The translations under genes and the position numbers were made by a program. From contig JAPWJX010000003.1 of assembly GCA_028283855.1 (NCBI GenBank), positions 248,001-312,000 of the forward strand: a stretch of DNA of 64,000 nt. Reading direction: 5' to 3'. The stretch's first letter is position 1, and the number at the start of each line of letters is the position of its first letter. Positions 1-64,000 of the stretch are shown piece by piece. Origin of the DNA: Verrucomicrobium sp. (GTDB lineage Bacteria; Verrucomicrobiota; Verrucomicrobiia; Methylacidiphilales; GAS474). Under the pieces are notes generated by a model. That model searched no databases. It worked only from the letters and a program-made list of their open reading frames with translations, and had not been told where the DNA came from.

Positions 1-2
1 AC

Positions 3-1364
3 GAGAAGGGCCTGCTGGTCTGGCAGGACTTCATGTTCTCCTGCGCCACCTACCCGGGCACCCCCGCCTTCCTGGAGAACGTCCGGGAAGAGGCCCGCTG
101 GCAGGTCCGCCGCCTGCGCAACCGCGCCTGCCTGGCCCTCTGGTGCGGGAACAACGAGGACCTCGGCGCCCTCACCTGGTACCCGGAAAGCCGGGAGAAT
201 CGGGACCGCTACCTCGTCGACTACGACCGGCTGAACGAGGGGGTCCTGGGCGCCGCCGTGCGGGAACTCGACCCCGAGCGCCTCTTCTGGCCCAGCAGCC
301 CGTGCGGCGGCCCGGGCGACTACTCCGACTGCTGGCACGACGATACCCGGGGCGACATGCACTTCTGGAGCGTCTGGCACGAGGGGAAGCCCTTCGAGGC
401 CTATCTGGATATCCGGCCCCGCTTCTGCTCCGAGTTCGGCTACCAATCCTTCCCCTCCCCGTCCGGCATCGCCGCCTACGCGCCGCGCGACCAGTGGAAC
501 GTCACCTCCCCGGTGATGGAGCACCACCAGCGCAACGCCGCCGGGAACACGCGGATCACGGAGAACATGACCCGCTACTTCCGCCTGCCGGAAGGGTTCG
601 AGAATTTCCTCTACCTCAGCCAGGTGCAGCAGGCACTGGCCATCCGCACCGCCGTGGAGCACTTCCGCCGCCTGCGGCCCGTCTGCATGGGCGCGCTCTA
701 CTGGCAGCTCAACGACCTCTGGCCCGTCGCCTCCTGGTCGTCGCTCGAATACGGCGGCAAGTGGAAGCTCCTCCACTACGCGGCCAAGCGCTTCTTCGCC
801 CCCGTCCTGCCCACCGCCGTGGCCGCGGCGAACGGCGCGATCGAGATCTGGGCCGATAACGACACCGCCGAGGCCCTCCCCGCCGCCGTCCGCGTCCGGG
901 CGATTGGGTTTTCCGGCAAAGCGCTGAAGACCGTCCGCTTCCGCGCGCGGCTCAAGGCGGGGGCGAGCGCGCGGCTGCGCTCCTTCACCCGCGCCGCCCT
1001 CCTGGGCACGGCGGCGGACGAGGCGGCCTTCCTGGCCGTGGAAATCGCCGCGGGCGGGAAGACCACCCGCAACGAGCTTTTCCTGGCGCCCTACAAGCGG
1101 TGCGCGCTGGAGAAGCCCCGCATCGCCCTGGCGGTGCGGGCGGAAAAGGGCGGCTTCGCCGTCTCCCTCAAGGCGGACAAGCCCGCCTTCTTCGTGACCC
1201 TCGACCCGCAGGCGCTCCCCGGCCACTTCGACGACAACGCGATCACCCTCCTGCCGGGCGAGACGCGCGTGCTCCGCTTCCGGACGAAGGGGGCGAAGGC
1301 CGTGACGCTGGCCGCGTTCCGCAAGGCGCTCACCCTGCGGCACCTGCGGGACACGTATGCCTAA
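3..1364 (+). CDS. Beta-mannosidase, GH2 family (3' part only)
   Basis: This is the C-terminal part of a GH2 beta-mannosidase, which removes terminal beta-1,4-mannose from manno-oligosaccharides. The reading frame is already open at base 3, so the N-terminal sugar-binding and immunoglobulin-like domains lie upstream of the window. Both catalytic carboxylates expected of the family are visible. The acid/base Glu in LWCGNNED is encoded at 156-158, and the nucleophile Glu in FCSEFGYQS at 432-434. The [15 protein letters not shown] segment at the start is also typical of the family. The last 150 or so residues form the C-terminal beta-sandwich. The stop is 3 bp from the convergent transporter stop, with no visible terminator. 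It probably acts on oligomers released by the GH26-like enzyme encoded at 15.4 kb (inference). Confidence 0.9.
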
Positions 1365-1367
1365 AGC

Positions 1368-3353
1368 CTAGGCGTCTTTCTTCTTCAGCGCCGCCTCGTC
1401 CAGATTCCGATGGGCGTGGACGGTGCCGTCGTCCAGCGGATTGACGTGCTCCGCCTTCAGGTGGCGAAAGAGGGCCCGCATATCCCGCAGGCCGCCCCAG
1501 GTGAACCAGACGCCGGTGACGCAGGCGAAGAAGACCGGCAGCCCCAGGCCGACGACGTGGTAATAAGCCGCCCAGGTCTCGTTCCTCCACGGCGCCACGA
1601 CGTTCCAAACCGTCCCCACGACGAAGACGGTGAACCAAAAGAGGCTCCAGCTGAAGAGGCCCCCGGCGATCCAGCGGTCTCCCCGGGTGAAGTTCTCGTC
1701 CATGCCGATCAGCTTCCCCAGGTGGCTCTCCTTCCGCCGCGGCGTGGGCGCCTCCCCCAGCTCCGGCTTAAGTGCGGCGTAGGGCCCGCGATGGAGCATC
1801 CGCTCCAGGTTGAAGTCCTGCCGGCAGGTCAGGAGGGAAACGCCGACGTAGCATCCGATGGCGATGAGGGAGGAAAAGAAGGCGATCTGGATGCCGTTAA
1901 GGAAAAAGTGGTGGCCGTGCGCCGCGGCGACCTGCTGGCAGACGATGCCGCCGAAGGAAAGCGCCGAGCCGACGACAAAGGCGCACCACGCCCCGGCGGC
2001 GGTCCCCTTCCTCCAATAAAGGCCGCCGATGATCGCCGCGCCCGCGCCGCCGACGAAGATGGCCTGCGTGACGCTCCACCACATGTTCACGTAGTCGGCC
2101 AGGTGAAAGAAACACCCGAAGAAAAAGGCGAAGGCGGCGACGCCCAGGATGGAACAGCGCAGGACCAGGAGGTGCGCCTTCGGGCCAAAGGGCTTCCGGC
2201 GCAGCGGCACGATGAGGTCCTGGACGAAGATGCTCCCCCAGGAGTGAAGGTGGGTCGCGTCGCCGCCGAAGATGCCCATGAGGAGGATCGCGCAGAAGAT
2301 CCCCTTTACCCCGGCGGGAAGGAACTGGGCCATGGCCAGCGGCGCGGCCATCTGCTTGCGCGTCTGGGGATTGGCGATCTGGTCGGCCCGCTCATGGACC
2401 TGCGCCGCCCCGGCGGCGAAGTCGGGGTGATTCAGGTAGGTGAGCGCGCAAAGGGCCAGGAGGGCGATCACGGCGGCCTTCCCCATTTCCCGCCAGGCGG
2501 TGAGGACGTTCCCCATCCGCCCCTCGTGCGGCGTCAGGGCCGCGCCATTGTAGGCGCCGGAGTTCTGCCACGCCATCGTCCCGTAGACGGCCAGGAAGAG
2601 GGCCATGAAGAAGTACCAGATGTTGAAATCCTTCACGCCGAAACCGTCAAACGGATTGACCAGGGAATGCCGCGGCGGCTGATTCAGCAGCACGTCGTGC
2701 ATCTGGTGCCAGGAAAAGAGGGAGAACAGGGTGAAGATGATGACCAAATAGAAGATCTGGGAGAAGATCCCCTCCAGCGTGTTGATGACCATGACGGTCA
2801 CCACGCCGCCGGAAAGGGAGATGAAGAGCGTGATCCCCAGGAAGAGCGCCATCAGCGGGATGTAGGAGGGGATGGAAAGGGAAAAGACATGGAGATGCTG
2901 CGGAATGCCCAAAAAGTAGGTCAGGATGCGCGCGCCGATGGCCGGGCCGATGCCGAAGTTGAGGATGCCCGCCAGGAAGGCGATGAGGCCGGTGAAGAGG
3001 CGGAACGACTTGTTGTACCGGATCTCGAAAAACTGGGCCAGGGTCATCGCCCGCGTCTCCCGGTAGCGGTAGGTGACGAAGCCGGAGATCTTCAGCAGGA
3101 TGCCGATGGGGACGCTGGCCGCCAGCCACCAGTTGAAGGCGAAGCCGCTCTGGAAAAACAGCTCGAAGGCGGCGACGAAGACGATCGCCCCGGCCTGTAG
3201 CTCGCCGCCCGCCACGCAGAGGAGGTAGCGGCCCGCCGAACGGCTGGCCGACATGAAGTCGGCCACGCTGCGGACATAGCGCCGCGCGTAAAGCCCGACG
3301 GCGGCGACCGTCAAGAGCGGCAGGACGACGAAGGCCCAGTCGAGCCAGTCCAT
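1368..3353 (-). CDS. Sodium:solute symporter (SSS family)
   Basis: This 661-residue inner-membrane protein has many hydrophobic helices spread along its length, in the pattern of the sodium/solute symporter (LeuT-fold) family. The segment QAGAIVFVAAFELFFQSGFA and the following TYRYRETRAMTLAQFFEIRY resemble the family's early helices and conserved loop. The charged C-terminal tail (about residues 520-661) includes two more helices and ends KKKDA. The ATG directly follows the TAA of the upstream FAD oxidoreductase gene, so the two are almost certainly co-transcribed and translationally coupled. In this neighbourhood a sugar or sugar-acid substrate is plausible, but the sequence does not reveal the substrate. 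Confidence 0.88.
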   Translation of the reverse strand: MDWLDWAFVVLPLLTVAAVGLYARRYVRSVADFMSASRSAGRYLLCVAGGELQAGAIVFVAAFELFFQSGFAFNWWLAASVPIGILLKISGFVTYRYRETRAMTLAQFFEIRYNKSFRLFTGLIAFLAGILNFGIGPAIGARILTYFLGIPQHLHVFSLSIPSYIPLMALFLGITLFISLSGGVVTVMVINTLEGIFSQIFYLVIIFTLFSLFSWHQMHDVLLNQPPRHSLVNPFDGFGVKDFNIWYFFMALFLAVYGTMAWQNSGAYNGAALTPHEGRMGNVLTAWREMGKAAVIALLALCALTYLNHPDFAAGAAQVHERADQIANPQTRKQMAAPLAMAQFLPAGVKGIFCAILLMGIFGGDATHLHSWGSIFVQDLIVPLRRKPFGPKAHLLVLRCSILGVAAFAFFFGCFFHLADYVNMWWSVTQAIFVGGAGAAIIGGLYWRKGTAAGAWCAFVVGSALSFGGIVCQQVAAAHGHHFFLNGIQIAFFSSLIAIGCYVGVSLLTCRQDFNLERMLHRGPYAALKPELGEAPTPRRKESHLGKLIGMDENFTRGDRWIAGGLFSWSLFWFTVFVVGTVWNVVAPWRNETWAAYYHVVGLGLPVFFACVTGVWFTWGGLRDMRALFRHLKAEHVNPLDDGTVHAHRNLDEAALKKKDA

Positions 3354-4724
3354 TTAGTGAACCGCCTCGGCAGGCATGGGGGGAAGGTAAGCGCCCGCGC
3401 GGGTCAGCCGCTCCCGCAGCGCGGCGACGTCGACGTCGCGCGGGCGGCCCGCATGGCGCTTGGCCGCGACGGCCGCGGCCGCGCCCGCCGCCTCGCCCAT
3501 GGCCAGGCAGACCGACATCACGCGGACGCTGCCCTGGACGATCTGCTCGCAGGAGATGGAACGGCCCGCCACCAGCAGGTTCTCCACGCCCTGCGGCAGG
3601 AGGCAGCGGTAGGGAATGCCGTGGGACTCCCCCTTGCCGTAACGGAGGGAGGCCTGCTCCCACTCCTCATGGTGCTCCGGCAGGCTGGCGATGGCGTCCT
3701 TCGCCCAGTGGACATCGATGAAGTAGGAATTGCGGCAGATCTCGTCCGGGAAGGACCTGCGCGCGATGTAGTCGGAAAGCGTCAGCTCGTAATCGCCCAC
3801 GATCCGGCGGCTCTCCCGGATTCCCATGAGGGAGCCGGTGCTGGCCAGGAAGGCGTTGCCGAAGGCGGCGGGGAAAAACTCCGCCAGCGCGTCGCGGAAC
3901 TGCTGGGCCATCTTCCGGCCGTGCACCAGCGCGGCGGAGACGGTCTCCGGCCTCGTCGCGTCGACGTCCCAAAGGTGCCCCGCGTTGAAGCCCACCGTGT
4001 CCGGCCCGATGAGGGCCACGCAGATGTGCGCGTCCGGGATGAGCGGGTAGCGGCCCGACTTGAGGATGTCGAAGATCGCACTCTTCGGGTTGGAGGCGTG
4101 GAGAGGCTCCCCCTTTTGCAGCGCCTCGATGTTCACACTGGCCAGGGTGAAACAATGGGTGGAGGGCATCAGCTTCTCCCCTTTTTCATCCCCCTTGTGG
4201 AAGGGGACGCCCGCCCACGCGGCAACGTCGGCGTCGCCCGTGGCATCGACGTAGACCTTCGCCCGCAGGGCGGCCATGCCCCCCTTGTTCGCCACGATCA
4301 GGGTGTCGATCCGGTCCTCCTTCCGCTGGACGGCGGCCAGGAACGTGTTGAAGCGCACGGTCACCCCCGCGCCGACGACCAGGTCGTCGTAGATCCGCTT
4401 GAGCCGCTCGGAATCGATGGGGACCCAGTTCACATCCTCCTGCTTCGAATAGGGCAGGCCGACCTTGCTCGCCTCGAAGACGCGCTCGGCGATGCCCCGG
4501 TAAATGATCTTCTCCCCGTCGCCAAAGGGGGTCCAGGCAGGGACCAGGGCGGACGTGCCCATGCCGCCCAGGCTGCCCGTGGCCTCCAGGAGAAGCGTGC
4601 GCGCGCCGTCCCGCGCGGCCGCGGCCGCGGCGGCGCAGCCGGCGGGGCCGCCCCCCGCCACGATGACGTCCCAGGAGTCGTCGAGAGGAAGCGGCGCGGA
4701 AGAAAACGTGTAGGTGGAAGCCAT
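3354..4724 (-). CDS. FAD-dependent oxidoreductase (FAD_oxidored-like)
   Basis: This 456-residue flavoprotein has an N-terminal dinucleotide-binding Rossmann motif, VAGGGPAGCAAA, at about residues 22-33, followed by LLLEATGSLGGMGT. A second conserved segment, YVDATGDADVAAWAGVP, lies near residues 160-175. This architecture matches the FAD_oxidored family, which is abundant in carbohydrate-degradation clusters of planctomycetes and verrucomicrobia and whose substrates are mostly unknown. No signal peptide is evident. It is the first gene of a two-gene operon with the SSS symporter; its stop and the next start are fused as TAAATG. A link to sugar or polyol oxidation is inferred from context only. 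Confidence 0.82.
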   Translation of the reverse strand: MASTYTFSSAPLPLDDSWDVIVAGGGPAGCAAAAAAARDGARTLLLEATGSLGGMGTSALVPAWTPFGDGEKIIYRGIAERVFEASKVGLPYSKQEDVNWVPIDSERLKRIYDDLVVGAGVTVRFNTFLAAVQRKEDRIDTLIVANKGGMAALRAKVYVDATGDADVAAWAGVPFHKGDEKGEKLMPSTHCFTLASVNIEALQKGEPLHASNPKSAIFDILKSGRYPLIPDAHICVALIGPDTVGFNAGHLWDVDATRPETVSAALVHGRKMAQQFRDALAEFFPAAFGNAFLASTGSLMGIRESRRIVGDYELTLSDYIARRSFPDEICRNSYFIDVHWAKDAIASLPEHHEEWEQASLRYGKGESHGIPYRCLLPQGVENLLVAGRSISCEQIVQGSVRVMSVCLAMGEAAGAAAAVAAKRHAGRPRDVDVAALRERLTRAGAYLPPMPAEAVH

Positions 4725-4802
4725 GGAATTACATTAATCCTTTGCCCCGGCGGAGCGAGGAAAAGGTCGGTTCGGTTTTACTCAAAAGCTTACAGATTTT
4801 GC

Positions 4803-5420
4803 TCATGGCGCGTAATGGAAGATGCGGCCCGTGAGCGGGTCGAGCTGGAGGGTGACGAAGTTGGCGGGCAGGTTCCCCGCCTTGATCGCGGCGTGGGCCA
4901 ACACCAGCGTGAAGAAGGAATTCGTGGCGGTCAGGGAGGCGGGCAGGCCGTCGATGTTGAAAAGGATCGGGATGTAGCGGTAATTGGCGCGGATCACCGG
5001 CAGGAGAAAGGAGCCCGTCTGCGTCTGCTGCTGCAGGAGGGGAGAGGCGGCCGCGTTCGTGCTGACGATCACCGGCTTCGGGAAATAGACCACCTTGTCC
5101 ACCGCGTTCGTCCCCGCATCGGGATCCAGGAGGAAGGTCTGCATCGCCCGGAAAACGGTGGGGGAGCCCGTGTCGTGGGCCTCGTAGGAAGGCAGCTGAT
5201 AAAGGCGCACCTCCACCGGCAGGCGCCGGGCCAGCGCCAGCTGCCGCGCCTGGGTGAACTCGGCCAAAGCCGCCTCCCGCGCGGAGGAGAGGCTGGAGGC
5301 GGAGGAAATCGAATGGAAGGAGGCGGCGCCGATGCCGACCAGGATCGTCATGATCGCCATGACGATGAGAAGCTCCACCAGGGTGAAGCCGCGCGGAGCG
5401 GAAGGAAGGAGCGGCTTCAC
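4803..5420 (-). CDS. Verru_Chthon cassette protein D, pseudopilin-like
   Basis: This 205-residue protein carries a type IV pilin/pseudopilin N-terminus. A short basic leader ends in RG, followed by FTLVELLIVMAIMTILVGIG, with the Glu at position +5 after the predicted prepilin-peptidase cut. I chose the GTG at 5420 because it places the cleavage site about 11 residues from the start. It also overlaps the stop of the upstream cassette A gene as GTGA, indicating translational coupling. The frame stays open to 5741, but that extension is antisense-like sequence inside gene A. The rest looks like a soluble beta-rich pseudopilin domain. It is the last gene of a B-C-A-D operon. The function of the cassette is not established. 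Confidence 0.85.
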   Translation of the reverse strand: MKPLLPSAPRGFTLVELLIVMAIMTILVGIGAASFHSISSASSLSSAREAALAEFTQARQLALARRLPVEVRLYQLPSYEAHDTGSPTVFRAMQTFLLDPDAGTNAVDKVVYFPKPVIVSTNAAASPLLQQQTQTGSFLLPVIRANYRYIPILFNIDGLPASLTATNSFFTLVLAHAAIKAGNLPANFVTLQLDPLTGRIFHYAP

Positions 5421-8400
5421 GGCGGGAACTGTTTCGAGGAGACGACGCGGAAGCGGTAATACTGCCCCAGGGGCGAGGAAGGCGAGCCCCCGGCCGTCGA
5501 ATAATTGGGAATCTGGGTATTGTTCGGGTCGATATAGCGCTCGATCAGGCGGGAGCCGCGCGCTTCCGCGGTGACCAGATCGATCCCCTCCCGCCATTGG
5601 TTGGGCGCGCCGCCCAATTTCTTGAGCGTCTGCACGCGGTAATGGATGGTGAAGGAATTCGATTTGGTGGTCAGGCGAGGATAGATGTCCGCGTAGGGGC
5701 GCTCCTTGCTGTTGTCGCCTGTCAGGAGGTGGCTTTCCCAATACTGGCGCATCGAGCTGCCGTCGGCGCTATAGCGGGCATTGGAGTCGCTCGTGTCGTT
5801 CGGAACGAGGTCGAGGGAGCAGATCTCGGCCGGAGAACGGAAGATGTCGTCCTTGGCAAAGCGGGCCTGGAAACCCTTGATCGTCTCCGCGACGTTCAGG
5901 TCGTAGCGGAAGTCCCTCGTCTGGTAATTATTGTAGCCGCTGGCGCCCTGCGGATTGAGTTGTTTATAGCAAGCCGCCGCACTCACGGCATGGGCATTGG
6001 CATACCTGTTGGCGATTGCCAGAATCCGTTCACTTTTCAGAACGGCGCGGACACCCGTATCCCGGTTAATGTAAGTAAACGGAACAATTTGGTAATTCAT
6101 ATTGATCCGGCCAGCGGTAGAGAGGGGCTCACTGATGGCGTAGGGCTCCACCACGGGCATCGTAAAGAGATCGAGTAAAAGGTAGTCCGGCGGCGTGGTA
6201 AAAGGCAGCCCACTCGTGGGGGTGCCGTTCCCCTTGTGCCTATGCGTGGAATCCGGATGGAAGAGCAAGGTCTGCCAGGGCTGGGAAACGGCGCTTTTAG
6301 CGCTAGCAATGACACCTGTCGGCAACGAGCCGAACATCACTGCCGAGGGAATCTGACGACTGGGAGAGAAATAGACCGACTTGATCGCAGTGTAGTCGGC
6401 GGAGTTGTCATAATAGGCGGGGTTGCCGGTAGTTCCTTCGTCAGCCTTGTTGATATAGGCCCCATCCATTGCATTAGCGGTGCCGTTATCCCAATCGCCC
6501 GGAGGATTTCCCGTACTCCATGAATTGGTGCTGCCGGAAACCACGCCATTATTCGTGGCGCAGATGCCGTCGGGGGTCGTGGTCGTTGAGCTTCCAGTCA
6601 TGGCGCTTGCGGACCACTGATTTCCTTTCGGCGGCCAAGGGGGCACAGCCGTGCCAAAGACATAATTGCCGCTAATCCAATACCCATAAGGCACTGCGGC
6701 CAACGAGCCAACGGAACCCCCATAATAGTTGCTGCCGTCCGGCTCGACAAAGCTATGCGCCATACCGGCCGGGACGGTTGTCCCCGACGGTGCCGCCGTC
6801 ATTCCATAGTAAGCATGCTTTCCGTATTGCCGGGCCGTTTCCGTCGCGTCGATTTGATGGCGGCCCGCGATGAGGCGATAATCCCCGCTGACGCTTTGGA
6901 TGCTTTGCAAGATATCATACTGACTGATGGAATAAGGGTCCTTCCGATAATCGGAGCCCCCCCACGCCTGAAAGCGGGAGGTCAAATCCCTGGCGTCCAT
7001 CGTTCCAATGGCGGTCGGGCTCACCATGGCGGGAAACGCAAAGTTGCCCGCCGGGAACACGAGGTGAATGGTCTGCACCACGGTACCGCTGTACATGACG
7101 TCCACGTCGCACTCGCCCCCATTAAAGGTAAAGGTTTGCGGATTGTTAGTGACAGCCGGATCGGGAAAATCGGCGAAGTTGGGAGCGGTGTCCGACTGCG
7201 TGATGAAAGCATGCGGAGCCGTCGTGGTTCCGGTGTAAGGCCGAAAAAGACGGAAACCCAACGTCCCCCCCCAATGCCGCATCACCTGGGTGTTTCCCCC
7301 ATTGGTTCCGAGGGTGCCCGCCCGGAACATAACGCGGCTCGTGTCATTGATGAGCCAGCTCATGGTGGGATTGCGCACGCTGAGCGTAATATTGCTGGGA
7401 TAAATGCCCGGGTAGCCTTCCGAAGGGTCGAACAATTCGAATACCAGAGCCGCTTGCAAACGAATGTGGCTTGAGTCAGGCGTGGTGGCGGTAGCAACAG
7501 TGGTGCCCACCGCCCCGGCTGCCTTATGCCGGACGAAGAGGATGCCCACCTTCGAGATGGTGGGGAAACGGCCAAATCCCTTGGTGTCGGTCAGCGTGTC
7601 ATAAGTCGGCAACACCATCCCGCCCGGCGTGGTGGTGTTATTCGCATTGGCTGCCTTCGGCGTGAAGGGCGTGGCACCGGTGGAAGAATCATAAATATTC
7701 GTGCAGCGAATGTAATCGAAAATTTCCACTAGGATCTGATCCAGCTCCGTACCGCCACCCTTGCCGGTAGGGGTGTTGTATTTGGCGCCGAAGCTGCCGC
7801 CGAATCCCGGAATCGACTTCGCGCAGAGGGCGCGTAGATAGCTTTTTAAGTTCTGGTTGTTGCCCAGATTCAGCTCGTTCTGGGAGGTCCAATCGCTGCG
7901 TTGGAAGTAGTAGGGAATCTTGTTGATGGTGGAACAGAAGGCGATGAGCTGATCCAGGGTGGTTCGCTTGGAAGAGGCGACGTTCTCCGGCCAGATGCAG
8001 ACGCGTGGCTGGTTGAAGAGATTCACGTCCGGCGAACGGCTGTTCGCGGTGACGAAGAACCGGGCCTGCTCCACGGCCGTTGGATTGAAGGAGGGCTGTA
8101 CGGTGCGGTTCGGCTGGAAGAGCAGTTCGTCGGACGACGCATAAAGACGGTCGGTCCGGGGCGTCAGCGCAGCGGTTGCGGTCACCGTCCCCGACTGGGA
8201 GCCGCCCGATACCAGATTCGGCGTCAGATTGTAGTAAGGAGTGTATAGGGTCTGATTGCCGGAGGTGATGTTCGTTCCCAACTGCGTGGGCACCGGCAGC
8301 AGGGATCCGAACACCGCGCTGAGGCTGGTGGTCGCCGGATGGCCCGGGTAGCGCTGAAACTCGTTCTGCACGGGCGGCTTTGTCGCCAGGGACACATCGT

Positions 8401-9241
8401 ATGTGGAGGCCACCCGGGGCGTGTCGGTGAAGACGCCTTCTCCCGCCGTGTTCAGGTTGACCTTGCCCGTCTCGTCGTCGGCCCAGAAGGCGATGCGGCC
8501 GACGATCGGGTTGGCCGTCGTGGCCCCGGCCACGGTGGCGGCCGTGCCGCTGCCCGCCTCCGGCGGGGCGACCGTGCCGTCCTGCAGAACGTAGAGCCAC
8601 TGGACGGGAAAGGGCGCCTGGCTGGGCGTGTCGGAGCCGGAGGCGGGCTTGACCGGCGGGTTGGTGACGGCGAAGCCTTCCGGCGCCAGATTGGAGCCGC
8701 CGCTGGGGAAGACGTAGTTGCCGCCCGCGCCGGCGACCAGGTCACCGTCGAGGATGGGGTAGTGGCGCACGCCGCCTATGGTGGCCGGCTCGTTCAAGTC
8801 GGTGTAGTAGGCGGTGTCCTGGTACCAGTTCGTGACCAGGTCGGCGCTGACGCTGGTCATCGGCGGCCCGTTGCCGACCATGTCGGGGGCGGAGTAGAGC
8901 TTGTAGAACTTCACCAGGTTGCCCTGGGTGTCGTAGGTCCGGATCATGCCGGGCTGGGAGGCCCAGGCCACGTCGGCCCCGGCGCCGCCGGCGCGGCCCT
9001 GGGTGGCGTCGAAGATCTCCGCCTCGACGAGGTTGACCGCCGTGTCGGCCAGGAGGGAGACGTGGCTCCCCTCCGCGTAGACGGCGGAGTTTTTCACCTC
9101 CGAGGCGCCGCCGGCCAGGAAGGCGAGGATCAGCGAGGCGGAGATGACCAGGCTGGCCAGGACGAGGAGGAGCGCGGCGCCCCGGCGGCCACGGCCCGCG
9201 CGGCGGAATCGGGTTAACTGCTGCCGTTGCTGCTGCTCCAT
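5417..9241 (-). CDS. Verru_Chthon cassette protein A (large pseudopilin-associated protein)
   Basis: This 1,274-residue protein has a basic N-terminus (RRAGRGRRG) followed by a single hydrophobic helix of about 25 residues (AALLLVLASLVISASLILAF). That layout resembles the minor pseudopilin GspK/PilX class. The long exported domain contains a NNxxPIVGRIAFWADDETGKVNLNTAGE-type segment, with the stretch AFWADDETGKVNLNTA near residue 255 being characteristic of the Verru_Chthon A family. Its start overlaps the end of gene C by 28 bp and its end overlaps gene D by 4 bp, so the cassette is tightly coupled. The middle and C-terminal part of the gene (about 5.9-7.9 kb) is visibly less GC-rich than its neighbours, which may indicate relaxed or divergent selection. 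Function is unknown. Confidence 0.85.
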   Translation of the reverse strand: MEQQQRQQLTRFRRAGRGRRGAALLLVLASLVISASLILAFLAGGASEVKNSAVYAEGSHVSLLADTAVNLVEAEIFDATQGRAGGAGADVAWASQPGMIRTYDTQGNLVKFYKLYSAPDMVGNGPPMTSVSADLVTNWYQDTAYYTDLNEPATIGGVRHYPILDGDLVAGAGGNYVFPSGGSNLAPEGFAVTNPPVKPASGSDTPSQAPFPVQWLYVLQDGTVAPPEAGSGTAATVAGATTANPIVGRIAFWADDETGKVNLNTAGEGVFTDTPRVASTYDVSLATKPPVQNEFQRYPGHPATTSLSAVFGSLLPVPTQLGTNITSGNQTLYTPYYNLTPNLVSGGSQSGTVTATAALTPRTDRLYASSDELLFQPNRTVQPSFNPTAVEQARFFVTANSRSPDVNLFNQPRVCIWPENVASSKRTTLDQLIAFCSTINKIPYYFQRSDWTSQNELNLGNNQNLKSYLRALCAKSIPGFGGSFGAKYNTPTGKGGGTELDQILVEIFDYIRCTNIYDSSTGATPFTPKAANANNTTTPGGMVLPTYDTLTDTKGFGRFPTISKVGILFVRHKAAGAVGTTVATATTPDSSHIRLQAALVFELFDPSEGYPGIYPSNITLSVRNPTMSWLINDTSRVMFRAGTLGTNGGNTQVMRHWGGTLGFRLFRPYTGTTTAPHAFITQSDTAPNFADFPDPAVTNNPQTFTFNGGECDVDVMYSGTVVQTIHLVFPAGNFAFPAMVSPTAIGTMDARDLTSRFQAWGGSDYRKDPYSISQYDILQSIQSVSGDYRLIAGRHQIDATETARQYGKHAYYGMTAAPSGTTVPAGMAHSFVEPDGSNYYGGSVGSLAAVPYGYWISGNYVFGTAVPPWPPKGNQWSASAMTGSSTTTTPDGICATNNGVVSGSTNSWSTGNPPGDWDNGTANAMDGAYINKADEGTTGNPAYYDNSADYTAIKSVYFSPSRQIPSAVMFGSLPTGVIASAKSAVSQPWQTLLFHPDSTHRHKGNGTPTSGLPFTTPPDYLLLDLFTMPVVEPYAISEPLSTAGRINMNYQIVPFTYINRDTGVRAVLKSERILAIANRYANAHAVSAAACYKQLNPQGASGYNNYQTRDFRYDLNVAETIKGFQARFAKDDIFRSPAEICSLDLVPNDTSDSNARYSADGSSMRQYWESHLLTGDNSKERPYADIYPRLTTKSNSFTIHYRVQTLKKLGGAPNQWREGIDLVTAEARGSRLIERYIDPNNTQIPNYSTAGGSPSSPLGQYYRFRVVSSKQFPP

Positions 9242-10218
9242 GGGGCTCCTTGGATGATGATCTTAGCACGGAAAAAACGGTGCGTCAGCGGGACGCGGTT
9301 GCCGGCGGCGTTGCCCGGCGCGGCGCTGAGGATGGAGTCGAGGGAGGCGATGTCCGCCTCCAGCTGGCCGGGGTCCTTGAAGAGGGTGTCCTGGCCCAGG
9401 TGCGGCGCGGCGGACGTGGCGCAGACTTTCCGCGCGGAGACCTCGTCGATGGCGGCCATGAAGACTTCCAGCACGGGCGGCAGCTGGTTGTAGTAGCTGG
9501 GGTTGGCGGCGTCGTGGGAGTCGTAGTCGTAGCCGGAGGGCAGCGGATTGGTGAGGGAGGGGTTTTCCGGCACCAGGACCAGGGTGACGATGTTGACGGC
9601 GAAGTCCCGCGCGGAGTTGGAGACGGCGTCGTTGATCCAGCTCGTGCTGCTGGCGCCGTTTTTATAGACCATCATCGCGTCGGTCGGCTGGAGGACCTGG
9701 TGAAGGCGGAAGCGGTAGGGATTGGAATTGGCCCCCAGCAACATGTCGAGGAAGGCGGGCCGCAGGGTGCTGCGGGAGTAGTCGACGTAGAAGCCGCAGA
9801 CGTTGAGCAGGCTGTCGAGCGGCGCGTAGGCGGTGTTCGTCGTGTAGCCCAGAGGGGCTTGGAAGAAGACGGCGTGGCCGACCTGGCTGGGCAGCCCGGT
9901 GACGGAGGCGGTGCCGGAGATGAAGCGCAGGTCGGAGGCGCGCTGGTAGGAGGTGGGCTGCCCCCCCTCGTAGTTCACCTGGTAGTAGGTGTTCAGGGTG
10001 GCGGCGCCCAGGCGGCGGGTGAGGACCTCGAAGATCGCGCGCGCGTTCTGGAACGACTCGCTGCGCGCCACGGCGCTGGTCCAGGCGCGCCCGGTGGTGT
10101 TGATGATGGCCAGGAGGACCAGCAGGATGACGGTGAGGATCGCCATGCCGACCAGCATTTCCAGGAGAGTGAAGGCCCGCGGTAAGGCGGGCCGGGGCTG
10201 GCGCGGCGGGCGGCTCAT
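9214..10218 (-). CDS. Verru_Chthon cassette protein C, pseudopilin (GspJ/PilW-like)
   Basis: This 334-residue pseudopilin begins with a short leader, LPRA, then FTLLEMLVGMAILTVILLVL, with Glu at +5. The residue before the predicted cut is Ala rather than the usual Gly, which prepilin peptidases tolerate poorly but sometimes accept. A conserved segment, AWTSAVARSESFQNARAIFEVLTRRL, follows the helix and resembles GspJ/PilW proteins, where it marks the helical spine. Later segments contain LQPTDAMMVYKNG and the C-terminal FFRAKIIIQGAP. It follows gene B by 6 bp and overlaps gene A. Its relatives are described only as part of this four-gene cassette. Confidence 0.85.
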   Translation of the reverse strand: MSRPPRQPRPALPRAFTLLEMLVGMAILTVILLVLLAIINTTGRAWTSAVARSESFQNARAIFEVLTRRLGAATLNTYYQVNYEGGQPTSYQRASDLRFISGTASVTGLPSQVGHAVFFQAPLGYTTNTAYAPLDSLLNVCGFYVDYSRSTLRPAFLDMLLGANSNPYRFRLHQVLQPTDAMMVYKNGASSTSWINDAVSNSARDFAVNIVTLVLVPENPSLTNPLPSGYDYDSHDAANPSYYNQLPPVLEVFMAAIDEVSARKVCATSAAPHLGQDTLFKDPGQLEADIASLDSILSAAPGNAAGNRVPLTHRFFRAKIIIQGAPWSSSNGSS

Positions 10219-10224
10219 GGAACG

Positions 10225-10677
10225 CTACCGCCCGTTATTGGCAACGAGGACCGAGTAGTGGCTGACCCGCTTGGGGTTGACGGTGCTGGAGATGTCGATG
10301 GTGGCGACGCGCGCGGAGTTCTCGTTTAAGTCCACGCCCTCCAGCCCGTTTTGAAAGGAAAGGGACGCCGTGTAGACCGGCCGCGCGCCGGCCAGCGGCC
10401 GGGCCGAATTCGTGCTGGAAAGCGGCATCCCGTCCACGTCGAAAAAATACTGGGTGCCGTCCAGGCTGCTGTAGTCCTGCAAGCTGATGTCGGTCACGAT
10501 GGCTTGCACGATCTGGGACTCCACCGTCACGCGCATCGCGCTTTGAAAGGATTTGAGACCCACAGGGATCAGCCCCAGGAGCGTCACCATGGCAAAGCTG
10601 ACGATGCCCAATGCCAAAGTCACCTCGATAAGGCTAAACCCTTGGCGAGGGCAGCGACGGAGGCGACCGTGTCTCAT
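10225..10677 (-). CDS. Verru_Chthon cassette protein B, PilV/GspI-like pseudopilin
   Basis: This is the first gene of the pseudopilin operon. The 150-residue product has the leader MRHGRLRRCPRQG followed by FSLIEVTLALGIVSFAMVTL, a textbook class III signal with Gly at -1 and Glu at +5. The segment LLGLIPVGLKSFQSAM after the helix is typical of PilV/GspI-like proteins and of the Verru_Chthon B family. No assembly ATPase, inner-membrane platform protein, secretin or prepilin peptidase is encoded in the window, so these must come from elsewhere in the genome. Transcription should start in the 130-bp divergent region that carries the 12-bp inverted repeat at 10725-10761. Confidence 0.85.
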   Translation of the reverse strand: MRHGRLRRCPRQGFSLIEVTLALGIVSFAMVTLLGLIPVGLKSFQSAMRVTVESQIVQAIVTDISLQDYSSLDGTQYFFDVDGMPLSSTNSARPLAGARPVYTASLSFQNGLEGVDLNENSARVATIDISSTVNPKRVSHYSVLVANNGR

Positions 10678-10724
10678 CTCTTACTATCTTTCTTCGTTTC
10701 TACTGTAACAACCAATGATTCATA

Positions 10725-10761
10725 ATTTGACAGTCAATTGAAGATAATATGACTGTCAAAT
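10725..10761. promoter_or_regulatory. Perfect 12-bp inverted repeat in a divergent promoter region (putative operator)
   Basis: The left arm ATTTGACAGTCA (10725-10736) and right arm TGACTGTCAAAT (10750-10761) are exact reverse complements separated by 13 AT-rich bases. The element is centred in the 130-bp region between the pseudopilin operon (minus strand) and the secreted CBM9-bearing hydrolase (plus strand). Arm length and centre-to-centre distance of 25 bp fit a dimeric regulator binding across two helical turns, or a stem-loop. Each arm contains a TTGACA -35-like hexamer pointing outward-in, but I see no well-spaced -10 for either. Confidence 0.6.
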
Positions 10762-10807
10762 GACCCCGTTTTGCCAAACATTGAAAAAACTGCAACATAG
10801 TTGAATC

Positions 10808-13006
10808 GTGAAGGCCCGGCTCGTTTCTCTCTGCGTTGCCAGCAGTCTAGCCGCTTCCCTCGCCCACGCCACGCTCCTCGACCGCTTCGGACAGCCCCGG
10901 GAGGGCGTCTGGCCGGGCAAGGTGGAGGACGAGGCGGCGCTGCGGGCCGACGTGGCCGCCGACGCCGCCTATTATGACTCCCTCCGCCCCCGCGCGCGCG
11001 ACGCCTTCGGCGGCCTGCCCGGCAGCGGCAAGGAGCTGGGCCTGGAAGCCACCGGATTTTTCCACGTGGAAAACAAGGACGGGCGCTCCTTCCTCGTCGA
11101 TCCCGCCGGAAACGCGTTCTTCCACCTCGGCGTCTGCGGCGTCGGGCCGGGGGACACCTACACCGTGACGGAGGGGCGCGCGGGCGACTTCGCCTGGCTT
11201 CCGCCCCAGGACGGCCCCTTCCAGACCGCCTACCGCGGCGGCGGCCCCGCCGGCGTCTTTTCCTTCTACCTGGCCAACACCATCCGCAAATACGGCGCGC
11301 CCTACGACGCCGACGCCTTCTCCACCCGGATGATCGAGCGGCTCCGCCAGTGGGGCTTCAACTCGATCGGCGCCTTCTCTCCCCTGCCCCCGGCGGTGCA
11401 GAAGGCGGGCATGCCCTACGTCTCCCATCTGCCCCTGGACCCCTCCATGGGCCTGCCGACGCTCCCCGGCATGGTCGGCACCTGGGACCCCTTCGAGGCC
11501 GGGTGCGAGGAAAAGATCGACCGCGCCTTCGCCCGCGTCGTCGACAAGCGCGCCGCCGACCCGCTCCTCATCGGCTGGTTCCTGGCCAACGAACCCCTCT
11601 ACGAGGACATCCCGCGCGTCGTCCCCGGCCTGAAGGCCGACCACGCCTGCAAGCGGGAGCTCGTCGCCGAGCTGCGGAAGAAATACGCCGACGTCGCCGC
11701 CTTCAACGCGGCCTGGAACGCCGCCTTCTCCTCCTTCGACGAGCTGGGCGACGCCAAGCTGCTCCCCGCCACCCGCGCCGCCGTCGACGACCTGCGCGCC
11801 TTCAACGCCGCGTTCTACGAGCGCTACTTCGCCACCGTCGCCGCCGTCTACCGCCGCCACGATTCCCGCCACCTCCTCATCGGCAACCGCCTCCAGCCCG
11901 GGACGATCAACGACGAGGCCCTCTGCCGCGCCGCCGGGCGGCACCTCGACGTGATGTCGTTCAACTACTACACCGACGCCCTCGACGCCGACTTCCTCCG
12001 CCGCATCCACGAGTGGACCGGCGGCCTGCCGATGATCCTCAGCGAATTCTACTGGGCCTCCAAGGGCGACTCCGGCCTCTCCGGCGGGCGCGCCGCCGCC
12101 AGCCAGAAGGAGCGCGGCCTGGCCTACCGCAACTACGTGGAGCAAAGCGCGGCCCTGGGATTCGTCGTCGGCATCGAGTGGTTCCAGCTGATCGACGAAG
12201 CCGCCGACGGCCGCTGGTACGAGGGCAAGGGCGGCGAGCGGGCCAACTGCGGCCTCCTGAGCGTCGCCGACCGGCCGTGGAAGGAAACCCTGGACGAAAT
12301 CACGCAAACCCATGCCCGCATCTACGACGTCTGGCTGGGGAAGGAAAAGCCCTTCGTCCTCGACCTGCCCCGCTTCACCTCCGTCCTGGCGGCGCAGCGG
12401 ACCACCTCCATCCCGCGCGCCACCGGCCCCATCGCCCTGGACGGCTCCGGCGCTCATTGGCCCGGCGTCCCGCCGGAGCGGATCGAGAGCGGCCGCCTCG
12501 TCGTCGGCGCCGACGCCTCCGGCCTTTCCGCCACCTACAAGGCGTGCTGGGACGACGCGAACCTCTACGTCCTGGTCCACGTCACCGACCCGACGCCGCT
12601 GCAGAACCGCCACACCGCCCGCTGGTTCTGGATGGGCGACGCGGTCGAGGTCTTCGTCGGCACAGAGGAGCCCGATCACGGCGGTCCCCTCCGCTTCACC
12701 GACCGCCACTACGTCGTCGGCGCCAAGCAGCCGGGCGCGCCCGTCATCCTGGAAAGCGCCACCGGCAAGTCGGACGGGCCCGCGCAGGGCGCCGTACTCC
12801 CCGCGGCGGACGGCTACTCCGTGGAAATCGCCATCCCGTGGAAGGACCTGGGCGCGACCCCCCGGACCGGCTTGGAGATCCTCTTCGACGTCGGCATCGA
12901 CGACAGCGCCGACGGCAACGACCGCCGCGCCCAGCTGATGTGGAGCGGCACCGACAAGAACCCCGGCGACCGCACCCACTGGGGCCACGCCACCCTTCTC
13001 CCCTGA
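10808..13006 (+). CDS. Secreted clan GH-A glycoside hydrolase (agarase-like) with C-terminal CBM9-like domain
   Basis: This 732-residue protein starts at a GTG with a signal peptide (MKARLVSLCVASSLAASLAHA). A (beta/alpha)8-type catalytic domain spans about residues 75-515. It includes FFHLGVCGVG, RQWGFNSIGAF, the likely acid/base Glu262 in IGWFLANEP and the likely nucleophile Glu413 in MILSEFYW. These features resemble GH50/agarase-like and GH42-like enzymes, but I cannot fix the family or substrate. The last 180 or so residues (IALDGSGAHWPG, CWDDANLYVLVHVTDPTP, YSVEIAIPWKDLG) match CBM9-type carbohydrate-binding modules. It is divergent from the pseudopilin operon and 50 bp upstream of the GH1 gene. 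Confidence 0.75.
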   Translation: MKARLVSLCVASSLAASLAHATLLDRFGQPREGVWPGKVEDEAALRADVAADAAYYDSLRPRARDAFGGLPGSGKELGLEATGFFHVENKDGRSFLVDPAGNAFFHLGVCGVGPGDTYTVTEGRAGDFAWLPPQDGPFQTAYRGGGPAGVFSFYLANTIRKYGAPYDADAFSTRMIERLRQWGFNSIGAFSPLPPAVQKAGMPYVSHLPLDPSMGLPTLPGMVGTWDPFEAGCEEKIDRAFARVVDKRAADPLLIGWFLANEPLYEDIPRVVPGLKADHACKRELVAELRKKYADVAAFNAAWNAAFSSFDELGDAKLLPATRAAVDDLRAFNAAFYERYFATVAAVYRRHDSRHLLIGNRLQPGTINDEALCRAAGRHLDVMSFNYYTDALDADFLRRIHEWTGGLPMILSEFYWASKGDSGLSGGRAAASQKERGLAYRNYVEQSAALGFVVGIEWFQLIDEAADGRWYEGKGGERANCGLLSVADRPWKETLDEITQTHARIYDVWLGKEKPFVLDLPRFTSVLAAQRTTSIPRATGPIALDGSGAHWPGVPPERIESGRLVVGADASGLSATYKACWDDANLYVLVHVTDPTPLQNRHTARWFWMGDAVEVFVGTEEPDHGGPLRFTDRHYVVGAKQPGAPVILESATGKSDGPAQGAVLPAADGYSVEIAIPWKDLGATPRTGLEILFDVGIDDSADGNDRRAQLMWSGTDKNPGDRTHWGHATLLP

Positions 13007-13056
13007 CCCCAACTCTTTCCCCCCAACCTCAACCCTGATACCCTGACCTCCTCCGC

Positions 13057-14433
13057 ATGAGCACGACCTCTCCCTTCCCCTCCACCTTCAAATGGGGCGC
13101 CGCCGCCGCCGCCTACCAGATCGAAGGCGCCTGGAACGAAGACGGCCGGGGCCCCTCCGTCTGGGACGAGTTCTGCCACCAGGGAAAGACCTACCACAAG
13201 CACACCGGCGACGTGGCCTGCGACCACTACCACCGCTGGCAGGAGGACATCGGCCTGATGAAGCAGATCGGCCTCCAGGCCTACCGCCTCTCCGTCAGCT
13301 GGACCCGCATCTTCCCGGACGGCACCGGCGCGGTGAACCAGAAGGGCCTCGACTTCTACAGCCGCCTCATCGACGGCCTGCTGGAAGCGGGCATCGAGCC
13401 GTGGGTCACCCTCTTCCACTGGGACTACCCGCTGGCCCTGGACCGGAAAGGCGCCTGGACCAATCCCGAGAGCCCCCGCTGGTTCGCCGACTACGCCGGC
13501 TTCGTCGCCCGCAAGCTGGGCGACCGCGTCAGCCACTGGATGACGCTCAACGAGCCCCAGTGCTTCCTCAACCTGGGCTACGCCCACGCCACCCACGCCC
13601 CCGGGGAGCGCTACACGCTGCCCAAGCTGGGCGTCGCCTACAAAAACATCCTCCTGGCCCACGGCCTGGGCGTGCAGGCCGTCCGCACCAACATCCTGCG
13701 CCCGGTCCAGGTCGGCCTGGCCCTCCAGGGCAACGCCCGCATCCCGGAAAAGGAGACGCCGGAAAACATCGAGGCGGCGCGGAAGAACTACTTCTCCCTC
13801 ATCCCCGGGGCCTACTGGGGCCAGGTCGCCTGGACCGACCCGCTCTACCTGGGCCGCGAGCCGGACGGCGTCGCCGAAGTCTACGGCGCGGCGTGGCCGG
13901 GCCTCGACAGCGACGACCTGAAGACCATCGCCCAGCCGGTCGATTTCCTGGGCAGCAACTGCTACAGCGGCAGCTACGTCCGGGTGAACGAGGACGGCAC
14001 CTCCAGCGAGATCCCCTTCGTGGAAGGCAGCGCCATGGGCAGCCTGGACTGGCTCCAGGTGAACCAGGAATCCCTCTACTGGAAGACCCGCTTCCAGCTG
14101 GAACGCTACAGCGGCGCGCGGAAGATCCCCATGGTCATCACGGAGAACGGCCTTTGCAACCTCGACTGGGTCGGCCTGGACGGGAAGGTTTCCGATCCGC
14201 AGCGGATCGACTACATGCAGCGCTACCTGCGCGGCCTCAAGCGGGCGGCGGCGGAAGGGCTGCCCCTGGGCGGCTACTTCTACTGGTCGGCCTTCGACAA
14301 CTTCGAGTGGGCGGAGGGCTACAAGGACCGCTTCGGCCTCGTCCACGTCAACTACCAGACCCAGAAGCGGACGCTGAAAGAATCGGCCCACTGGTACCGG
14401 GACGTCATCCGCACCCACGGCGCGGGGATCTAA
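13057..14433 (+). CDS. GH1 beta-glycosidase (beta-glucosidase family)
   Basis: This 458-residue cytoplasmic enzyme is full length for GH1. It begins with FKWGAAAAAYQIEGAWNEDG, the family's N-terminal signature. The acid/base Glu166 lies in WMTLNEP and the nucleophile Glu363 in VITENG. The segments RLSVSWTRIFPDG and YFYWSAFDNFEWAEGY are also canonical and form the glycone-binding site. There is no signal peptide, so it acts on imported oligosaccharides. Its usual reaction is release of beta-linked glucose, but GH1 also includes beta-mannosidases and beta-galactosidases, which the surrounding mannan-type genes make worth considering. It probably shares a transcript with the upstream hydrolase. 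Confidence 0.93.
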   Translation: MSTTSPFPSTFKWGAAAAAYQIEGAWNEDGRGPSVWDEFCHQGKTYHKHTGDVACDHYHRWQEDIGLMKQIGLQAYRLSVSWTRIFPDGTGAVNQKGLDFYSRLIDGLLEAGIEPWVTLFHWDYPLALDRKGAWTNPESPRWFADYAGFVARKLGDRVSHWMTLNEPQCFLNLGYAHATHAPGERYTLPKLGVAYKNILLAHGLGVQAVRTNILRPVQVGLALQGNARIPEKETPENIEAARKNYFSLIPGAYWGQVAWTDPLYLGREPDGVAEVYGAAWPGLDSDDLKTIAQPVDFLGSNCYSGSYVRVNEDGTSSEIPFVEGSAMGSLDWLQVNQESLYWKTRFQLERYSGARKIPMVITENGLCNLDWVGLDGKVSDPQRIDYMQRYLRGLKRAAAEGLPLGGYFYWSAFDNFEWAEGYKDRFGLVHVNYQTQKRTLKESAHWYRDVIRTHGAGI

Positions 14434-14448
14434 CCCAACAGCCGATCC

Positions 14449-15357
14449 ATGCCGCGGCGATACCTCCTCCCCATCGCCGCGGCTTTCCTGCTGGGGGCGG
14501 CGATCGCCGCCGCCCGTCCGGTGAAAATGTGGACCATCGACGAACTGGCCGCGCGCAGCGCCGTCGTCGCCAACGGCCTGGTTCTCAATGTCTCCCCCGA
14601 CGGCCCGGCCCCGCCGAAAAGACTCCTTTCCAACACGCCTGTCCCGCAGCAGGCGTTCCGCGCCCAAGTCAAAATCCTGGCCGCTTTCCAAGGCCAGCCA
14701 GCCGCCGCCATCGCCGTCCGCTACAACGCGACCGATATGGAGAAAGCCCGCATGATCATGAACGGCCCCCGGGAGATTTTCTTGGAAAAGGGGAAGCGTT
14801 ACCGCTTCTACCTCAATCCCGCGCCGGACGGCGACGGCTACGTCGGCGCTTTGGCCGGGGAGTTCGACGACGGGAGCGCCGTCCAGGCCTTGGCCCCCGG
14901 GGTGGCCGATGATGCAAAGCCGGTCACGCTGGAGAGAGCCGTCGAGATCGCCCGGGCTTATGTGGCGGCCCATTGGCCCGCCGGCCGCCCGATTCCCGAA
15001 CATACCGCCGCCTCGGCGGACGGCCTGGGCTGGGTTGTGCAATTCTATTCCAGCCAGGTCTATACTTACCCCCCCTTCACCGCCGACGCGTCGGTCCGGA
15101 TCGCGGACGGCGGCGTGGCCGCCCCCGATTCCTGGATCGCCCTCGCCTTCGTTCCCCCCATCTCGGTCGACGCCTCGCTAGTGGGGAAACCGGTCCGCAT
15201 CATGACCGGCCTGGGCCAACAGAATGGCCCGCTCCGCGAAATCCGCGGCGTCGAGGACTGGACGCTGGATATCGACGGCGCCTCGCCCTCACCCGGGCTC
15301 GATCCATCCCGCCTCCCGAGCGCCGCTATCTCAAGCCTGCAAATCCTCGCGCCTTAG
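14449..15357 (+). CDS. Secreted protein of unknown function
   Basis: I do not recognise a family. The 302-residue product starts with a signal peptide (PRRYLLPIAAAFLLGAAIAAA) and is otherwise soluble and alpha/beta in composition. A first segment (about residues 25-135) reads like a small beta-barrel or IgG-like domain with an MWTIDELAARSAVVANGLV start. A second segment (residues 160-275) contains ERAVEIARAYVAAHWPAG, reminiscent of PepSY-like or cystatin-like small domains. It starts 15 bp after the GH1 stop, so co-transcription is likely. It ends 13 bp from the convergent GH26-like gene. Confidence 0.7.
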   Translation: MPRRYLLPIAAAFLLGAAIAAARPVKMWTIDELAARSAVVANGLVLNVSPDGPAPPKRLLSNTPVPQQAFRAQVKILAAFQGQPAAAIAVRYNATDMEKARMIMNGPREIFLEKGKRYRFYLNPAPDGDGYVGALAGEFDDGSAVQALAPGVADDAKPVTLERAVEIARAYVAAHWPAGRPIPEHTAASADGLGWVVQFYSSQVYTYPPFTADASVRIADGGVAAPDSWIALAFVPPISVDASLVGKPVRIMTGLGQQNGPLREIRGVEDWTLDIDGASPSPGLDPSRLPSAAISSLQILAP

Positions 15358-15370
15358 CGCGCCCCCGGCA

Positions 15371-16618
15371 TCAAGGGGCGGAAGGCGCCGGAGTCGCTTC
15401 CGATACGGGCGCGGAGGCAGCCTCCGGGGCCGGGGCGGAGGGCGCCGGGGCGGTCGCGTCGGACAACGTGAAGAGTTCCTTGTACTTCGCCGCCGCCTTG
15501 GGGAACTGCGTCTGGCGGTTGTTGTTCGGGTTCGGGCAGAGCTGGTGGTCGCCGTCCGGCGCGCCGACGTCGAAGTAGCAGGCGAAGTAGACGTTGTTCG
15601 CCGGGTTCTGGATGAAGCGGTACATCTGCTCGATGTAGTAGGGGTTGTCCAGGCCGCCGTGCTTGTCCTTGCGCAGGCAGACGCCCCACTCCGGGATGGT
15701 CAGCGGCTTATGGTGGCGCTGGGAGAAGTCGACCCAGTAGGCCAGGCCCATCTTTTCCTTGGAGCTGGTCACCGTCTTCCACGTGTTTTCGTGGCGGGCG
15801 GCGATCGCCGCCTCGTCGCCGTTCTCCGGCAGGGGATAGGTGTTCGGCTGCCAGGACTGGTCGTAGACGTCGACGCCGATCAGGTCGACCACGTCGTCGC
15901 CGGGATAGGCCTTCTCCGGGGAGTAGGGCCACCAGGGCTCCATGGCGGGATTCCAGCAGAACTTGAGGTTCTCCGTGCCGGGCACCGCCCGCATGGTGGT
16001 GACGATCTGCTTGAAGTAGGCCGCGTAGGCGACGGCGGACTCTTCCTTCTGGGCGCGGTAGTTATACCAGCCGCCGTTGAATTCCCAGCCGAGGCGCAGG
16101 ACGGTGTTGCCCAGCCCCGCCTTGACGAGGTTCTCCGCCAGGCGCTGGAAATGGATGTTGTAGGCGCCCTTGGCCCCTTCGGCCAGGGAGACGGGGTTGC
16201 CCGCGTCGTCGCCCGTCTTGGGGCCGGTCAGGTTCCACGGACCGGGCAGAAGCGGCACGCTCAAGACCAGGCGGCGGCCCGGCGGCCCCTTAAGGATCCA
16301 GCCCTTCCAGGTGCCGAGCTGCCATTCCTCGCCCTCGATCTTCGACCAGGATTCGATCGGCATGAAATCTTCCGCCCACATGACCTTGCGGTTCAGCCAC
16401 GGGCCGTAGGCGTCATAGAGTCCCTTGACGACGCCGCCCTGCCCCCAGCGGTAGACGCAGAAGTACGGCGCGGCGGTATTGTCGTTGATGGGCAGCAGCG
16501 CCTCCCCCGAGGGGGCCGCCGCCGCCGTGTCCGCGGCGGGCGCGGGAGCATCCTGGGCCAGGGCCGTTCCAACAAAAGCCAGGGCCAGCACGGCCAGGCG
16601 GAGGGGGAGCTTAATCAT
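15371..16618 (-). CDS. Secreted GH26-like beta-mannanase
   Basis: This 415-residue protein has a signal peptide (MIKLPLRLAVLALAFVGTALA), then an Ala/Pro-rich linker, a catalytic domain and an Ala/Pro-rich tail. The core contains VLRLGWEFNGGWY with the likely acid/base Glu179 and TIPEWGV with the likely nucleophile Glu310. These are the hallmark positions of GH26 endo-beta-1,4-mannanases, and the core also carries DLIGVDVYDQSW. I chose the ATG at 16618; the frame remains open upstream, but that stretch overlaps the antisense of the PEP-CTERM gene and encodes no domain. It should cut mannan-type polymers outside the cytoplasm, supplying substrates for the GH2 and GH1 enzymes (inference). Confidence 0.82.
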   Translation of the reverse strand: MIKLPLRLAVLALAFVGTALAQDAPAPAADTAAAAPSGEALLPINDNTAAPYFCVYRWGQGGVVKGLYDAYGPWLNRKVMWAEDFMPIESWSKIEGEEWQLGTWKGWILKGPPGRRLVLSVPLLPGPWNLTGPKTGDDAGNPVSLAEGAKGAYNIHFQRLAENLVKAGLGNTVLRLGWEFNGGWYNYRAQKEESAVAYAAYFKQIVTTMRAVPGTENLKFCWNPAMEPWWPYSPEKAYPGDDVVDLIGVDVYDQSWQPNTYPLPENGDEAAIAARHENTWKTVTSSKEKMGLAYWVDFSQRHHKPLTIPEWGVCLRKDKHGGLDNPYYIEQMYRFIQNPANNVYFACYFDVGAPDGDHQLCPNPNNNRQTQFPKAAAKYKELFTLSDATAPAPSAPAPEAASAPVSEATPAPSAP

Positions 16619-16630
16619 GAAGTGGCAAAG

Positions 16631-16652
16631 GGGCGCGCGCCGGAACGCGCCC
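16631..16652 (-). terminator. GC hairpin between the PEP-CTERM and mannanase genes
   Basis: Seven-base arms GGGCGCG (16631-16637) and CGCGCCC (16646-16652) form a hairpin just past the PEP-CTERM gene stop and 13 bp before the mannanase start. The T tract that follows on the minus strand is short (CTTT). It could therefore be a weak terminator, a processing site or an RNA-stability element that sets different expression of the two genes. Confidence 0.35.
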
Positions 16653-16662
16653 GGGTCTTCTT

Positions 16663-17511
16663 TTAGGACAGGAAGACGGAGCGGCGGCGCAGACGCCAGA
16701 TCAGCACCGTCCCGCCCGCGATGACGAGGGCGACGGAGGAAGGCTCCGGCACGGCGATGGCGGTGCCGTTGAGCTGGACGTTGTCGATGGCGACGCTGCC
16801 GCTGGTCGAGGTGAAGTCGTAGGTTTCCTTGATATAAAACGTCGCGAGGTTGTCGACGGCCGTCGGCAGGGTCAGGGTCACCGTGCCGAACGCGCTGTTG
16901 ATGCCGGGCGTGCCGCTGCTGGGCGTCAAGGTCACCCACGTCGTGCCGTCCGTGCTGTAGGCCCAGGTGATGGTCGCCAGAGCCGTCGTCGTGCTGGTGC
17001 TGAAGCGGATCGCGGAGGAGAACGTCAGGCTCGTGTAGCCGGTGCTGCTCAGGGTAAAGGTCAGCGCGTTGCTCATGACCCCGGAATTGAGCATGATGAA
17101 AGAACCGCCGGTCGTCGTGTCTCCCGCCAGGCGGTTGACCGTCGAATCGCTGTAAGCGCCCCAGACCGGCGGGCTGGCCGTCGCGCCGCCGTTGACGCCG
17201 CTGCCGCCGCTGCCGCTGCCATTCACGCCGGAAAGGTCGAGCAAGCCGTTGGTGAAGACCGCGCCCATCGTGGAATTGCTGGAAAGGGTGCGGGTGGTGG
17301 GATTGAAAATTTCCCCGTTATTGCTGCCGGAGGTCACCGCCGTCGCGCCATTGGTCGTGAACTTGCCCACGTACCCACTGCCGAAAACGGCCATCTCATT
17401 GTTGAAATCCCAGTATTCCAGCAGCACGGCGTGGGCGGGGAGCGCCAGCGCGAGGAAAGTGGCCACGGCTCCCAGCGTGAGGAGTCCTAAGGAACGGCAC
17501 CGCGTTTTCAT
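16663..17511 (-). CDS. PEP-CTERM sorting domain protein
   Basis: This 282-residue exported protein has a signal peptide (LGLLTLGAVATFLALALPAHA). A Ser/Thr/Gly-rich beta-sandwich-like middle follows, and then a C-terminal PEP-CTERM signal: VPEPSSVALVIAGGTVLIW followed by the basic cluster RLRRR. PEP-CTERM proteins are cut and sorted by an exosortase, which is not encoded in this window. The WDFNNEMAVF and AIDNVQLNGT segments resemble concanavalin-like surface domains of these proteins, but no enzyme activity is evident. Its likely partners are exopolysaccharide or cell-surface structures. It sits just upstream of the mannanase on the same strand. Confidence 0.88.
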   Translation of the reverse strand: MKTRCRSLGLLTLGAVATFLALALPAHAVLLEYWDFNNEMAVFGSGYVGKFTTNGATAVTSGSNNGEIFNPTTRTLSSNSTMGAVFTNGLLDLSGVNGSGSGGSGVNGGATASPPVWGAYSDSTVNRLAGDTTTGGSFIMLNSGVMSNALTFTLSSTGYTSLTFSSAIRFSTSTTTALATITWAYSTDGTTWVTLTPSSGTPGINSAFGTVTLTLPTAVDNLATFYIKETYDFTSTSGSVAIDNVQLNGTAIAVPEPSSVALVIAGGTVLIWRLRRRSVFLS

Positions 17512-17589
17512 TGCACTAATTTAATCAACAAGCGCACCGACACCACCCCCGACGCTTATGTTATTTCATCAATTTATGTCGAGTTTTGG

Positions 17590-18450
17590 TCATTTCGGCT
17601 TAGTACGGACGCTGCTGGGGGAATGCCCGGTCTTTTGACGAAACCAGTACGAAAAGTGCGGCAACGATTTGAAACCCAGGTCGTAAGCGATTTCCTTCAA
17701 GGGGCGGCTCCGGCGCACTTGGACGAGCGCGTTTTCCAGCCGGCGCCTTTCAAAATAACGGCGCGGCGTCAGGCCGAAGTGGCGGAGAAACAGGCGGTTG
17801 AGCTGGCTGACGCTCAGGCCCACCCGCGCGCCCAGGATCTCCTCCCGGCACGGTTCCGAGAAGGAAATATGGTCGAGGTATTCGGCGACGGCCAGGGCGC
17901 GCGCGTCGATCGATTCCATGTGGGACGGCTCCAAATGGAGTTCCTCCAGAATGCCCGTAAAGGCCTCGAGCCAGGCGCTGAAGTAGTTCCGCAGGCGGCA
18001 GTCGGTCTGGAGGGAGGCGGTCTTTTCCCGCAGGTCGTGGCCCGCGCCGGGAAACTCCTTTTGGACGAAGCGCTCCAGGCGGCGCGTCTTCACCTCAAAG
18101 CGGGGAAAGCGGGCGGAGGGAAAGACGAGCGCCACGGGCCAGTCGAAGAGCGGCTTGCCGCCGGGCCAGTGGAGGTGCAGGTGGACGGAAAGCAGCCGGG
18201 TGTCCGCCAGGAACTTCTGGCGGCGGGCGCCCTGGCGCGGCAGCACCCAATCGCCCGGCCCGGCCTGGGCGCTCCCTTCGTCGGTGACGATCTTCACCCC
18301 CCCCTGCCGGATGAGGAAGATCGACTGGCCGAAGTGGGGGGAAGTTTCCTCCAGGTAGGCGTTCTCGACGGGCCCCTCGTAAATCCAGGCCAGCTCCACC
18401 CGCAGGCGGGCCCAATCCTCCAGGCGCAAATGATGAAAGCCCCGACTCAT
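17590..18450 (-). CDS. AraC-family transcriptional regulator
   Basis: This 286-residue regulator has an N-terminal cupin-like sensing half (AYLEETSPHFGQSIFLIRQG, then GPGDWVLPRQGARRQ). Its C-terminal double helix-turn-helix includes LSVSQLNRLFLRHFGLTP, and PLKEIAYDLGFKSLPHFSYW followed by FRQKTGHSP. I chose the ATG at 18450 because an AAGGAG ribosome-binding site lies 6 nt upstream. The open frame that continues to 19647 runs antisense to the LacI gene. It is divergent from the LacI-type gene and just downstream of the PEP-CTERM/mannanase pair. It probably controls nearby glycan genes (inference); sugar-responsive AraC proteins are common in such loci. Confidence 0.88.
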   Translation of the reverse strand: MSRGFHHLRLEDWARLRVELAWIYEGPVENAYLEETSPHFGQSIFLIRQGGVKIVTDEGSAQAGPGDWVLPRQGARRQKFLADTRLLSVHLHLHWPGGKPLFDWPVALVFPSARFPRFEVKTRRLERFVQKEFPGAGHDLREKTASLQTDCRLRNYFSAWLEAFTGILEELHLEPSHMESIDARALAVAEYLDHISFSEPCREEILGARVGLSVSQLNRLFLRHFGLTPRRYFERRRLENALVQVRRSRPLKEIAYDLGFKSLPHFSYWFRQKTGHSPSSVRTKPK

Positions 18451-18546
18451 GCGCTGCTCCTTAACTTTTTCCGCCGTCCGTTTCAATGCGGAGATTTTCT
18501 TTAAACCGCCGCGGGAGGCCCTATCCTCGCCACGCAGAGAAGCCCC

Positions 18547-19599
18547 ATGCGCCCCACGCCCACCATCCGCCAGCTCGCCCTTCTGGCCGGCGTCTCCCGC
18601 ACGACGGTGTCGCTGAGCCTGCGCAATCACCCCAGCATTCCCGCCGCCACGCGGGAGCGCATCCAAAAGCTGGCGCAGCAGGAGGGCTACCAAATCGACC
18701 CCCTCGTCGCCACGCTGATGACGCAGCTGCGGATCGCCCGCCGGCGCCGCACACAGGAAAAGCTGGTCTACCTCACCTCCTGGAACGAGCGGGACGCCTG
18801 GCGCGCCTCGCCGAACGACGCCGCCTTCCACGAGGGGGCCCAGATCGCCGCCGCCCGCCTGGGCTACGACGTGGAGCACATTTGGAGCCAGGAGCCGGGC
18901 CTCACCGGCAGGCGCCTTAGCAAGATCCTCTACACGCGCGGCATCCGCGGCGTGATCATCGCCCCGCTCCCGCGCCCCCACCAGCACATCGCGCTGGAGT
19001 GGCCCCACTTCGCCGCCGCGGCGATCAGCGAGACGATCATCGAGCCCCACCTCCACCGCACCACCCACTCCCACGGCAACGGGATGAAGATGATGCTCCA
19101 GCGCCTCAAGGAAATGGGCTACCAGCGCATCGGCTTGGCGAATCTGCAGGAGCACGAGCGCCTGGTCGGCCACGCCTGGGAAGCATTCTATTACGTCCAT
19201 CACCACTCCCTGCCCGCGGCCCAGCGGATCCCGCCCCTTTTCCTTCCGACCTGGGAAGAAAAGGCGTTCAGGGAATGGGTCCGCCACCACCGGCCGGACG
19301 TGGTGGTGAGCAACCAGCTCCAGCCGCTCCACCTCCTCCAAGCCTGCGGGCATGCCGTGCCGGACGACATCGGCTACGCGTGCCTGGACCTCCCCGCCGC
19401 GCAGGATGCGGGCATCGCGGGCATCGACCAGCTGCCGCGCCTCGTCGCGGCGGCGGCCGTCGACCTCGTCATCACCCAGCTGCAGAGCAACGAATTCGGC
19501 GTCCCGCACCAGCCCAAGATCGTCCAGCTCGACGGCTGCTGGCGGGACGGCAAGACGCTGCGGGCGCGCACCGCCGCCGCTTTGGCCACCCCTAAATAA
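18547..19599 (+). CDS. LacI-family transcriptional regulator
   Basis: This 350-residue protein starts with a LacI-type DNA-binding helix-turn-helix and hinge (TIRQLALLAGVSRTTVSLSL, then IQKLAQQEGYQIDP). A periplasmic-binding-protein-like effector domain follows. The segment RGIRGVIIAPLPRP and the later VVVSNQLQPLHLLQACG with VPDDIGYACLDLP match the usual core pattern. The effector is unknown. It is divergent from the AraC gene with a 96-bp shared upstream region, in which I could not find a convincing LacI-type operator palindrome. It likely responds to a sugar derived from the glycan degraded by neighbouring enzymes (inference). Confidence 0.92.
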   Translation: MRPTPTIRQLALLAGVSRTTVSLSLRNHPSIPAATRERIQKLAQQEGYQIDPLVATLMTQLRIARRRRTQEKLVYLTSWNERDAWRASPNDAAFHEGAQIAAARLGYDVEHIWSQEPGLTGRRLSKILYTRGIRGVIIAPLPRPHQHIALEWPHFAAAAISETIIEPHLHRTTHSHGNGMKMMLQRLKEMGYQRIGLANLQEHERLVGHAWEAFYYVHHHSLPAAQRIPPLFLPTWEEKAFREWVRHHRPDVVVSNQLQPLHLLQACGHAVPDDIGYACLDLPAAQDAGIAGIDQLPRLVAAAAVDLVITQLQSNEFGVPHQPKIVQLDGCWRDGKTLRARTAAALATPK

Positions 19600-19676
19600 G
19601 AGAGAGCCCGCCCGGGCTTGACTGTCACGCTGAAAAGGGGGTGCCATTGCAATACATGATTCCTTAGCGTATTCTC

Positions 19677-20405
19677 ATGCGCTCCCTTCTGCTCACCCTC
19701 CTCCTGGCCGTTCCCGCCCTGCTGCACGCGGACGAGATCACCTTCTCCGCCGCCACCACCAGCCCCGGACAGACCGACCACATCGCCGTGGGCCTGCACG
19801 TCAACGTGCCCAACCTGGGCAATCTGACGCTGGAAATGCCGCAGCTCATTCCCTCCGGCCAGGGTGACTGGATCCGGCCCAGCCTGGGCAAGCTGGAGTG
19901 CGACGACACCACCGCCACCGTCCCCTACTCCAACGGCGCGAAGTTCACCTACAAGATCGAGGCCGACCACTCCATCCTCTGCACCTACTCCGGCATCCCC
20001 GCCGGATTCAAGTCCCTCTGGTTCTCCATGGTCCTCCCCGGGGCCTTTTCCACCGGCGGCCAATACGGCTTCGGCGGCGCCGACGCGCTCAAGCCCTTCC
20101 CCGCCACCCCGGGCAACCGCCACGTGCTGGAAAACCAGGCCTCGCCCTTCCTCCTCGTCAGCCCCGCGGGCGGCGGCGTGCGGATCGAGGCCCCGTCGGA
20201 AAGTTTCGGCTTCAACGATTTCCGGCCCGGCTGGAACGCCTTCTCCCTGACCTTCTCCTACCTCTTCAAGGACAACCCGGAGAAAGGCTCCTTCACCCTC
20301 CGTTTCCTGCCCCTCAGCGCCCCCGCTTCCGCGCCTGCGGCCGCCCCCGCCCCGGCCGCGGAGAAGGCTCCGGAGGCCGCTGCGCCGCCCGCCGGTACGC
20401 CATAG
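19677..20405 (+). CDS. Secreted protein of unknown function
   Basis: I do not recognise a family. The 242-residue product has a clear signal peptide (RSLLLTLLLAVPALLHA) and a beta-rich body of about 190 residues. It ends in a low-complexity Ala/Pro tail (SAPASAPAAAPAPAAEKAPE). Segments such as GVRIEAPSESFGFNDFRPGW suggest a jelly-roll or lectin-like fold, but this is speculation. The last 92 bp overlap the end of the convergent AraC gene on the opposite strand, so both proteins share low-complexity tails there. The upstream 77 bp contain TGACTGTCA at 19619-19627, matching one arm of the inverted repeat at 10725-10761. Confidence 0.72.
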   Translation: MRSLLLTLLLAVPALLHADEITFSAATTSPGQTDHIAVGLHVNVPNLGNLTLEMPQLIPSGQGDWIRPSLGKLECDDTTATVPYSNGAKFTYKIEADHSILCTYSGIPAGFKSLWFSMVLPGAFSTGGQYGFGGADALKPFPATPGNRHVLENQASPFLLVSPAGGGVRIEAPSESFGFNDFRPGWNAFSLTFSYLFKDNPEKGSFTLRFLPLSAPASAPAAAPAPAAEKAPEAAAPPAGTP

Positions 20406-21171
20406 GCGTGCTGCCGTAGCGGCGGCGGAAAAAGAGGCCCAGCTTCGTCGCCGAAGAAAAGCCGCACTGGAAAGCCACCTCCGCCACCGGCAGCCGCGTC
20501 GAGCGCAGGAGCCGCGCCGCCGCCTCCATCCGCAGGCCCCGCAGGAACGCGGCGGGGCTTTCCCCCATCTGCTTGAAAAAGAGCCGGCTGAAATGTTCCC
20601 GGCTCATCTGCGCCAGGGCGGCCAGCTCCTTCACCCGCAGCGGCTCCTGGTAGTGGGCGCGCAGGTAGGCGGCCGCCCGGGCCAGCGGCTGCGCGGGCTC
20701 CGGCGCCCGCAGCCGGCGCACCACCTCCAGGTGAAACCGGTAGGCCGCCACGCTCGCCTCATAAGGATGGCTCCAGCCGCGGCGGCGGCCCTTGGCGATC
20801 AGCGCCTCCATTTCCCGCACCGTGGCGGGGGCCAAGGCCACCACCGGCCCGCTCTGCTCCCGCAGCGCGCCCCAAAGCCGCAGGGCCAGCCCGCCGTAGA
20901 AATTCAGCCAGGAAAAGACCCACGGCTCGCGCCCGGAGGCGGGGTAGCCGTAGCGGCTGGCCTCCGGCACCAGGGCGATGAAGGCGTGCCCGCGGGGAAC
21001 GGCGTATTCCCGGCCGCCGAAGGCCATCCTCCCCTCCCCCGAATGCGTGTATTGAAAAATCACAAATGAATCATTTTCACGCCGCCGGTTGTCCCACTGG
21101 TAGCGGGGCGATTTTTGAATTTCTTTCGACTCTCCAAAGGAGGAGATGAGAAAGTTCTCTTCGTTGGTCAC
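20314..21171 (-). CDS. AraC-family transcriptional regulator
   Basis: This 285-residue regulator has an N-terminal cupin arm (FQYTHSGEGRMAFGGREYAV, then PRGHAFIALVPEASRYGYP) and a C-terminal AraC domain with two helix-turn-helix motifs (LRVKELAALAQMSREHFSRL and LPVAEVAFQCGFSSATKLGL). The tail after YGSTPMAYRR is basic, Pro-rich and encoded over the end of the convergent secreted-protein gene. It is divergent from the GH4 gene. The 81-bp gap between them carries two ATATCACAA direct repeats spaced 20 bp apart, the geometry typical of AraC-family binding sites. It is therefore a strong candidate activator of the GH4 gene (inference). Confidence 0.9.
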   Translation of the reverse strand: MTNEENFLISSFGESKEIQKSPRYQWDNRRRENDSFVIFQYTHSGEGRMAFGGREYAVPRGHAFIALVPEASRYGYPASGREPWVFSWLNFYGGLALRLWGALREQSGPVVALAPATVREMEALIAKGRRRGWSHPYEASVAAYRFHLEVVRRLRAPEPAQPLARAAAYLRAHYQEPLRVKELAALAQMSREHFSRLFFKQMGESPAAFLRGLRMEAAARLLRSTRLPVAEVAFQCGFSSATKLGLFFRRRYGSTPMAYRRAAQRPPEPSPRPGRGRPQARKRGR

Positions 21172-21180
21172 CCCGGCATC

Positions 21181-21209
21181 ATATCACAAAACGGATAAAT
21201 ATATCACAA
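21181..21209. promoter_or_regulatory. Direct repeats, putative AraC-type operator
   Basis: The nonamer ATATCACAA occurs at 21181-21189 and again at 21201-21209, exactly 20 bp apart (about two helical turns). It lies in the divergent region between an AraC-family gene and the GH4 gene. Same-face direct half-sites are the usual binding arrangement of AraC-family regulators. The flanking sequence is AT-rich, unlike the GC-rich surroundings. Confidence 0.55.
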
Positions 21210-21252
21210 TTAATGAATGGGCCCGCGCTCCCCGCGCGCTCATCATCGGACC

Positions 21253-22653
21253 ATGAGCGCGAAAATCACCCTCATCGGGGCGGGATCGGTCATTTTCTCC
21301 AAGAACCTGATCGGAGACATCCTCCAGTTCCCCGAGCTGGCCGACTCCACCCTCTGCCTCATGGACATCGACCCCCAGCGGCTGAAAATCGCGGAGCTGA
21401 TGACCAAGCGGATGATCGCCACGCTCAAGGTGAAGGCGAAGGTCGTCGCCACCTTAAGCCAGCGGGAGGCCGTCCGCGGCGCCCGCTACGTCATCTGCAC
21501 CGTGCAGGTGGGCGGCTACAAGCCGGGCACCGTCCTCGACTTCGAAATCCCGCGCAAATACGGCCTCCTCCAGACCATCGGGGACACCCTGGGCGTGGGC
21601 GGCGTCTTCCGCGCCCTGCGCACCATCCCGGTCATCAACCGCCTCGCCCAGGACATCAAGGAAGTCGGCGCGCCGGGCTGCATCCTGCTCAACTACACCA
21701 ACCCCATGGCCATGAACTGCCGCGCCGTCGACCGCGCGGTGGGCATCCCCCACGTCGGCCTCTGCCACTCCGTCCAGCACACCTCCCAGGACCTCTCCAA
21801 ATTCCTGGGCGTGCCCTGGGAGGAAACCACCTACCTGGTGGCCGGCATCAACCACATGGCCTTCTTCCTCAAATTCGAGCACAAGGGCCGCGACCTCTAC
21901 CCGGACCTCTTCGCCCTGCTGAACAAGCGCGGCTTCGACAAGGAAAAGGTCCGCTTCGAAATGATGCGCCGCCTCGGCTACTTCGTCACCGAGTCGAGCG
22001 AGCACCAGAGCGAATACACCCCCTACTTCATCCACCACGGCAAGAAGGTCATCGACTCCTTCGACATCCCCATCGACGAATACCTCCGCCGCTGCCAGTG
22101 GGCCATCAGCAGCTGGAAACAGACGGAAAAGGAACTGCTGGGCGACGACAAGGGCATCCCCATCCAGCCCCAGACCTTCGAATACGGCTCCTACATCATC
22201 CACTCCTGCGAGACGAACACCCCCCGCGTCATCTACGGCAACGTTCCCAACCGCGGCCTCATCGACAACCTCCCGGCGGGCGCCTGCGTCGAGGTCCCCT
22301 GCTTGGTCGACGCCCAGGGCATCCAGCCCACCCACGTCGGCCCGCTGCCGCCGCAGCTCGCCGCCATCTGCCAGACGAACATCAACGTCCAGGAGCTGAC
22401 CGTGGAGGCCGCCCTCACCAAGAAGCGGGAACACATCTACCACGCCGTCATGCTCGATCCCCACACCTCCGCCGTCCTCCCCCTGGACAAGATCTGGGCC
22501 ATGTGCGACGACCTCATCGCCGCGCACCAGAAGCACGGCCTGCTGGGCCAGTTCACCGAAAGCGTCCGGGGAGCCGCCGCCCGCCGCGCCAAACCCGCGG
22601 CGAAGGCCAAGACCGCCGCAAAAGCCAAGCGCCGGACACCCGTCCTCGCCTAA
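21253..22653 (+). CDS. GH4 alpha-galactosidase/alpha-glucosidase
   Basis: This 466-residue GH4 enzyme uses NAD+ and a divalent metal for an oxidation-elimination mechanism. It has the N-terminal nucleotide-binding motif ITLIGAGSVIFSKNL and the aspartate-ended strand CLMDID. Metal-site residues Cys171 in GLCHSVQHT and His201 in AGINHMAF are visible, as is the conserved NYTNPMAMNC. The CHS pattern is found in the alpha-galactosidase/alpha-glucosidase/glucuronidase side of GH4 rather than in the 6-phospho-glycosidases, so the substrate is likely unphosphorylated. I chose the ATG at 21253; a start 12 codons upstream would overlap the AT-rich operator region. A Lys/Ala-rich tail follows residue 435. 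Removal of alpha-galactose side chains from galactomannan would suit the locus (inference). Confidence 0.9.
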   Translation: MSAKITLIGAGSVIFSKNLIGDILQFPELADSTLCLMDIDPQRLKIAELMTKRMIATLKVKAKVVATLSQREAVRGARYVICTVQVGGYKPGTVLDFEIPRKYGLLQTIGDTLGVGGVFRALRTIPVINRLAQDIKEVGAPGCILLNYTNPMAMNCRAVDRAVGIPHVGLCHSVQHTSQDLSKFLGVPWEETTYLVAGINHMAFFLKFEHKGRDLYPDLFALLNKRGFDKEKVRFEMMRRLGYFVTESSEHQSEYTPYFIHHGKKVIDSFDIPIDEYLRRCQWAISSWKQTEKELLGDDKGIPIQPQTFEYGSYIIHSCETNTPRVIYGNVPNRGLIDNLPAGACVEVPCLVDAQGIQPTHVGPLPPQLAAICQTNINVQELTVEAALTKKREHIYHAVMLDPHTSAVLPLDKIWAMCDDLIAAHQKHGLLGQFTESVRGAAARRAKPAAKAKTAAKAKRRTPVLA

Positions 22654-22658
22654 TCGCC

Positions 22659-22829
22659 ATGCGCCCCCTCTCTCCCACGCCCCGGACCGACGCCGCGCGC
22701 GCGAAAGAAGCCGCCACCCTGGCAAAGAGCCCCCTCTACCGGAAGCTTGACCATCTCTTCCAACTGGCCGCCACCGCCCCCGCCGCGCTCCGGGCACGCC
22801 GCCGGACGGCGAAAAAGCGGACCGGCTAG
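22659..22829 (+). CDS. Small basic protein, hypothetical
   Basis: A 56-codon frame starts 5 bp after the GH4 stop. The product is basic (net positive, ending RARRRTAKKRTG) with a short amphipathic stretch, SPLYRKLDHLFQLAATAP. There is no clear ribosome-binding site, and it would depend on coupling to the GH4 gene. Its end overlaps the convergent GDSL gene by 4 bp. It may be a real small protein or a spurious frame; I recognise no family. Confidence 0.35.
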   Translation: MRPLSPTPRTDAARAKEAATLAKSPLYRKLDHLFQLAATAPAALRARRRTAKKRTG

Positions 22830-23482
22830 GTCCAGTCGAACCCCACCGCCTCCAGGAAGGCCCGGGCCAAAATCATGTGGCCCGCCTGGTTCGGGTGGAC
22901 CCGGTCCCACGCCAGCGCGGCGGAATGCCCCCCTTCCAAGGCGCGGTCAAAGGCTGCCTGCGTGTCGACGAAAACCGCCCCGTGCCGGGCAGCCAGCTTC
23001 TTCACGATCGCGCCATATTCGTCCATGCGCCGCCGCATCGGGTCTTTAAGACTGGGCTCCAGGTAAAAGGGCGTCATCAACACCAGCCCGTCCAGGAGCG
23101 GCTTCGTCTTCCGCAAAAGCGCGTCGAGCGTCTTCTCATACTCCGCGGGCAGCACCTGGATCTCCGCCCGCTTCGGCGAATCGAACTGCCGCCAGACATC
23201 GTTGATCCCGATCATCACAGAGAGCCACGTCGGCTTGAGGTCCAGGACATCGGTCTTCCAGCGCGCCTTCAGGTCGCGCACCGTGTCGCCGCTCGTCCCC
23301 ATGTTGACGATTCGAATTTGGTTCCGGGGCCGGAAAGCGCCCAAGACCGCCTCCACCATCGTCACGTAGCCGCGCCCCAGAGGATCGAAAAGCCCCTCCG
23401 CCACCGGCTTCTCCCGGCCCGCGTCGGTGATGGAATCGCCGATCATGAGAAGCTTGGCGCTCGGGGGAATCAGCAAGGGCAT
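22826..23482 (-). CDS. SGNH/GDSL hydrolase
   Basis: This 218-residue protein has the four SGNH blocks: the nucleophile Ser17 in LLMIGDSITDAGRE, the Gly of NMGTSGDT near residue 64, Asn94 in VMIGINDVW, and Asp193/His196 in WDRVHPNQAGH. Length and order match single-domain SGNH esterases, many of which remove acetyl groups from plant glycans. No signal peptide is visible, so it probably acts inside the cell. It is convergent with GH4, and its position at the edge of the glycan locus makes carbohydrate deacetylation plausible, but lipid or other esters cannot be excluded. Confidence 0.88.
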   Translation of the reverse strand: MPLLIPPSAKLLMIGDSITDAGREKPVAEGLFDPLGRGYVTMVEAVLGAFRPRNQIRIVNMGTSGDTVRDLKARWKTDVLDLKPTWLSVMIGINDVWRQFDSPKRAEIQVLPAEYEKTLDALLRKTKPLLDGLVLMTPFYLEPSLKDPMRRRMDEYGAIVKKLAARHGAVFVDTQAAFDRALEGGHSAALAWDRVHPNQAGHMILARAFLEAVGFDWT

Positions 23483-23575
23483 CCGCGTTTCTTATCCCTC
23501 CGGCTCGAAAAATCAATCGCTCTCGAAGGGAAACCACGCACGCGGAACCCCTACCCAAAACATAAGAATATATAC

Positions 23576-23592
23576 TCTATTGACTTAATAGA
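23576..23592. promoter_or_regulatory. AT-rich divergent promoter region with a short inverted repeat
   Basis: The arms TCTATT (23576-23581) and AATAGA (23587-23592) flank GACTT. They lie in the unusually AT-rich part of the 135-bp gap between the GDSL hydrolase (minus) and a hypothetical gene (plus). TTGACT inside it could serve as a -35 and TAGGCT at 23602-23607 as a weak -10 with a 16-bp spacer. Evidence is limited to this pattern. Confidence 0.35.
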
Positions 23593-23617
23593 ATATTGGA
23601 ATAGGCTAACCCCCATT

Positions 23618-24184
23618 ATGGCTTCCGTCGCCCTCAACCAATACGCCACCCTGCCAAAATCCCACACATACGGGACGCAGGGCATCCGGGACCTCAGCGA
23701 GTCGCTCCGGGCCTGCGGCGGGCTTTCGGCGCTGGCCCATGCCGGCCAGCTGGCGGGGAGCGAGCGCGACCATGAAGCGGTTCTCGCCGCCGCCTTGATC
23801 CAGGCCGTCCGCCTGGGCGGCTTGCTCAAGGGCGACCTTCCCGTCCGCGTCCTGGGGGACCTGAAGAGCCTGCAAAAAACGGCCCGGACGGCGGCGGAAA
23901 ACGTCGCCTCGAGCCTGACGCAGTTCCACAGCTACAGCGGACGGCTCCTGCCGAGGTGGCAAGGAGCCTGGAAAGGCGTCGAGAACGCCGTCGCCACGCA
24001 CTTTGCCGGGGATGAGAAAAACCTGCCGCTGGTTTCCGGCATCGTCGCCGGGGTGAAGCAGGCGGGGGAACGGGCCCACGCCCGGGAAACCCAGGAAGCG
24101 GCCTCGCGTTCCGGCCTTTTGGGCGCGATCCAGGCCACGGCCCAGCCCAGGCAAGACCTTTGTCTAGGCGGAATAAACCGCTGA
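23618..24184 (+). CDS. Hypothetical protein
   Basis: I recognise no family. The 188-residue product is soluble and mostly helical, with Ala- and Leu-rich stretches (RACGGLSALAHAGQLAGSER, then AVLAAALIQAVRLGGLLKGD). There is no signal peptide or membrane segment. The frame is open far upstream, but the ATG at 23618 is the first after the AT-rich promoter region and stays in the same coding style. It is followed 54 bp later by the rhodanese gene. The helical pattern is compatible with a small four-helix protein. Confidence 0.6.
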   Translation: MASVALNQYATLPKSHTYGTQGIRDLSESLRACGGLSALAHAGQLAGSERDHEAVLAAALIQAVRLGGLLKGDLPVRVLGDLKSLQKTARTAAENVASSLTQFHSYSGRLLPRWQGAWKGVENAVATHFAGDEKNLPLVSGIVAGVKQAGERAHARETQEAASRSGLLGAIQATAQPRQDLCLGGINR

Positions 24185-24238
24185 CGGCGCGCCCCCCTCC
24201 ATCCCACCTTTTCAACCGAACCAAAAACCCTTCTTCTT

Positions 24239-24901
24239 ATGGCCACCTTCCTCACCGTCCAAGATTTTCAAAACGCCTCCGCACAGGAAAAAGGCGTCCT
24301 CATCGATGTCCGCACCCCGGGCGAATACGCCTCCGGCCACGTGCCGGAAGCCGTGAACGTCCCCCTCAAGGAAGTGCGCGCCGAATCGATCCGCGCCCGC
24401 TTCGGCGACCAGCCCATCCACTTCGTCTGCCAAAGCGGGAGCCGCTCGGAACAGGCGGCGAACATCCTGGAACGGGCGGGCTTGAAGAGGGTGTACAGCC
24501 TCGACGGAGGGACCGAGGCCTTTAAAAAGGCCGGGGTTTCCCTGGAAACCGGCTCCTCCCCGGCCGCGGCGCACAATTCCGCCCCGGCTCCCGCGACCGC
24601 CGCGGCTCCCGTGCCCCGGACGCGCCCGCCCGCCTACCTCCTTTATCCCGAATCCCTAAAAAAGGAAAACTGGGTCGCCCTGCGGGCCGCCCAGGAAGCC
24701 TGGCGGGAAGCCCATCCGCAGCCCAAGCCCGCCGAAGTCGTCCATCACGACCTCCCGGACAACGAAGGCTGGCACACGAACGGGAAGGGCGTGAAATCCC
24801 GTCCCGAACGGCTGGCGGCGCTCCACGACGGGTTTTCCGGAGAACGCATTCCGAAGGAAACCGCCCTTCCCGGCGGCCTTTCCGCGGCGCGGACTCTCTA
24901 A
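24239..24901 (+). CDS. Rhodanese-domain protein
   Basis: This 220-residue protein has an N-terminal rhodanese domain (about residues 5-105). It contains VLIDVRTPGEYASGHVPEAV, and the active-site loop VCQSGSRSEQAA places the catalytic Cys at residue 64. These are the usual sulfurtransferase signatures, so it probably handles persulfide sulfur in the cytoplasm. A Pro/Ala linker follows (residues 110-130), then a C-terminal segment with KENWVALRAAQEAWREAHP that I do not recognise; most single-domain rhodaneses lack it. A strong terminator at 24913-24942 closes the transcript. Confidence 0.85.
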   Translation: MATFLTVQDFQNASAQEKGVLIDVRTPGEYASGHVPEAVNVPLKEVRAESIRARFGDQPIHFVCQSGSRSEQAANILERAGLKRVYSLDGGTEAFKKAGVSLETGSSPAAAHNSAPAPATAAAPVPRTRPPAYLLYPESLKKENWVALRAAQEAWREAHPQPKPAEVVHHDLPDNEGWHTNGKGVKSRPERLAALHDGFSGERIPKETALPGGLSAARTL

Positions 24902-24912
24902 GGCAAGGCGCG

Positions 24913-24942
24913 GGCGGCGGCCGCTCCGCCGCCGCCTTTTTT
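24913..24942 (+). terminator. Rho-independent terminator
   Basis: GGCGGCGGC (24913-24921) and GCCGCCGCC (24928-24936) form a perfect 9-bp GC stem with a 6-base loop, followed immediately by six Ts (24937-24942). It sits 12 bp after the rhodanese stop and separates that transcript from nadE. Confidence 0.85.
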
Positions 24943-25015
24943 CCCACCCACACCTCCCCTCTCTTCCCAGGCGCGGACAGCCTCCGTCGCCCGCTCTTCG
25001 TCGCCATTCCACGCC

Positions 25016-27034
25016 ATGAAGCCAATCACCGTCGCCGCCGTCTCCCTCAACCAAACGCCTCTCGATTGGAGCGGAAACCGGAACCGCATCCGCCAAGCCC
25101 TGCGCGAGGCGCGGCAGGCGGGCGCCTCCGTGGTCTGCCTGCCGGAGCTCTCCCTCACCGGCTACGGCTGCGAGGACGCCTTCCACGCGCGCGGCACCCA
25201 CGAAGCGGCGCTCCGCCTCCTGGAGGAGCTGCTGCCCGACACGAAAGGCCTTGTCGTCAGCCTGGGCCTTCCCCTGCTTTACAAAGGGGCCTTGTTCAAT
25301 ACGGTCTGCCTGGTCGTTGACGGCATCCCCGCGGGCCTCGTCGCCAAGCGCTTCCTGGCCGGCGACGGCATCCACTACGAGCCCCGGTGGTTCAAGCCGT
25401 GGCCGGAAGGGGTGCGCAAGGGCGTCTCCCTTGCCGGGCATGAGGTTCCCCTGGGGGATCTCCTCTTCGAAATCGGCGGCGTCCGCATCGGTTTTGAAAT
25501 CTGCGAGGACGCCTGGGTGGCGGCCCGGCCCGGGGCCCGGCTGGCCCTGCGCGGCATCGACCTGATCCTTAACCCGAGCGCGAGCCACTTCGCCTTCGGC
25601 AAACTGCGCATCCGCGAGCGGTTCGTCCTGGAGGGCAGCCGGGCGTTCAACGCCAGCTATGTCTATTCCAACCTGACGGGCAACGAGTCGGGCCGGGCGA
25701 TCTACGACGGCGGCAGCCTCATCGCCAGCGGCGGCAGCCTGGTGGCCCGGGGGCCGCGCCTTTCCTACCGGGACGTCGTCGTCACCACGGCGACCCTCGA
25801 CATCGACGCGACGCGGATGAGCCAAGCCCGCACCGCCAGCTACCGGCCCCACATCGAGCCCGGGGAGGATGATGCGGTGCGGATCGGCTTCGCCTGGCCC
25901 GCGCCTCCCTCCTCCCCCGCGACGTCCCCGTTCAAGGCGGAGGCCTGGGAGGACTCGCCCCGGCTCAAGGAGGAAGAGTTTACCCGGGCCGTGGCCCTGG
26001 GCCTCTTCGACTACCTGCGCAAGAGCCGGCTGAACGGATTCGTCGTCTCCCTGAGCGGCGGCGGCGACTCCTCGGCCATCGTCTGCCTCGTGCGGCAGAT
26101 GGTCGACCTGGCGATCCTCGACATCGGCCTCGACGGGCTGCGGGAAAAACTCGCCTACATCCCGGGAATTGCCGGGGCCTCCAACGCCCGGAGCCTGACG
26201 CGCCTGCTGCTGGCCACCGCCTATCAGGCAACGGAGCACAGCTCGGAAGAGACGCGGGCCGCGGCCCAGGCGATCGCCGGGGAGGCAGGGGCGACGCATC
26301 TCGAGCTGGACATCGCCCCGCTGGTCGACTCCTACACGCGCCTCGTCTCGGCGGGCCTGGGACAATCCCTGTCCTGGGAGGACGACGGACCCGCGCTGCA
26401 AAAAATCCAATCCCGCGTCCGCTCCCCGGGCATCTGGCTAGTCGCGGACCTGCGGCGGGCGATCCTTCTTTCCTCCAGCAACCGCTCGGAGGCGGCGGTG
26501 GGCCACGCCACGGTGGACGGCGACACTAGCGGCGGCTTGAGCCCCATCGCCGGCATCGACAAGGCGTTCCTGCGGCAATGGCTGCGGTGGGTGGAAACGG
26601 AAGGCCCGCGCGGAATCGGCCCCCTGCCCGCGCTGGCGGCCGTCAACCGGCAGCCACCCGCCGCCGAGCTGCGCCCCGCCGAAGACAGCCAAGCCGACGA
26701 GGACGACCTGATGCCCTACCCGGTGCTCGACTCGATCGAAAAGGCCGCGATCCGGGACAAGCTGGCTCCCGTGGAATGCTACCACCGCCTCCGGCGGGAG
26801 TTTCCGGCCCGTTCCGCCGGGGAAACGGCGGCCTGGGTGGATCGATTCTTCCGCCTTTGGTGCCGAAACCAATGGAAGCGGGAGCGCTACGCCCCGTCGC
26901 TCCACCTCGACGACGAAAACCTCGACCCCAAAACCTGGTGCCGTTTCCCGATCCTCTGCGGAGGGTTCGAGGAGGAGCTGGAGGAATTGCGGAAGACAGT
27001 CCAATCCCAGCAAGCCGAATTGGCCCTGCTCTAG
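25016..27034 (+). CDS. nadE: Glutamine-dependent NAD+ synthetase
   Basis: This 672-residue two-domain enzyme completes NAD biosynthesis by amidating nicotinic acid adenine dinucleotide with ammonia from glutamine. The N-terminal nitrilase-type glutaminase shows its triad: Glu44 in CLPELSLTGYG, Lys111 in LVAKRFLAGDG and Cys163 in FEICEDAW. The C-terminal synthetase carries the ATP-PPi motif LSGGGDSSAI (residues 346-355) and SSNRSEAAVGH. Length matches glutaminase-fused NadE enzymes. A terminator precedes it and a weaker one follows, so it is likely monocistronic. Confidence 0.95.
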   Translation: MKPITVAAVSLNQTPLDWSGNRNRIRQALREARQAGASVVCLPELSLTGYGCEDAFHARGTHEAALRLLEELLPDTKGLVVSLGLPLLYKGALFNTVCLVVDGIPAGLVAKRFLAGDGIHYEPRWFKPWPEGVRKGVSLAGHEVPLGDLLFEIGGVRIGFEICEDAWVAARPGARLALRGIDLILNPSASHFAFGKLRIRERFVLEGSRAFNASYVYSNLTGNESGRAIYDGGSLIASGGSLVARGPRLSYRDVVVTTATLDIDATRMSQARTASYRPHIEPGEDDAVRIGFAWPAPPSSPATSPFKAEAWEDSPRLKEEEFTRAVALGLFDYLRKSRLNGFVVSLSGGGDSSAIVCLVRQMVDLAILDIGLDGLREKLAYIPGIAGASNARSLTRLLLATAYQATEHSSEETRAAAQAIAGEAGATHLELDIAPLVDSYTRLVSAGLGQSLSWEDDGPALQKIQSRVRSPGIWLVADLRRAILLSSSNRSEAAVGHATVDGDTSGGLSPIAGIDKAFLRQWLRWVETEGPRGIGPLPALAAVNRQPPAAELRPAEDSQADEDDLMPYPVLDSIEKAAIRDKLAPVECYHRLRREFPARSAGETAAWVDRFFRLWCRNQWKRERYAPSLHLDDENLDPKTWCRFPILCGGFEEELEELRKTVQSQQAELALL

Positions 27035-27043
27035 AGAAAGATT

Positions 27044-27061
27044 GCGCGCCCCGCGCTTTTT
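27044..27061 (+). terminator. Possible intrinsic terminator after nadE
   Basis: GCGCG (27044-27048), loop CCC, CGCGC (27052-27056), then five Ts (27057-27061). It lies 10 bp after the nadE stop. The stem is short but entirely GC. The tRNA gene beyond it is on the opposite strand, so the element may end both transcripts. Confidence 0.45.
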
Positions 27062-27072
27062 GGCTTTCCCTG

Positions 27073-27159
27073 CGGGCAGGGAGGGATTCGAACCCCCGTT
27101 GGCCTTGCGGCCAAAGCGGTTTTCAAGACCGCCGCATTCAACCACTCTGCCACCTGCCC
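27073..27159 (-). tRNA. tRNA-Ser (anticodon TGA)
   Basis: Read on the minus strand, the acceptor GGGCAGG pairs with CCTGCCC. A D-arm (GCA...TGC), an anticodon arm with loop CTTGAAA (anticodon TGA) and the long serine-type variable arm (GGCCGCAAGGCC) follow. The T-arm contains GGTTCGAATCC, and the discriminator base is G. The length of 87 nt fits a class II tRNA. The CCA end is not encoded. It reads UCA and related serine codons. Confidence 0.93.
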
Positions 27160-27250
27160 CTGGCGGGAATGCCACTCACCCTGCCACCTCCTTTGCCCCA
27201 AAACGAGGGCAAAAAGTGGCCGCCGCGCCGCTTCTGCGCTACATTGGCCC

Positions 27251-28855
27251 ATGAAGGAGCCGCGCCGCCAAAGCATCCTGCGCGTCGACAACCGGAATGT
27301 GCCGGTCTCCAACCTCGGCAAGATCTTCTACCCCGAAACCGGATTCACGAAGGGCCAGGTCCTCGACTATTACGTCCGCATCGCGCCGGTTCTCCTGCCC
27401 CATCTCCGCAACCGGCCCCTGACGCTCAAGCGGTATCCGAACGGCGTGGCCGCCCCCTTCTTCTACGAAAAGGAGTGCCCCTCCCCCCGCCCCTCCTGGG
27501 TCGGCACCTGCGCGGTGAAGCGCCGCAAGAAGGCGGGAGAGGTCCATTACTGCCTGGCCAACAACCTGCCCACCCTCCTCTGGGCCGCGAATCTCGGCGA
27601 CTTGGAGCTGCACACCTTCCTGGCCACCTGCCGCGACGTGGAACGGCCCACGCAGGTCGTCTTCGACCTCGACCCGGGCGCGCCCGCCGACCTGGTCGAC
27701 TGCGCCGCCGTGGCCCTGCGGCTGCGCGCCCGCTGCGCCGCCCTGGGACTGGAGTGCTTCGCCAAAGTCTCCGGGTCAAAGGGCATCCAGGTTTCCATCC
27801 CGCTCAACACGCCGGCGGCGTATGAAACGACCGCGCCCTTCGCCCGCGCGCTGGCCGAGGCGCTGGTGCGGGAGACGCCGGAAAAGGTCGTCTCCAACAT
27901 GCGGAAGGACCTGCGCAAGGGGAAGGTGCTGGTCGACTGGAGCCAGAACTCGGCCCACAAGACGACGGTCTCCGTCTATTCCCTCCGCGCGAAGGACCGC
28001 CCCTACGTCTCCCTGCCCGTGACGTGGAAGGAGCTGGAGACCTGCGCGCGGACGGGGAAAAAGGCCCCGCTCTTCTTCGAGGCCGATGCCGCGCTGAAGC
28101 GGGTGTCGAAGCTGGGCGACCTCTTCGCCCCCGTCCTCACGCTCAAACAGAAGCTGCCGCGCGGCTGGGAGAAGAAGCTGGCCGCGCCGGCCGAGGAGGC
28201 CCCGGCCCCGAAGCGAAAGAAGCCCGCGCTGAAGGCCTACCGGAAGAAGCGGGACTTCGCCCGGACGGAGGAGCCGGAAAGCGGCGCGCCGAGCCCGCGC
28301 GGGAAGGACCCGCTCTTCGTCATCCAGAAACACGCGGCCTCCCACCTCCACTACGATTTCCGGCTGGAGATGGACGGCGTCCTCAAATCGTGGGCGGTGC
28401 CGAAAGGGCCCCCGACGCAAAAGGGCGTCCAGCGCCTGGCGATGGAGGTGGAGGACCACCCCATGGACTACGCCCGCTTCGAGGGGACGATCCCCCGGGG
28501 CCAATACGGCGGCGGCACGGTGATGGTGTGGGACATCGGCACCTGGCGGCTCTTGGACGGCGGATTGCGGCAGGGGAAGCTCCGCTTCGCCCTCGCGGGA
28601 AAGAAACTGCGGGGAGAGTGGTCTCTGGTCCGCATGCGGCGGGAGGGGGAAAAGCCCGCCTGGCTCCTCCTCAAAAGCGGCGCCGCCGCGCGCGCGATCG
28701 GCGCGAAGGCCGACGCCGCCTCCGCGCTCAGCGGCCGCTCGATGCAGGAGATCGGGGCGAAATCCCGATCCGTCTGGCAAAGCAACCGGGGCGGCGGCGC
28801 GGCGAAAGGCCCCTTCCGCGGCAAGATCCGCGCGCTGCTGGCGCAGCGGAGATAA
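27251..28855 (+). CDS. LigD-like protein: polymerase domain plus 3'-phosphoesterase, no ligase domain
   Basis: This 534-residue protein pairs two LigD modules. Residues 10-300 are an archaeo-eukaryotic-primase-type polymerase domain with the metal-binding FDLDPG (Asp139, Asp141) and SGSKGIQVSIPL. In the latter, Gln180 occupies a position that is His in the well-studied Pseudomonas enzyme. Residues 350-480 are the 3'-phosphoesterase domain, with His361, His367 and Asp369 in IQKHAASHLHYDFRLEMDG and SWAVPKGP. I find no ATP-dependent ligase KxDG core, so this is not a complete LigD. LigD works with Ku in bacterial end joining; no Ku gene is in the window. A separate ligase may be supplied elsewhere (inference). 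Confidence 0.9.
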   Translation: MKEPRRQSILRVDNRNVPVSNLGKIFYPETGFTKGQVLDYYVRIAPVLLPHLRNRPLTLKRYPNGVAAPFFYEKECPSPRPSWVGTCAVKRRKKAGEVHYCLANNLPTLLWAANLGDLELHTFLATCRDVERPTQVVFDLDPGAPADLVDCAAVALRLRARCAALGLECFAKVSGSKGIQVSIPLNTPAAYETTAPFARALAEALVRETPEKVVSNMRKDLRKGKVLVDWSQNSAHKTTVSVYSLRAKDRPYVSLPVTWKELETCARTGKKAPLFFEADAALKRVSKLGDLFAPVLTLKQKLPRGWEKKLAAPAEEAPAPKRKKPALKAYRKKRDFARTEEPESGAPSPRGKDPLFVIQKHAASHLHYDFRLEMDGVLKSWAVPKGPPTQKGVQRLAMEVEDHPMDYARFEGTIPRGQYGGGTVMVWDIGTWRLLDGGLRQGKLRFALAGKKLRGEWSLVRMRREGEKPAWLLLKSGAAARAIGAKADAASALSGRSMQEIGAKSRSVWQSNRGGGAAKGPFRGKIRALLAQRR

Positions 28856-28868
28856 ATGGGGGGAGCCG

Positions 28869-29501
28869 ATGCCGACGACCTTCCTCCTCTCTCCCGCGCG
28901 GCTCGACGGAAGGCGGGCGGCCCTTCTTTTCCACCCCCAGGCCGATTTCCCTTTGGCCCAGCGGTTGCGGGCGGGAAAGGTCCCGTTGGGGGAGGTCTTC
29001 AGCTTTCTCAGCGGCCTCTATTTTCGCGGGAAATACGCGTATGCCGCCCACTTCGGCACCGCGCTGGTCATCACCTCCAACCGGGGCCTGCTTCCCGCCC
29101 AGGAGCCGGTCGGGCTGGGGGAGCTTTCCCGCTTTTCCCGCGTGCCGATCGATCCCGCCGACCCGCGCTACCGCGGGCCGCTGGAGGCTAGCCTCGCGGC
29201 CGCCGCGGCCCAGGCGGGGACGGAAACCTCCTTTGTCCTCCTGGGGAGCCTGGCTACGGACAAATACACGGGAATCCTGCGCGCGGCCCTAGGCGCGCGG
29301 CTTCTCTTTCCCCCCGCTTTCCTGGGCCGGGGCGACATGAGCCGGGGCGCGCTGCTCCTCCGGCAGGCGGCTCTTTCGGAAGAGCTGGAATACGCCTCGA
29401 TCGCAGCCCTGCCTCCCCAGGCAAAAGCGCCGGCACCCCGCGCCGTCCCTGTGCAGAATGCAGCCGTACGAGGAGGCAGGCGCCTCCGCCGAGCTATTTA
29501 A
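28869..29501 (+). CDS. Conserved hypothetical next to the LigD-like gene
   Basis: I do not recognise a named family. The 210-residue product is soluble. Its N-terminal half includes a conserved-looking FSFLSGLYFRGKYAYAAHFG and ALVITSNRGLLP. The middle contains SFVLLGSLATDKYTG and LLFPPAFLGRGDMSRGALLL. The start lies 13 bp after the LigD-like stop, so the two are probably one transcript, which hints at a role connected with DNA repair or nucleotide handling (inference). The basic end (RGGRRLRRAI) could contact nucleic acid. Confidence 0.72.
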   Translation: MPTTFLLSPARLDGRRAALLFHPQADFPLAQRLRAGKVPLGEVFSFLSGLYFRGKYAYAAHFGTALVITSNRGLLPAQEPVGLGELSRFSRVPIDPADPRYRGPLEASLAAAAAQAGTETSFVLLGSLATDKYTGILRAALGARLLFPPAFLGRGDMSRGALLLRQAALSEELEYASIAALPPQAKAPAPRAVPVQNAAVRGGRRLRRAI

Positions 29502-29570
29502 AATTTACTGGGGGCCAATGGGTTACGGATATTTTTGGCTCCCTGGAACAGAGGATGCCCCCTGGGAGGG

Positions 29571-30167
29571 ATGAGCACGCACACCAACTATGCCATGCGC
29601 CGCAATCAGAACGTTGGCGCAGGCGAAAAGATCAAAGAGAAGGCCACGGCTCTCTACGAGAAAATGACCGGCCAGGATAAGGTCACCACGCTGGAAGATC
29701 TCTTTGTGGAGCAGCTGCAGGACCTTTACTCCGCCGAAACGCAGCTGATCGAAGCCCTGCCGAAGATGGCCGAGGCGGCAAACAATATCGAATTGCGCCG
29801 CGGCTTCCAAGTCCACTGGGAGGAGACAAAGGGCCACGCCCGCCGCTTGGAACAGATCCTTTCCCGCATGGGGAAGAGCGCCAAGGGCAAGACCTGCAAG
29901 GCGATGGAAGGCCTCATCAAGGAAGGCGGCGAGGCGATTTCCGAAAACGCCACCCCCGAGGTGAAGGACGCCGCCCTCATCGCCGCCGCGCAGCGCGTGG
30001 AGCATTATGAGATCGCCGGCTACGGAACCGTCCGCACCTACGCGGGCCTTTTGGGCGACGGCGTCGCGCAGAAAATGCTCCAGCAGACCCTCGACGAGGA
30101 AGGCGCGACCGACAAAAAGCTGACCGCCGCCTCCGAGAAGCTCAACGTCATGATTCCCATCTCCTAA
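29571..30167 (+). CDS. YciE/DUF892 ferritin-like protein
   Basis: This 198-residue protein belongs to the YciE/DUF892 family of ferritin-like four-helix proteins. It shows LEDLFVEQLQDLYSAETQLIEALPKMAEAA, split in two recognisable helices; HWEETKGHARRLEQI, with the expected metal-binding Glu and His positions; and RVEHYEIAGYGTVRTYA. The family is linked to stress and dormancy in many bacteria, with possible metal binding. I chose the ATG at 29571, which follows GGGAGGG closely; an upstream TTG in frame has no support. The transcript is ended by the terminator at 30178-30219. Confidence 0.88.
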   Translation: MSTHTNYAMRRNQNVGAGEKIKEKATALYEKMTGQDKVTTLEDLFVEQLQDLYSAETQLIEALPKMAEAANNIELRRGFQVHWEETKGHARRLEQILSRMGKSAKGKTCKAMEGLIKEGGEAISENATPEVKDAALIAAAQRVEHYEIAGYGTVRTYAGLLGDGVAQKMLQQTLDEEGATDKKLTAASEKLNVMIPIS

Positions 30168-30177
30168 ACCTCAACCC

Positions 30178-30219
30178 AAGGGGGACGGCATTTCACGATG
30201 CCGTCCCTCTTTTCTTTTT
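30178..30219 (+). terminator. Rho-independent terminator
   Basis: GGGACGGCAT (30182-30191) pairs with ATGCCGTCCC (30198-30207) across a 6-base loop. The T-rich run TTTTCTTTTT (30210-30219) follows, just after the DUF892 gene. Because its right arm contains an ATG in frame with the next gene, this hairpin also argues against using that ATG as the start. Confidence 0.85.
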
Positions 30220-30221
30220 CC

Positions 30222-31265
30222 ATGAATGCCTCCTCCTCCATACAGCCCGCCAAGCCGAACGCCGCCATGCAGGCCATCCTGGACGCGCACACGGCGATGG
30301 GGCCTCTGCCCATCGAGACGCTCACCCCGGAGCAGGCCCGCCTGATCCCGCTGCCGGACCGCGCCGCGATCGCCTATTACGGCCAGCATTTCACCAAGAA
30401 GGCGCTGGCTCCGCTGCCGCTGCCGGTGGGGGAGACGCGCCACCTCCTCATTCCCACGGCGGAGGGCCGCCTCGTGGCCCGCCTTTACACGCCGAAGGGG
30501 GAAGCCCCGGAGGAAGGCTGGCCGCTTGTCGTCTACTTCCACGGCGGCGGCTGGGTCCTGGCCAACCTAGACACCTACGACGCCTCCTGCCGCGCGCTCT
30601 GCAACGGCGCGGAGGCCATGGTCCTGGCCGTCCACTACCGGCAGGCTCCGGAGCATCCCTGGCCCGCCGCGATGAAGGACGCCTACGCCGCCTTCGAGTG
30701 GGCGGCGGCCCATGCCCCGGGCCTCGACGCCGACCCGAACCGGATCGCCGTGGCGGGGGAGAGCGCGGGGGGCAATCTGGCCGCCGTCGTCTCCCAGATC
30801 GCGCGGGACAAGGAGGCGCAGCTGCCGCTCCATCAGCTCCTCATCTATCCCGTCACCGACCTGCTCCACGGGATCGAAAGCCCCTCCGCGGAGGAGAACG
30901 CGGAGGCCCGCCCCCTCAACCGCGCCATGCTCCGCTGGTTCTACGGCCATTACGTGCCGGAGCGGGAAGACCGCAGCCATCCCTATATCTCCCCCCTTTA
31001 CGGCGAGACGGCGGGGCTGCCGCCCGCCACCGTCATCCTGGCCCAGATCGACCCCTTGCGAAGCGACGGGGAGGCCTACGCCGTGAAGATGGCCGAGGCC
31101 GACGTCCCCGTGACTCTCAAGATTTACGAGGGGGTGACGCACGAGTTCTTCGGCATGGCGGGCCTGATCCATGAGGCGACCGACGCCGTCGCCCTGGCGT
31201 CCAAGGAACTGCGCCAGGCCTTCGACGAGGCCTCGCGGGCGCTGGCCGACCTCGACGTCGAATAA
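30222..31265 (+). CDS. Alpha/beta hydrolase (HSL-type lipase/esterase)
   Basis: This 347-residue cytoplasmic esterase belongs to the hormone-sensitive-lipase-like alpha/beta hydrolases. The oxyanion motif FHGGGW is at residues 107-112 and the nucleophile Ser181 is in GESAGG. The acidic residue is in AQIDPLRSDGEAY and the His in VTHEFFGM. An N-terminal helical cap precedes the core. I chose the ATG at 30222 rather than 30198 because the latter lies inside the terminator hairpin of the preceding gene. The true substrate is unknown; short-chain esters are typical of the family. Confidence 0.88.
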   Translation: MNASSSIQPAKPNAAMQAILDAHTAMGPLPIETLTPEQARLIPLPDRAAIAYYGQHFTKKALAPLPLPVGETRHLLIPTAEGRLVARLYTPKGEAPEEGWPLVVYFHGGGWVLANLDTYDASCRALCNGAEAMVLAVHYRQAPEHPWPAAMKDAYAAFEWAAAHAPGLDADPNRIAVAGESAGGNLAAVVSQIARDKEAQLPLHQLLIYPVTDLLHGIESPSAEENAEARPLNRAMLRWFYGHYVPEREDRSHPYISPLYGETAGLPPATVILAQIDPLRSDGEAYAVKMAEADVPVTLKIYEGVTHEFFGMAGLIHEATDAVALASKELRQAFDEASRALADLDVE

Positions 31266-31319
31266 AACGCTTTCCGCTCCCCTTTCTGAACGGCGATTCA
31301 GCCTGGGCCCTTTCGCTTT

Positions 31320-33077
31320 TTAGGCGGCGCGGGCCAAGGCCGGCTCCGGCCGCGAAATTTCTTTCCGCGGGGCGCGGCCGCTGGCCGCCAGCAGTCGGCG
31401 CAGGGCCTCCAGCCGGGGACCGTAGACCTCGTGCCGCCGGTAGTCCTCCAGCGGCATCTCCAGCCGCTCCGCCCAGGTGCCGGAGCCGTAGCTGCCGGGC
31501 AGGTTGAAGCGCTGGAGGTTTCCCAGCATGTCGCTGGATAGGAGCGCCGCCAGCGCGCACGGGGATTCCAGCAGGGCGCGGTGGAAAGCCTCGAGCAACG
31601 GGGTGTCGAGCGCCTCCGGCGCGGGCGTCTCCGGATTCCAGCCCACCAGGGAAAGGAGGTTTTTCAAATCGCCCGCGGCGAAGCTGCCGGGGGTGCGGGC
31701 TCCCTCCGCCAGGTGCTTGTAGTAGGCGGCCAGCGGCGCGTGGTCGTGCGTGCCGTAGGCGGCCATGCTCAAAACGCGGCGGGCGGCCAGCGGCCGCAGG
31801 GAATTGTCCGGCAGCCGGTCGAACTCGATGAAGGAGAGCGTCGGCATGGCCAGTTCCTCGACGGTCTGCCGCATGTAGCCGGTCATGTCCTCCATCAGCT
31901 CTCCCACCAGGCCCATGTCCCCCGCCGCCTCCTGGAGGGCGGAGAGGATCTCCCGCCCCTGCAGCGCGTTCATCTGCGCCGTGTGGGGTTCCGCGTCGGA
32001 CCCGGGGACGAAGCGGGGCATCTTCCCGCCGGTGCGGGCCAGGATCTCCTCCACGGTAAGGCGGGAGAATTCCGTGTGCTGCGCGCCGCCCGCCCACGGC
32101 AGCATGTAGGCGCGGAAGTAGCCGCGCAGGTGGTCCAGGCGGCAGAGGTGGAAATAGCGCCGCTCCAGCGCCAGGCGCGCCTTGAGCCATTGGAAGCCTT
32201 CCGAGCGGTGGTTCTCCCAGCGGAAGGGCGGAAAGCCCCAGTTCTGCCCCCAGCGTTCGGAATCGGCGCTGGTGTCGAAGGAGCCCAGGGGCGGCGAGCC
32301 CATGTTCCACTCCAGGTCGAAGAGTTCCGGGCGGCTCCACGCGTCGACGCTGGCGCGGCTGACGCCGAAGGACATCTCCCCCATGAGGAGGACGCCCCGC
32401 TTCTCCGCGTAGGCGCGCGTGGCCCCCCACTGGCGGGCGGCGACCCATTGGATGTAGGCCAGGCCGTCCCGCGTCTCCTGGAGGATGGCGCGCTCCGGCG
32501 CCTGGCTCAGCCAGTTCTCCGCCGTGGCCGGCTTTTGGTGCTCGGGGCGCCATTCGGTCCAGTTGGCGTTGCCCTCATACTCCCAGGCCAGGAGGCGGAA
32601 AAGCGTGTAGGCGGGCAGCCAGGAGGCGTTTTCCTTTTGGAAACGGGCGAACTCCCGGGCCGGCGGGCTCTCCGCCGGTTGGGTGTTGAGAAAGTGGCGG
32701 TAGCTGGCCAGCAGGACGTGGATCTTCAGCGGCAGGACCGAGTTGTACTTCACGCGCCCCTGGCGGAGCCGCTCCAGCCAGGCCGCCGGAGCGGCCCGCT
32801 CCAGCCGCTCGCGCGGGATGAGGCCCGGCACCTCCTCCTCCGTCAGGGCCAGGAGGGCCGGGGAGAGGGCGGCGGAGCTGACGGGGTTGTAGGGGCTGTG
32901 GTCGCCGATCGTCTCATGGATGGGAAGGATCTGCAGGAAGGCAAATCCCATCTCCGCGCAGAAGTCGACCGCCTCCCGCACAGCCAGGGTGTCGCCGATG
33001 CCCGCATCCCCCTTCCGCCGCAGGGCGAAGGCCGGGACCAGGAGTCCGGCCCATTTCCGCTCCGGATCGATTCTCAT
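31320..33077 (-). CDS. malQ: 4-alpha-glucanotransferase (GH77, MalQ-type)
   Basis: This 585-residue enzyme belongs to GH77, which transfers alpha-1,4-glucan segments in maltodextrin and glycogen metabolism. The N-terminal WAGLLVPAFALR, then GIGD and LQILPIHETIGDHSPYNPVSS, fit the family. The nucleophile Asp315 lies in CRLDHLRGYFRAY and the third acidic residue in YGTHDH. The acid/base Glu393 lies in VGELMEDMT, where the more usual sequence is AEDLG, so the active-site loop diverges. It overlaps the upstream oxidoreductase by ATGA, indicating coupling. Cytoplasmic; no signal peptide. Confidence 0.88.
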   Translation of the reverse strand: MRIDPERKWAGLLVPAFALRRKGDAGIGDTLAVREAVDFCAEMGFAFLQILPIHETIGDHSPYNPVSSAALSPALLALTEEEVPGLIPRERLERAAPAAWLERLRQGRVKYNSVLPLKIHVLLASYRHFLNTQPAESPPAREFARFQKENASWLPAYTLFRLLAWEYEGNANWTEWRPEHQKPATAENWLSQAPERAILQETRDGLAYIQWVAARQWGATRAYAEKRGVLLMGEMSFGVSRASVDAWSRPELFDLEWNMGSPPLGSFDTSADSERWGQNWGFPPFRWENHRSEGFQWLKARLALERRYFHLCRLDHLRGYFRAYMLPWAGGAQHTEFSRLTVEEILARTGGKMPRFVPGSDAEPHTAQMNALQGREILSALQEAAGDMGLVGELMEDMTGYMRQTVEELAMPTLSFIEFDRLPDNSLRPLAARRVLSMAAYGTHDHAPLAAYYKHLAEGARTPGSFAAGDLKNLLSLVGWNPETPAPEALDTPLLEAFHRALLESPCALAALLSSDMLGNLQRFNLPGSYGSGTWAERLEMPLEDYRRHEVYGPRLEALRRLLAASGRAPRKEISRPEPALARAA

Positions 33078-34192
33078 CGGGAAGGAGGCGGCGCGGCGAC
33101 CAGGCGCGGCGGGCGGATGCGGGGCCGGTCGATGCGCAGATGGCCGCGCGGGCGCAGCCGTTTCTTGGGCAGGCGCAGGGGGATGGGCCGCCCTTCCCGC
33201 GCGGAGCGGTAGAGCGCCTCGACGATCTCAACGTCGATGAGCCCCTCCATGCCGGAGGGCTCCGGCTCCAGGTCCTCCAGGATGCAGCGGGAGAAATAGA
33301 GCAGCTCCGGGGCGAACTGGTCGCGGCGGGCGAAGGTTTTCACCCGGGTTTTCCCGCCGACGGTCAGGGCGTGGCGGGGCGGGGCGGTGTAATCGTAGCC
33401 GTTCTCGACGACGAGTTTTCCCTCCGTGCCGACGACCTCGTAGCACGACTCGTCGGCCGCGCCGAAGCTGGTGGTGAAGGCGGCCAGCCGCTCTCCGGGG
33501 AAGCGCAGGAGGGCGCCGGTCATCTCGTCGATTTCCCGGAAGCGGCGGTCCCCTCCGCGGCGGGCGGTAAAGGCGAAGGCCTCGACCGGCTCCGCCTGGA
33601 AAAAGGAGCGGGCGGCGTTGATGCAGTAGACGCCGATGTCGTAGACGGTGCCGCCGCCCATCGCGCGCTTGGTGCGGATGTCCCCTTCCCGGACCTGCAT
33701 GGTGAAGACGGAGCTGAAGAGGCGGGGGTCGCCCAGTTTTCCGGAGCGGACCAGCTCGACGGCGGAGAGGTTGGCCCGCTCGAAGTGGAGACGATAGGCC
33801 GTCATCAGCTTCACGCCGTAGCGGTGCGCCGCGTCGATGATCTTCCTGGCCTCGGCGCGGGTGACGGAGAGCGGCTTCTCGCACAGGACGTGGGCGCCCG
33901 CTCGGGCCGCCCGCACGGCGTATTCGCAGTGGAGATGGTTCGGCAGGGCGATGTAGACGGCATCGACCTGCTGCTCTTCCAGCCCCTTTTCAAAGTCCCC
34001 GTACGCGTAGGCCGCCTTCAGGCGGTATTTCTTGAGGAGAGGGTCGCGGTGGGCCGGATCCCCGTGGAAGAAGGTGGCCAGCTCGGAGTTTTCCCGCGCC
34101 TGGGCGAAGGCGGGCAGCACCGCCACCTGGGCGATGTTTCCCACGCCGACGACGGCGTAGCGGATTTTTCTGCGGGACCGGGGCTGGATCAT
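33074..34192 (-). CDS. Gfo/Idh/MocA-family oxidoreductase
   Basis: This 372-residue NAD(P)-dependent dehydrogenase has the Rossmann motif YAVVGVGNIAQVAVLP near the N-terminus and the catalytic-loop Lys in CEKPLS (Glu105-Lys106-Pro107). The substrate half contains GGGTVYDIGVYCINAARSFF. These features place it near glucose-fructose oxidoreductases, which act on sugars or inositols. I chose the ATG at 34192, which has GGAG upstream; the frame is open further but encodes a shadow. It is coupled to malQ by a 4-bp overlap, so the two may function together in sugar metabolism (inference). Confidence 0.88.
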   Translation of the reverse strand: MIQPRSRRKIRYAVVGVGNIAQVAVLPAFAQARENSELATFFHGDPAHRDPLLKKYRLKAAYAYGDFEKGLEEQQVDAVYIALPNHLHCEYAVRAARAGAHVLCEKPLSVTRAEARKIIDAAHRYGVKLMTAYRLHFERANLSAVELVRSGKLGDPRLFSSVFTMQVREGDIRTKRAMGGGTVYDIGVYCINAARSFFQAEPVEAFAFTARRGGDRRFREIDEMTGALLRFPGERLAAFTTSFGAADESCYEVVGTEGKLVVENGYDYTAPPRHALTVGGKTRVKTFARRDQFAPELLYFSRCILEDLEPEPSGMEGLIDVEIVEALYRSAREGRPIPLRLPKKRLRPRGHLRIDRPRIRPPRLVAAPPPSR

Positions 34193-34291
34193 GGCGGGCT
34201 CTCCTTCCGCGCGCAGGCGGGGGGAGAACCGCGCTCGATCCCTTAACATCCTCGGGAAAGCGCCCTTGTCAAATGGGAGGGGCCGCGAACT

Positions 34292-35647
34292 TTAGATCAT
34301 TCCCGCCTCGTCGGGGGCGGCCCCCTGCCCGCCCTCCAGCCGCAGGAGGCGGAGGCGGCGCAGGCCCTGGCCCCCCACGTCTTCCGCGATGAGGCGCAGG
34401 CCGTCGACATCGACCTGCTCGCGCTTGGCCGGGGGGCGTCCGTAGCGGTCGATGGCCCATTCCCGGACGGTTTGGGCGCTCTCCGTCGGCAAGGCGGTCC
34501 AGCCGGTCTCGTTGGCCAGGTCACGGATGGGGATGCCGGCATCGACCAGGACGGCGTTTTCGCTCAGCTCGTAGAAGGGGCCTTTCTCGATGTCGAACTC
34601 GTCGCGAATGTCGCCGACCAGCTCCTCCAACACGTCCTCGAAGCTGACCAGGCCGACCAGGCGGTCCTCCCCGTCGACCACGACGGCCAGGTGGCTGCGG
34701 GACTTGCGGAAGAGCTCGAGCATCGTCGGCAGCTTCGTCTTGGGCAGGAAGGTCAGGACGGGGCGGACCAGGGGGTCGAGGATCGTCTGGGTTCCCAGGG
34801 CCTGGTATTGCCACAGCAGCTCGGCGACCAGGACGACGCCGACGACGTGGACGCCGTCCGCCGCGCAGACGGGGAAGCGGCTGTAGCCGCTGCGCTGCAC
34901 GACCGCCAGGTTCTCCTGGAAGGTGGCGTCCGCCCGCAGGGTGATCACGTGGTCCCGCGGGACCATGATCTGCGCGGCGGTCGTCTCCTTGAGCCGGAGC
35001 GCCTTGATCATGATCTGGTTGATGAGGACGTCGGAGGGGTGCTCGTGGGTGGAGGTCAGGAGCACGTCCCGCAGCTCTTCCGGGGTGAAGCCGTGCTCGT
35101 CCCGGGAGGGAGTCGTGCCCAAAATGCGAAGGATCAAGTTGGCCGAGGTCCGCAGGACCCAGATGAACGGCATGAAGACGTAATAGAAAAGGACCAGCGG
35201 CGGGGTGAACCAAAGAATGACCGTCCGGGGCCGCTGCAGGGCGATCCGCTTCGGCACCAGTTCTCCCAGGACAATGTGAAGGGCCGCCGTGATGCCGAAG
35301 GCCACCAGGAAGGAGATAAAGGCCAGGAGCTTCTCATGGCCCGGCCCCAGATGGGGGAAATAGGCGTCGACCAGGGGCTCGGCCATCCCCTCCCCGACCC
35401 ATCCCAGGCCCAGGCTGGTGAAGGTGACCCCCAGCTGCCCGGCGGAGATGAAGCGGTCCAAGTTTTGGGTCACCCGATACGCGATGCGGGCGCGCCAATT
35501 CCCCTTCTTGGCCAGGGGACGGAGCTGGGTGGCCCGGACGCGGACGATGGCGAATTCCGTGGCGACGAAGTAGGCGTTGGCCGCCACCAGGACGAAAAGA
35601 AGGGCAATATCCCGTACCAGATGAGGGTCGGTGACGGGGGCGTTCAT
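34292..35647 (-). CDS. CNNM/CorC-type membrane protein (hemolysin-like)
   Basis: This 451-residue inner-membrane protein has the usual three-part layout. A DUF21/CNNM transmembrane region (about residues 1-190) contains LLFVLVAANAYFVATEFAIV and TAALHIVLGELVPKRIAL. A CBS-domain pair follows (about 210-340) with QIMVPRDHVITL and FPVCAADG. A C-terminal CorC_HlyC domain (about 360-440) has ENAVLVDAGIPIRDLANETG. Homologues are involved in magnesium or cobalt handling or are called hemolysin-like. The ATG at 35647 was chosen because it starts the conserved N-terminus; the open frame extends upstream into the divergent promoter. Confidence 0.9.
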   Translation of the reverse strand: MNAPVTDPHLVRDIALLFVLVAANAYFVATEFAIVRVRATQLRPLAKKGNWRARIAYRVTQNLDRFISAGQLGVTFTSLGLGWVGEGMAEPLVDAYFPHLGPGHEKLLAFISFLVAFGITAALHIVLGELVPKRIALQRPRTVILWFTPPLVLFYYVFMPFIWVLRTSANLILRILGTTPSRDEHGFTPEELRDVLLTSTHEHPSDVLINQIMIKALRLKETTAAQIMVPRDHVITLRADATFQENLAVVQRSGYSRFPVCAADGVHVVGVVLVAELLWQYQALGTQTILDPLVRPVLTFLPKTKLPTMLELFRKSRSHLAVVVDGEDRLVGLVSFEDVLEELVGDIRDEFDIEKGPFYELSENAVLVDAGIPIRDLANETGWTALPTESAQTVREWAIDRYGRPPAKREQVDVDGLRLIAEDVGGQGLRRLRLLRLEGGQGAAPDEAGMI

Positions 35648-35750
35648 GAAAGGGCGTGAGCATAGTTTGTTTCCCTTTCGGGTCAAGAAAGGTCCCTTTT
35701 TCCTCTTTTCTTCCCGCCTCCGGCCGGTACATATTCCGGCTCCTTTATAT

Positions 35751-36296
35751 ATGGAAGAGATCGAAGGCCTGACCGAGCAGACGCAAGAGCATATCCACCA
35801 CCACGCCCAGCACGGCGGGGGACCGGGATGGGTTTCCTGGGTCGCCTTGATGACGGCCATTCTTTCAGCCTGCGCCGCAGTCGCCGCCCTGCTCTCCGGC
35901 GGCAGCGCCAACGAGGCGATGCTGGAACAGCTCCATGCCTCCGACCAATGGGGCTACTACCAGGCCAAGGGGATCAAGTCGGCCATCGCCCAAACCCGCA
36001 GCGACCTCCTAGTCGCCGCCGGAAAGCAGCCGGACGAGGCTCTGGAAAAGAAAATCGAGCAGTACAAGGAAGAGCAGGCGGAAATCAAAAAGGAGGGGGA
36101 GGAACATGAAAAAGAGTCCCGCGCCTCCTTCGCCCGGCATGAAACGTACGCCAAAGCGGTCACCTTCCTCCAGGTGGCCATCTCTATCGCGGCGATTTCC
36201 GTCCTGACCAAAAGGCGGCGCTATCTTATTGTGGCCCTGGTATTTGGAGCGGGGGGCGCCGCCTTCCTGCTTTACGGCTTCCTCCACGCCTTCTAG
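35751..36296 (+). CDS. DUF4337 family membrane protein
   Basis: This 181-residue protein has one N-terminal membrane helix ([20 protein letters not shown], residues 26-45), a charged helical middle rich in Lys and Glu ([20 protein letters not shown]) and two C-terminal hydrophobic helices. The pattern with [20 protein letters not shown] matches DUF4337, a family of unknown function. The charged middle is a likely coiled coil, so it may oligomerise at the inner membrane. It is divergent from the CNNM gene, separated by 103 bp. Confidence 0.82.
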
Positions 36297-36319
36297 GTAA
36301 ACCCCGCTCGTACGCGGCG

Positions 36320-36355
36320 TTGACAAAAGAACGGGGGTCGATACCATCGACCCCC
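36320..36355 (+). promoter_or_regulatory. Promoter with a perfect hairpin overlapping the -10 (upstream of hpnH)
   Basis: TTGACA (36320-36325), a 16-bp spacer and TACCAT (36342-36347) form a good sigma-70-type promoter. GGGGGTCGA (36333-36341) and TCGACCCCC (36347-36355) are a perfect 9-bp inverted repeat flanking the -10. Transcription from it would give a leader of only a few bases before the ATG at 36359. The palindrome is therefore more likely a repressor operator than an RNA structure (inference). Confidence 0.5.
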
Positions 36356-36358
36356 ACT

Positions 36359-37373
36359 ATGGTTCCTATTTCTCAGGCTTGGACGGTTGCCAGCTACGTC
36401 CTCAAGCAGAAACTTTCCGGCAATAAGCGGTATCCGCTGGTGCTCATGCTGGAGCCCCTCTTTCGTTGCAATCTGGCCTGCGCCGGCTGCGGCAAGATCC
36501 AATATCCCGACCACATTCCTCAACAAGCGCCTGACCCCCGAGCAGTGCTGGGCGGCGGCCGACGAATGCGGCGCCCCCATGGTCAGCATCCCGGGCGGCG
36601 AGCCCTTGATCCACAATGAGATCGACCAGATCGTGGCCGGCCTCGTGGAGCGCAAGAAGTACATCTACCTCTGCACGAACGCCCTTCTCCTCAAGAAGAA
36701 GCTCGATCTCTTCACGCCCAGCAAATACCTGACCTTCAGCGTCCACATGGACGGCGGCAAGGAAGACCACGACGAGGCCGTGTGCCGCGACGGCGTCTAC
36801 GAGACCGCCCTGGAAGGCATCAAGGAGGCGGTCAAGCGCGGCTTCCGCGTGACCACCAACACCACCCTTTTCGACGGGGCCAACCCCGAGCGCGTCCGCA
36901 AGTTTTTCGACGAGATGATGAAGCTCAACGTCGAAGGCATGATGCTCTCCCCCGGCTACAGCTACCAGAAGGCGCCGGACCAGGAGCACTTCCTCCACCG
37001 GGAGAAGACCCAGAAGCTCTTCCGCGAGATCCTCAAGGACCGCAAGAAGAGCTGGCGCTTCAACCTCTCCCCGCTCTTCCTGGAATTCCTCCAGGGCCAC
37101 ATCGACTACGAGTGCACCCCGTGGGGCAACCCGACGTACAACATCTTCGGCTGGCAGAAGCCCTGCTACCTCCTCCAGGAAGGCTACGTCAGCACCTTCA
37201 AGGAGCTGATCGAGGACACCGCCTGGGAAAACTACGGCCACAAGAGCGGCAACGCGAAGTGCGCCGACTGCATGGTGCACTGCGGCTACGAGGCCTCCTC
37301 CGTGGACGACACCTTCAGCTCGCTGGCCGGCTTCGCCCGGACGGTGCGCGCCACCCTGGCCCCCACCCGCTAA
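36359..37373 (+). CDS. hpnH: Hopanoid radical-SAM enzyme HpnH, interrupted by a frameshift
   Basis: HpnH adds adenosine to the hopene skeleton, the first step of extended hopanoid synthesis. The radical-SAM cluster motif CNLACAGC and the N-terminus [20 protein letters not shown] are in the first frame. From [20 protein letters not shown] onwards, including the DUF3463-type tail ([20 protein letters not shown]), the sequence continues in the +1 frame. Comparing DHI-LNKRL with the family pattern shows one extra base in the run at 36515-36520, so the combined frame is otherwise intact at about 338 residues. It may be an assembly indel or a recent inactivating mutation. The next small genes follow closely on the same strand. 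Confidence 0.88.
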
Positions 37374-37378
37374 AACCT

Positions 37379-37771
37379 ATGCCGAACGCCGTCGACTCCA
37401 TTCCCGCACCGATCCAGCCCGTCCCGGGCTCGGCCTTCACCTTCGCCAACGACGCCGAGCGCCGCCAGGTCATCGACGCCGCCTTCGACTACCGGGGCGA
37501 CATCACCCTGCACCTGCAGAGCGGCGCCACGATGGAAGGCTACCTCTTCAACCGCAACGCGGACGGGAAGCCCCCCACCGTGCAGATGCTGGTGAAGGGG
37601 CAGGAGGTTCCCCAGAACCTCCCCTACGTCGACATCGCCGGCATCACCTTCTCCGGCCGGGACACCGCCGACGGCAAGTCCTACCAGACCTGGAAAGAAA
37701 AGAAGCACGGCGAGCGCCAGGCCGAGGCCGAAGCGGTGAAGAAGGAAATGGAGGCCCAGGGCTACCTCTAA
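37379..37771 (+). CDS. Small conserved hypothetical downstream of hpnH
   Basis: This 130-residue soluble protein has no recognised domain. The middle contains VIDAAFDYRGDITLHLQSGA and MEGYLFNRNADGKPP, then VKGQEVPQNLPYVDIAGITF, suggesting a small beta-barrel (Sm- or SH3-like) fold, with a charged C-terminal helix (KHGERQAEAEAVKKEMEAQ). It starts 5 bp after hpnH, so it is co-transcribed and might serve the hopanoid pathway, or simply be a neighbour. Function unknown. Confidence 0.75.
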   Translation: MPNAVDSIPAPIQPVPGSAFTFANDAERRQVIDAAFDYRGDITLHLQSGATMEGYLFNRNADGKPPTVQMLVKGQEVPQNLPYVDIAGITFSGRDTADGKSYQTWKEKKHGERQAEAEAVKKEMEAQGYL

Positions 37772-37812
37772 GCCCGGGCTTTTCCTTCCTTTTTCCTTTC
37801 TCCCCCCGGCCC

Positions 37813-38079
37813 ATGCGCCGCGACCTCAACTGGAAGACGCGGCGGGAAGACGGCACCCGCTACGAGGTGCGCGTCGTCTACTTCGGCAAGAAGTTCAAAT
37901 TCCAGTTTAAAGAACAGGGCGCCGAGCGCTGGGACTACGACCGCAAGCCCGACCGGGCCGACATGGAGGAGTTCCTCTCCACCCTGGAGCGCTACTACCA
38001 ACGCAGCCGCGCCACCCTCCATGAGCTGGAGGAAGGTCGCCGGATGATGGCCGAGTTTGAGCGGCGGGCAAAAGCCTAG
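37813..38079 (+). CDS. Small conserved hypothetical
   Basis: This is an 88-residue charged protein. The first half is a beta-hairpin-rich stretch (TRYEVRVVYFGKKFKFQFKE) and the second a helix rich in Arg and Glu (LERYYQRSRATLHELEEGRR). No family is recognised. Such short charged proteins often bind nucleic acid or a partner protein, but there is no direct evidence here. It follows the previous gene by 41 bp on the same strand. Confidence 0.72.
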   Translation: MRRDLNWKTRREDGTRYEVRVVYFGKKFKFQFKEQGAERWDYDRKPDRADMEEFLSTLERYYQRSRATLHELEEGRRMMAEFERRAKA

Positions 38080-38127
38080 GTTTTCCTACCCCCTTGCCCT
38101 CCCCCAAAACCGCCCCATAGTACCAGG

Positions 38128-38787
38128 GTGGCGGTCACCCTCCTCGATGCGGTCCGGGGCGGATTTCCCGATCCCGGCCAGGCCCGCCCCGACGGCCTCC
38201 TGGCCGTGGGGGGCGACCTTTCCCCCGAACGCCTCGTCGACGCCTACCGGCGCGGCATCTTCCCCTGGACGGACAACCCCGTCACCTGGTGGTCCCCTCA
38301 CCCGCGCGCGATTTTCGAGCTGAAAACCTTCCAGCCCCCCCGCCGCCTGGCGCAGAAGATGCGCCAGAACCGCTTCCACATCACGCGGGACCGTGCCTTC
38401 GCCGCCGTCATCGCCGGGTGCGCCGCACCCGCCCCGGGCCGGGAGGAGACCTGGATCTCCCCGCGTTTCGTCCTGGCCTATAAGGAGCTGCACCGCCAGG
38501 GCGTGGCCCACAGCGTGGAGGTGTGGGAGGGGGACGCCCTGGCAGGCGGCCTCTATGGCGTCGCCCTGGGCGGGTTCTTCGCCGGGGAATCGATGTTCCA
38601 CCGGGTGACCGACGCCTCGAAAATCGCCCTGGCCTTCCTCATGGAGCACCTGCGATCCCGGGGCTTCGCCCTCTTCGACACCCAGGTGGCCACGCCGCTC
38701 ACCCGCTCGCTCGGCGCGGTCGAGATCGCCCGGGACGACTACCTGCGCCGCCTCCACGACGCCCTCCAGCTCCCCGCCGTTTTTTAA
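38128..38787 (+). CDS. aat: Leucyl/phenylalanyl-tRNA-protein transferase
   Basis: This 219-residue enzyme transfers Leu or Phe from tRNA to proteins with N-terminal Lys or Arg, marking them for the ClpS/ClpAP N-end rule pathway. It has the family's GLLAVGGDLSPERLVDAYRR, GIFPW and WWSPHPRAIF near the N-terminus, and GVALGGFFAGESMFHR, SKIALAFLMEHL, GFALFDTQ later. The start is a GTG at 38128, and length fits the family. It is followed by the NagB fusion gene 14 bp later. Confidence 0.95.
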   Translation: MAVTLLDAVRGGFPDPGQARPDGLLAVGGDLSPERLVDAYRRGIFPWTDNPVTWWSPHPRAIFELKTFQPPRRLAQKMRQNRFHITRDRAFAAVIAGCAAPAPGREETWISPRFVLAYKELHRQGVAHSVEVWEGDALAGGLYGVALGGFFAGESMFHRVTDASKIALAFLMEHLRSRGFALFDTQVATPLTRSLGAVEIARDDYLRRLHDALQLPAVF

Positions 38788-38801
38788 GAACCCTTCCTCA
38801 C

Positions 38802-40670
38802 ATGACCGACCCCCTCCTCAAAGGCGATCCCGCGGGCAGCCGCTGGGAAAAGATCCCCACCGTCCTCTTCCCCGATCCGGAAGCCGCCGCCCGCGCCGCC
38901 GCCGCCGAGATCGCCGCCCTCATCCGCCGCCGGGAGGCCGCGGGGGAGCGCACCGTGCTGGGGCTGGCCACCGGCTCCACGCCGATCGGCGTCTACCGGG
39001 AGCTGGTCCGCCTGCACAAGGAAGAGGGCCTTTCCTTCCGCCACGTCACCACCTTCAACCTGGACGAGTATTATCCCATGGCCCCGCAGGCGGTGCAGAG
39101 CTACCGGCGGTTCATGGAGGAGCACCTCTTCTCCCGCATCGACATCCCCCGCGCGCAAACCCACGTGCCGGACGGCACCCTGGCCGGGGGCGACGTGGCC
39201 GCCCACTGTGCCGCCTACGAGCGGGCGATCGCCGAGGCGGGCGGCATCGACCTCCAGCTCCTGGGCATCGGCCGGACCGGCCACGTCGGCTTCAACGAGC
39301 CGGGCTCCCTGCGCCGGAGCGTGACGCGCCTCATCACCCTGGACCCCGTCACGCGGCGGGACGCGGCCCCGGCCTTCGCCGGGGAACAGGCGGTGCCGCG
39401 CCGCGCCATCACCATGGGGCTGCGCACCATCCTGGGCGCGCGGCGGATCCTCCTTTTGGCCTTCGGCACGCACAAGGCGGCGGTGGTCCGCGCCGCGGTG
39501 GAGGGGGACGTCTCCCCCGCCCTGCCCGCCTCCTTCCTCCAGGAGCATGAGAATGCCGTGGCCGTCCTGGACACGGAGGCGGCGGCGGAGCTTTCCCGCG
39601 TGAAGACGCCGTGGCTGGCCGGGGCCCTGGCCGATCTGGGCCTTTCCTGGGATTTCCCCACCCTGCGCCGCGCCGTCCTTTGGCTGGCCGGGCAGCGGAA
39701 GAAGCCGATCCTCAAGCTGACGGACGAGGACTACAACGAGGGCGGCCTGCAGGAGCTTTTGGCCGAACACGGCTCCGCCTACGAGATCAACCTCCACGTC
39801 TTCCGCGCGCAGCAGCGGACGATCACCGGCTGGCCCGGCGGCAAGCCGAACCGGGAGAACGAGGTCTTCCCCAAGCGGGTCCTGGTCTTTTCTCCCCGGC
39901 CGGACGACGCGGCGGCCGCGATGGGTGGCACCCTTTCCCGGCTGGTCACCCAGGGGCACGAGGTCCACATCGCCTACCAGACCAGCGGCAGCCTGGGGGT
40001 GAGCGACACGGCGGCCCGCCGCTTCGTCGACACCGCGCAGGAGGCCGCTCCCGGCCCGGCCTGGGACGCCTTCCGCCAAGCCTTGGACGGGAAGAAAGAC
40101 GAGACCGATTCCCCGCAGGTGCTGGCTCTCAAGGCCCTGCTCCGCCGGGGCGAGGCCCGCGCGGAAGCCCGTTTCACCGGCCTCCCGGAGGACCGGCTCC
40201 ACTTCCTCAACCTTCCTTTCTATGAGACGGGCACGGTGAACAAGCAGCCCCTGGGCGAGGCCGACGTGGCCCCCCTGGCCGCGCTCCTCTCCCAACTCCA
40301 GCCTCATCAGGTCTACCTCTCCGGCGGCCTGGCCGATCCCCACGGCACCTGCCGCCTCTCCTTCGAGGCGCTGCGCCGCGCCTGGGAACGGGTGCGCGGG
40401 GAGGCCTGGATGGAAAAGGCCGCCCTCTGGCTCTACGGCGGTTCCGGGCGGGTCTGGGAGGCGCACGAGATCGACCTGGCCGTGCCCCTAAGCCCCGGCG
40501 AGCTGCTCCATAAGCGGACGGCCCTCTTCCTCCACGAAACCCAGCGGGAACGGATGCTCCACCTGGAAGCGCCGCCGGAGGATTCCGCCCGGGACGTGGC
40601 CCGGCTCTATGACCGGCTGGGTTTGGCCGAGTATGAGGCGATCGAGACTTTCGCCCGCTGGCGGCCTTGA
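38802..40670 (+). CDS. nagB: NagB-type glucosamine-6-phosphate deaminase fused to a PIG-L/LmbE domain
   Basis: This 622-residue fusion begins with a NagB domain (residues 20-285). It shows LGLATGSTPIGVY, FNLDEYYP (Asp88) and GIGRTGHVGFNEPGS, with Thr159 at the position that is the catalytic-site Asp in E. coli NagB, then His161 and Glu166. The second domain (residues 355-600) is PIG-L/LmbE-like, but its metal motif, usually HPDDE, reads RPDDA (366-370), and DPHGTC lacks a later His. Related long NagB fusions occur in Bacteroidetes. The first domain probably acts on glucosamine-6-phosphate; the second may be inactive as a deacetylase (inference). Confidence 0.85.
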   Translation: MTDPLLKGDPAGSRWEKIPTVLFPDPEAAARAAAAEIAALIRRREAAGERTVLGLATGSTPIGVYRELVRLHKEEGLSFRHVTTFNLDEYYPMAPQAVQSYRRFMEEHLFSRIDIPRAQTHVPDGTLAGGDVAAHCAAYERAIAEAGGIDLQLLGIGRTGHVGFNEPGSLRRSVTRLITLDPVTRRDAAPAFAGEQAVPRRAITMGLRTILGARRILLLAFGTHKAAVVRAAVEGDVSPALPASFLQEHENAVAVLDTEAAAELSRVKTPWLAGALADLGLSWDFPTLRRAVLWLAGQRKKPILKLTDEDYNEGGLQELLAEHGSAYEINLHVFRAQQRTITGWPGGKPNRENEVFPKRVLVFSPRPDDAAAAMGGTLSRLVTQGHEVHIAYQTSGSLGVSDTAARRFVDTAQEAAPGPAWDAFRQALDGKKDETDSPQVLALKALLRRGEARAEARFTGLPEDRLHFLNLPFYETGTVNKQPLGEADVAPLAALLSQLQPHQVYLSGGLADPHGTCRLSFEALRRAWERVRGEAWMEKAALWLYGGSGRVWEAHEIDLAVPLSPGELLHKRTALFLHETQRERMLHLEAPPEDSARDVARLYDRLGLAEYEAIETFARWRP

Positions 40671-40676
40671 AATAGC

Positions 40677-41477
40677 CTATTTCGCCGCGCCGACGAGCGC
40701 GTCGAGCCCCTCGATCACCCCCGCGCCGTAAAAGGCCTTGGCCGCGTAGCCGCCCTGGGCGCGGACCTTCCGCTGCACTTCGCCGATGGCGTTGCCCGGG
40801 CAAATGAGGCCGTGGGCGTAGCGCGTCTCCAGCATCGGCAAGTCGTTGTGATGGTCGCCCGCGGCGATCGTCTCCTCCGGCGTGACGCCGAGGATCCCCT
40901 GCAGGTAGCCAAGGCAGCCCCCCTTATGGAAATCGACGTGGGAGAAGCGGAAGTAAGGCCCGTTGCGGACGACGGCCAGCTCCGGCCAGCGGGCGATCTC
41001 CTCCTCGATGAAGGCGGCGATCCGCTCGATCTCCCGGTCGTGCCGGGCGCGGATGGCCACGGGGGACCAGGCGTCGGCCAGAAGCTCCGCACCGGTCTCG
41101 CTCCGCACGAATTCCCGCAGGCGGTCCCAGAACGGGGCGACCCGCTCGAAGAGCGCCGCGTGGACGGCGGTGGCTCGGCGGTTCCAGCCGTAGTCGCCGA
41201 TGGGGCGGTGGTCATGGATTTTGTAGACCTCCCGCTCGGTTAAAATCAGCCAGTCGGGCGAGAAAGGGAACCCGCGCTCGACCATGGCCAGGGCCAGGCT
41301 GTCCCACCAGCGGCCGGTGTTGAGAACCCAGATGAACTCCCCCTTCTTCCGGTATTCGGCCAGGCGCTGGAAGAAAAGGGGATTGGCGGGGACGCCCTTC
41401 TCGAAGTCGATCAAGGTCCCGTCCAGGTCGGTGCTCAGGAGTCGCCAAGGACGGGCGGGCGCGGTAGAAGGGGCCAT
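40677..41477 (-). CDS. HAD-superfamily phosphatase (Cof/sucrose-phosphatase-like)
   Basis: This 266-residue HAD hydrolase has motif I STDLDGTLID (Asp17, Asp19), motif II WVLNTGR and a C-terminal motif AAGDHHNDLPML with the metal-binding Asp pair. Between them is a C2-type cap (residues about 85-190). The layout is close to Cof-type and sucrose-6-phosphate phosphatase-like enzymes, so a sugar phosphate is a likely substrate. It is convergent with the NagB fusion and divergent from the Rieske gene by only 18 bp. The ATG at 41477 gives the family's normal N-terminus. Confidence 0.85.
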   Translation of the reverse strand: MAPSTAPARPWRLLSTDLDGTLIDFEKGVPANPLFFQRLAEYRKKGEFIWVLNTGRWWDSLALAMVERGFPFSPDWLILTEREVYKIHDHRPIGDYGWNRRATAVHAALFERVAPFWDRLREFVRSETGAELLADAWSPVAIRARHDREIERIAAFIEEEIARWPELAVVRNGPYFRFSHVDFHKGGCLGYLQGILGVTPEETIAAGDHHNDLPMLETRYAHGLICPGNAIGEVQRKVRAQGGYAAKAFYGAGVIEGLDALVGAAK

Positions 41478-41495
41478 GCGGAAGAGGATCCTATC

Positions 41496-41798
41496 ATGAA
41501 ATGGCTCGAGGCGTGCAAGGCGTCCGAGCTGGCCGCCGGCCAGCCCCGCTGCGTGGAGGCGGAGGGAGGGCGGATCGCCCTTTTCCGCACCGCGACCGGG
41601 GTCTACGCCATCGACGACTTTTGCCCCCACCGCAGCGGGCCGCTCCACCAGGGCTGGCTGACGGGGGATACGGTGGCCTGTCCCTGGCACCAGTGGGTTT
41701 TCCGCCTGGAAGACGGCCACTGCACGAACATCCCGGGACAGAAGGTCCGCACCTTCCCCGTGGAGGAACGGGACGGGACGCTCTGGATCGGGGTTTAG
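41496..41798 (+). CDS. Rieske [2Fe-2S] ferredoxin
   Basis: This 100-residue stand-alone Rieske protein has both cluster-binding boxes: Cys43-Pro-His45 in DDFCPHRSG and Cys62-Pro-Trp-His65 in ACPWHQWVF. The N-terminal strands and the NIPGQKVRTFPVEE segment match the NirD-like or dioxygenase-ferredoxin type. No partner oxygenase or reductase subunit is in the window, so it may serve a distant enzyme. It ends 7 bp from the convergent autotransporter stop, with no obvious terminator between them. Confidence 0.9.
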   Translation: MKWLEACKASELAAGQPRCVEAEGGRIALFRTATGVYAIDDFCPHRSGPLHQGWLTGDTVACPWHQWVFRLEDGHCTNIPGQKVRTFPVEERDGTLWIGV

Positions 41799-41805
41799 GC
41801 TCCGA

Positions 41806-44017
41806 TCAGTAGACGATGCGGATGCCGCCCGTGATGCTCTGGGCGGAGTAGTTTTCCTGGCCGATCTGCGCGTCGTAGCGCACGAAGACCAGGGAGCCGC
41901 TGTTGAGAATCATGCTGACGCCGCCGCCGAGCACCGCCGCGTCGCGCGGCAGGCCGCTGGCGTTGACGGTGAAGGCGCCCGTGCCGGGGACGACGAAGGC
42001 CTCGCCGATGGTGTGGGAGGTGTCGAGGCACTCGTGCTGCCAGGAGGCGTCGAGCTGCGGGCGGATGGTCAGGCGGCGCCAGGTGGTGTGGAAATCGTAG
42101 CTGACGCGGCCGCCCAGGTTGGCGACGAAGGAATCGACGCTTTGGGTGCCGATGAGGAGGTTGCTGGCCCCGGCGCCGGTTTCCATATAGGAGCCGATGT
42201 TGATGTGGGTGTATTGGCCGCCCAGGACCGGGCCGTAGGTCAGGTTGCCCGCGTGGAACTTGTAGCCGGTATCGAAGGCAACACCGTATTGGTCGCCGTC
42301 CGGCTTGCCCTGGGCCACGGCGTTGGTGATGGGCACGGCGCGGGTGACGGTACCGACGTTGAAGCCGTAGTAGCCCCGGCCGTTGATGTACCAATCGCCC
42401 CGGGTGTAGCTGCCGTAGGGGCCGAAACGGTAGTTGTTCATCGCCAGGCGGCTGCCCAGGGAGTCGAGATCGGCCGTGGTCCGGCCGTAACCGCCCAGGA
42501 AGCCGATCGTCCATTCCTTGCTCAGGCGGTAGTCGGTGCCCACGGTGAAGTCGACCGTGGTGGTGTCGACCGCGTTCTGGGTGGCGGTGGCCGACTGGCT
42601 GGCCAGGATGGCGTTGCCGGTGACGAAGGTGCCCCAGCGGCGCAGGAGCGGGTCGTCCCCGCCCACCTGGTCGGGCGTGTCGGTCATGGTCGCCGTGTCG
42701 GATTGCATGGCGGGATTGAAGGCGTAGAGCTGGCCGGAGAGCTGGGAGAGGCCGGGGTTGTCCGCGTCGACCAGGCTCATGCCGCTCCAGTCCATGCCGC
42801 CGGTCAGGCCGCTGCGGATCGCCTCCAGGCGGTTGTCGAGGAGGACCCCCTCGAAGACCAAGTCGCTGAGGACCTGATGGTTGATGGTGTTGACCATCGT
42901 CTGGATCTGGGAATTGTTCCCCAGGTTTCCGGAAGAGGGAACGGCGTTGAAGTCGCCGCCCGCGCCGTTGAAGTTCTCGTAGGTGTAGGAGACGCCGTTA
43001 ATGACCAGGGTGCCGCTGTTCGGATGGGCTTCCAGGTAGGCATTGGCCGCCGCGGCGTCATAAGCGGAGATGCTTAGGTTGAGGTGCAGGTAGGAATATT
43101 GCGCCGTCTCGCCCACAGCAAGGGAGGTATTGCCGTCGATGATGCCGTTGATGGTGGGGAAGCCGCTCAGGGTGATGTTCACCACCGTGGTGCTGGAGCC
43201 GCCCGCGCCGATGGCGATGCCGCCCGGGGCGTTGATGTTGCCGCTGTTCGTGATGGTGACCGAGCCGGTGGAGGAGGCGTAAATGCCGTAGAGGCTGCCG
43301 CTGCCGGAGACGTCGATATTTCCGGAATTATTGATGCTGATCGACCCGCCGCTGGAGGAGGAGGCGTAGATGCCGTAGGCGGATGAGCCGCGGCTGGCCA
43401 CGGTGATGTTCGCCTGGTTGATCAGGTCGATGTTGCCCGCCACCGTCCGGGCGGAAAGGCCGACGGCGGAGCCCCCGCCGGAAGCGCCGCTATGGCCCAC
43501 GGCGACGTCTCCCGCGTTCGACACGGAGATGTCCCCGGAACCCGCGGTCTGCGCGTCGAGGCCGTAGAGGGAAACGGCGGCCGCGCTGGTGTCGTCGGCG
43601 GAAAGGTCGCCCGCGTTGACCACGCTGACCAGGGCGCTGCCCAGGCTCTGGTAGGTCCGGATGGCCGCCGCCCCCCCGCCGCCGCCGGTGGCGGTCACGG
43701 AACCCTGATTGGTCACGGTCACTCCGCCCGTGCCGGCGTTCTCCGCATCGACGCCGGTGGCCCGGGCGCCGGTGCTTTGGACGTTCACCTGGCCGGTGTT
43801 GTAGACGAAGGCCGCGCTGGCGCTGGAGGCGCTGCCTTCCACCGCGTGGATGCCGAAGGCGTTGGAGGAACCGATGCCGGTCACCGAGCCCGCGTTGCTC
43901 ACCGTGACGCCGCCCTGGCCGGAGTTGACCGCGTCGAGCACGGCCGTGTTCGTGCCGGAAAGGGAGCTGAGCGCGCCGGTGTTGCTCACCGTGACGGCGG
44001 CGGTGGAAGCGGCGTCG
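41806..44017 (-). CDS. Giant autotransporter: C-terminal passenger end and beta-barrel
   Basis: This is the 3' part of the autotransporter gene after the frameshift near 44,017. Its first 250 or so residues continue the beta-helix repeats (NTGALSS, VTVSNAGSV, GIYASS) seen in the frame upstream. A linker follows, then a 12-strand-type autotransporter beta-barrel beginning near LLRRWGTFVTGNAILA, containing WTIGFLGGYGRTTADLDSLG, and ending in RIVY. The C-terminal aromatic residue is the usual outer-membrane assembly signal. The passenger is expected to be exported through this barrel. The reading frame alone starts at 43989, but the true start is beyond the right edge of the window. Confidence 0.85.
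42950..43190 (-). repeat. Pre-barrel linker, copy 2 (adjacent to barrel)
   Basis: It encodes TINGIIDGNTSLAV, YLHLNLS, AYLEAHPNSGTLVING and SYTYENF. It matches the segment at 58320-58560 position by position and directly precedes the beta-barrel here. Confidence 0.75.
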
Positions 44018-47000
44018 CAGCTCGTAGGCGCGGATGGCGGTGCCGCCGCCGGAAACCGCCGCGAGGTTCGTCACCCCGACGCCCGACGCCCCGGCGTTTT
44101 CCACGTCGAGGCCGATGCCGTTGAGGCCCCCGGCGGAGACCGCGCCGGCATTGGTGAGGGTCAGGACGTTCAGGTTGTTCGTGTTGGCCTGGACGTCGCG
44201 GATGCCGATGCCGTTGGTCCCGGTGACGGAGACGGTCCCGGAGTTGACGATGTTCTGCAGGCCGGTGCCGTCGTTCTCCACCCAAAGGCCGACGCTGGCG
44301 CCCAAGGTGTCGGAAACGGTGATGCTGGCGGTGTTGGTGACGGAGACGTCGGCCGTAGAAGAGGCGTTGGCCTCCACGGCGCGGATGCCCGCGCTGCCCC
44401 CGCCGCCTCCCGCCACGGTGATGGAATTGGTATTGAGGACGACCACCCCGCCGGTGCCGGTGGTGCTGGCGTCGATGCCGGTGGCGGTGCCCGCCGCGTC
44501 GACGGCCCGGACGGCCCCGTAATTGGTCAGGGTGACGGTGTTGGTGTTGGCCGCGTTGGTCACCGCGGCCAGGATGCCGGTGGCGCCGCCGCCGCCGCCG
44601 TTGGCGGTCACGCTGTTCGTGTTAAAGATGTTGAGGATGCCCGTCCCCGCCGTTTCGGAGTCGATGCCCATAGCCTTGCCGCTGCTGTTGTTGGCCACGA
44701 TGACGCCGGTGTTCGTCACGTCGACAGGGTTTACGCCGGAGATATAGATGCCGTAGGTGTTCGTCCCGTTGATGGTGATGGAGCCGCTGGACTGGACCTG
44801 GGCGTCTTCCGGGCTGGCCACGTAGATGCCGTAGGCGCCGTCGCCGGTGGAGTTGATGGTGCCGCTGTTGGTCAGGGTGACGACGCCGTTGGCGTAGGCC
44901 GCGATGCCGACGGCGCCCGCGCCGCTGTCGGTGATGTTGCCGCTGTTGACGATGGCCACGTCGCCCGCGCCCATGTTCGTGACGCTGATGCCCGCGGCGG
45001 TGCCGGAACCGCTCTCCACCGCGCTGATGTTTCCGCTGTTGGTCACGACGATGTTGGCCGTGCTGGAGGCGTTGGTGTTCTGGATCTGGATGCCGATGGC
45101 GCCGCCGGAGCCGTTGTCGGTCAGGTTGATGCTGCCGGAGTTGCTCACGGCCAGGTTGCTCCCGCCGAACAAGTCGGAGGTGGAGACCAGGATGCCGTGG
45201 GAGATATTGGTGCCGCCCGCCGTGCCCGCCAGATACATGGCGCCGCTGTTGGTCAGGTTGATCGCCCCGTTGCCGCTGGCGTAGATGCCGTTGGCGCCGT
45301 TGCCGCTGATGGCGCTGGCGGCGGTGCCGAGGGAGCCGGTGTTGAGAATGTCGATCTCGCCGCTGCCGGCATTGACGGCGTAGATGCCGTAAGCGGCGCC
45401 GCCGCCGGTGTCCCGGGCGATCAAGGTGGCCGTGTTCGTGACGACGACCGCGGCGGTCGAGGTTCCGTTGGCCTCCACGGCCTGGATGGCGTAGGCGCCC
45501 TGGCCGGAGGCGATGGCGGTGACCGCCCCGGCGTTGCTCACCGTCACGCCGGAGGTGTCGGCGTTGAAGGCGTTGATGCCGGAGGAGGTGCCGCCGCCGG
45601 TGTTTGTCACGCCGATGGTGCCGGTATTCGTCACGGTATCGCCGCCCGCCCCGTTGTTGTAGGCGAAGATGCCGAAGTTGGTGGTGGCGCCGGTGGAGAC
45701 GGCCTGGATGGTCCCCCCGTTGAAGACCGCGACGCCGCCGCTGCCGCTGTTCTGGGCGTTGATGGCCTGCCCGTAACCGCCGCTGATGTTGATGGAGCCG
45801 CGATTGCTCACCACCACCATGCCGGCGCCGCCGACGTTGAAGGCCTGGATGCCGAATCCGCCACCGCCGCCCAGGCCGATGTTGGTCACGCTTAGCGCGC
45901 CGCCGTTCTCGACGTCGACGCCGCCGCCGCCCGAGTTGACCGCGTCGATGCCCAAATAATCGCCGACGTCGATCGTGGCCCCGGTCGCATTGGTCACGCT
46001 TACCAGCCCGGTGCCGGAAGTGCTGTTGTTGTGCGCCTTGATGCCGGTGACGCTGTAGCCATTGGCGGTGAGGGCCCCGCGATTGACAACCGTCACGGCG
46101 CCCGCGCCGGTCCCCTCGGCGTCGAGGCCGATGGAGTTCCCGCCGTAGAGGCCGGCGGTCTTGGAGACGACCACCGTCCCGGCATTGGTCAGGAAGACTC
46201 CGCCGGTGCCGTTATTGATCGCCTGCATGCCGTAAGAAGCGGCGATGGCGCCGGAAAGGAATCCGGCATCGGCCGTGATCGTGCCCGCATTGCTTAGGCT
46301 GATGAGGTCGGTGCCGCCGCTGTTGGTGGCATAAAGGCCTGTGACGCCCGCGCCGCCGGTGACGGCGGAGACGTTGTTGGTCAGGGAAATCGTGCCCAGA
46401 TTGGTCAGAAGGACCCCGCCCGTTCCGGCCGTGACGGCCTTCACGCCGTAGCTTTGGCTGACGGCGTTGACGGAGTCGACCCCCAGGGTCTGCGTGTTGG
46501 TGAAGGAAATCTGGTTCGTGTTGAGGGCGTTGTTCAGAGCCAGGAGAATGTCGGTGCCGCCGCCGATGGTGTTGGTGCCGCTGCCGATCGCCTGGATGGA
46601 GATGTTCTGGGTGTTCGCCACCAGGACCCGGCCCAGGCCGCTTTGCTGGGCGGAGAGGGCGGTCATGTATTGGGTCGAGTCGATATTGGGCAGATTCGTC
46701 ACCCCCGCCAGGATGGTGCCGGTGTTGCTGACGGAAACGTCGGCGGTGGCCGCGCCGTTCTGCTCCGCCGCCTGGATGCCGTAGGAACCGTAGACGGAAA
46801 GCACGCCGCCGTTGGAGACGGTCACGCCGCCCGTTCCCCCGTTAAGCGCCTGGATGCCGACGCCGCTCCCCGCCGAGGCGACGGTGTTGGTCCCCGTGTT
46901 GGTCACCTGGACGGCGCCCGTCCCGCGCGCATTGATGGCCACCATGCCGGAGGCCTGGCCGCTGCCGAAATTGCTGGTGAGGAGGTTGCCGCTATTGAGA

Positions 47001-50000
47001 AGGGTCACGCCGCCGTCGCTGGCGTTGCTCGCATACATGCCCCATCCGTCACGGGAGGTGACGCTGCCCGCGTTGGTTACGGAAATGAGGCCAGCGCCGT
47101 TCGCGTTGTAGAGATTGACCGCCGAAATACCGCGGGAGTATTGCGCGTCCGCGAGGATGGTGCCGGAGGCCCCGTTATAGACGGAAATCGCGCCGGTGCC
47201 GTTATTAAGGATGCCGATGCCGTCCATGCCGAGCGTGCCGACCGGGCTCGATCCGGTTATCGTCAGCGTGATGGCGCCGGTGTTGCTCACCGTGATCGCG
47301 CCGCCGCCGGAGTGGATAATTCCGATCGCCGCATCGTCGACGGCCGAGGCTCCGGCGGCCGCCGTGCTCTGGGCGAAGACGGTTCCGGCGTTGCTCACCG
47401 TGATCGCGCCGGTGGCGCCCGCGGCGTTGGTCCCTTCCAGGTAGATGCCGAAGACGGCTCCCGTGTTGGTCCCCGTGGGGGTGATCGCGTTCTGGTTGGT
47501 GACGTTGATGCTGCCCGTGTTCAGGATGGAGGAGCCGCCCGTGCCCGAGTTGGTCGCGTAAAGGCCGTAGCCCGCCGCCGTCCCGTTCACCTCCAGGGCG
47601 TTCAGCGCGGCGGTATTGGTGAAAGCCAGCTGATTGGCGTTGGCCGCGTTGGTCTGCGCCAGGCGCACCGCGCTGGCGCTGCTGGCGTTGGTCGACGCCG
47701 TGTTGCTGCTGGAGACGGAGATGTTCGTCGTCGTCACGCTCATGAGGCCGGTGCCCAGGCTGGAAGCGTCGATGCCGATGGCCGTGCCGTTGGCGGCGCT
47801 GACGGTGAGGGAGCCGGGATTGCTGACGGTCAGGGTGGTGGCGCCCGCCGCCCCCAGCTGGGCCAGGAGGCCGGTGGCCGATTGGCCGCGCGCGGTGATG
47901 CTGGAAGCGCCCCCGCCCAGAACGGCCAGGGAAGAGGCGCTGCGGGCGTTGATGCCGTAGGTCTGGGCGGCGTTGTTGGTGACGGAAATCGAGCCGAGGT
48001 TGGTGACGGTTTCCGCCCCGGCGCCGTAGTTGATCGCCTGGATTCCGTAGGAGACGCTGGTGTTTTGCGCCGAGCCGATGAGCGAGCCGTTGTTAAGGAC
48101 CACCAGGCCGCCTGAGGCGTTGTTGGTCAGGTTCACGACATCGGCCGCGCCCGAGGTGACGGAGACCGTCCCGTCATTGGTAAAGAGCAGCGATCCCGTT
48201 CCGGCTCCGTTGACACCGACGATGCCGAATCCGCCGCCACCGGCGAAGGGAACGAGGTTGATGGTGTTCCCGTTATAGAGAACGACTCCGCCGCCTCCGC
48301 CGTTGTTCGCGTAAATTCCGTAGCTGTCCCCCACGGTGATGGTGCCGGTGTTGGAAACGGTGAGAAGGGACGTGCCGCCCGTGCTGCGCGCCAAAATGCC
48401 GTAATCGCTCGTGGCGCTCACCGTCAGGGTCCCGGAATTGAGAACCGAGATGGGGCCGGATCCGGTCTCCGCGTCGATGCCGATGGAGCCCGATCCGGAG
48501 TAGCCCGCCAGGTAGCCGACCGCCACCGAGCCGGCGTTGGTCACGGAAACGCCGCCGGTGCCGCTATTGAGCGCCTGGATGCCATACTCCGCATTCGTGA
48601 ACGCGGTGTTCTGGCTCATCACGCTGACCGTCCCGCCGTTGCTGATGGAGATGGCGCCCGCGCCTGCGCGATTCGTCGCATAGATGCCTGTCATGCCGCC
48701 ATTGGCCGCCAGGGTGGAGACGTTCGTCAGGGTGACCGCGCCGGTATTGGTCATGGCCACGCCGCCCGACCCCAGATTGACCAGGGCGATGCCGTAGGCC
48801 CCCACGCTGGAATTGGTTTCCAGGATGGAAACGTTGTTCGTGTTGGAGAAGGAGATCGAATTGGTATTCGCCGCGTTGTTGAGGGCGATGCGGATGCCCG
48901 TGGCCGCATTGGTGCTGATCGCGGAAGCCGAGAGGCTCTGCACGGTAACGTCGGCGGAATTCATAAGGGTGGCGCCGCCCAGGCCGTTGTTCTCCACGTC
49001 GAGGCCGTAGGCGTAGCCGCCGTTGGTGTCGTAGGAGAGGATCGTGCCGTAGTTGGTCAGGACGGCGGCGCCGGTCGCGGCCGTCGATCCGTTCTGGGCC
49101 AGGATGCCGTAAGCGCCTCCGCCGCTGCCTTCGGCGGTGATGCTGTTGGTGTTGTAGACGTTGACGGGACCGTTGCCGGTCGTCGTGGCGGCGATGCCCA
49201 TGGCGACGCCTCCGGGGTCCTTGGCCACGATGACGCCGGTATTGGTGACGGTGACCGGATTGACCCCCGACACGTAGATGCCATAGGTGTTCGTGCCGTT
49301 GATGGTCAGATCCCCGGTGGAGTAGATGTTGGCGCTCTGCGGGCTGGCGACGTAGATGCCGTAGGCGCCGTTGCCGGTGGAGTCGATGTCTCCGGTGTTG
49401 CTGATGACCACGGTGCCGTTGACGTAAGCGGCGATGCCGCGGGCGTTGACGCCGGTATCGACGATGTGCCCGCTGTTCTGGATGGTGACGGTGCCGCTGC
49501 CCAGATTGGTGACGGTGATGCCCGCGGCCGTGCCGGTGCCGGAAGCCGTCGCGGTGATGTCGCCGCTGTTGCTGACGGTGATGCTGGCGGTGCTGCTGGT
49601 GTTGGAGTTGCGGGCCAGGATACCGGCGGCTCCCGCAGTGCCGGTGCTGCTCGCGCTGATATTCGCCCCGTTTGTCAGGAAGATGGCGCCGCCGCCGGCG
49701 GTGTCCGCGGTGGTGAGGGAGATGCCGTAGGCGATGGCCGTGCCGGTGGAGGTGTTCTGGACGTAGATGTCCGCCAGGTTGGTCGTGGTGATCGCCCCGT
49801 TGCCGCTGGCGTAGATGGCCGCGCCGCCGTTGCCCGCGATGGCGTTGGTGGCGGAGCCCAGGGCGCCGCTGTTGGTGATGTTGATCGCGCCGGTGCCGAG
49901 GTTTGCGGCGTAGATGCCGTAGGCAGCGCCGCCGTTGGTGTCGCGGGCGGAGAGGGCCCCGGTGTTTTGGATCGTCACGGCGCTCGTGGCCATCGTGTTG

Positions 50001-53000
50001 CTCTGCACGGCGGCGATGGCCCACGCTCCCCCGCCGCTGCCGGCGGCGGTGATCGCGGCGGTGTTCGTCACCGTCACGGCGCCCAAGCCCAGGCTGACGG
50101 CGTCGATGCCGTAGGCCAGGGAGCCGCTCACCGTGATGCCGCCGTCATTGAAGACGTTCTCCGCGCCCGCCCCGCGGTTGGAGGCGTAGACGCCGAAGAC
50201 GTTGCCAGCGCTGGTGGCGACGCCGCTGGTGATGGCCGCCGCATTGGTGACCAAGACGCCGCCGCTGCCATAATTCTCCGCGTCGATGCCGTAGGTGGTG
50301 CCCGCCCCGTTGGCATGGTTTAGCGTGATGGCCCCCAGGTTGGTGACCGTCACTAGTCCCGTGGTCCCCGCCAGGGTGTCCAGGGCCCGGATACCCATGG
50401 TGCTGTAGGGGCTCCCGATCGTTTGAATGGTATTGGTATTGAGCACCACGACCCCGCCGCTGCCGGCGTTTTGCGCGTCGATGTCCGGCGAGGCGATATT
50501 GCCGCCGAGGACGGAAATGGTCCCGTAGTTGGTGACGCTGACCAATCCCGTGGCGTTCGTGTTGGTGTTGTAGGCGCGGATGGCCCCCTCGCCGCCGCCG
50601 CCGCCCGCGACGGCAAGCGTGCCGTCATTCCGCACGGTGAGGGAGCCGGTGCCTGCCGAGGTGGCGGTGATGGATAGGGAGTAGATGCCGGTATTGCTGA
50701 TCGAGCCGCTATTGTAGATTGAAAGCGCGGCGGCGTTGTTCGTGTTCGATTCCGTAAGATAGATGCCGAAGCCGCCCGCTCCCTGGGCGGAAGCCAAGGC
50801 CCAGGCGTTGATGACGCCGGTGTTGCTGATGGAGACGGCGCCGAGCCCGGAGTCGGCGGCGCTGATGCCGTACGCCGTCTCGTAGTTGGTCGTCACGCCG
50901 GCCTGGGAAAGCTGCCGCACGTCGATCGTCCCACCATTGCTGACGAAGAGGCCCGCGGAGCCCCCGCCGTTGGTAACGGCGATGCCGGTGAGGGCGTTGG
51001 TGCCGGTGGTGTTGGCCGTTTGGACATTGGTCGCGGCGATGGTGGAGCCGTTGACGACCGACGTGCCGCCCGTGCCCGCGTTGGAGAGATAGAGGCCGTA
51101 GCCCGCCAGGGTCGCGTTGGTTTCCAGGACGGAATAGGCCAAGGTATTCGTGTAGGCCAGGGCGTTGGCGTTGGCGGCGTTCGACTGGACAAGCTTGATG
51201 CCGGTGGCGCCGCCGCCGATGGAGGTGACGGAGAAGGCGCTGGCCGGATCCCGGTAGAGGAAGAGGCTGCCGGTGCCCGCCGTCTCCAGGTCGTAGCCGA
51301 CGGCGGCGCCGCCCTGGGTCTCCGTCACGTTCACGGTGCCCAGGTTGGTCACCACCACGTTGCCGGTGGAAGCCGCGGCGGTTTGCCGCGCCCGGATGCC
51401 GGTGGCCCCGCCGCCGCCCGCCACGACGGTGACCGTAGTGCCCACCCCGTTGGTGACGGCAATCAGGCCGCTGGTCCCCGTGCCGGTGGCGTCCAGGCCG
51501 ATGGCGTAGCCGGTGATGCCGGTCGTGGTTTGGTTGAGGGCGCTGACGGTGCTGTTGTTGACCAAGGTGATCGCCCCGCCGCTGAGGACGGAGATGCCGT
51601 TCAAGCCCGCGCTGGAAGCAAGCAGGGTCTCCGTATTGGTGGCTGTGACGGAGTTGTTGTTGGCCAGGCTGACGCCGCCCGTCCCGTCGTTCTCCAGCTG
51701 GAGGCCGTAGCCGGTGCCGACGGCGTTGGTCTCCAGGACGGTGACCACGTAGCCGTTGGTGAGGGAGAGAAGGTTGGCGTTGGCTGTGTTTCCCTGGATG
51801 AGGCGGATGCCGACGGCTCCTTGCGCGCCGCCGGAGCTGCTGGAGCTGCTCACCGCGGTGACGTTGTTGCTGTTGGCCAGCACGACCCGGCCCAGGCCGT
51901 TGTTCTCCGCGTCGATGCCGATGGCCAAGCCCCCATTGAGGTGGCTGGCGAGAATCGAGCCCGTGTTGGAGACGACGACGTCGTTCGTGCTGGCGTTGCC
52001 GTAGAGGATGGCCTGGATGCCCAGGGAGCCGACGGCCGATCCCCCGCTGGCCACCGCGCTGATGGCCCCGGTGTTGTAGACGACGATGCCGCCGGTGCCC
52101 TGGCTCTTGGCCACGATGCCCGCCGCGCCGCGGTCGTCGCCGGAAGCGCCGCTGGAAAGAGCGCCGATGTTGTAGACGTTCACGCCGCCGGTGCCGGAGT
52201 TTTCCGCGTCTAGCGAGGTGCTGTAGCCGCCCACGTTTCCGGTGTTGGTCAGGTCGACCAGGCCGGTCGCGCCCGTGCCGGTGTCGAAGGCCTGGATGCC
52301 GGTGCCGAAGTGGTTCACCGCCGTGTTGGTGATCGTGTTTTGGTTCAGGACGGCGACACCGCCGGTTCCCGCGTTGCGGGCGTCGATGCCGATGCGGGTG
52401 GTGTTCCCCAGGTTGCCGGTGATGACGCCGGTGTTCGTCACGCTGACCAGGCCGGTGGTTCCCGTGCCGGTGTCGTACGCCCGGATGTTGACGCTGGTGT
52501 CGCCCTGCGTGGCGGTCAGCGCGCCGGTGTTGTAGACGCTCACGCCGCCGGTGCCGGCGTTCTGGGCGTCGATATTGGCCGTGGTGCCGCCCGCGCCGAC
52601 GGGGGCGGTTATGGTGGCGGTGATGGTCCCGGTATTGCTGACGCCGACCATGCCGACGCCGGCGGTGTCCGTGTTATAGGCGCGGATGCCGGAAACCACC
52701 TCGCTGGAGCCGGACGCGCCGACGCCCGCCACGGTGATGGTGGTGGAGCTGGTGACCGTCACGGCCCCGGCGCCGGTGTTCTGCGCGTCGATGCCGACGG
52801 CCCCGGCGATGTTGGTGGAGGCCGTCTCCTGGCTGGTGACGGTGATGATGTCGTTGTTCTGCACCTCCACCGCCCCGGCGCCGCCGCCCTGGGCGTGGAT
52901 GCCGTAGAGCGTGCCGCCCGCGTTTTGCTGCTGGTTAAGGACGTTGGTGACCACGATGCCGCTGTTGTTCACCAGCGAAACGCTGCCGCTGCCCAGGGTG

Positions 53001-56000
53001 CTGGCGGAGATGCCGTAGCTGGTGGAAATCGCATTGGTCAGGATCAGGGTGATCGGGTTGTTGTTGGTGAAGCTCAGGCTGTTGGTGTTGGCCGCGTTGT
53101 TCTCCGCCAGCCGGATGCCGATGGCCCCGCCGACGCTGCCCGCGCCCGCCGCCGTGCTGGTGACGGTAAGCGGGTTGGTATTGACCACGGTGACGGCGCC
53201 GAGGCCGGTGGTCTGGGCGTCGATGCCCACCGCCACGCCGCCATTGGTGTCCTTGACCTGAAGGGTGCCGTAGTTGGTGACGCCCACGGCTCCGTCGCCC
53301 AGCGCCCGCATGCCGACCGCGCCGCCGCCGGAACCGCTGGCGATAATAGAGCCGGTGGCGCTGTTCACCACGTTGATGTCGCCCGTGCCGGCGTTCGTCA
53401 CGTCGATGGCCGCCACCGCGCCGCCCGCGGTGTGGCGGACGCTGACCGTGCCGGCGTTAAAGACCGTCACCGCTCCGTCTCCCTGGCTGTTTGCGTAGAT
53501 GCCGTTGAGGGAGGAGGCGCCGCCGAAGTTGGTGATGCCAGAGACCTGAATGGACTGGCCCGCCAGGTTGACGACGGTGATGCCTCCGTCGCCGTAATTT
53601 TCCGCGTCGATGCCGGTAGTGTTGGCCGGATCGAGGTTGGGATTGGGCTGGCTCGCGTCGGAGGAGGCGCCGGCGGTCAGGGTGATGTTCCCCCCGTTGG
53701 TGACCAGGACGAGGCCGGTGGCACCCGCGCCGGTATTTACCGCCTCGATGCCGATGGCCCACTGCGGCGTGCCGTTGGTGGTGGTGATCGAGTTGAGATT
53801 GACCACCGTCACGCCGCCGGTGCCGGCGTTTTCCGCGTCGATGCCGACGGCCAAGCCCTGGGCGTGGCCCCCGATCAGAATGGATCCCGTGTTGCTGACC
53901 TGGACGAGGCCGGTCGCCCCCGTCGCGGCGCTGATGGCCCGGATGGCGGTGGTGGTGATGCTCCAGTCGGACTCGGTGGCGCCCGATCCGTAGACGGCGA
54001 TGGAGCCGGTGTTGTTCACCGTGACGGCGCCGGTGCCCGCGTTTTTCACGTCGACGCCGACGTTCGTGGCGATGGTGCCGGAGAAATAAAGGTCCGGGAT
54101 GGTGACCACGGTGATGGCTCCCGTGTTCTCCACCAGCACGTTGCCGGCGGCGCCGCTGTTCGTCGCCGCCAAGCCGATGAGGCTGTTGCTGGGAGAGACC
54201 GTGTTCGGGACCGGTATTTCCAGATAGTTTGTCAGGGTAATGGTGCCGTTGTTGGAGAGGGAAATGCCCGCGGATCCCCCATTCTCAGCCGTGATGCCGT
54301 AGCTGCGGCCGACGGAATTGGTCTCCATCACGGCAACGGAGTTGCCATTGGTGAAGGTGAGCTGGTTGAGATTGTTCGTGTTGCTCTGCACGATCCGGAC
54401 GCCCGTGGCCCCCAGGGCGATGTCGTTGGTGAGGGTGGGGGCGCTGACCACGCTGATGGAGCTGGTGTTGAGGACGGCGGTGAGGCCGGTGCCCGCGTTC
54501 TCCGCGTCGATGCCGTAGGCCGCGCCGCCGTTGGTGTCGCCCGCGACGATGCTGCCGCTATTGGTGACGGTGACGGGACCGGTGCCGTTTGTGTTGGTGG
54601 CCAAGGCCAGGATGCCGAAGCCGCCGCCGCCGCCCCCCATGACGCTGATTCCGTTCGTGTTCAGGACGTCGACGCCGCCGGTGCCCGCGTTCTCCGCGTC
54701 GATGCCGTAGGCGGCCAGGCCGGGATCGTCGACGGTGACGGTGCCGTAGTTGGTGACGTCGACCAACGCGGACGAGTTGGCGTTGAGGAGGAGCGCCCGC
54801 AGGCCGACGGCGCCCTGGCCCTTCACGGCGATGAGGCCGTTGTTCCAGACGCTCACGCCGCCGAGGCCGGAATTCTCCGCGTCGATGCCGTAGCCCGCGC
54901 CGATCAGGTTATTCGTGGTGGCCAGGTCGGCGACGACGACCGAGCCCGTGTTGCTGACGGAGACGCCGCCCGCCCCGGCGCCGTTCGTCGCGTAGAGGCC
55001 GGCCAGGGAGCCGTTGGTGCTCAGGATGGAGGAGACGTTGGTCGCGTCGATCGATCCGGTGTTGGTGAGGGAGACGCCCGCTCCGCCCGCGTTGAGGGCC
55101 TCGATGCCGTAGCTGGCGGTGGTGCCGTTGGTCTCCAGCAGAGTGATGCTGCCGTCCGTGGTCAGGGTGAGCGTGCCGGTGTTGGAGGGATTGCTCAGGA
55201 TGGCCCGGATGCCGATCGCCCCGGGAGTGCTGTTGGTGGCGTTGCTCACGGTGGCCGTGACGTTAATGGGACCCGTGAAGGCCAGGCCCAGGGAGCCGAG
55301 GCCGTCGTGCCGCGCGTCGATGCCGATGACCGCGCCGCTGTTGGTGTCGGTGACGCTGATGCTCCCTTCGTTGGTGATGTTCAGGGCTCCGGTGCTGGTG
55401 GCGGAGGAGATGTAGGCCTTGATGCCGATGTTGCTGCCGCCGCCGGACCCGGCGATCGCGATGTTGGCCAGGGGGCCGTTGCTCACCGTGATGCCGCCGT
55501 TACCGCTTTGCTCGGCATCGATGCCCTGGGCGAAGCCCGCGCTGTCGTTGATCGTGATCGCGCCGCCGTTGGTGATGGCGATGGCGCCCGTGCCGCCGTT
55601 GAACGCGTAGATGCCGACCAGCTGGTTGGTGCCGTAATCGAAGGTGCCGCCGCTGGCGGTGAGCGTGATGTCCCGTCCGGCCTGGTTAAGGACGGTGACG
55701 CCGCCGGAGCCGGCGTTCTCCGCGTCGATGCCCGCGGTGGAGGCCGGATTGCTGCCGCCCGCCGGATTGGCGACGAGGCCGAGGCCCGCGACGTCCAGCG
55801 TGATGGCGCCGTCATTGGTCACGCTGACCGCGCCCACGGCGTTGGTGTTCCGGTTCACCGCGTCGATGCCGAAGGCCCAGACGCCGGAGTAGATGCCGAA
55901 GGAGTTGGTGGTGCCGGTGTTGGTGATGGCGCCCGAATTGAGGATGGAGATCCCGCCCAGGCCGTTGTTCTCCGCCAGGATGCCGGTGGCGACGCCGCCG

Positions 56001-59000
56001 CCGCTGATGGTCAGCTGCGCGCCGTTGGTCACACTGATCGAGTTGGAGGCCGTTTGGGAGCTGTTCACCGCCAGGATGCCGACGGTCTCGTAATTCCAGC
56101 TGCCCGCCCCGGGTCCCACCACCAGCGTCTCCACCGTGCCGCTGTTTTGGATGAGGAGGTCGCCCACGCCGTTGTTCGAAGCGCCCAGGCCCAGGGCCTC
56201 GCCCGGCGTGTTGAAATAGGCCGTGCCGTTCAAGGTGGCGACGATTGAGCCGGTGTTGCTGATCGTCACCCCGCCGCTGTTTGCCCCGTTGGAGGCAAAA
56301 ATGCCGTAGACGGTGCCGACCGAGCCGCTGGCCAGCACGTCGGAGATGTTGATCGTCCCGCCGTTGACGACCGCGATGGCGCCGGTGCCCTGGTTGTTCA
56401 GGCGCAGGCCGTAGTTGTCGGCGAAGGCGTTGGTGAGGTTCATCGTCAACGCGCCCTGGTTGGTCAGGGTCAGGTCGTTGGCGTTGTTCGTGTTGTTGAG
56501 GGCCAGATTCAGGCCGATGGAGGAACCGCCGATGCCGCCGTCGGTCCCGCCGGAGGTCAGGGTGATCGGGGCGGTCGTGTCGACGCTCACGCCGCCCAAG
56601 CCGTCATTCTGGGCGTCGATGCCCAGGACGGCCGCGCCTTTCCCGCCGCTCACGTTGAGCGCGCCGGTGTTGCCCACGTCGACGGAAGCCAGGCCGTTGG
56701 TTCCCGCCTCGATGGCCACGATGCCGGTGGCGGTGCCGCCGTTGGGACCGGCGATGTTCATGGTATTCGAATTGCGGACGATGATTCCTCCCCCTCCTTG
56801 ATTGGTGGCGTTGATGCCGGCAAAGAAGCCGCCCAGGCTGGAAGAGGTGCCGAGCACGCCGGTATTGGTGACCGTGACCGCCCCCGTCCCGTTGGTGTTG
56901 GCGTTGATTGCCTGGAGGACGATCGCCGAGCCCTGGGACGACCTGGCCGAAACGGAGGCCGTATTGGAAATGGAGACCCCGCCGGTTCCGTCGTTCTCCG
57001 CGATGATTCCGTAGGCGTTGCCAAGCGTCGTAGCCAGAACGACGCCGGCATTGGTGACGGCGACGTCGCCGCTCGTGTTCGTCCCGGAAACAATCGCCCG
57101 GATGCCGACGGCCTGCGCCGAGGCCGCATTGCCGCTCGCGGTGATGCCGCCGGAGTTGCGAACGAGGACGGAATCCTCGCCCGCCCCGTTGGCGTCGATG
57201 CCGAAGGCCGTCAGCGGCGTGCCCAGGCCGGAGACGCCGGTGGCGGTCGCCACCAGGGCACCGCCGTTTTCCACGTCGATCGCGCCGGCGCCATTGGTGT
57301 CGGTATGGTAGGCGCGCAGGGCCACGGCGTCATAATTCGCGTTGGTCCCGCCGGAGACGCTGTTGGTCGCGGTGATTGCGCCGCTGTTTTGGATGGTGAT
57401 GAGGCCGGTGGCCGCGCTGGCCGCGTAGATGCCGTAAGCGAGGCCGCCCTGCTGGTTGTCCGTGGCGGTGAAGTTCGCGCTGTTGGAGATCGTCACCGTC
57501 GCCGTGCTCGCGTTGTTCGTGTTGTAGGCCGCCAGGCCGATGGCGCCGGCGCCGTTGCCGCGGACGTAAAGCTGGCCGTCGTTGCGGACGAGCACGTCGC
57601 CCGTTCCGGAAAGGTCGCCCGTCGTCGCGGAGATGCCATAGCTGGTAAGCGTGGTGCCGAAGTCCTGGCTGACGTAGATCGAGCCCGCCGCCTGGTTCTC
57701 CACGGTGACCGCGCCCTGGCCGGAGACGACGATGGCCCCGGTTCCCTGCCCCTGGATGGCGGAGTTGCTGCTTCCGATGACGCCCGCGTTGACCACGGAA
57801 ATGGCACCGGTCCCGGCCTCCGCCCCGATGCCGTAGGCGGTGCCGACGCGGCTGTCGATGAAGAGGGAGCCCGTGTTGGTGATCGTGATGTTGCCGCTGC
57901 CGTAGGTGCCGTTGGTCGAGAGGGTCGATGCGTGGATGGCGCTCTTCCCTGCGCCCTGGTTGAGGGCGCTGATCGTGCCCGCGTTGGAGATGGAGATGTC
58001 GCCGTTGCCGGTGGAAAGGCCGAAGGCCCGGATGCCGTCCGCGTTGGCGTTGTCGATGTTGATGCCCGCCGTGGCCGCCACGGTGATCGTCGTGTTGTGG
58101 TCGCTCGCGTTGGCGATCGCGCCGGAATCGGTCCCCTGCGGCGCCTCGACGACGGTGGCCGTGCCGACGAGGGCGAAGTTGGTCGTGCTGCCGTCGGCGG
58201 CGCCGCGCACGGCGTCGATCTCCCCGGTATTGGTGATGTTGGTCGTCACGCCCGCGCCGTTGGTGACGATTTCCGGGTCGTAGCCGACGGCGTTCGACCA
58301 TTGGTTGGTGTCGAGCTGGAGGAGCTTGGCGTCGGTGAAGTTCTCGTAGTTGTAGGTCTTGCCGTTGACGATGAGGCTGCCGTTGTTCGGATTGGCGGCC
58401 AGGTAGGCCTGCGCGGCGACGGTGTCCGCGTAGCTCAGGCCCAGGAGGCGCAGGTAAAGATGGGAGTCGTCCGGGTTCACGGCGGAGTAGTTGCCGTTGA
58501 TCATCCCGCCGATCGTCGGGGAGGAGCCGCCCACCGTGACGGAGATCGCCAGGCTGGAAGAACCGCCGACGTAGATGGCGTAGCCGCTGCCGCCCACGTT
58601 GATGTCCCCGCTGACGTTGATCGTGATGGAGCCGGTCGGCGTGCTGGCGTAGATGCCATAGTTCTGGCCCGACCCGCCGGAAATGCTCATGCCGCCGACG
58701 TGGGCGATGGAGGTGATGCTGATGTCCGAGTTGCCCACCGCGTAGATGCCGTAGTTGTTCCCCGAGCCGCTGCCCACCACCGTGACGCCGCCGCTGTTGT
58801 TCACGTTCACCGCCCCCGAGCCGAGGTTTTCCGCCCAGATGGCCGCGGCGGCGCCACCGTTGGTGTCCCGCGCGGTCAGGCCGGAGGCGTTGATCAGGTC
58901 GATGTCGGCGGAGGAGGCGGCGTTGTTTTCCAGCAGATGGATGTCATAGGCACCGCCGCCGCCGCCCTGGACGTTCATTCCCGCGTAGAGCTTGCCGTTG

Positions 59001-62000
59001 AGGGCGCCCAGGCCGTCCGTCTCCAGGTTGACGCCGTAGGCCACGCCGCTCAGCGCGGTCACGTTGAAGCTGTCCGCGTTGGTGATGCTGGCGACGGCGG
59101 TGGAGAGCGCGTTGTGGATGATCGTGTTGATGCCCGTGGCGTTGGCGCCCGTGACGGTGATGCTGGTGGCGCCGCCGCCGCCCGCGGCGTCGCCCGTGCC
59201 CCAGGACTGGACGTCGATGCCGACGGCGTCGCCCCCGTGGGTGTCGGAAACGTTCAGCGCGCCCGTGCCGAGCGTCACGGTGACCGTGTTGGTGCTCGCC
59301 GCGTTGGTGTTCCAGGCCTGGATGCCGATGGCCCCGGCCCCGGCGCCGACGACGGTGGTCCGGCCCGCGTCCTGCACGCTGATGTTGCCGTTGGGGGAGT
59401 AGACGGCGATGCCGTACCCCGTCTCCGTTCCCGTTCCGGAAAGCTGCACGTTGATAAAGCCGGTGTTCTGGTTGATGAGGGAGATGTTTCCCTGGCTGTT
59501 GATGAGGATGCCGCCGCCGTCCTGGGCGTTGACGGTGACCACGTTCGTCGTGATGAGGCTGACCGACCCGCTGCTGGCGTTTTGGATCTCCACCCCCACG
59601 GCGGAGGCGCCCGCGGCGTTGACGGTCAACGCGTTGTTGTCCGAGTAGGTGATCGCACCCATGTTGGTGGCGGTGGAGGTGGAGGTGTTGTTGATCAAGA
59701 CGCCGCGCGTGCCGTCGCCGCCGGTGACGGACATCGCGTTGGTGAATTGGAGGGTGACGCTGCCGAGGCCCGCGTTCTCCACATCGTAGATCACCGCCCG
59801 GCCGCTGGTGGCCACCACGTTGAGGCCGCCCCAGCCCATGTTGATGCCGTTGGTGGAGCTGGCATTGGAAATGGTGGCCAAGGCGCCCGTCGCCGTGGCC
59901 CCCTGGATGGTGCCGCCGCCGGTGTTTTGCAGGGAGATGGCGCCCAGGCCGTCGGTCTCCGCGGCGACCCCGACGACGGCGCCGCTGCCGCTCACATTCA
60001 AGGTGGCTCCGTTGCTCAGGATAACCGTCCCCGCCGAGGCCGCGTTGGTCACCGCCGCCAGGATGCCGGTCACGTCAGTCCCGCTGGCGTTGACCGTGCC
60101 GTAAGACTGCACCGTCACGTTGCCCGTGCCCGCGGAAACGGCGGAGATGCCCAGGGCGGTGCCGCCGGAGGTGCCCGCGGCGCTGACCGTCCCGAAGTTG
60201 GTGACGATCAGGTTTCCCGCCCCCGACTGGAAACCGGAAATGCCCGTGGCCAGCCCGCCCGCCGAGGCGGCCGTGACGGTGCTGAAGTTCTTCAGGGCCA
60301 GATCCCCGCTGCCGTCGCCAGCGCCCTCTATGCCCGTGGCCGGACCGCTGCCGGTCTCGATCGCGTTAATGGTTCCCTGGTTGCTCACCGTCACCCCGTT
60401 GGTCGTGCCGCCCGAATTGGTCGCCAGGACGCCGACGGCGCCGCCGCCGTTGGCCGAATTGGTGACGGAAATCGCGTTCGTATTGAGCACGGCGACCAAG
60501 GCGCCGCCGGAAGAGGAGGCGGCGACGCCGGTCAATCGGCTGCCGCTGCCGGTCACGTCGATGGTGCCGAAGTTGGTCACAAAAACCTGCCCCAACGCGT
60601 TGCCGCTCTGGGCCACGACGCCCGCCGCCATTCCCGTGCCGGAGGCGTTCACCGTCAGGGCGGCCCCGTTGGTGTTGAGAACCCGCACGCCGCCCTGGGC
60701 CAGCGTCTCCGCGTCGATGGCCGCCGCCGCCGTGCTTTGGCCGCCCCACGTATTGGAAGAGGAACCGCTCGTGACGGCGGTGACGAAGACCGAGCCGGAG
60801 TTGCTCACCGTGGCCAGATACGCGGCGGGGCCGGAGTTGGTGGAAAGATTGTAGGCGGCGATGCCGACCGTGGCGTCGGCGCCGCTGTTGGTGACCTGGC
60901 CGGAGTTGGTGATGTCGACCAGGCCGGAGCCGAGGGTGGAACCGCCGATGCCCAGGGTGGCGCCGCTGCCGGCGGTGCTTCCGTTCACCGAGCCGGTGTT
61001 CAGGATGATGATCCCGTCGGCCCCCGCGGCGTTCGTGTTCGCGGCGACAAGGCCCGCCGCGCCCGCGCTGGAGGAGGCGGCCCCCTGGACGGTGACCGAG
61101 CCCTGGTTGGTAATGCGGGAGGCGCCGCCGGTCGCCGCGTCGGCGGTCAGGGCCAGGACGCCATAGGTTGTGTTGGTGTCGCCGGACTGGCTGGAAACAT
61201 TGATTGAGCCGCCCGCCAAGTTGGTGACGGTGACGCCGACCCGGCCGGAGGCCAGGACGCCGAGGCTGCGCGTGCCGGAAATGGCGTTGCTGGAGGTGCC
61301 GATCTGGCCGCCGTTGATGACCGTCACGATGTCATTGGCCAGGTTGGTGGCCACGACGCCGATCGCCTGGCCGCCGGACGCGTCGACGGCCTCGATCGAG
61401 CCGCCGTTGGTGACGAGGACCGAGCCCGTCGCCCCCGATTCCGAGGCGGTGATGCCGAAGGCCCCGTTGCCGGCGCCCGTGGCGGCGATCGATCCGGTGT
61501 TGCTGACCTGGACGGAGCCGGTCGTGGCCGTCGCCCCGATGCCTGTGCCGGATTGCGTGCCGGTGACGGTGATCGTCCCGGAGTTACTCACGCTCGTCGC
61601 GCCCGCCCCGGCATTGTCCGCCTGGATGCCGGTGGCCGTGCCGCCCGTGCTGGCAATCGCGCCCGAGTTGGTGACGGAAACCGCGTTCGTGCTGAGGCTG
61701 GCGGCGGAATAGGCCTTGAGGCCCGTCGCCTGCACGCCGGAAACCGTCACGCCGCTGGTGTTCAGGAGCACGACGGCCCCGTTGCCCAATCCCTGGGCGT
61801 CGACGCCCAGGGCGGCGCCCGCGCTGCTCGTGGCGGCAACGGCGCCCCGGTTGGAAAGAGTGACGGTGCCGGTGCCGTAAACTTCCGCCTGGAGGCCTTC
61901 CACCTGGTTGGTGCCGGTGGCGGATACGGTGCCGGTATTGGTAAGGAGGACCGCGTCGCCCCCCGCCGCGTTCGTGTTCAGGGCGGAGATGCCGTAGGCC

Positions 62001-64000
62001 TGCAGGCCGATGGCGCTGATCGTCCCGGCGTTGGAAACCTGCAGCGGCCCCGCCACCAAGGTGTCCGCGGTCACGGCGGAAATGCCGTAGGCGGTGCCAC
62101 TGCTGCCGGCGCGGTTCTGCGCGTAGATGGAGCCGGCGGCGCGGTTGACGATGGTCATCGCGGAAGGCCCGGTGGCCAGGATGCCGTAACTATTCGTGCC
62201 CGTGATCGCGTTGGTGGCGGTGCCAAGCGCGCCCGCGTTGGTGACGAGGATGTTCCCCGCGCTGCTGATGGCGTTGAGGCCGATGGCCGCGCCGTTGGTG
62301 GAATAGGCGGCGATGGTGCCGACGTTGGAGAGCGTCACCGTGCCCGCGCTGACCGTCACGCCGGTGGAGGTCCCCTTGACGCCGATCGCCATGTTCCCCG
62401 CTCCGGCGGCTTGCGCGGTGATCGAGTTGGAGTTGATAAGAAGGAGCGGATTGTTTCCGGAAACCTGACCGGCGATGCCTGCCGCCTGGCCGCCGGAAGC
62501 CGTCACGACAAGGCTGCCGCCGTTGACCGCCAGAACCTGGGTGCCGGAAGAGGTGTTGGTGTCCTGCGCCAAGATGCCGGTGGCCGCGGTGCCGACCACC
62601 GTCACGCTGCCGGTGTTGGAGGCCGTCAGCGTCCCAGTCCCCCCCTGCACCGCACGCAGGCCGTAGACCACGGCCGTCCCAAAGCCGCTGGTGTCCGTGA
62701 CGGAAAGGGTGCCGGCATTGGAAAGCAGAAGCGCGCCGCCTCCCGTCGCCACGCCGTAGAGGCCGGTGGCGCCCGCCAGGCTGGCGGTCAGGGTGAGGGA
62801 GCCGGTGTTCAAGAGGCGGACGCCGCCGTTCCCGTCATTTTCGCCGTAGATGCCGATCCCGGCGTTGCCGTTGCTGTTCGTGTCGAGGGCGGTGATGGTG
62901 CCCGCGTTGGTCACGGAGAGGAGCCCGGTGGTGCCGCTGTGGCTGTTCACCGCGCGGATGGCCTGGTAGCCGGCGCCCGTGCCGGTGACGGAAAGCGCCC
63001 CCGCGTTGGTAATCTGCACGGCGCTGCCGCCCAAGGTGTCGGTCGTCACCGCCTGGATGCCGTACGCGACGGTGCTGCTGCTGCCGTTACTGACTACAAT
63101 GCTGCCGGCGGCCTGGTTTTCCACCGTGAGCGCGCCGTGGCCGCTGAGGTTGATGGCCGTCTCCCCCACTCCCTGGATCGGATTGGCCAGCGTCCCGATG
63201 GAGCCCCCGTTGCGCACGGTGAGGGCGCCGGTGCCGCTGCTCTGTACGTCGACGCCATAGGCGTAGCGCGTCGTGCTCAGGGAAAGGAGCGCACCGTTAT
63301 TGACGATGGTGACCGCGCCGGTGCCTGCCGTGTTCGTGTTCTGGACGGAGATGGCGGTGGCGGTTCCGCCCGGGGTGCTGTCGACCACGGAGACGATGCC
63401 GTTGTTGGTGATCTGGACGGCGCTGCCCGCCGCGCTTTCCGCCGTGACGGCGTGGATGCCGTAGGCGGCGTTCGTCGCCCCGGTGCGGTTCCGGACATAG
63501 ACGGAGGAACCCGCCAGGGTGCTGATGTTGATCGCCCCGGCGCCGATCGCCTCGATGCCGGTCGAGCCGTTGCCGGAGATCGTTTGCCCGAGGCTGCCGA
63601 TCGCCCCGCCGTTGACCAGATTGAGCGTCCCCGCGCCGCCCCGGGCGCTCATGCCGACGGCCGTTCCCGCAGCGGTCGCCACGTAGATCGATCCTGTGTT
63701 GGAAAGGGTGACCACGCCCGCGCCGTAAGCGCCGTTGGTGTTGAGGGTCGTCCCCTCGACGCCGAAGACGGAGGCCGTCCCGTTCGTAATAAAAATGGTG
63801 CCCGCATTGGAAATGGCGATGTTCCCCGTGCCGTAAGTCAGGCCGGTGGCGATGATGCCGCTCTCCGCGCCACTCATGTCGATCGTCGTCCCCGCCGCCG
63901 TGGTGATGGTGGTATTCAGATCGCTGGCGTTGAAGATGCCCGCGTTGTAGGGGGACGCGGGCGTGGCGGTGATCGTGGCGGTCCCCACCAGGGAGATCGT
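44017..64000 (-). CDS. Giant autotransporter: N-terminal passenger (open at right edge)
   Basis: About 6,660 residues of an adhesin-like passenger, entirely made of degenerate beta-helix coils with the theme GIxAxNxGTGxVxVxNxGxI. The frame is open to the last base, so the signal peptide and start lie outside. Asn, Gly, Thr, Val and Ala dominate, with almost no Cys or Lys. That composition suits a long right-handed parallel beta-helix, and at one coil per roughly 20-25 residues it would extend over 100 nm (inference). An in-frame copy of the linker normally placed before the barrel sits near 58.3-58.6 kb. Likely role: surface attachment or shielding. The frame ends in shadow sequence at 43490; the true continuation is the other frame. 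Confidence 0.85.
44150..56500 (-). repeat. Intermediate cassette repeat (about 1.1-1.3 kb) inside the passenger
   Basis: A recognisable block with the pattern NNxANTNxLxFTN, then ExN, then YGI, recurs near 56470, 55180, 54365, 53085, 51775, 51160, 48855, 47630, 46510 and 44165. Many gaps are near 1.2 kb or twice that. Each block is followed by GxGGVSLxNxGxI and a Thr/Asn-rich stretch. This is a larger unit of duplication above the individual beta-helix coils. Confidence 0.7.
58320..58560 (-). repeat. Pre-barrel linker, copy 1 (internal, without a barrel)
   Basis: It encodes TIGGMINGNYSAVN, HLYLRLLGLS, AYLAANPNNGSLIVNG and KTYNYENF. It aligns with the linker at 42950-43190 but is followed by a new passenger module beginning ALVGTATVVEAPQGTD rather than by a barrel. 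Confidence 0.75.

Follow-up and report, generated by a model that had tools for sequence, protein, structure and literature searches.

Probable giant classical autotransporter with two tandem passengers, and two giant paralogues, in a Methylacidiphilales-order bacterium

We have identified in the genome of a bacterium of the order Methylacidiphilales (Verrucomicrobiota) a gene, here called gene P, which very probably encodes a giant classical (type Va) autotransporter with a β-helix passenger and a C-terminal β-barrel. Its passenger region consists of two complete passengers arranged head to tail, and two giant paralogues of the same genome, Q and R, contain one and three such units, respectively. 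In the assembly, the passenger and the barrel of gene P lie in two different reading frames.

The window, i.e., the whole stretch of 64,000 nucleotides that was analysed, corresponds to C3:248001-312000 in a genome of 2.56 Mb, which is distributed over nine contigs and is 95.6% complete. The features of gene P and the positions of both paralogues are compiled in Table 1. The three genes together occupy 83.3 kb, or 3.3% of the genome, and an investment of this size in three giants hints that some surface structure is strongly needed. Two further loci of the window were noted: a 1,274-aa open frame on the minus strand (5417-9241), a putative gene without a Pfam match up to an E value of 0.1, and a protein with LigD primase-polymerase and phosphoesterase domains (27251-28855).

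Table 1 Features of gene P and its paralogues. Positions are those of the window unless the contig (C3) is given
Feature	Position	Strand	Remarks
Autotransporter β-barrel domain PF03797	41872..42618	minus	167 bits, cut-off 26; C-terminus of gene P
Second reading frame, gene P	41806..44070	minus	last passenger coils, pre-barrel domain, β-barrel, stop codon
True pre-barrel C-terminal domain	42949..43200	minus	TINGIIDGN...YLHLNL...SGTLVINGVSYTYENF
Passenger reading frame, gene P	43490..64000 in window; stop-to-stop 43490-64267	minus	6,836 aa in window, 6,925 codons total
Frame lesion, gene P	43990..44040	minus	coil sequence moves from passenger frame to barrel frame
Longest internal DNA duplication, copy 1	49097..50288	minus	1,207 columns, 69% identical to copy 2
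Longest internal DNA duplication, copy 2	44567..45764	minus	1,207 columns, 69% identical to copy 1
Block B, seven strong copies	region 45101..63643	minus	NAISGxGxxGIxASGxGAITVxNxAxGSIYV...AYGIxAxTAD; 64-79 bits; high-coordinate ends 63643, 63244, 62269, 61333, 57820, 49909, 45376
Block A, nine strong copies	region 46358..56524	minus	NNxANTNxLxFTN...ETN...YG; 34-78 bits; high-coordinate ends 56524, 55222, 54412, 53128, 51823, 51214, 48910, 47683, 46561
Segment common to gene P and paralogue Q	49908..51209	minus	75% DNA identity, 1,308 columns
Internal N-terminal cap, start of unit 2	57899..58303	minus	94 bits, best shuffled 5.5
Internal copy of pre-barrel C-terminal domain, end of unit 1	58328..58564	minus	56 bits, best shuffled 5.8
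True N-terminal cap	63719..64000 in window, continues to 64126	minus	
Signal-peptide-like stretch, gene P	just outside window, at N-terminal start	minus	by eye: charged then hydrophobic RKIALFSCVGVFFAFLGLTPSFAA
Paralogue R	C3:406081-433517	minus	~9,140 codons in all; made of three passenger units; a single frame break at about 412.5 kb
Paralogue Q	C3:842317-875742	plus	one intact frame, 11,142 codons including barrel, one passenger unit, ~33 kb

The barrel of gene P scores well above the cut-off of the PF03797 model and is 76% and 60% identical to the barrels of the two paralogues. None of the Pfam and NCBIfam passenger models matched the passenger. A structure model covering 413 of its roughly 7,000 residues, derived from four sequences of the window, is all β (pLDDT 92.7, pTM 0.93) and has about 31 residues per turn, the same as the median coil spacing of 31 residues along the passenger. 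Foldseek did not match this model significantly to any PDB entry (best E value 0.34); a second-look aligner superimposed it on the Vag8 passenger with a Z of 32.0 over 338 residues, and on pertactin and UpaB with Z values of 26.1 and 24.3, respectively, which identifies the fold as the usual autotransporter β-helix. Extrapolated from this segment, the entire passenger is predicted to be a right-handed β-helix of ~7,000 residues with ~31 residues per turn. The earlier sequence-only reading of this DNA had rightly recognised a giant autotransporter and a long minus-strand passenger with coils of the theme GIxAxNxGTGxVxVxNxGxI, but its coil period of 20-25 residues was too short.

The tandem organisation of gene P is evident from models of the N-terminal cap and of the pre-barrel C-terminal domain, both built from the true termini only of genes P, Q and R. 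Across the three giants, these models detected exactly three internal N-caps (94-106 bits; best shuffled score 5.5) and three internal C-domains (56-68 bits; best shuffled score 5.8), and each internal C-domain adjoins a cap, always in the order C then N. From this pairing, P is made of two complete passengers head to tail, R of three and Q of one. When all six caps and all six C-domains were used to search the whole genome, the same six of each were recovered and no further copy. In both units of P, block B first begins 161 residues past the start of the cap (cap at residue 48 and block at 209 in unit 1, cap at 1989 and block at 2150 in unit 2). The junction between the units could be modelled only with low confidence (pLDDT 57.8).

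The second unit could stem from two adjacent autotransporter genes that fused, the barrel of the first being lost, instead of from intragenic duplication, and we consider such an origin quite possible, for the junction passes exactly from a C-terminal domain through a short linker to an N-cap, with neither signal peptide nor barrel, and the internal termini share only ~50% identity with the true ones. On the other hand, units and paralogues constitute one family, within which a fusion of tandem duplicates and an internal duplication would leave nearly the same trace, and trees of the short caps and C-domains are mostly unresolved.

The passenger frame of gene P overshoots the edge of the window by no more than 267 bp, and the passenger coils continue in the barrel frame beyond a lesion (Table 1); a scan of GC content by codon position likewise places the frame switch near 44.0 kb of the window. 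Summed over both frames the gene comprises ~7,480 codons, as two open frames in the assembly and not one. The sequence-only reading had given the protein more than 7,300 residues within the window, a figure that needs a jump between frames, and had described it as still open; its feature start at 43190 cuts the gene, the barrel frame of which ends at 41806, and both the break ahead of the barrel and the two giant paralogues escaped it. Paralogue Q has no counterpart of the break. Paralogue R is composed of frames of 7,009 and 2,395 codons that meet at a break running in the opposite direction to that of P. Since the break separates passenger from barrel, the copy of gene P as assembled could not anchor its passenger. 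The lesion may be either a sequencing error or a real mutation.

Were the mutation real, gene P might be a decaying pseudogene, its giant passenger no longer displayed in this strain. We regard this as possible but somewhat doubtful. The placement of passenger and barrel in different frames by a change that is not at a homopolymer run agrees with decay, as does the separate break in R; so does the intragenic duplicate of P, in which pN is about equal to pS (0.31 versus 0.30), although the strong GC3 bias may lower pS. Decay would, however, erode a frame such as the 6,925 stop-free codons of the passenger, Q is intact across 33 kb, and isolated indels are common residual assembly errors; moreover, the segment shared by P and Q, unlike the intragenic duplicate, has a pN of 0.18 versus a pS of 0.44. 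Programmed frameshifting, by which passenger and barrel would be joined to give free and anchored forms, appears highly improbable: the coil sequence does run on, with no large visible loss, where the frame changes in P and in R, but the opposite directions of the two shifts argue against one programmed mechanism, no slippery heptamer was seen by eye at the site in P, and Q, the longest paralogue, needs none.

Repetition within the passenger was analysed with models of two block types, A and B, trained only on paralogue Q and then searched against gene P (best shuffled scores 7.4 and 5.4 bits, respectively). Block B was recovered at all seven positions listed for it by the sequence-only reading. 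Block A had been said to recur every 1.2 kb; its nine strong copies are present, but they are limited to 46.4-56.5 kb of the window, and 1.2 kb is only the modal spacing. Between successive copies, spacings of 1302, 810, 1284, 1305, 609, 2304, 1227 and 1122 nt were found, five of the eight falling between 1.12 and 1.31 kb within a full range of 0.6 to 2.3 kb. Outside the ~70-residue block itself, the segments resemble one another, on average, barely more than random coils do (mean score of 266 versus 230, sd 58), and only two inter-A-block pairs (residues 5120/5903 and 2582/3286) score above the 99th percentile of the random-offset controls. A strict 1.2-kb cassette was rejected, as the ungapped lag identity has no strong peak near 400 residues and most of the stretches that separate the A blocks are out of register; a regular cassette of this length is at best a weak and partial description of gene P. 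Tandem Repeats Finder reported short weak arrays only.

Other traces support in part the growth by successive internal duplications that had been proposed for this gene, namely the 1.2-kb DNA duplicate, the segments shared out of order with Q (the common segment in Table 1 sits at a non-corresponding place there) and the whole-passenger tandems, whereas the regular cassette adds little to it. Of the three nested levels of repetition described earlier, the coils and both blocks are real, and the largest level, whole passengers in tandem, had been overlooked. The notion that the repeats are false copies from assembly expansion, which the earlier reading raised and the protein-level repetitiveness of P invites, can be dismissed on the divergence of the copies. 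These are old and diverged, with only 69% identity in the longest duplicated segment, whereas copies created by the assembler would hardly differ. The sequence contains no N, and exact repeats do not exceed 36 nt in P (Q, 30 nt; R, 29 nt; all three genes together, 37 nt), a length that reads longer than ~40 nt resolve.

In our reconstruction, gene P would have grown at more than one scale: by coils, by the shuffling and duplication of segments several hundred residues long, and by a whole second passenger, added from its N-cap to its pre-barrel domain and without a barrel of its own. As a classical autotransporter, its precursor would be exported by the Sec pathway by virtue of the signal-peptide-like start, in which RKIALFSCVGVFFAFLGLTPSFAA resembles, by eye, RKIALFSVGAAFLSLGDVGFAA of paralogue R; both are candidate signal peptides. 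No ATG was found beside this stretch in gene P, the nearest candidate start being a TTG. The barrel would be inserted into the membrane by BamA. The host genome encodes one Omp85/BamA-type protein (PF01103, 217.7 bits) for the BAM machinery, and a TamB-family protein was sought in this genome and not found. The passenger is expected to cross the barrel C-terminus first and to fold outside the cell into a rod of ~110 nm, which may function as a surface adhesin or an aggregation fibre.

A bolder and, in our estimate, rather unlikely proposal is that the giants are concatenated autotransporters, in which each inner unit retains a pre-barrel domain that may act as a folding nucleus, and one barrel exports several complete passengers in stages, every unit pulling out the next as it folds outside the cell. 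If true, barrel loss and unit concatenation would amount to a separate way of building giant surface fibres. The genome offers a natural series of one, two and three passengers per barrel, with barrels of the same type, which would allow one to ask what the maximal passenger size per barrel is, and whether the internal pre-barrel domains assist folding while the passenger is being exported.

A β-helix rises by 0.48 nm per turn. With 31 residues per turn, the passengers of P, R and Q would extend to ~110, 135 and 165 nm, respectively. The fibre of exceptional length anticipated for gene P by the sequence-only reading thus loses its distinction beside the ~260 nm reported for AtaA (PMC13082670).

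Relatives of gene P were sought among 388 genomes of the phylum and 62 of the order. The N-cap had no match in any other genome among the 388, and the pre-barrel domain matched weakly in one other genome of the 62. A scan of genome contigs with a single barrel sequence as query found no relative; the search with the barrel alignment returned 20 loci, with ordinary-sized barrel frames of at most 2,328 codons. The weak match belongs to a Candidatus Methylacidiphilales MAG (G015, contig C38), which encodes a 1,049-aa autotransporter with NxG coils, the pre-barrel domain (35.5 bits) and a PF03797-type barrel as in P, but is of ordinary size, with a single passenger and a barrel that is only ~34% identical. 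Autotransporter frames among the phylum matches listed are mostly of 300-3,600 codons, and the sole other giant among them is a 7,032-codon frame in G136 (C3:176465-197560 of that genome). It is of the same class and similar in size to P, and ends in a C-terminal PF03797 barrel; unlike P, it has a different passenger sequence and no P-family N-cap, and it is an independent giant. It would seem that ancestors of ordinary size gave rise to the P/Q/R family by expansion within this lineage.

A literature search yielded no papers on autotransporters of Methylacidiphilales. Gene P shares the β-helix passenger fold and the PF03797 barrel with type Va proteins such as Vag8, pertactin, UpaB and Fap2, which are far smaller. 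Whole-passenger concatenation that includes the pre-barrel domains, in genes of one, two and three units from the same genome, was not seen described within the limited open-access literature covered. Giant nested autotransporters as such are already known from the precedent of BigE, a β-proteobacterial protein of 10,429 residues that was called the largest known in 2012 and contains a 309-residue passenger segment repeated eight times along with eight 69-residue repeats (Celik et al. 2012, PMC3419190). Judged by its published description, BigE is like P in being a giant classical autotransporter with replicated passenger segments and inner repeats. The outer repeated unit in the present family, however, spans 1,900-5,500 residues, including an N-cap and a pre-barrel domain, versus 309 residues in BigE, and paralogue Q, with its 11,142 codons in one intact frame, is slightly longer than BigE itself.

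What the first reader, a model, noticed from the sequence alone, without database searches (positions are those of the whole stretch)
58180..64000. Two passenger modules, each with its own start and linker, but only one barrel
The segment near 64.0 kb (GTATITAT ... NASDLNTTITTAAGTTIDM) aligns with the one near 58.15 kb (GTATVVEA ... NASDHNTTITVAATAGINID), and both continue with matching TNGAYGAGVVTLSNTGS-type blocks. Each module ends in the same YENF linker (58.3 kb and 43.0 kb), but only the second is followed by a barrel. This looks like fusion of two tandem autotransporter genes, with loss of the first barrel.
Basis: partly seen in the sequence, partly recalled or inferred. Interest (0 to 1): 0.7.

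Follow-up and report, generated by a model that had tools for sequence, protein, structure and literature searches.

The report
Autotransporter with serially repeated capped modules
A giant surface protein of an uncultured Verrucomicrobiota bacterium carries two complete beta-helix units in series, each with its own start and end cap, behind a single outer-membrane barrel, and its sister genes carry one and three such units; it is an unusual layout of an otherwise known secretion type.

Summary
In gene A (window 41.8-64.0 kb, minus strand, starting up to 267 bases beyond the window) the start domain recurs at 58.3 kb, directly after an internal copy of the YENF segment; the second YENF segment (43.0 kb) precedes the only barrel (PF03797). 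The assembly also has a frame break near 44.0 kb, between most of the passenger and the barrel.
The same genome has two related giants: B with three start/YENF modules and C with one (11,142 aa, unbroken). YENF segments lie only at module ends, six in the genome. Internal YENF segments of A and B group together against the barrel-adjacent ones (support 100/99), and junction-spanning DNA is shared between A and B. So the junction predates the A/B split and is not a private fusion of this gene. A one-module relative in another family of the order (G015) has the segment just before its barrel, the likely ancestral place.
AlphaFold models the YENF segment as a C-terminal beta-helix cap, then a low-confidence spacer and a new beta-helix. 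Whether the founding event was tandem-gene fusion or intragenic duplication cannot be decided. New variant of the type Va autotransporter.

The parts
63767..64000 (-). start domain 1 (N-terminal, right after the signal peptide; continues to 64126, outside the window)
   Evidence: C3:311767-312126; reading frame open to C3 312267 (window 64267)
58541..63766 (-). module 1 beta-helix repeats (module 1 about 1,930 aa in all)
   Evidence: translation; repeat spacing near 31 aa and no Cys
58325..58540 (-). internal YENF segment, predicted C-terminal beta-helix cap of module 1
   Evidence: AF2 strands + helix 224-236 + strands
58307..58336 (-). 10-residue spacer between cap and second start, within the low-confidence stretch of the model
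   Evidence: sequence; residues 263-275 pLDDT < 50
57947..58306 (-). start domain 2 (internal)
   Evidence: 53% identical to start 1
43174..57946 (-). module 2 beta-helix repeats, including 1.2-kb super-repeats shared with B and C
44000..44040 (-). frame break: passenger frame runs on to 43490, barrel frame is open from 44070
42958..43173 (-). terminal YENF segment, predicted cap of module 2, next to the barrel
41872..42618 (-). autotransporter beta-barrel PF03797, the only one of this gene

Best explanation
Gene A is a giant type Va autotransporter whose passenger is a series of independently capped beta-helices. Each module has a start domain, a long run of roughly 31-residue rungs, and a C-terminal cap (the YENF segment). 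In the one-module ancestor, as in paralogue C and the G015 relative, the cap sat only next to the barrel. One recombination joined a cap end to a start domain, before A and B separated, and gave a two-module gene; B later gained a third module by duplicating the junction region. In working proteins the single barrel would carry all modules out from C to N, each cap closing one helix and the spacer acting as a hinge. Shown: the architecture, the shared origin of the internal junctions, one barrel. Predicted: the cap and hinge structure. Inferred: export order, hinge, surface-adhesin role. As assembled, A itself is frame-broken, so whether it makes the full protein is open.
For: Start and cap counts 2/2 in A, 3/3 in B, 1/1 in C, nowhere else in the genome. 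Internal caps form one group, 100/99; A's own pair as one clade rejected, p-AU 0.0105. Internal starts group 90/91, weaker: A's two starts as one clade not rejected (p-AU 0.097). Junction-spanning DNA homology B-B 72% over 1.27 kb and A-B 67%. One-module relative G015 with the segment before its barrel. AF2 junction model, mean pLDDT 80.5: helix, cap, residues 263-275 below 50, second helix; residues 9-267 align with autotransporter UpaB (Z 14.9, rmsd 3.9, 214 aligned), residues 268-532 with the L. reuteri SRRP beta-helix (Z 18.2, rmsd 3.0, 219 aligned). No Cys in any passenger segment counted.
Against: The frame breaks in A and B, and the missing ATG/GTG at the start of A, leave open that A and B are decaying genes or assembly errors. 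Foldseek itself gave no PDB match below E 0.3 for the junction model; the structural support rests on the second-look aligner and on a three-sequence alignment. The 7-row linker tree with the distant G015 root does not resolve the internal group. Beyond the first 200 or so residues the modules of A are not colinear.
Confidence: 0.7

Rival explanations
1. Fusion of two tandem autotransporter genes with deletion of the first barrel and the second signal peptide.
For: The internal unit is complete: cap, short spacer, start domain. The residues after the internal caps of B (TGVT) equal those after B's terminal cap, as expected if the upstream part came from a gene end; intragenic duplication predicts the same.
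Against: No tandem copies in this genome; start domain absent from the 61 other genomes of the order; no barrel, pore-helix or signal-peptide remnant seen in the 9-10 residue spacer; needs one more event than intragenic duplication.
Confidence: 0.3
2. The internal cap is a working internal autochaperone: it restarts or stabilises folding part-way through export of a very long passenger.
For: Internal caps are conserved as a group and predicted to fold; published work holds that C-terminal rungs fold first and nucleate the rest (PMC5895577, passages).
Against: Paralogue C has a passenger of about 10,700 residues with a single cap, so length alone does not seem to require internal caps. No AC_1 (PF18883) match in this genome.
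Confidence: 0.2
3. A and B are pseudogenes or assembly artefacts and the multi-module form is never made.
For: One frame break in each of A and B; A has no ATG/GTG where B has ATG, only a TTG further up.
Against: Each gene is otherwise open over 22 and 27 kb, in A with coding-like codon use on both sides of the break; two separate genes share the module junction. In 200 kb scanned, 29 of 31 listed frame switches were ordinary gene ends with a stop nearby (the scan missed the break in B), so the assembly does not look generally riddled with indels.
Confidence: 0.3

Closest known systems
Type Va (classical) autotransporters with beta-helical passengers (Ag43, UpaB, pertactin type)
   Same: PF03797 barrel at the C-terminus, N-terminal export-like region, beta-helix passenger, a conserved element before the barrel
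   Different: Passenger capped and restarted two or three times in series, and 7,000-11,000 residues long; the review passages read give passenger lengths of 280-3333 aa for its largest adhesin group (PMC9289746, passages)
Autochaperone domain AC type 1 (PF18883)
   Same: Place: end of passenger, before the barrel; beta strands and helix (PMC5767081, passages)
   Different: No sequence match in this genome; here also found at internal module ends. In four other Verrucomicrobiota genomes 8 of 9 AC_1 matches lie directly before a barrel, one per barrel
Chlamydial Pmp autotransporters
   Same: Passenger with two beta-helical parts behind one barrel (PMC10715098, abstract)
   Different: There a repeat region and a middle region of different kind; here whole modules with repeated start and end domains

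Membership tests
Type Va autotransporter | C-terminal PF03797 barrel | tested here: met
   E 7.1e-49, over cut-off; also B and C
Type Va autotransporter | beta-helical passenger | tested here: met
   AF2 junction model and VIA matches to UpaB and other beta-helices; of the passenger only the 533-residue junction and the stretch before the barrel were modelled
Type Va autotransporter | signal peptide and start codon | tested here: inconclusive
   hydrophobic stretch before ADW read by eye, no predictor run; A has only a TTG upstream, B an ATG
Type Va autotransporter | passenger and barrel in one open frame | tested here: inconclusive
   A and B broken as assembled, which may be sequence error; paralogue C unbroken, 11,142 aa
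Autochaperone AC_1 (PF18883) | profile match at the end of the passenger | tested here: not met
   0 matches in G000; internal segment has no Pfam match over cut-off
Autochaperone (functional) | needed for passenger folding and secretion | not testable with these tools
   needs deletion experiments

The most novel reading that the evidence does not exclude
A class of autotransporters that secretes several separate, individually capped beta-helices in series through one barrel, with internal caps serving as folding stations and module number changing by exchange between start/cap junctions (one, two and three modules in paralogues of one genome).
Probability: 0.3. Interest if true: 0.6.

Novelty: new variant of a known kind. 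Interest (0 to 1): 0.42.

Why it matters
If these proteins are made, they give a natural test of how beta-helix passengers fold: one genome holds the same module in one, two and three copies behind related barrels, so the part played by the end cap can be separated from passenger length. They also show how giant surface proteins can grow by joining whole capped units as well as by adding single rungs.

Tried and rejected
Private fusion in gene A: rejected by the linker tree and AU test. Relatives of the YENF-plus-barrel region in genome contigs: 70 stretches matched a pattern, none confirmed. The same-genus genome G002 has two ordinary autotransporters (802 and 722 aa frames) without start or YENF segment; G001 has no PF03797 match but is 82% complete. 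Start, cap and passenger pieces have no Pfam or NCBIfam family over cut-off. Plain Foldseek of the junction model gave no match below E 0.3. Profile searches of PDB sequences: junction alignment 0 matches; terminal alignment 3, two of them barrel proteins. The terminal model is poor over the barrel (mean pLDDT 54.8), so its barrel matches are not used. A dN/dS estimate on the terminal region (0.52-0.68) is not used because extreme G+C distorts it. Slippery repeats at the frame breaks: none obvious on reading. Neighbouring genes: five scanned, ordinary enzyme and transporter families, no link seen. Papers: seven searches listed nothing whose title or abstract start describes serial capped passengers; the library holds open-licence papers only, and I read passages of three papers and one outline with abstract.

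Full report
Observation. The window is G000:C3:248001-312000 of a 2.56-Mb, nine-contig genome, 95.6% complete. The long minus-strand frame runs from beyond the window end (open to window 64267) to 43490, 6,925 aa. Start domain 1 is 64126-63767; a second copy, 53% identical, is 58306-57947. Directly before it is a YENF segment (58354-58337), whose second copy (42987-42970) precedes the only PF03797 barrel of the gene (42618-41872). The start window is the best of 183 module-1 windows against module 2 (274; 162 inner windows at most 242), and colinearity runs for about 200 residues.

The barrel lies in another frame (open 44070-41806) than the passenger; the break is near 44.0 kb. The gene has no ATG or GTG ahead of its signal-peptide-like stretch, only a TTG at C3 312264, while paralogue B has an ATG there. 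B is also broken once, near C3 412.5 kb. In 200 kb scanned for frame switches, 29 of the 31 listed were ordinary gene ends with a stop nearby; the two without were the break in A and a short weak one at C3 318028. The scan did not list the break in B, which I saw in the frames themselves. These breaks may be recent mutations or sequence errors; I cannot tell.

Paralogues. G000 has four PF03797 barrels: A; B (C3 406-433.5 kb); C (C3 842317-875745, one frame of 11,142 aa); D (1,040-aa frame, without strong start or YENF match). Starts and YENF segments number 2 and 2 in A, 3 and 3 in B, 1 and 1 in C. Genome-wide the linker profile has six strong places (217-245 bits) and 24 weak ones (28.2 bits or less); the start profile has six places. 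The profiles were built from these copies, so only the gap to the rest is evidence.

Origin of the junction. DNA comparison finds homology straight across the junction: B 7278-8543 with B 16071-17333 (72%), A 5372-6301 with B 16406-17326 (67%), in gene coordinates. On the 168-residue linker alignment the three internal segments separate from the three terminal ones with support 100/99, and holding A's own two together is rejected (p-AU 0.0105). Starts show the same split more weakly (90/91): holding A's two starts together is not rejected (0.097), holding B's three together is (0.038). The shorter tree that includes the distant G015 row groups only B's two internal copies. So the simplest reading is that the junction arose once, before A and B separated, and that B duplicated it. 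The spacer is 10 residues in A and 9 in B, without visible trace of barrel, pore helix or signal peptide. That fits one recombination at domain borders, whether between tandem genes or within one gene.

Relatives. The family is almost private: of 60 relatives, G000 included, the linker profile hits G000 and G015; of 62 genomes of the order, G000 included, the start profile hits G000 only; of 387 genomes of the phylum the linker-plus-barrel profile hits 54, nearly all in the barrel part, and the 71-column linker profile hits G000 and three weak places (G015 was not in that sample). G015, another family of the order, has a 1,049-aa one-module autotransporter with YQYENF ahead of its barrel, which marks that place as the likely ancestral one.

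Structure. The junction model (three-row alignment) has mean pLDDT 80.5: beta-helix, then strands and a helix (224-236) ending in the YENF strands, residues 263-275 below 50, then a new beta-helix. The second-look aligner matches residues 9-267 to UpaB (Z 14.9, rmsd 3.9, 214 aligned) and 268-532 to L. reuteri SRRP (Z 18.2, rmsd 3.0, 219 aligned); Foldseek alone gave nothing below E 0.3. The terminal model shows the same cap elements, with helix 225-237, but a poor barrel. I therefore read the YENF segment as a beta-helix end cap; this is from secondary structure and order, since the model coordinates were not inspected. The passenger segments counted contain no cysteine and show repeat spacing near 31, as expected of exported beta-helices.

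How it would work. Published work holds that passengers emerge C-terminus first and that the C-terminal rungs nucleate folding (PMC5895577, passages), and that an autochaperone at the end of the passenger is required in several autotransporters (PMC5767081, passages). By inference each internal cap would close one helix and the spacer would be a hinge. Internal caps do not seem to be needed for length as such, since C has about 10,700 passenger residues and one cap. In four other Verrucomicrobiota genomes 8 of 9 AC_1 matches sit directly before a barrel; the ninth is weak (E 0.048) and 9 kb upstream of the barrel in a 15,268-aa frame.

Verdict. It is a new variant of the type Va autotransporter, with caution because A and B are broken as assembled.

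Noticed in passing
G000:C3:842317-875745 (L012, L013): Paralogue C is an unbroken 11,142-aa frame: signal-like start, one cap, one barrel.
   Followed up: partly
window about 44000-44040: Frame break between passenger and barrel of gene A; a similar single break in paralogue B near C3 412.5 kb.
   Followed up: partly
C3 312204-312267 (just outside the window, 64204-64267): Gene A lacks ATG/GTG at the place where B has ATG, although a 19-base stretch just after it is identical in both; only an upstream TTG is left.
   Followed up: no
gene coordinates A 13980-15171, A 18504-19701, B 22741-23932, C 28853-30039: Super-repeats of about 1.2 kb are shared and shuffled among A, B and C; A 13059-14360 and C 4173-5468 are 75% identical, which suggests exchange between paralogues.
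   Followed up: partly
G127 contig C11, barrel at 4346-5110: A relative in the same class has a 15,268-aa open frame with a PF03797 barrel and a weak AC_1 match (E 0.048) about 9 kb upstream of it.
   Followed up: no
G136: One genome of the class has 23 PF03797 barrel places, frames up to 7,032 aa.
   Followed up: no
window 56798-61207 (+) and C3 865318-873246 (-): Very long antisense open frames (1,469 and 2,642 aa) opposite the repeat passengers, probably a by-product of G+C-rich codon use.
   Followed up: no
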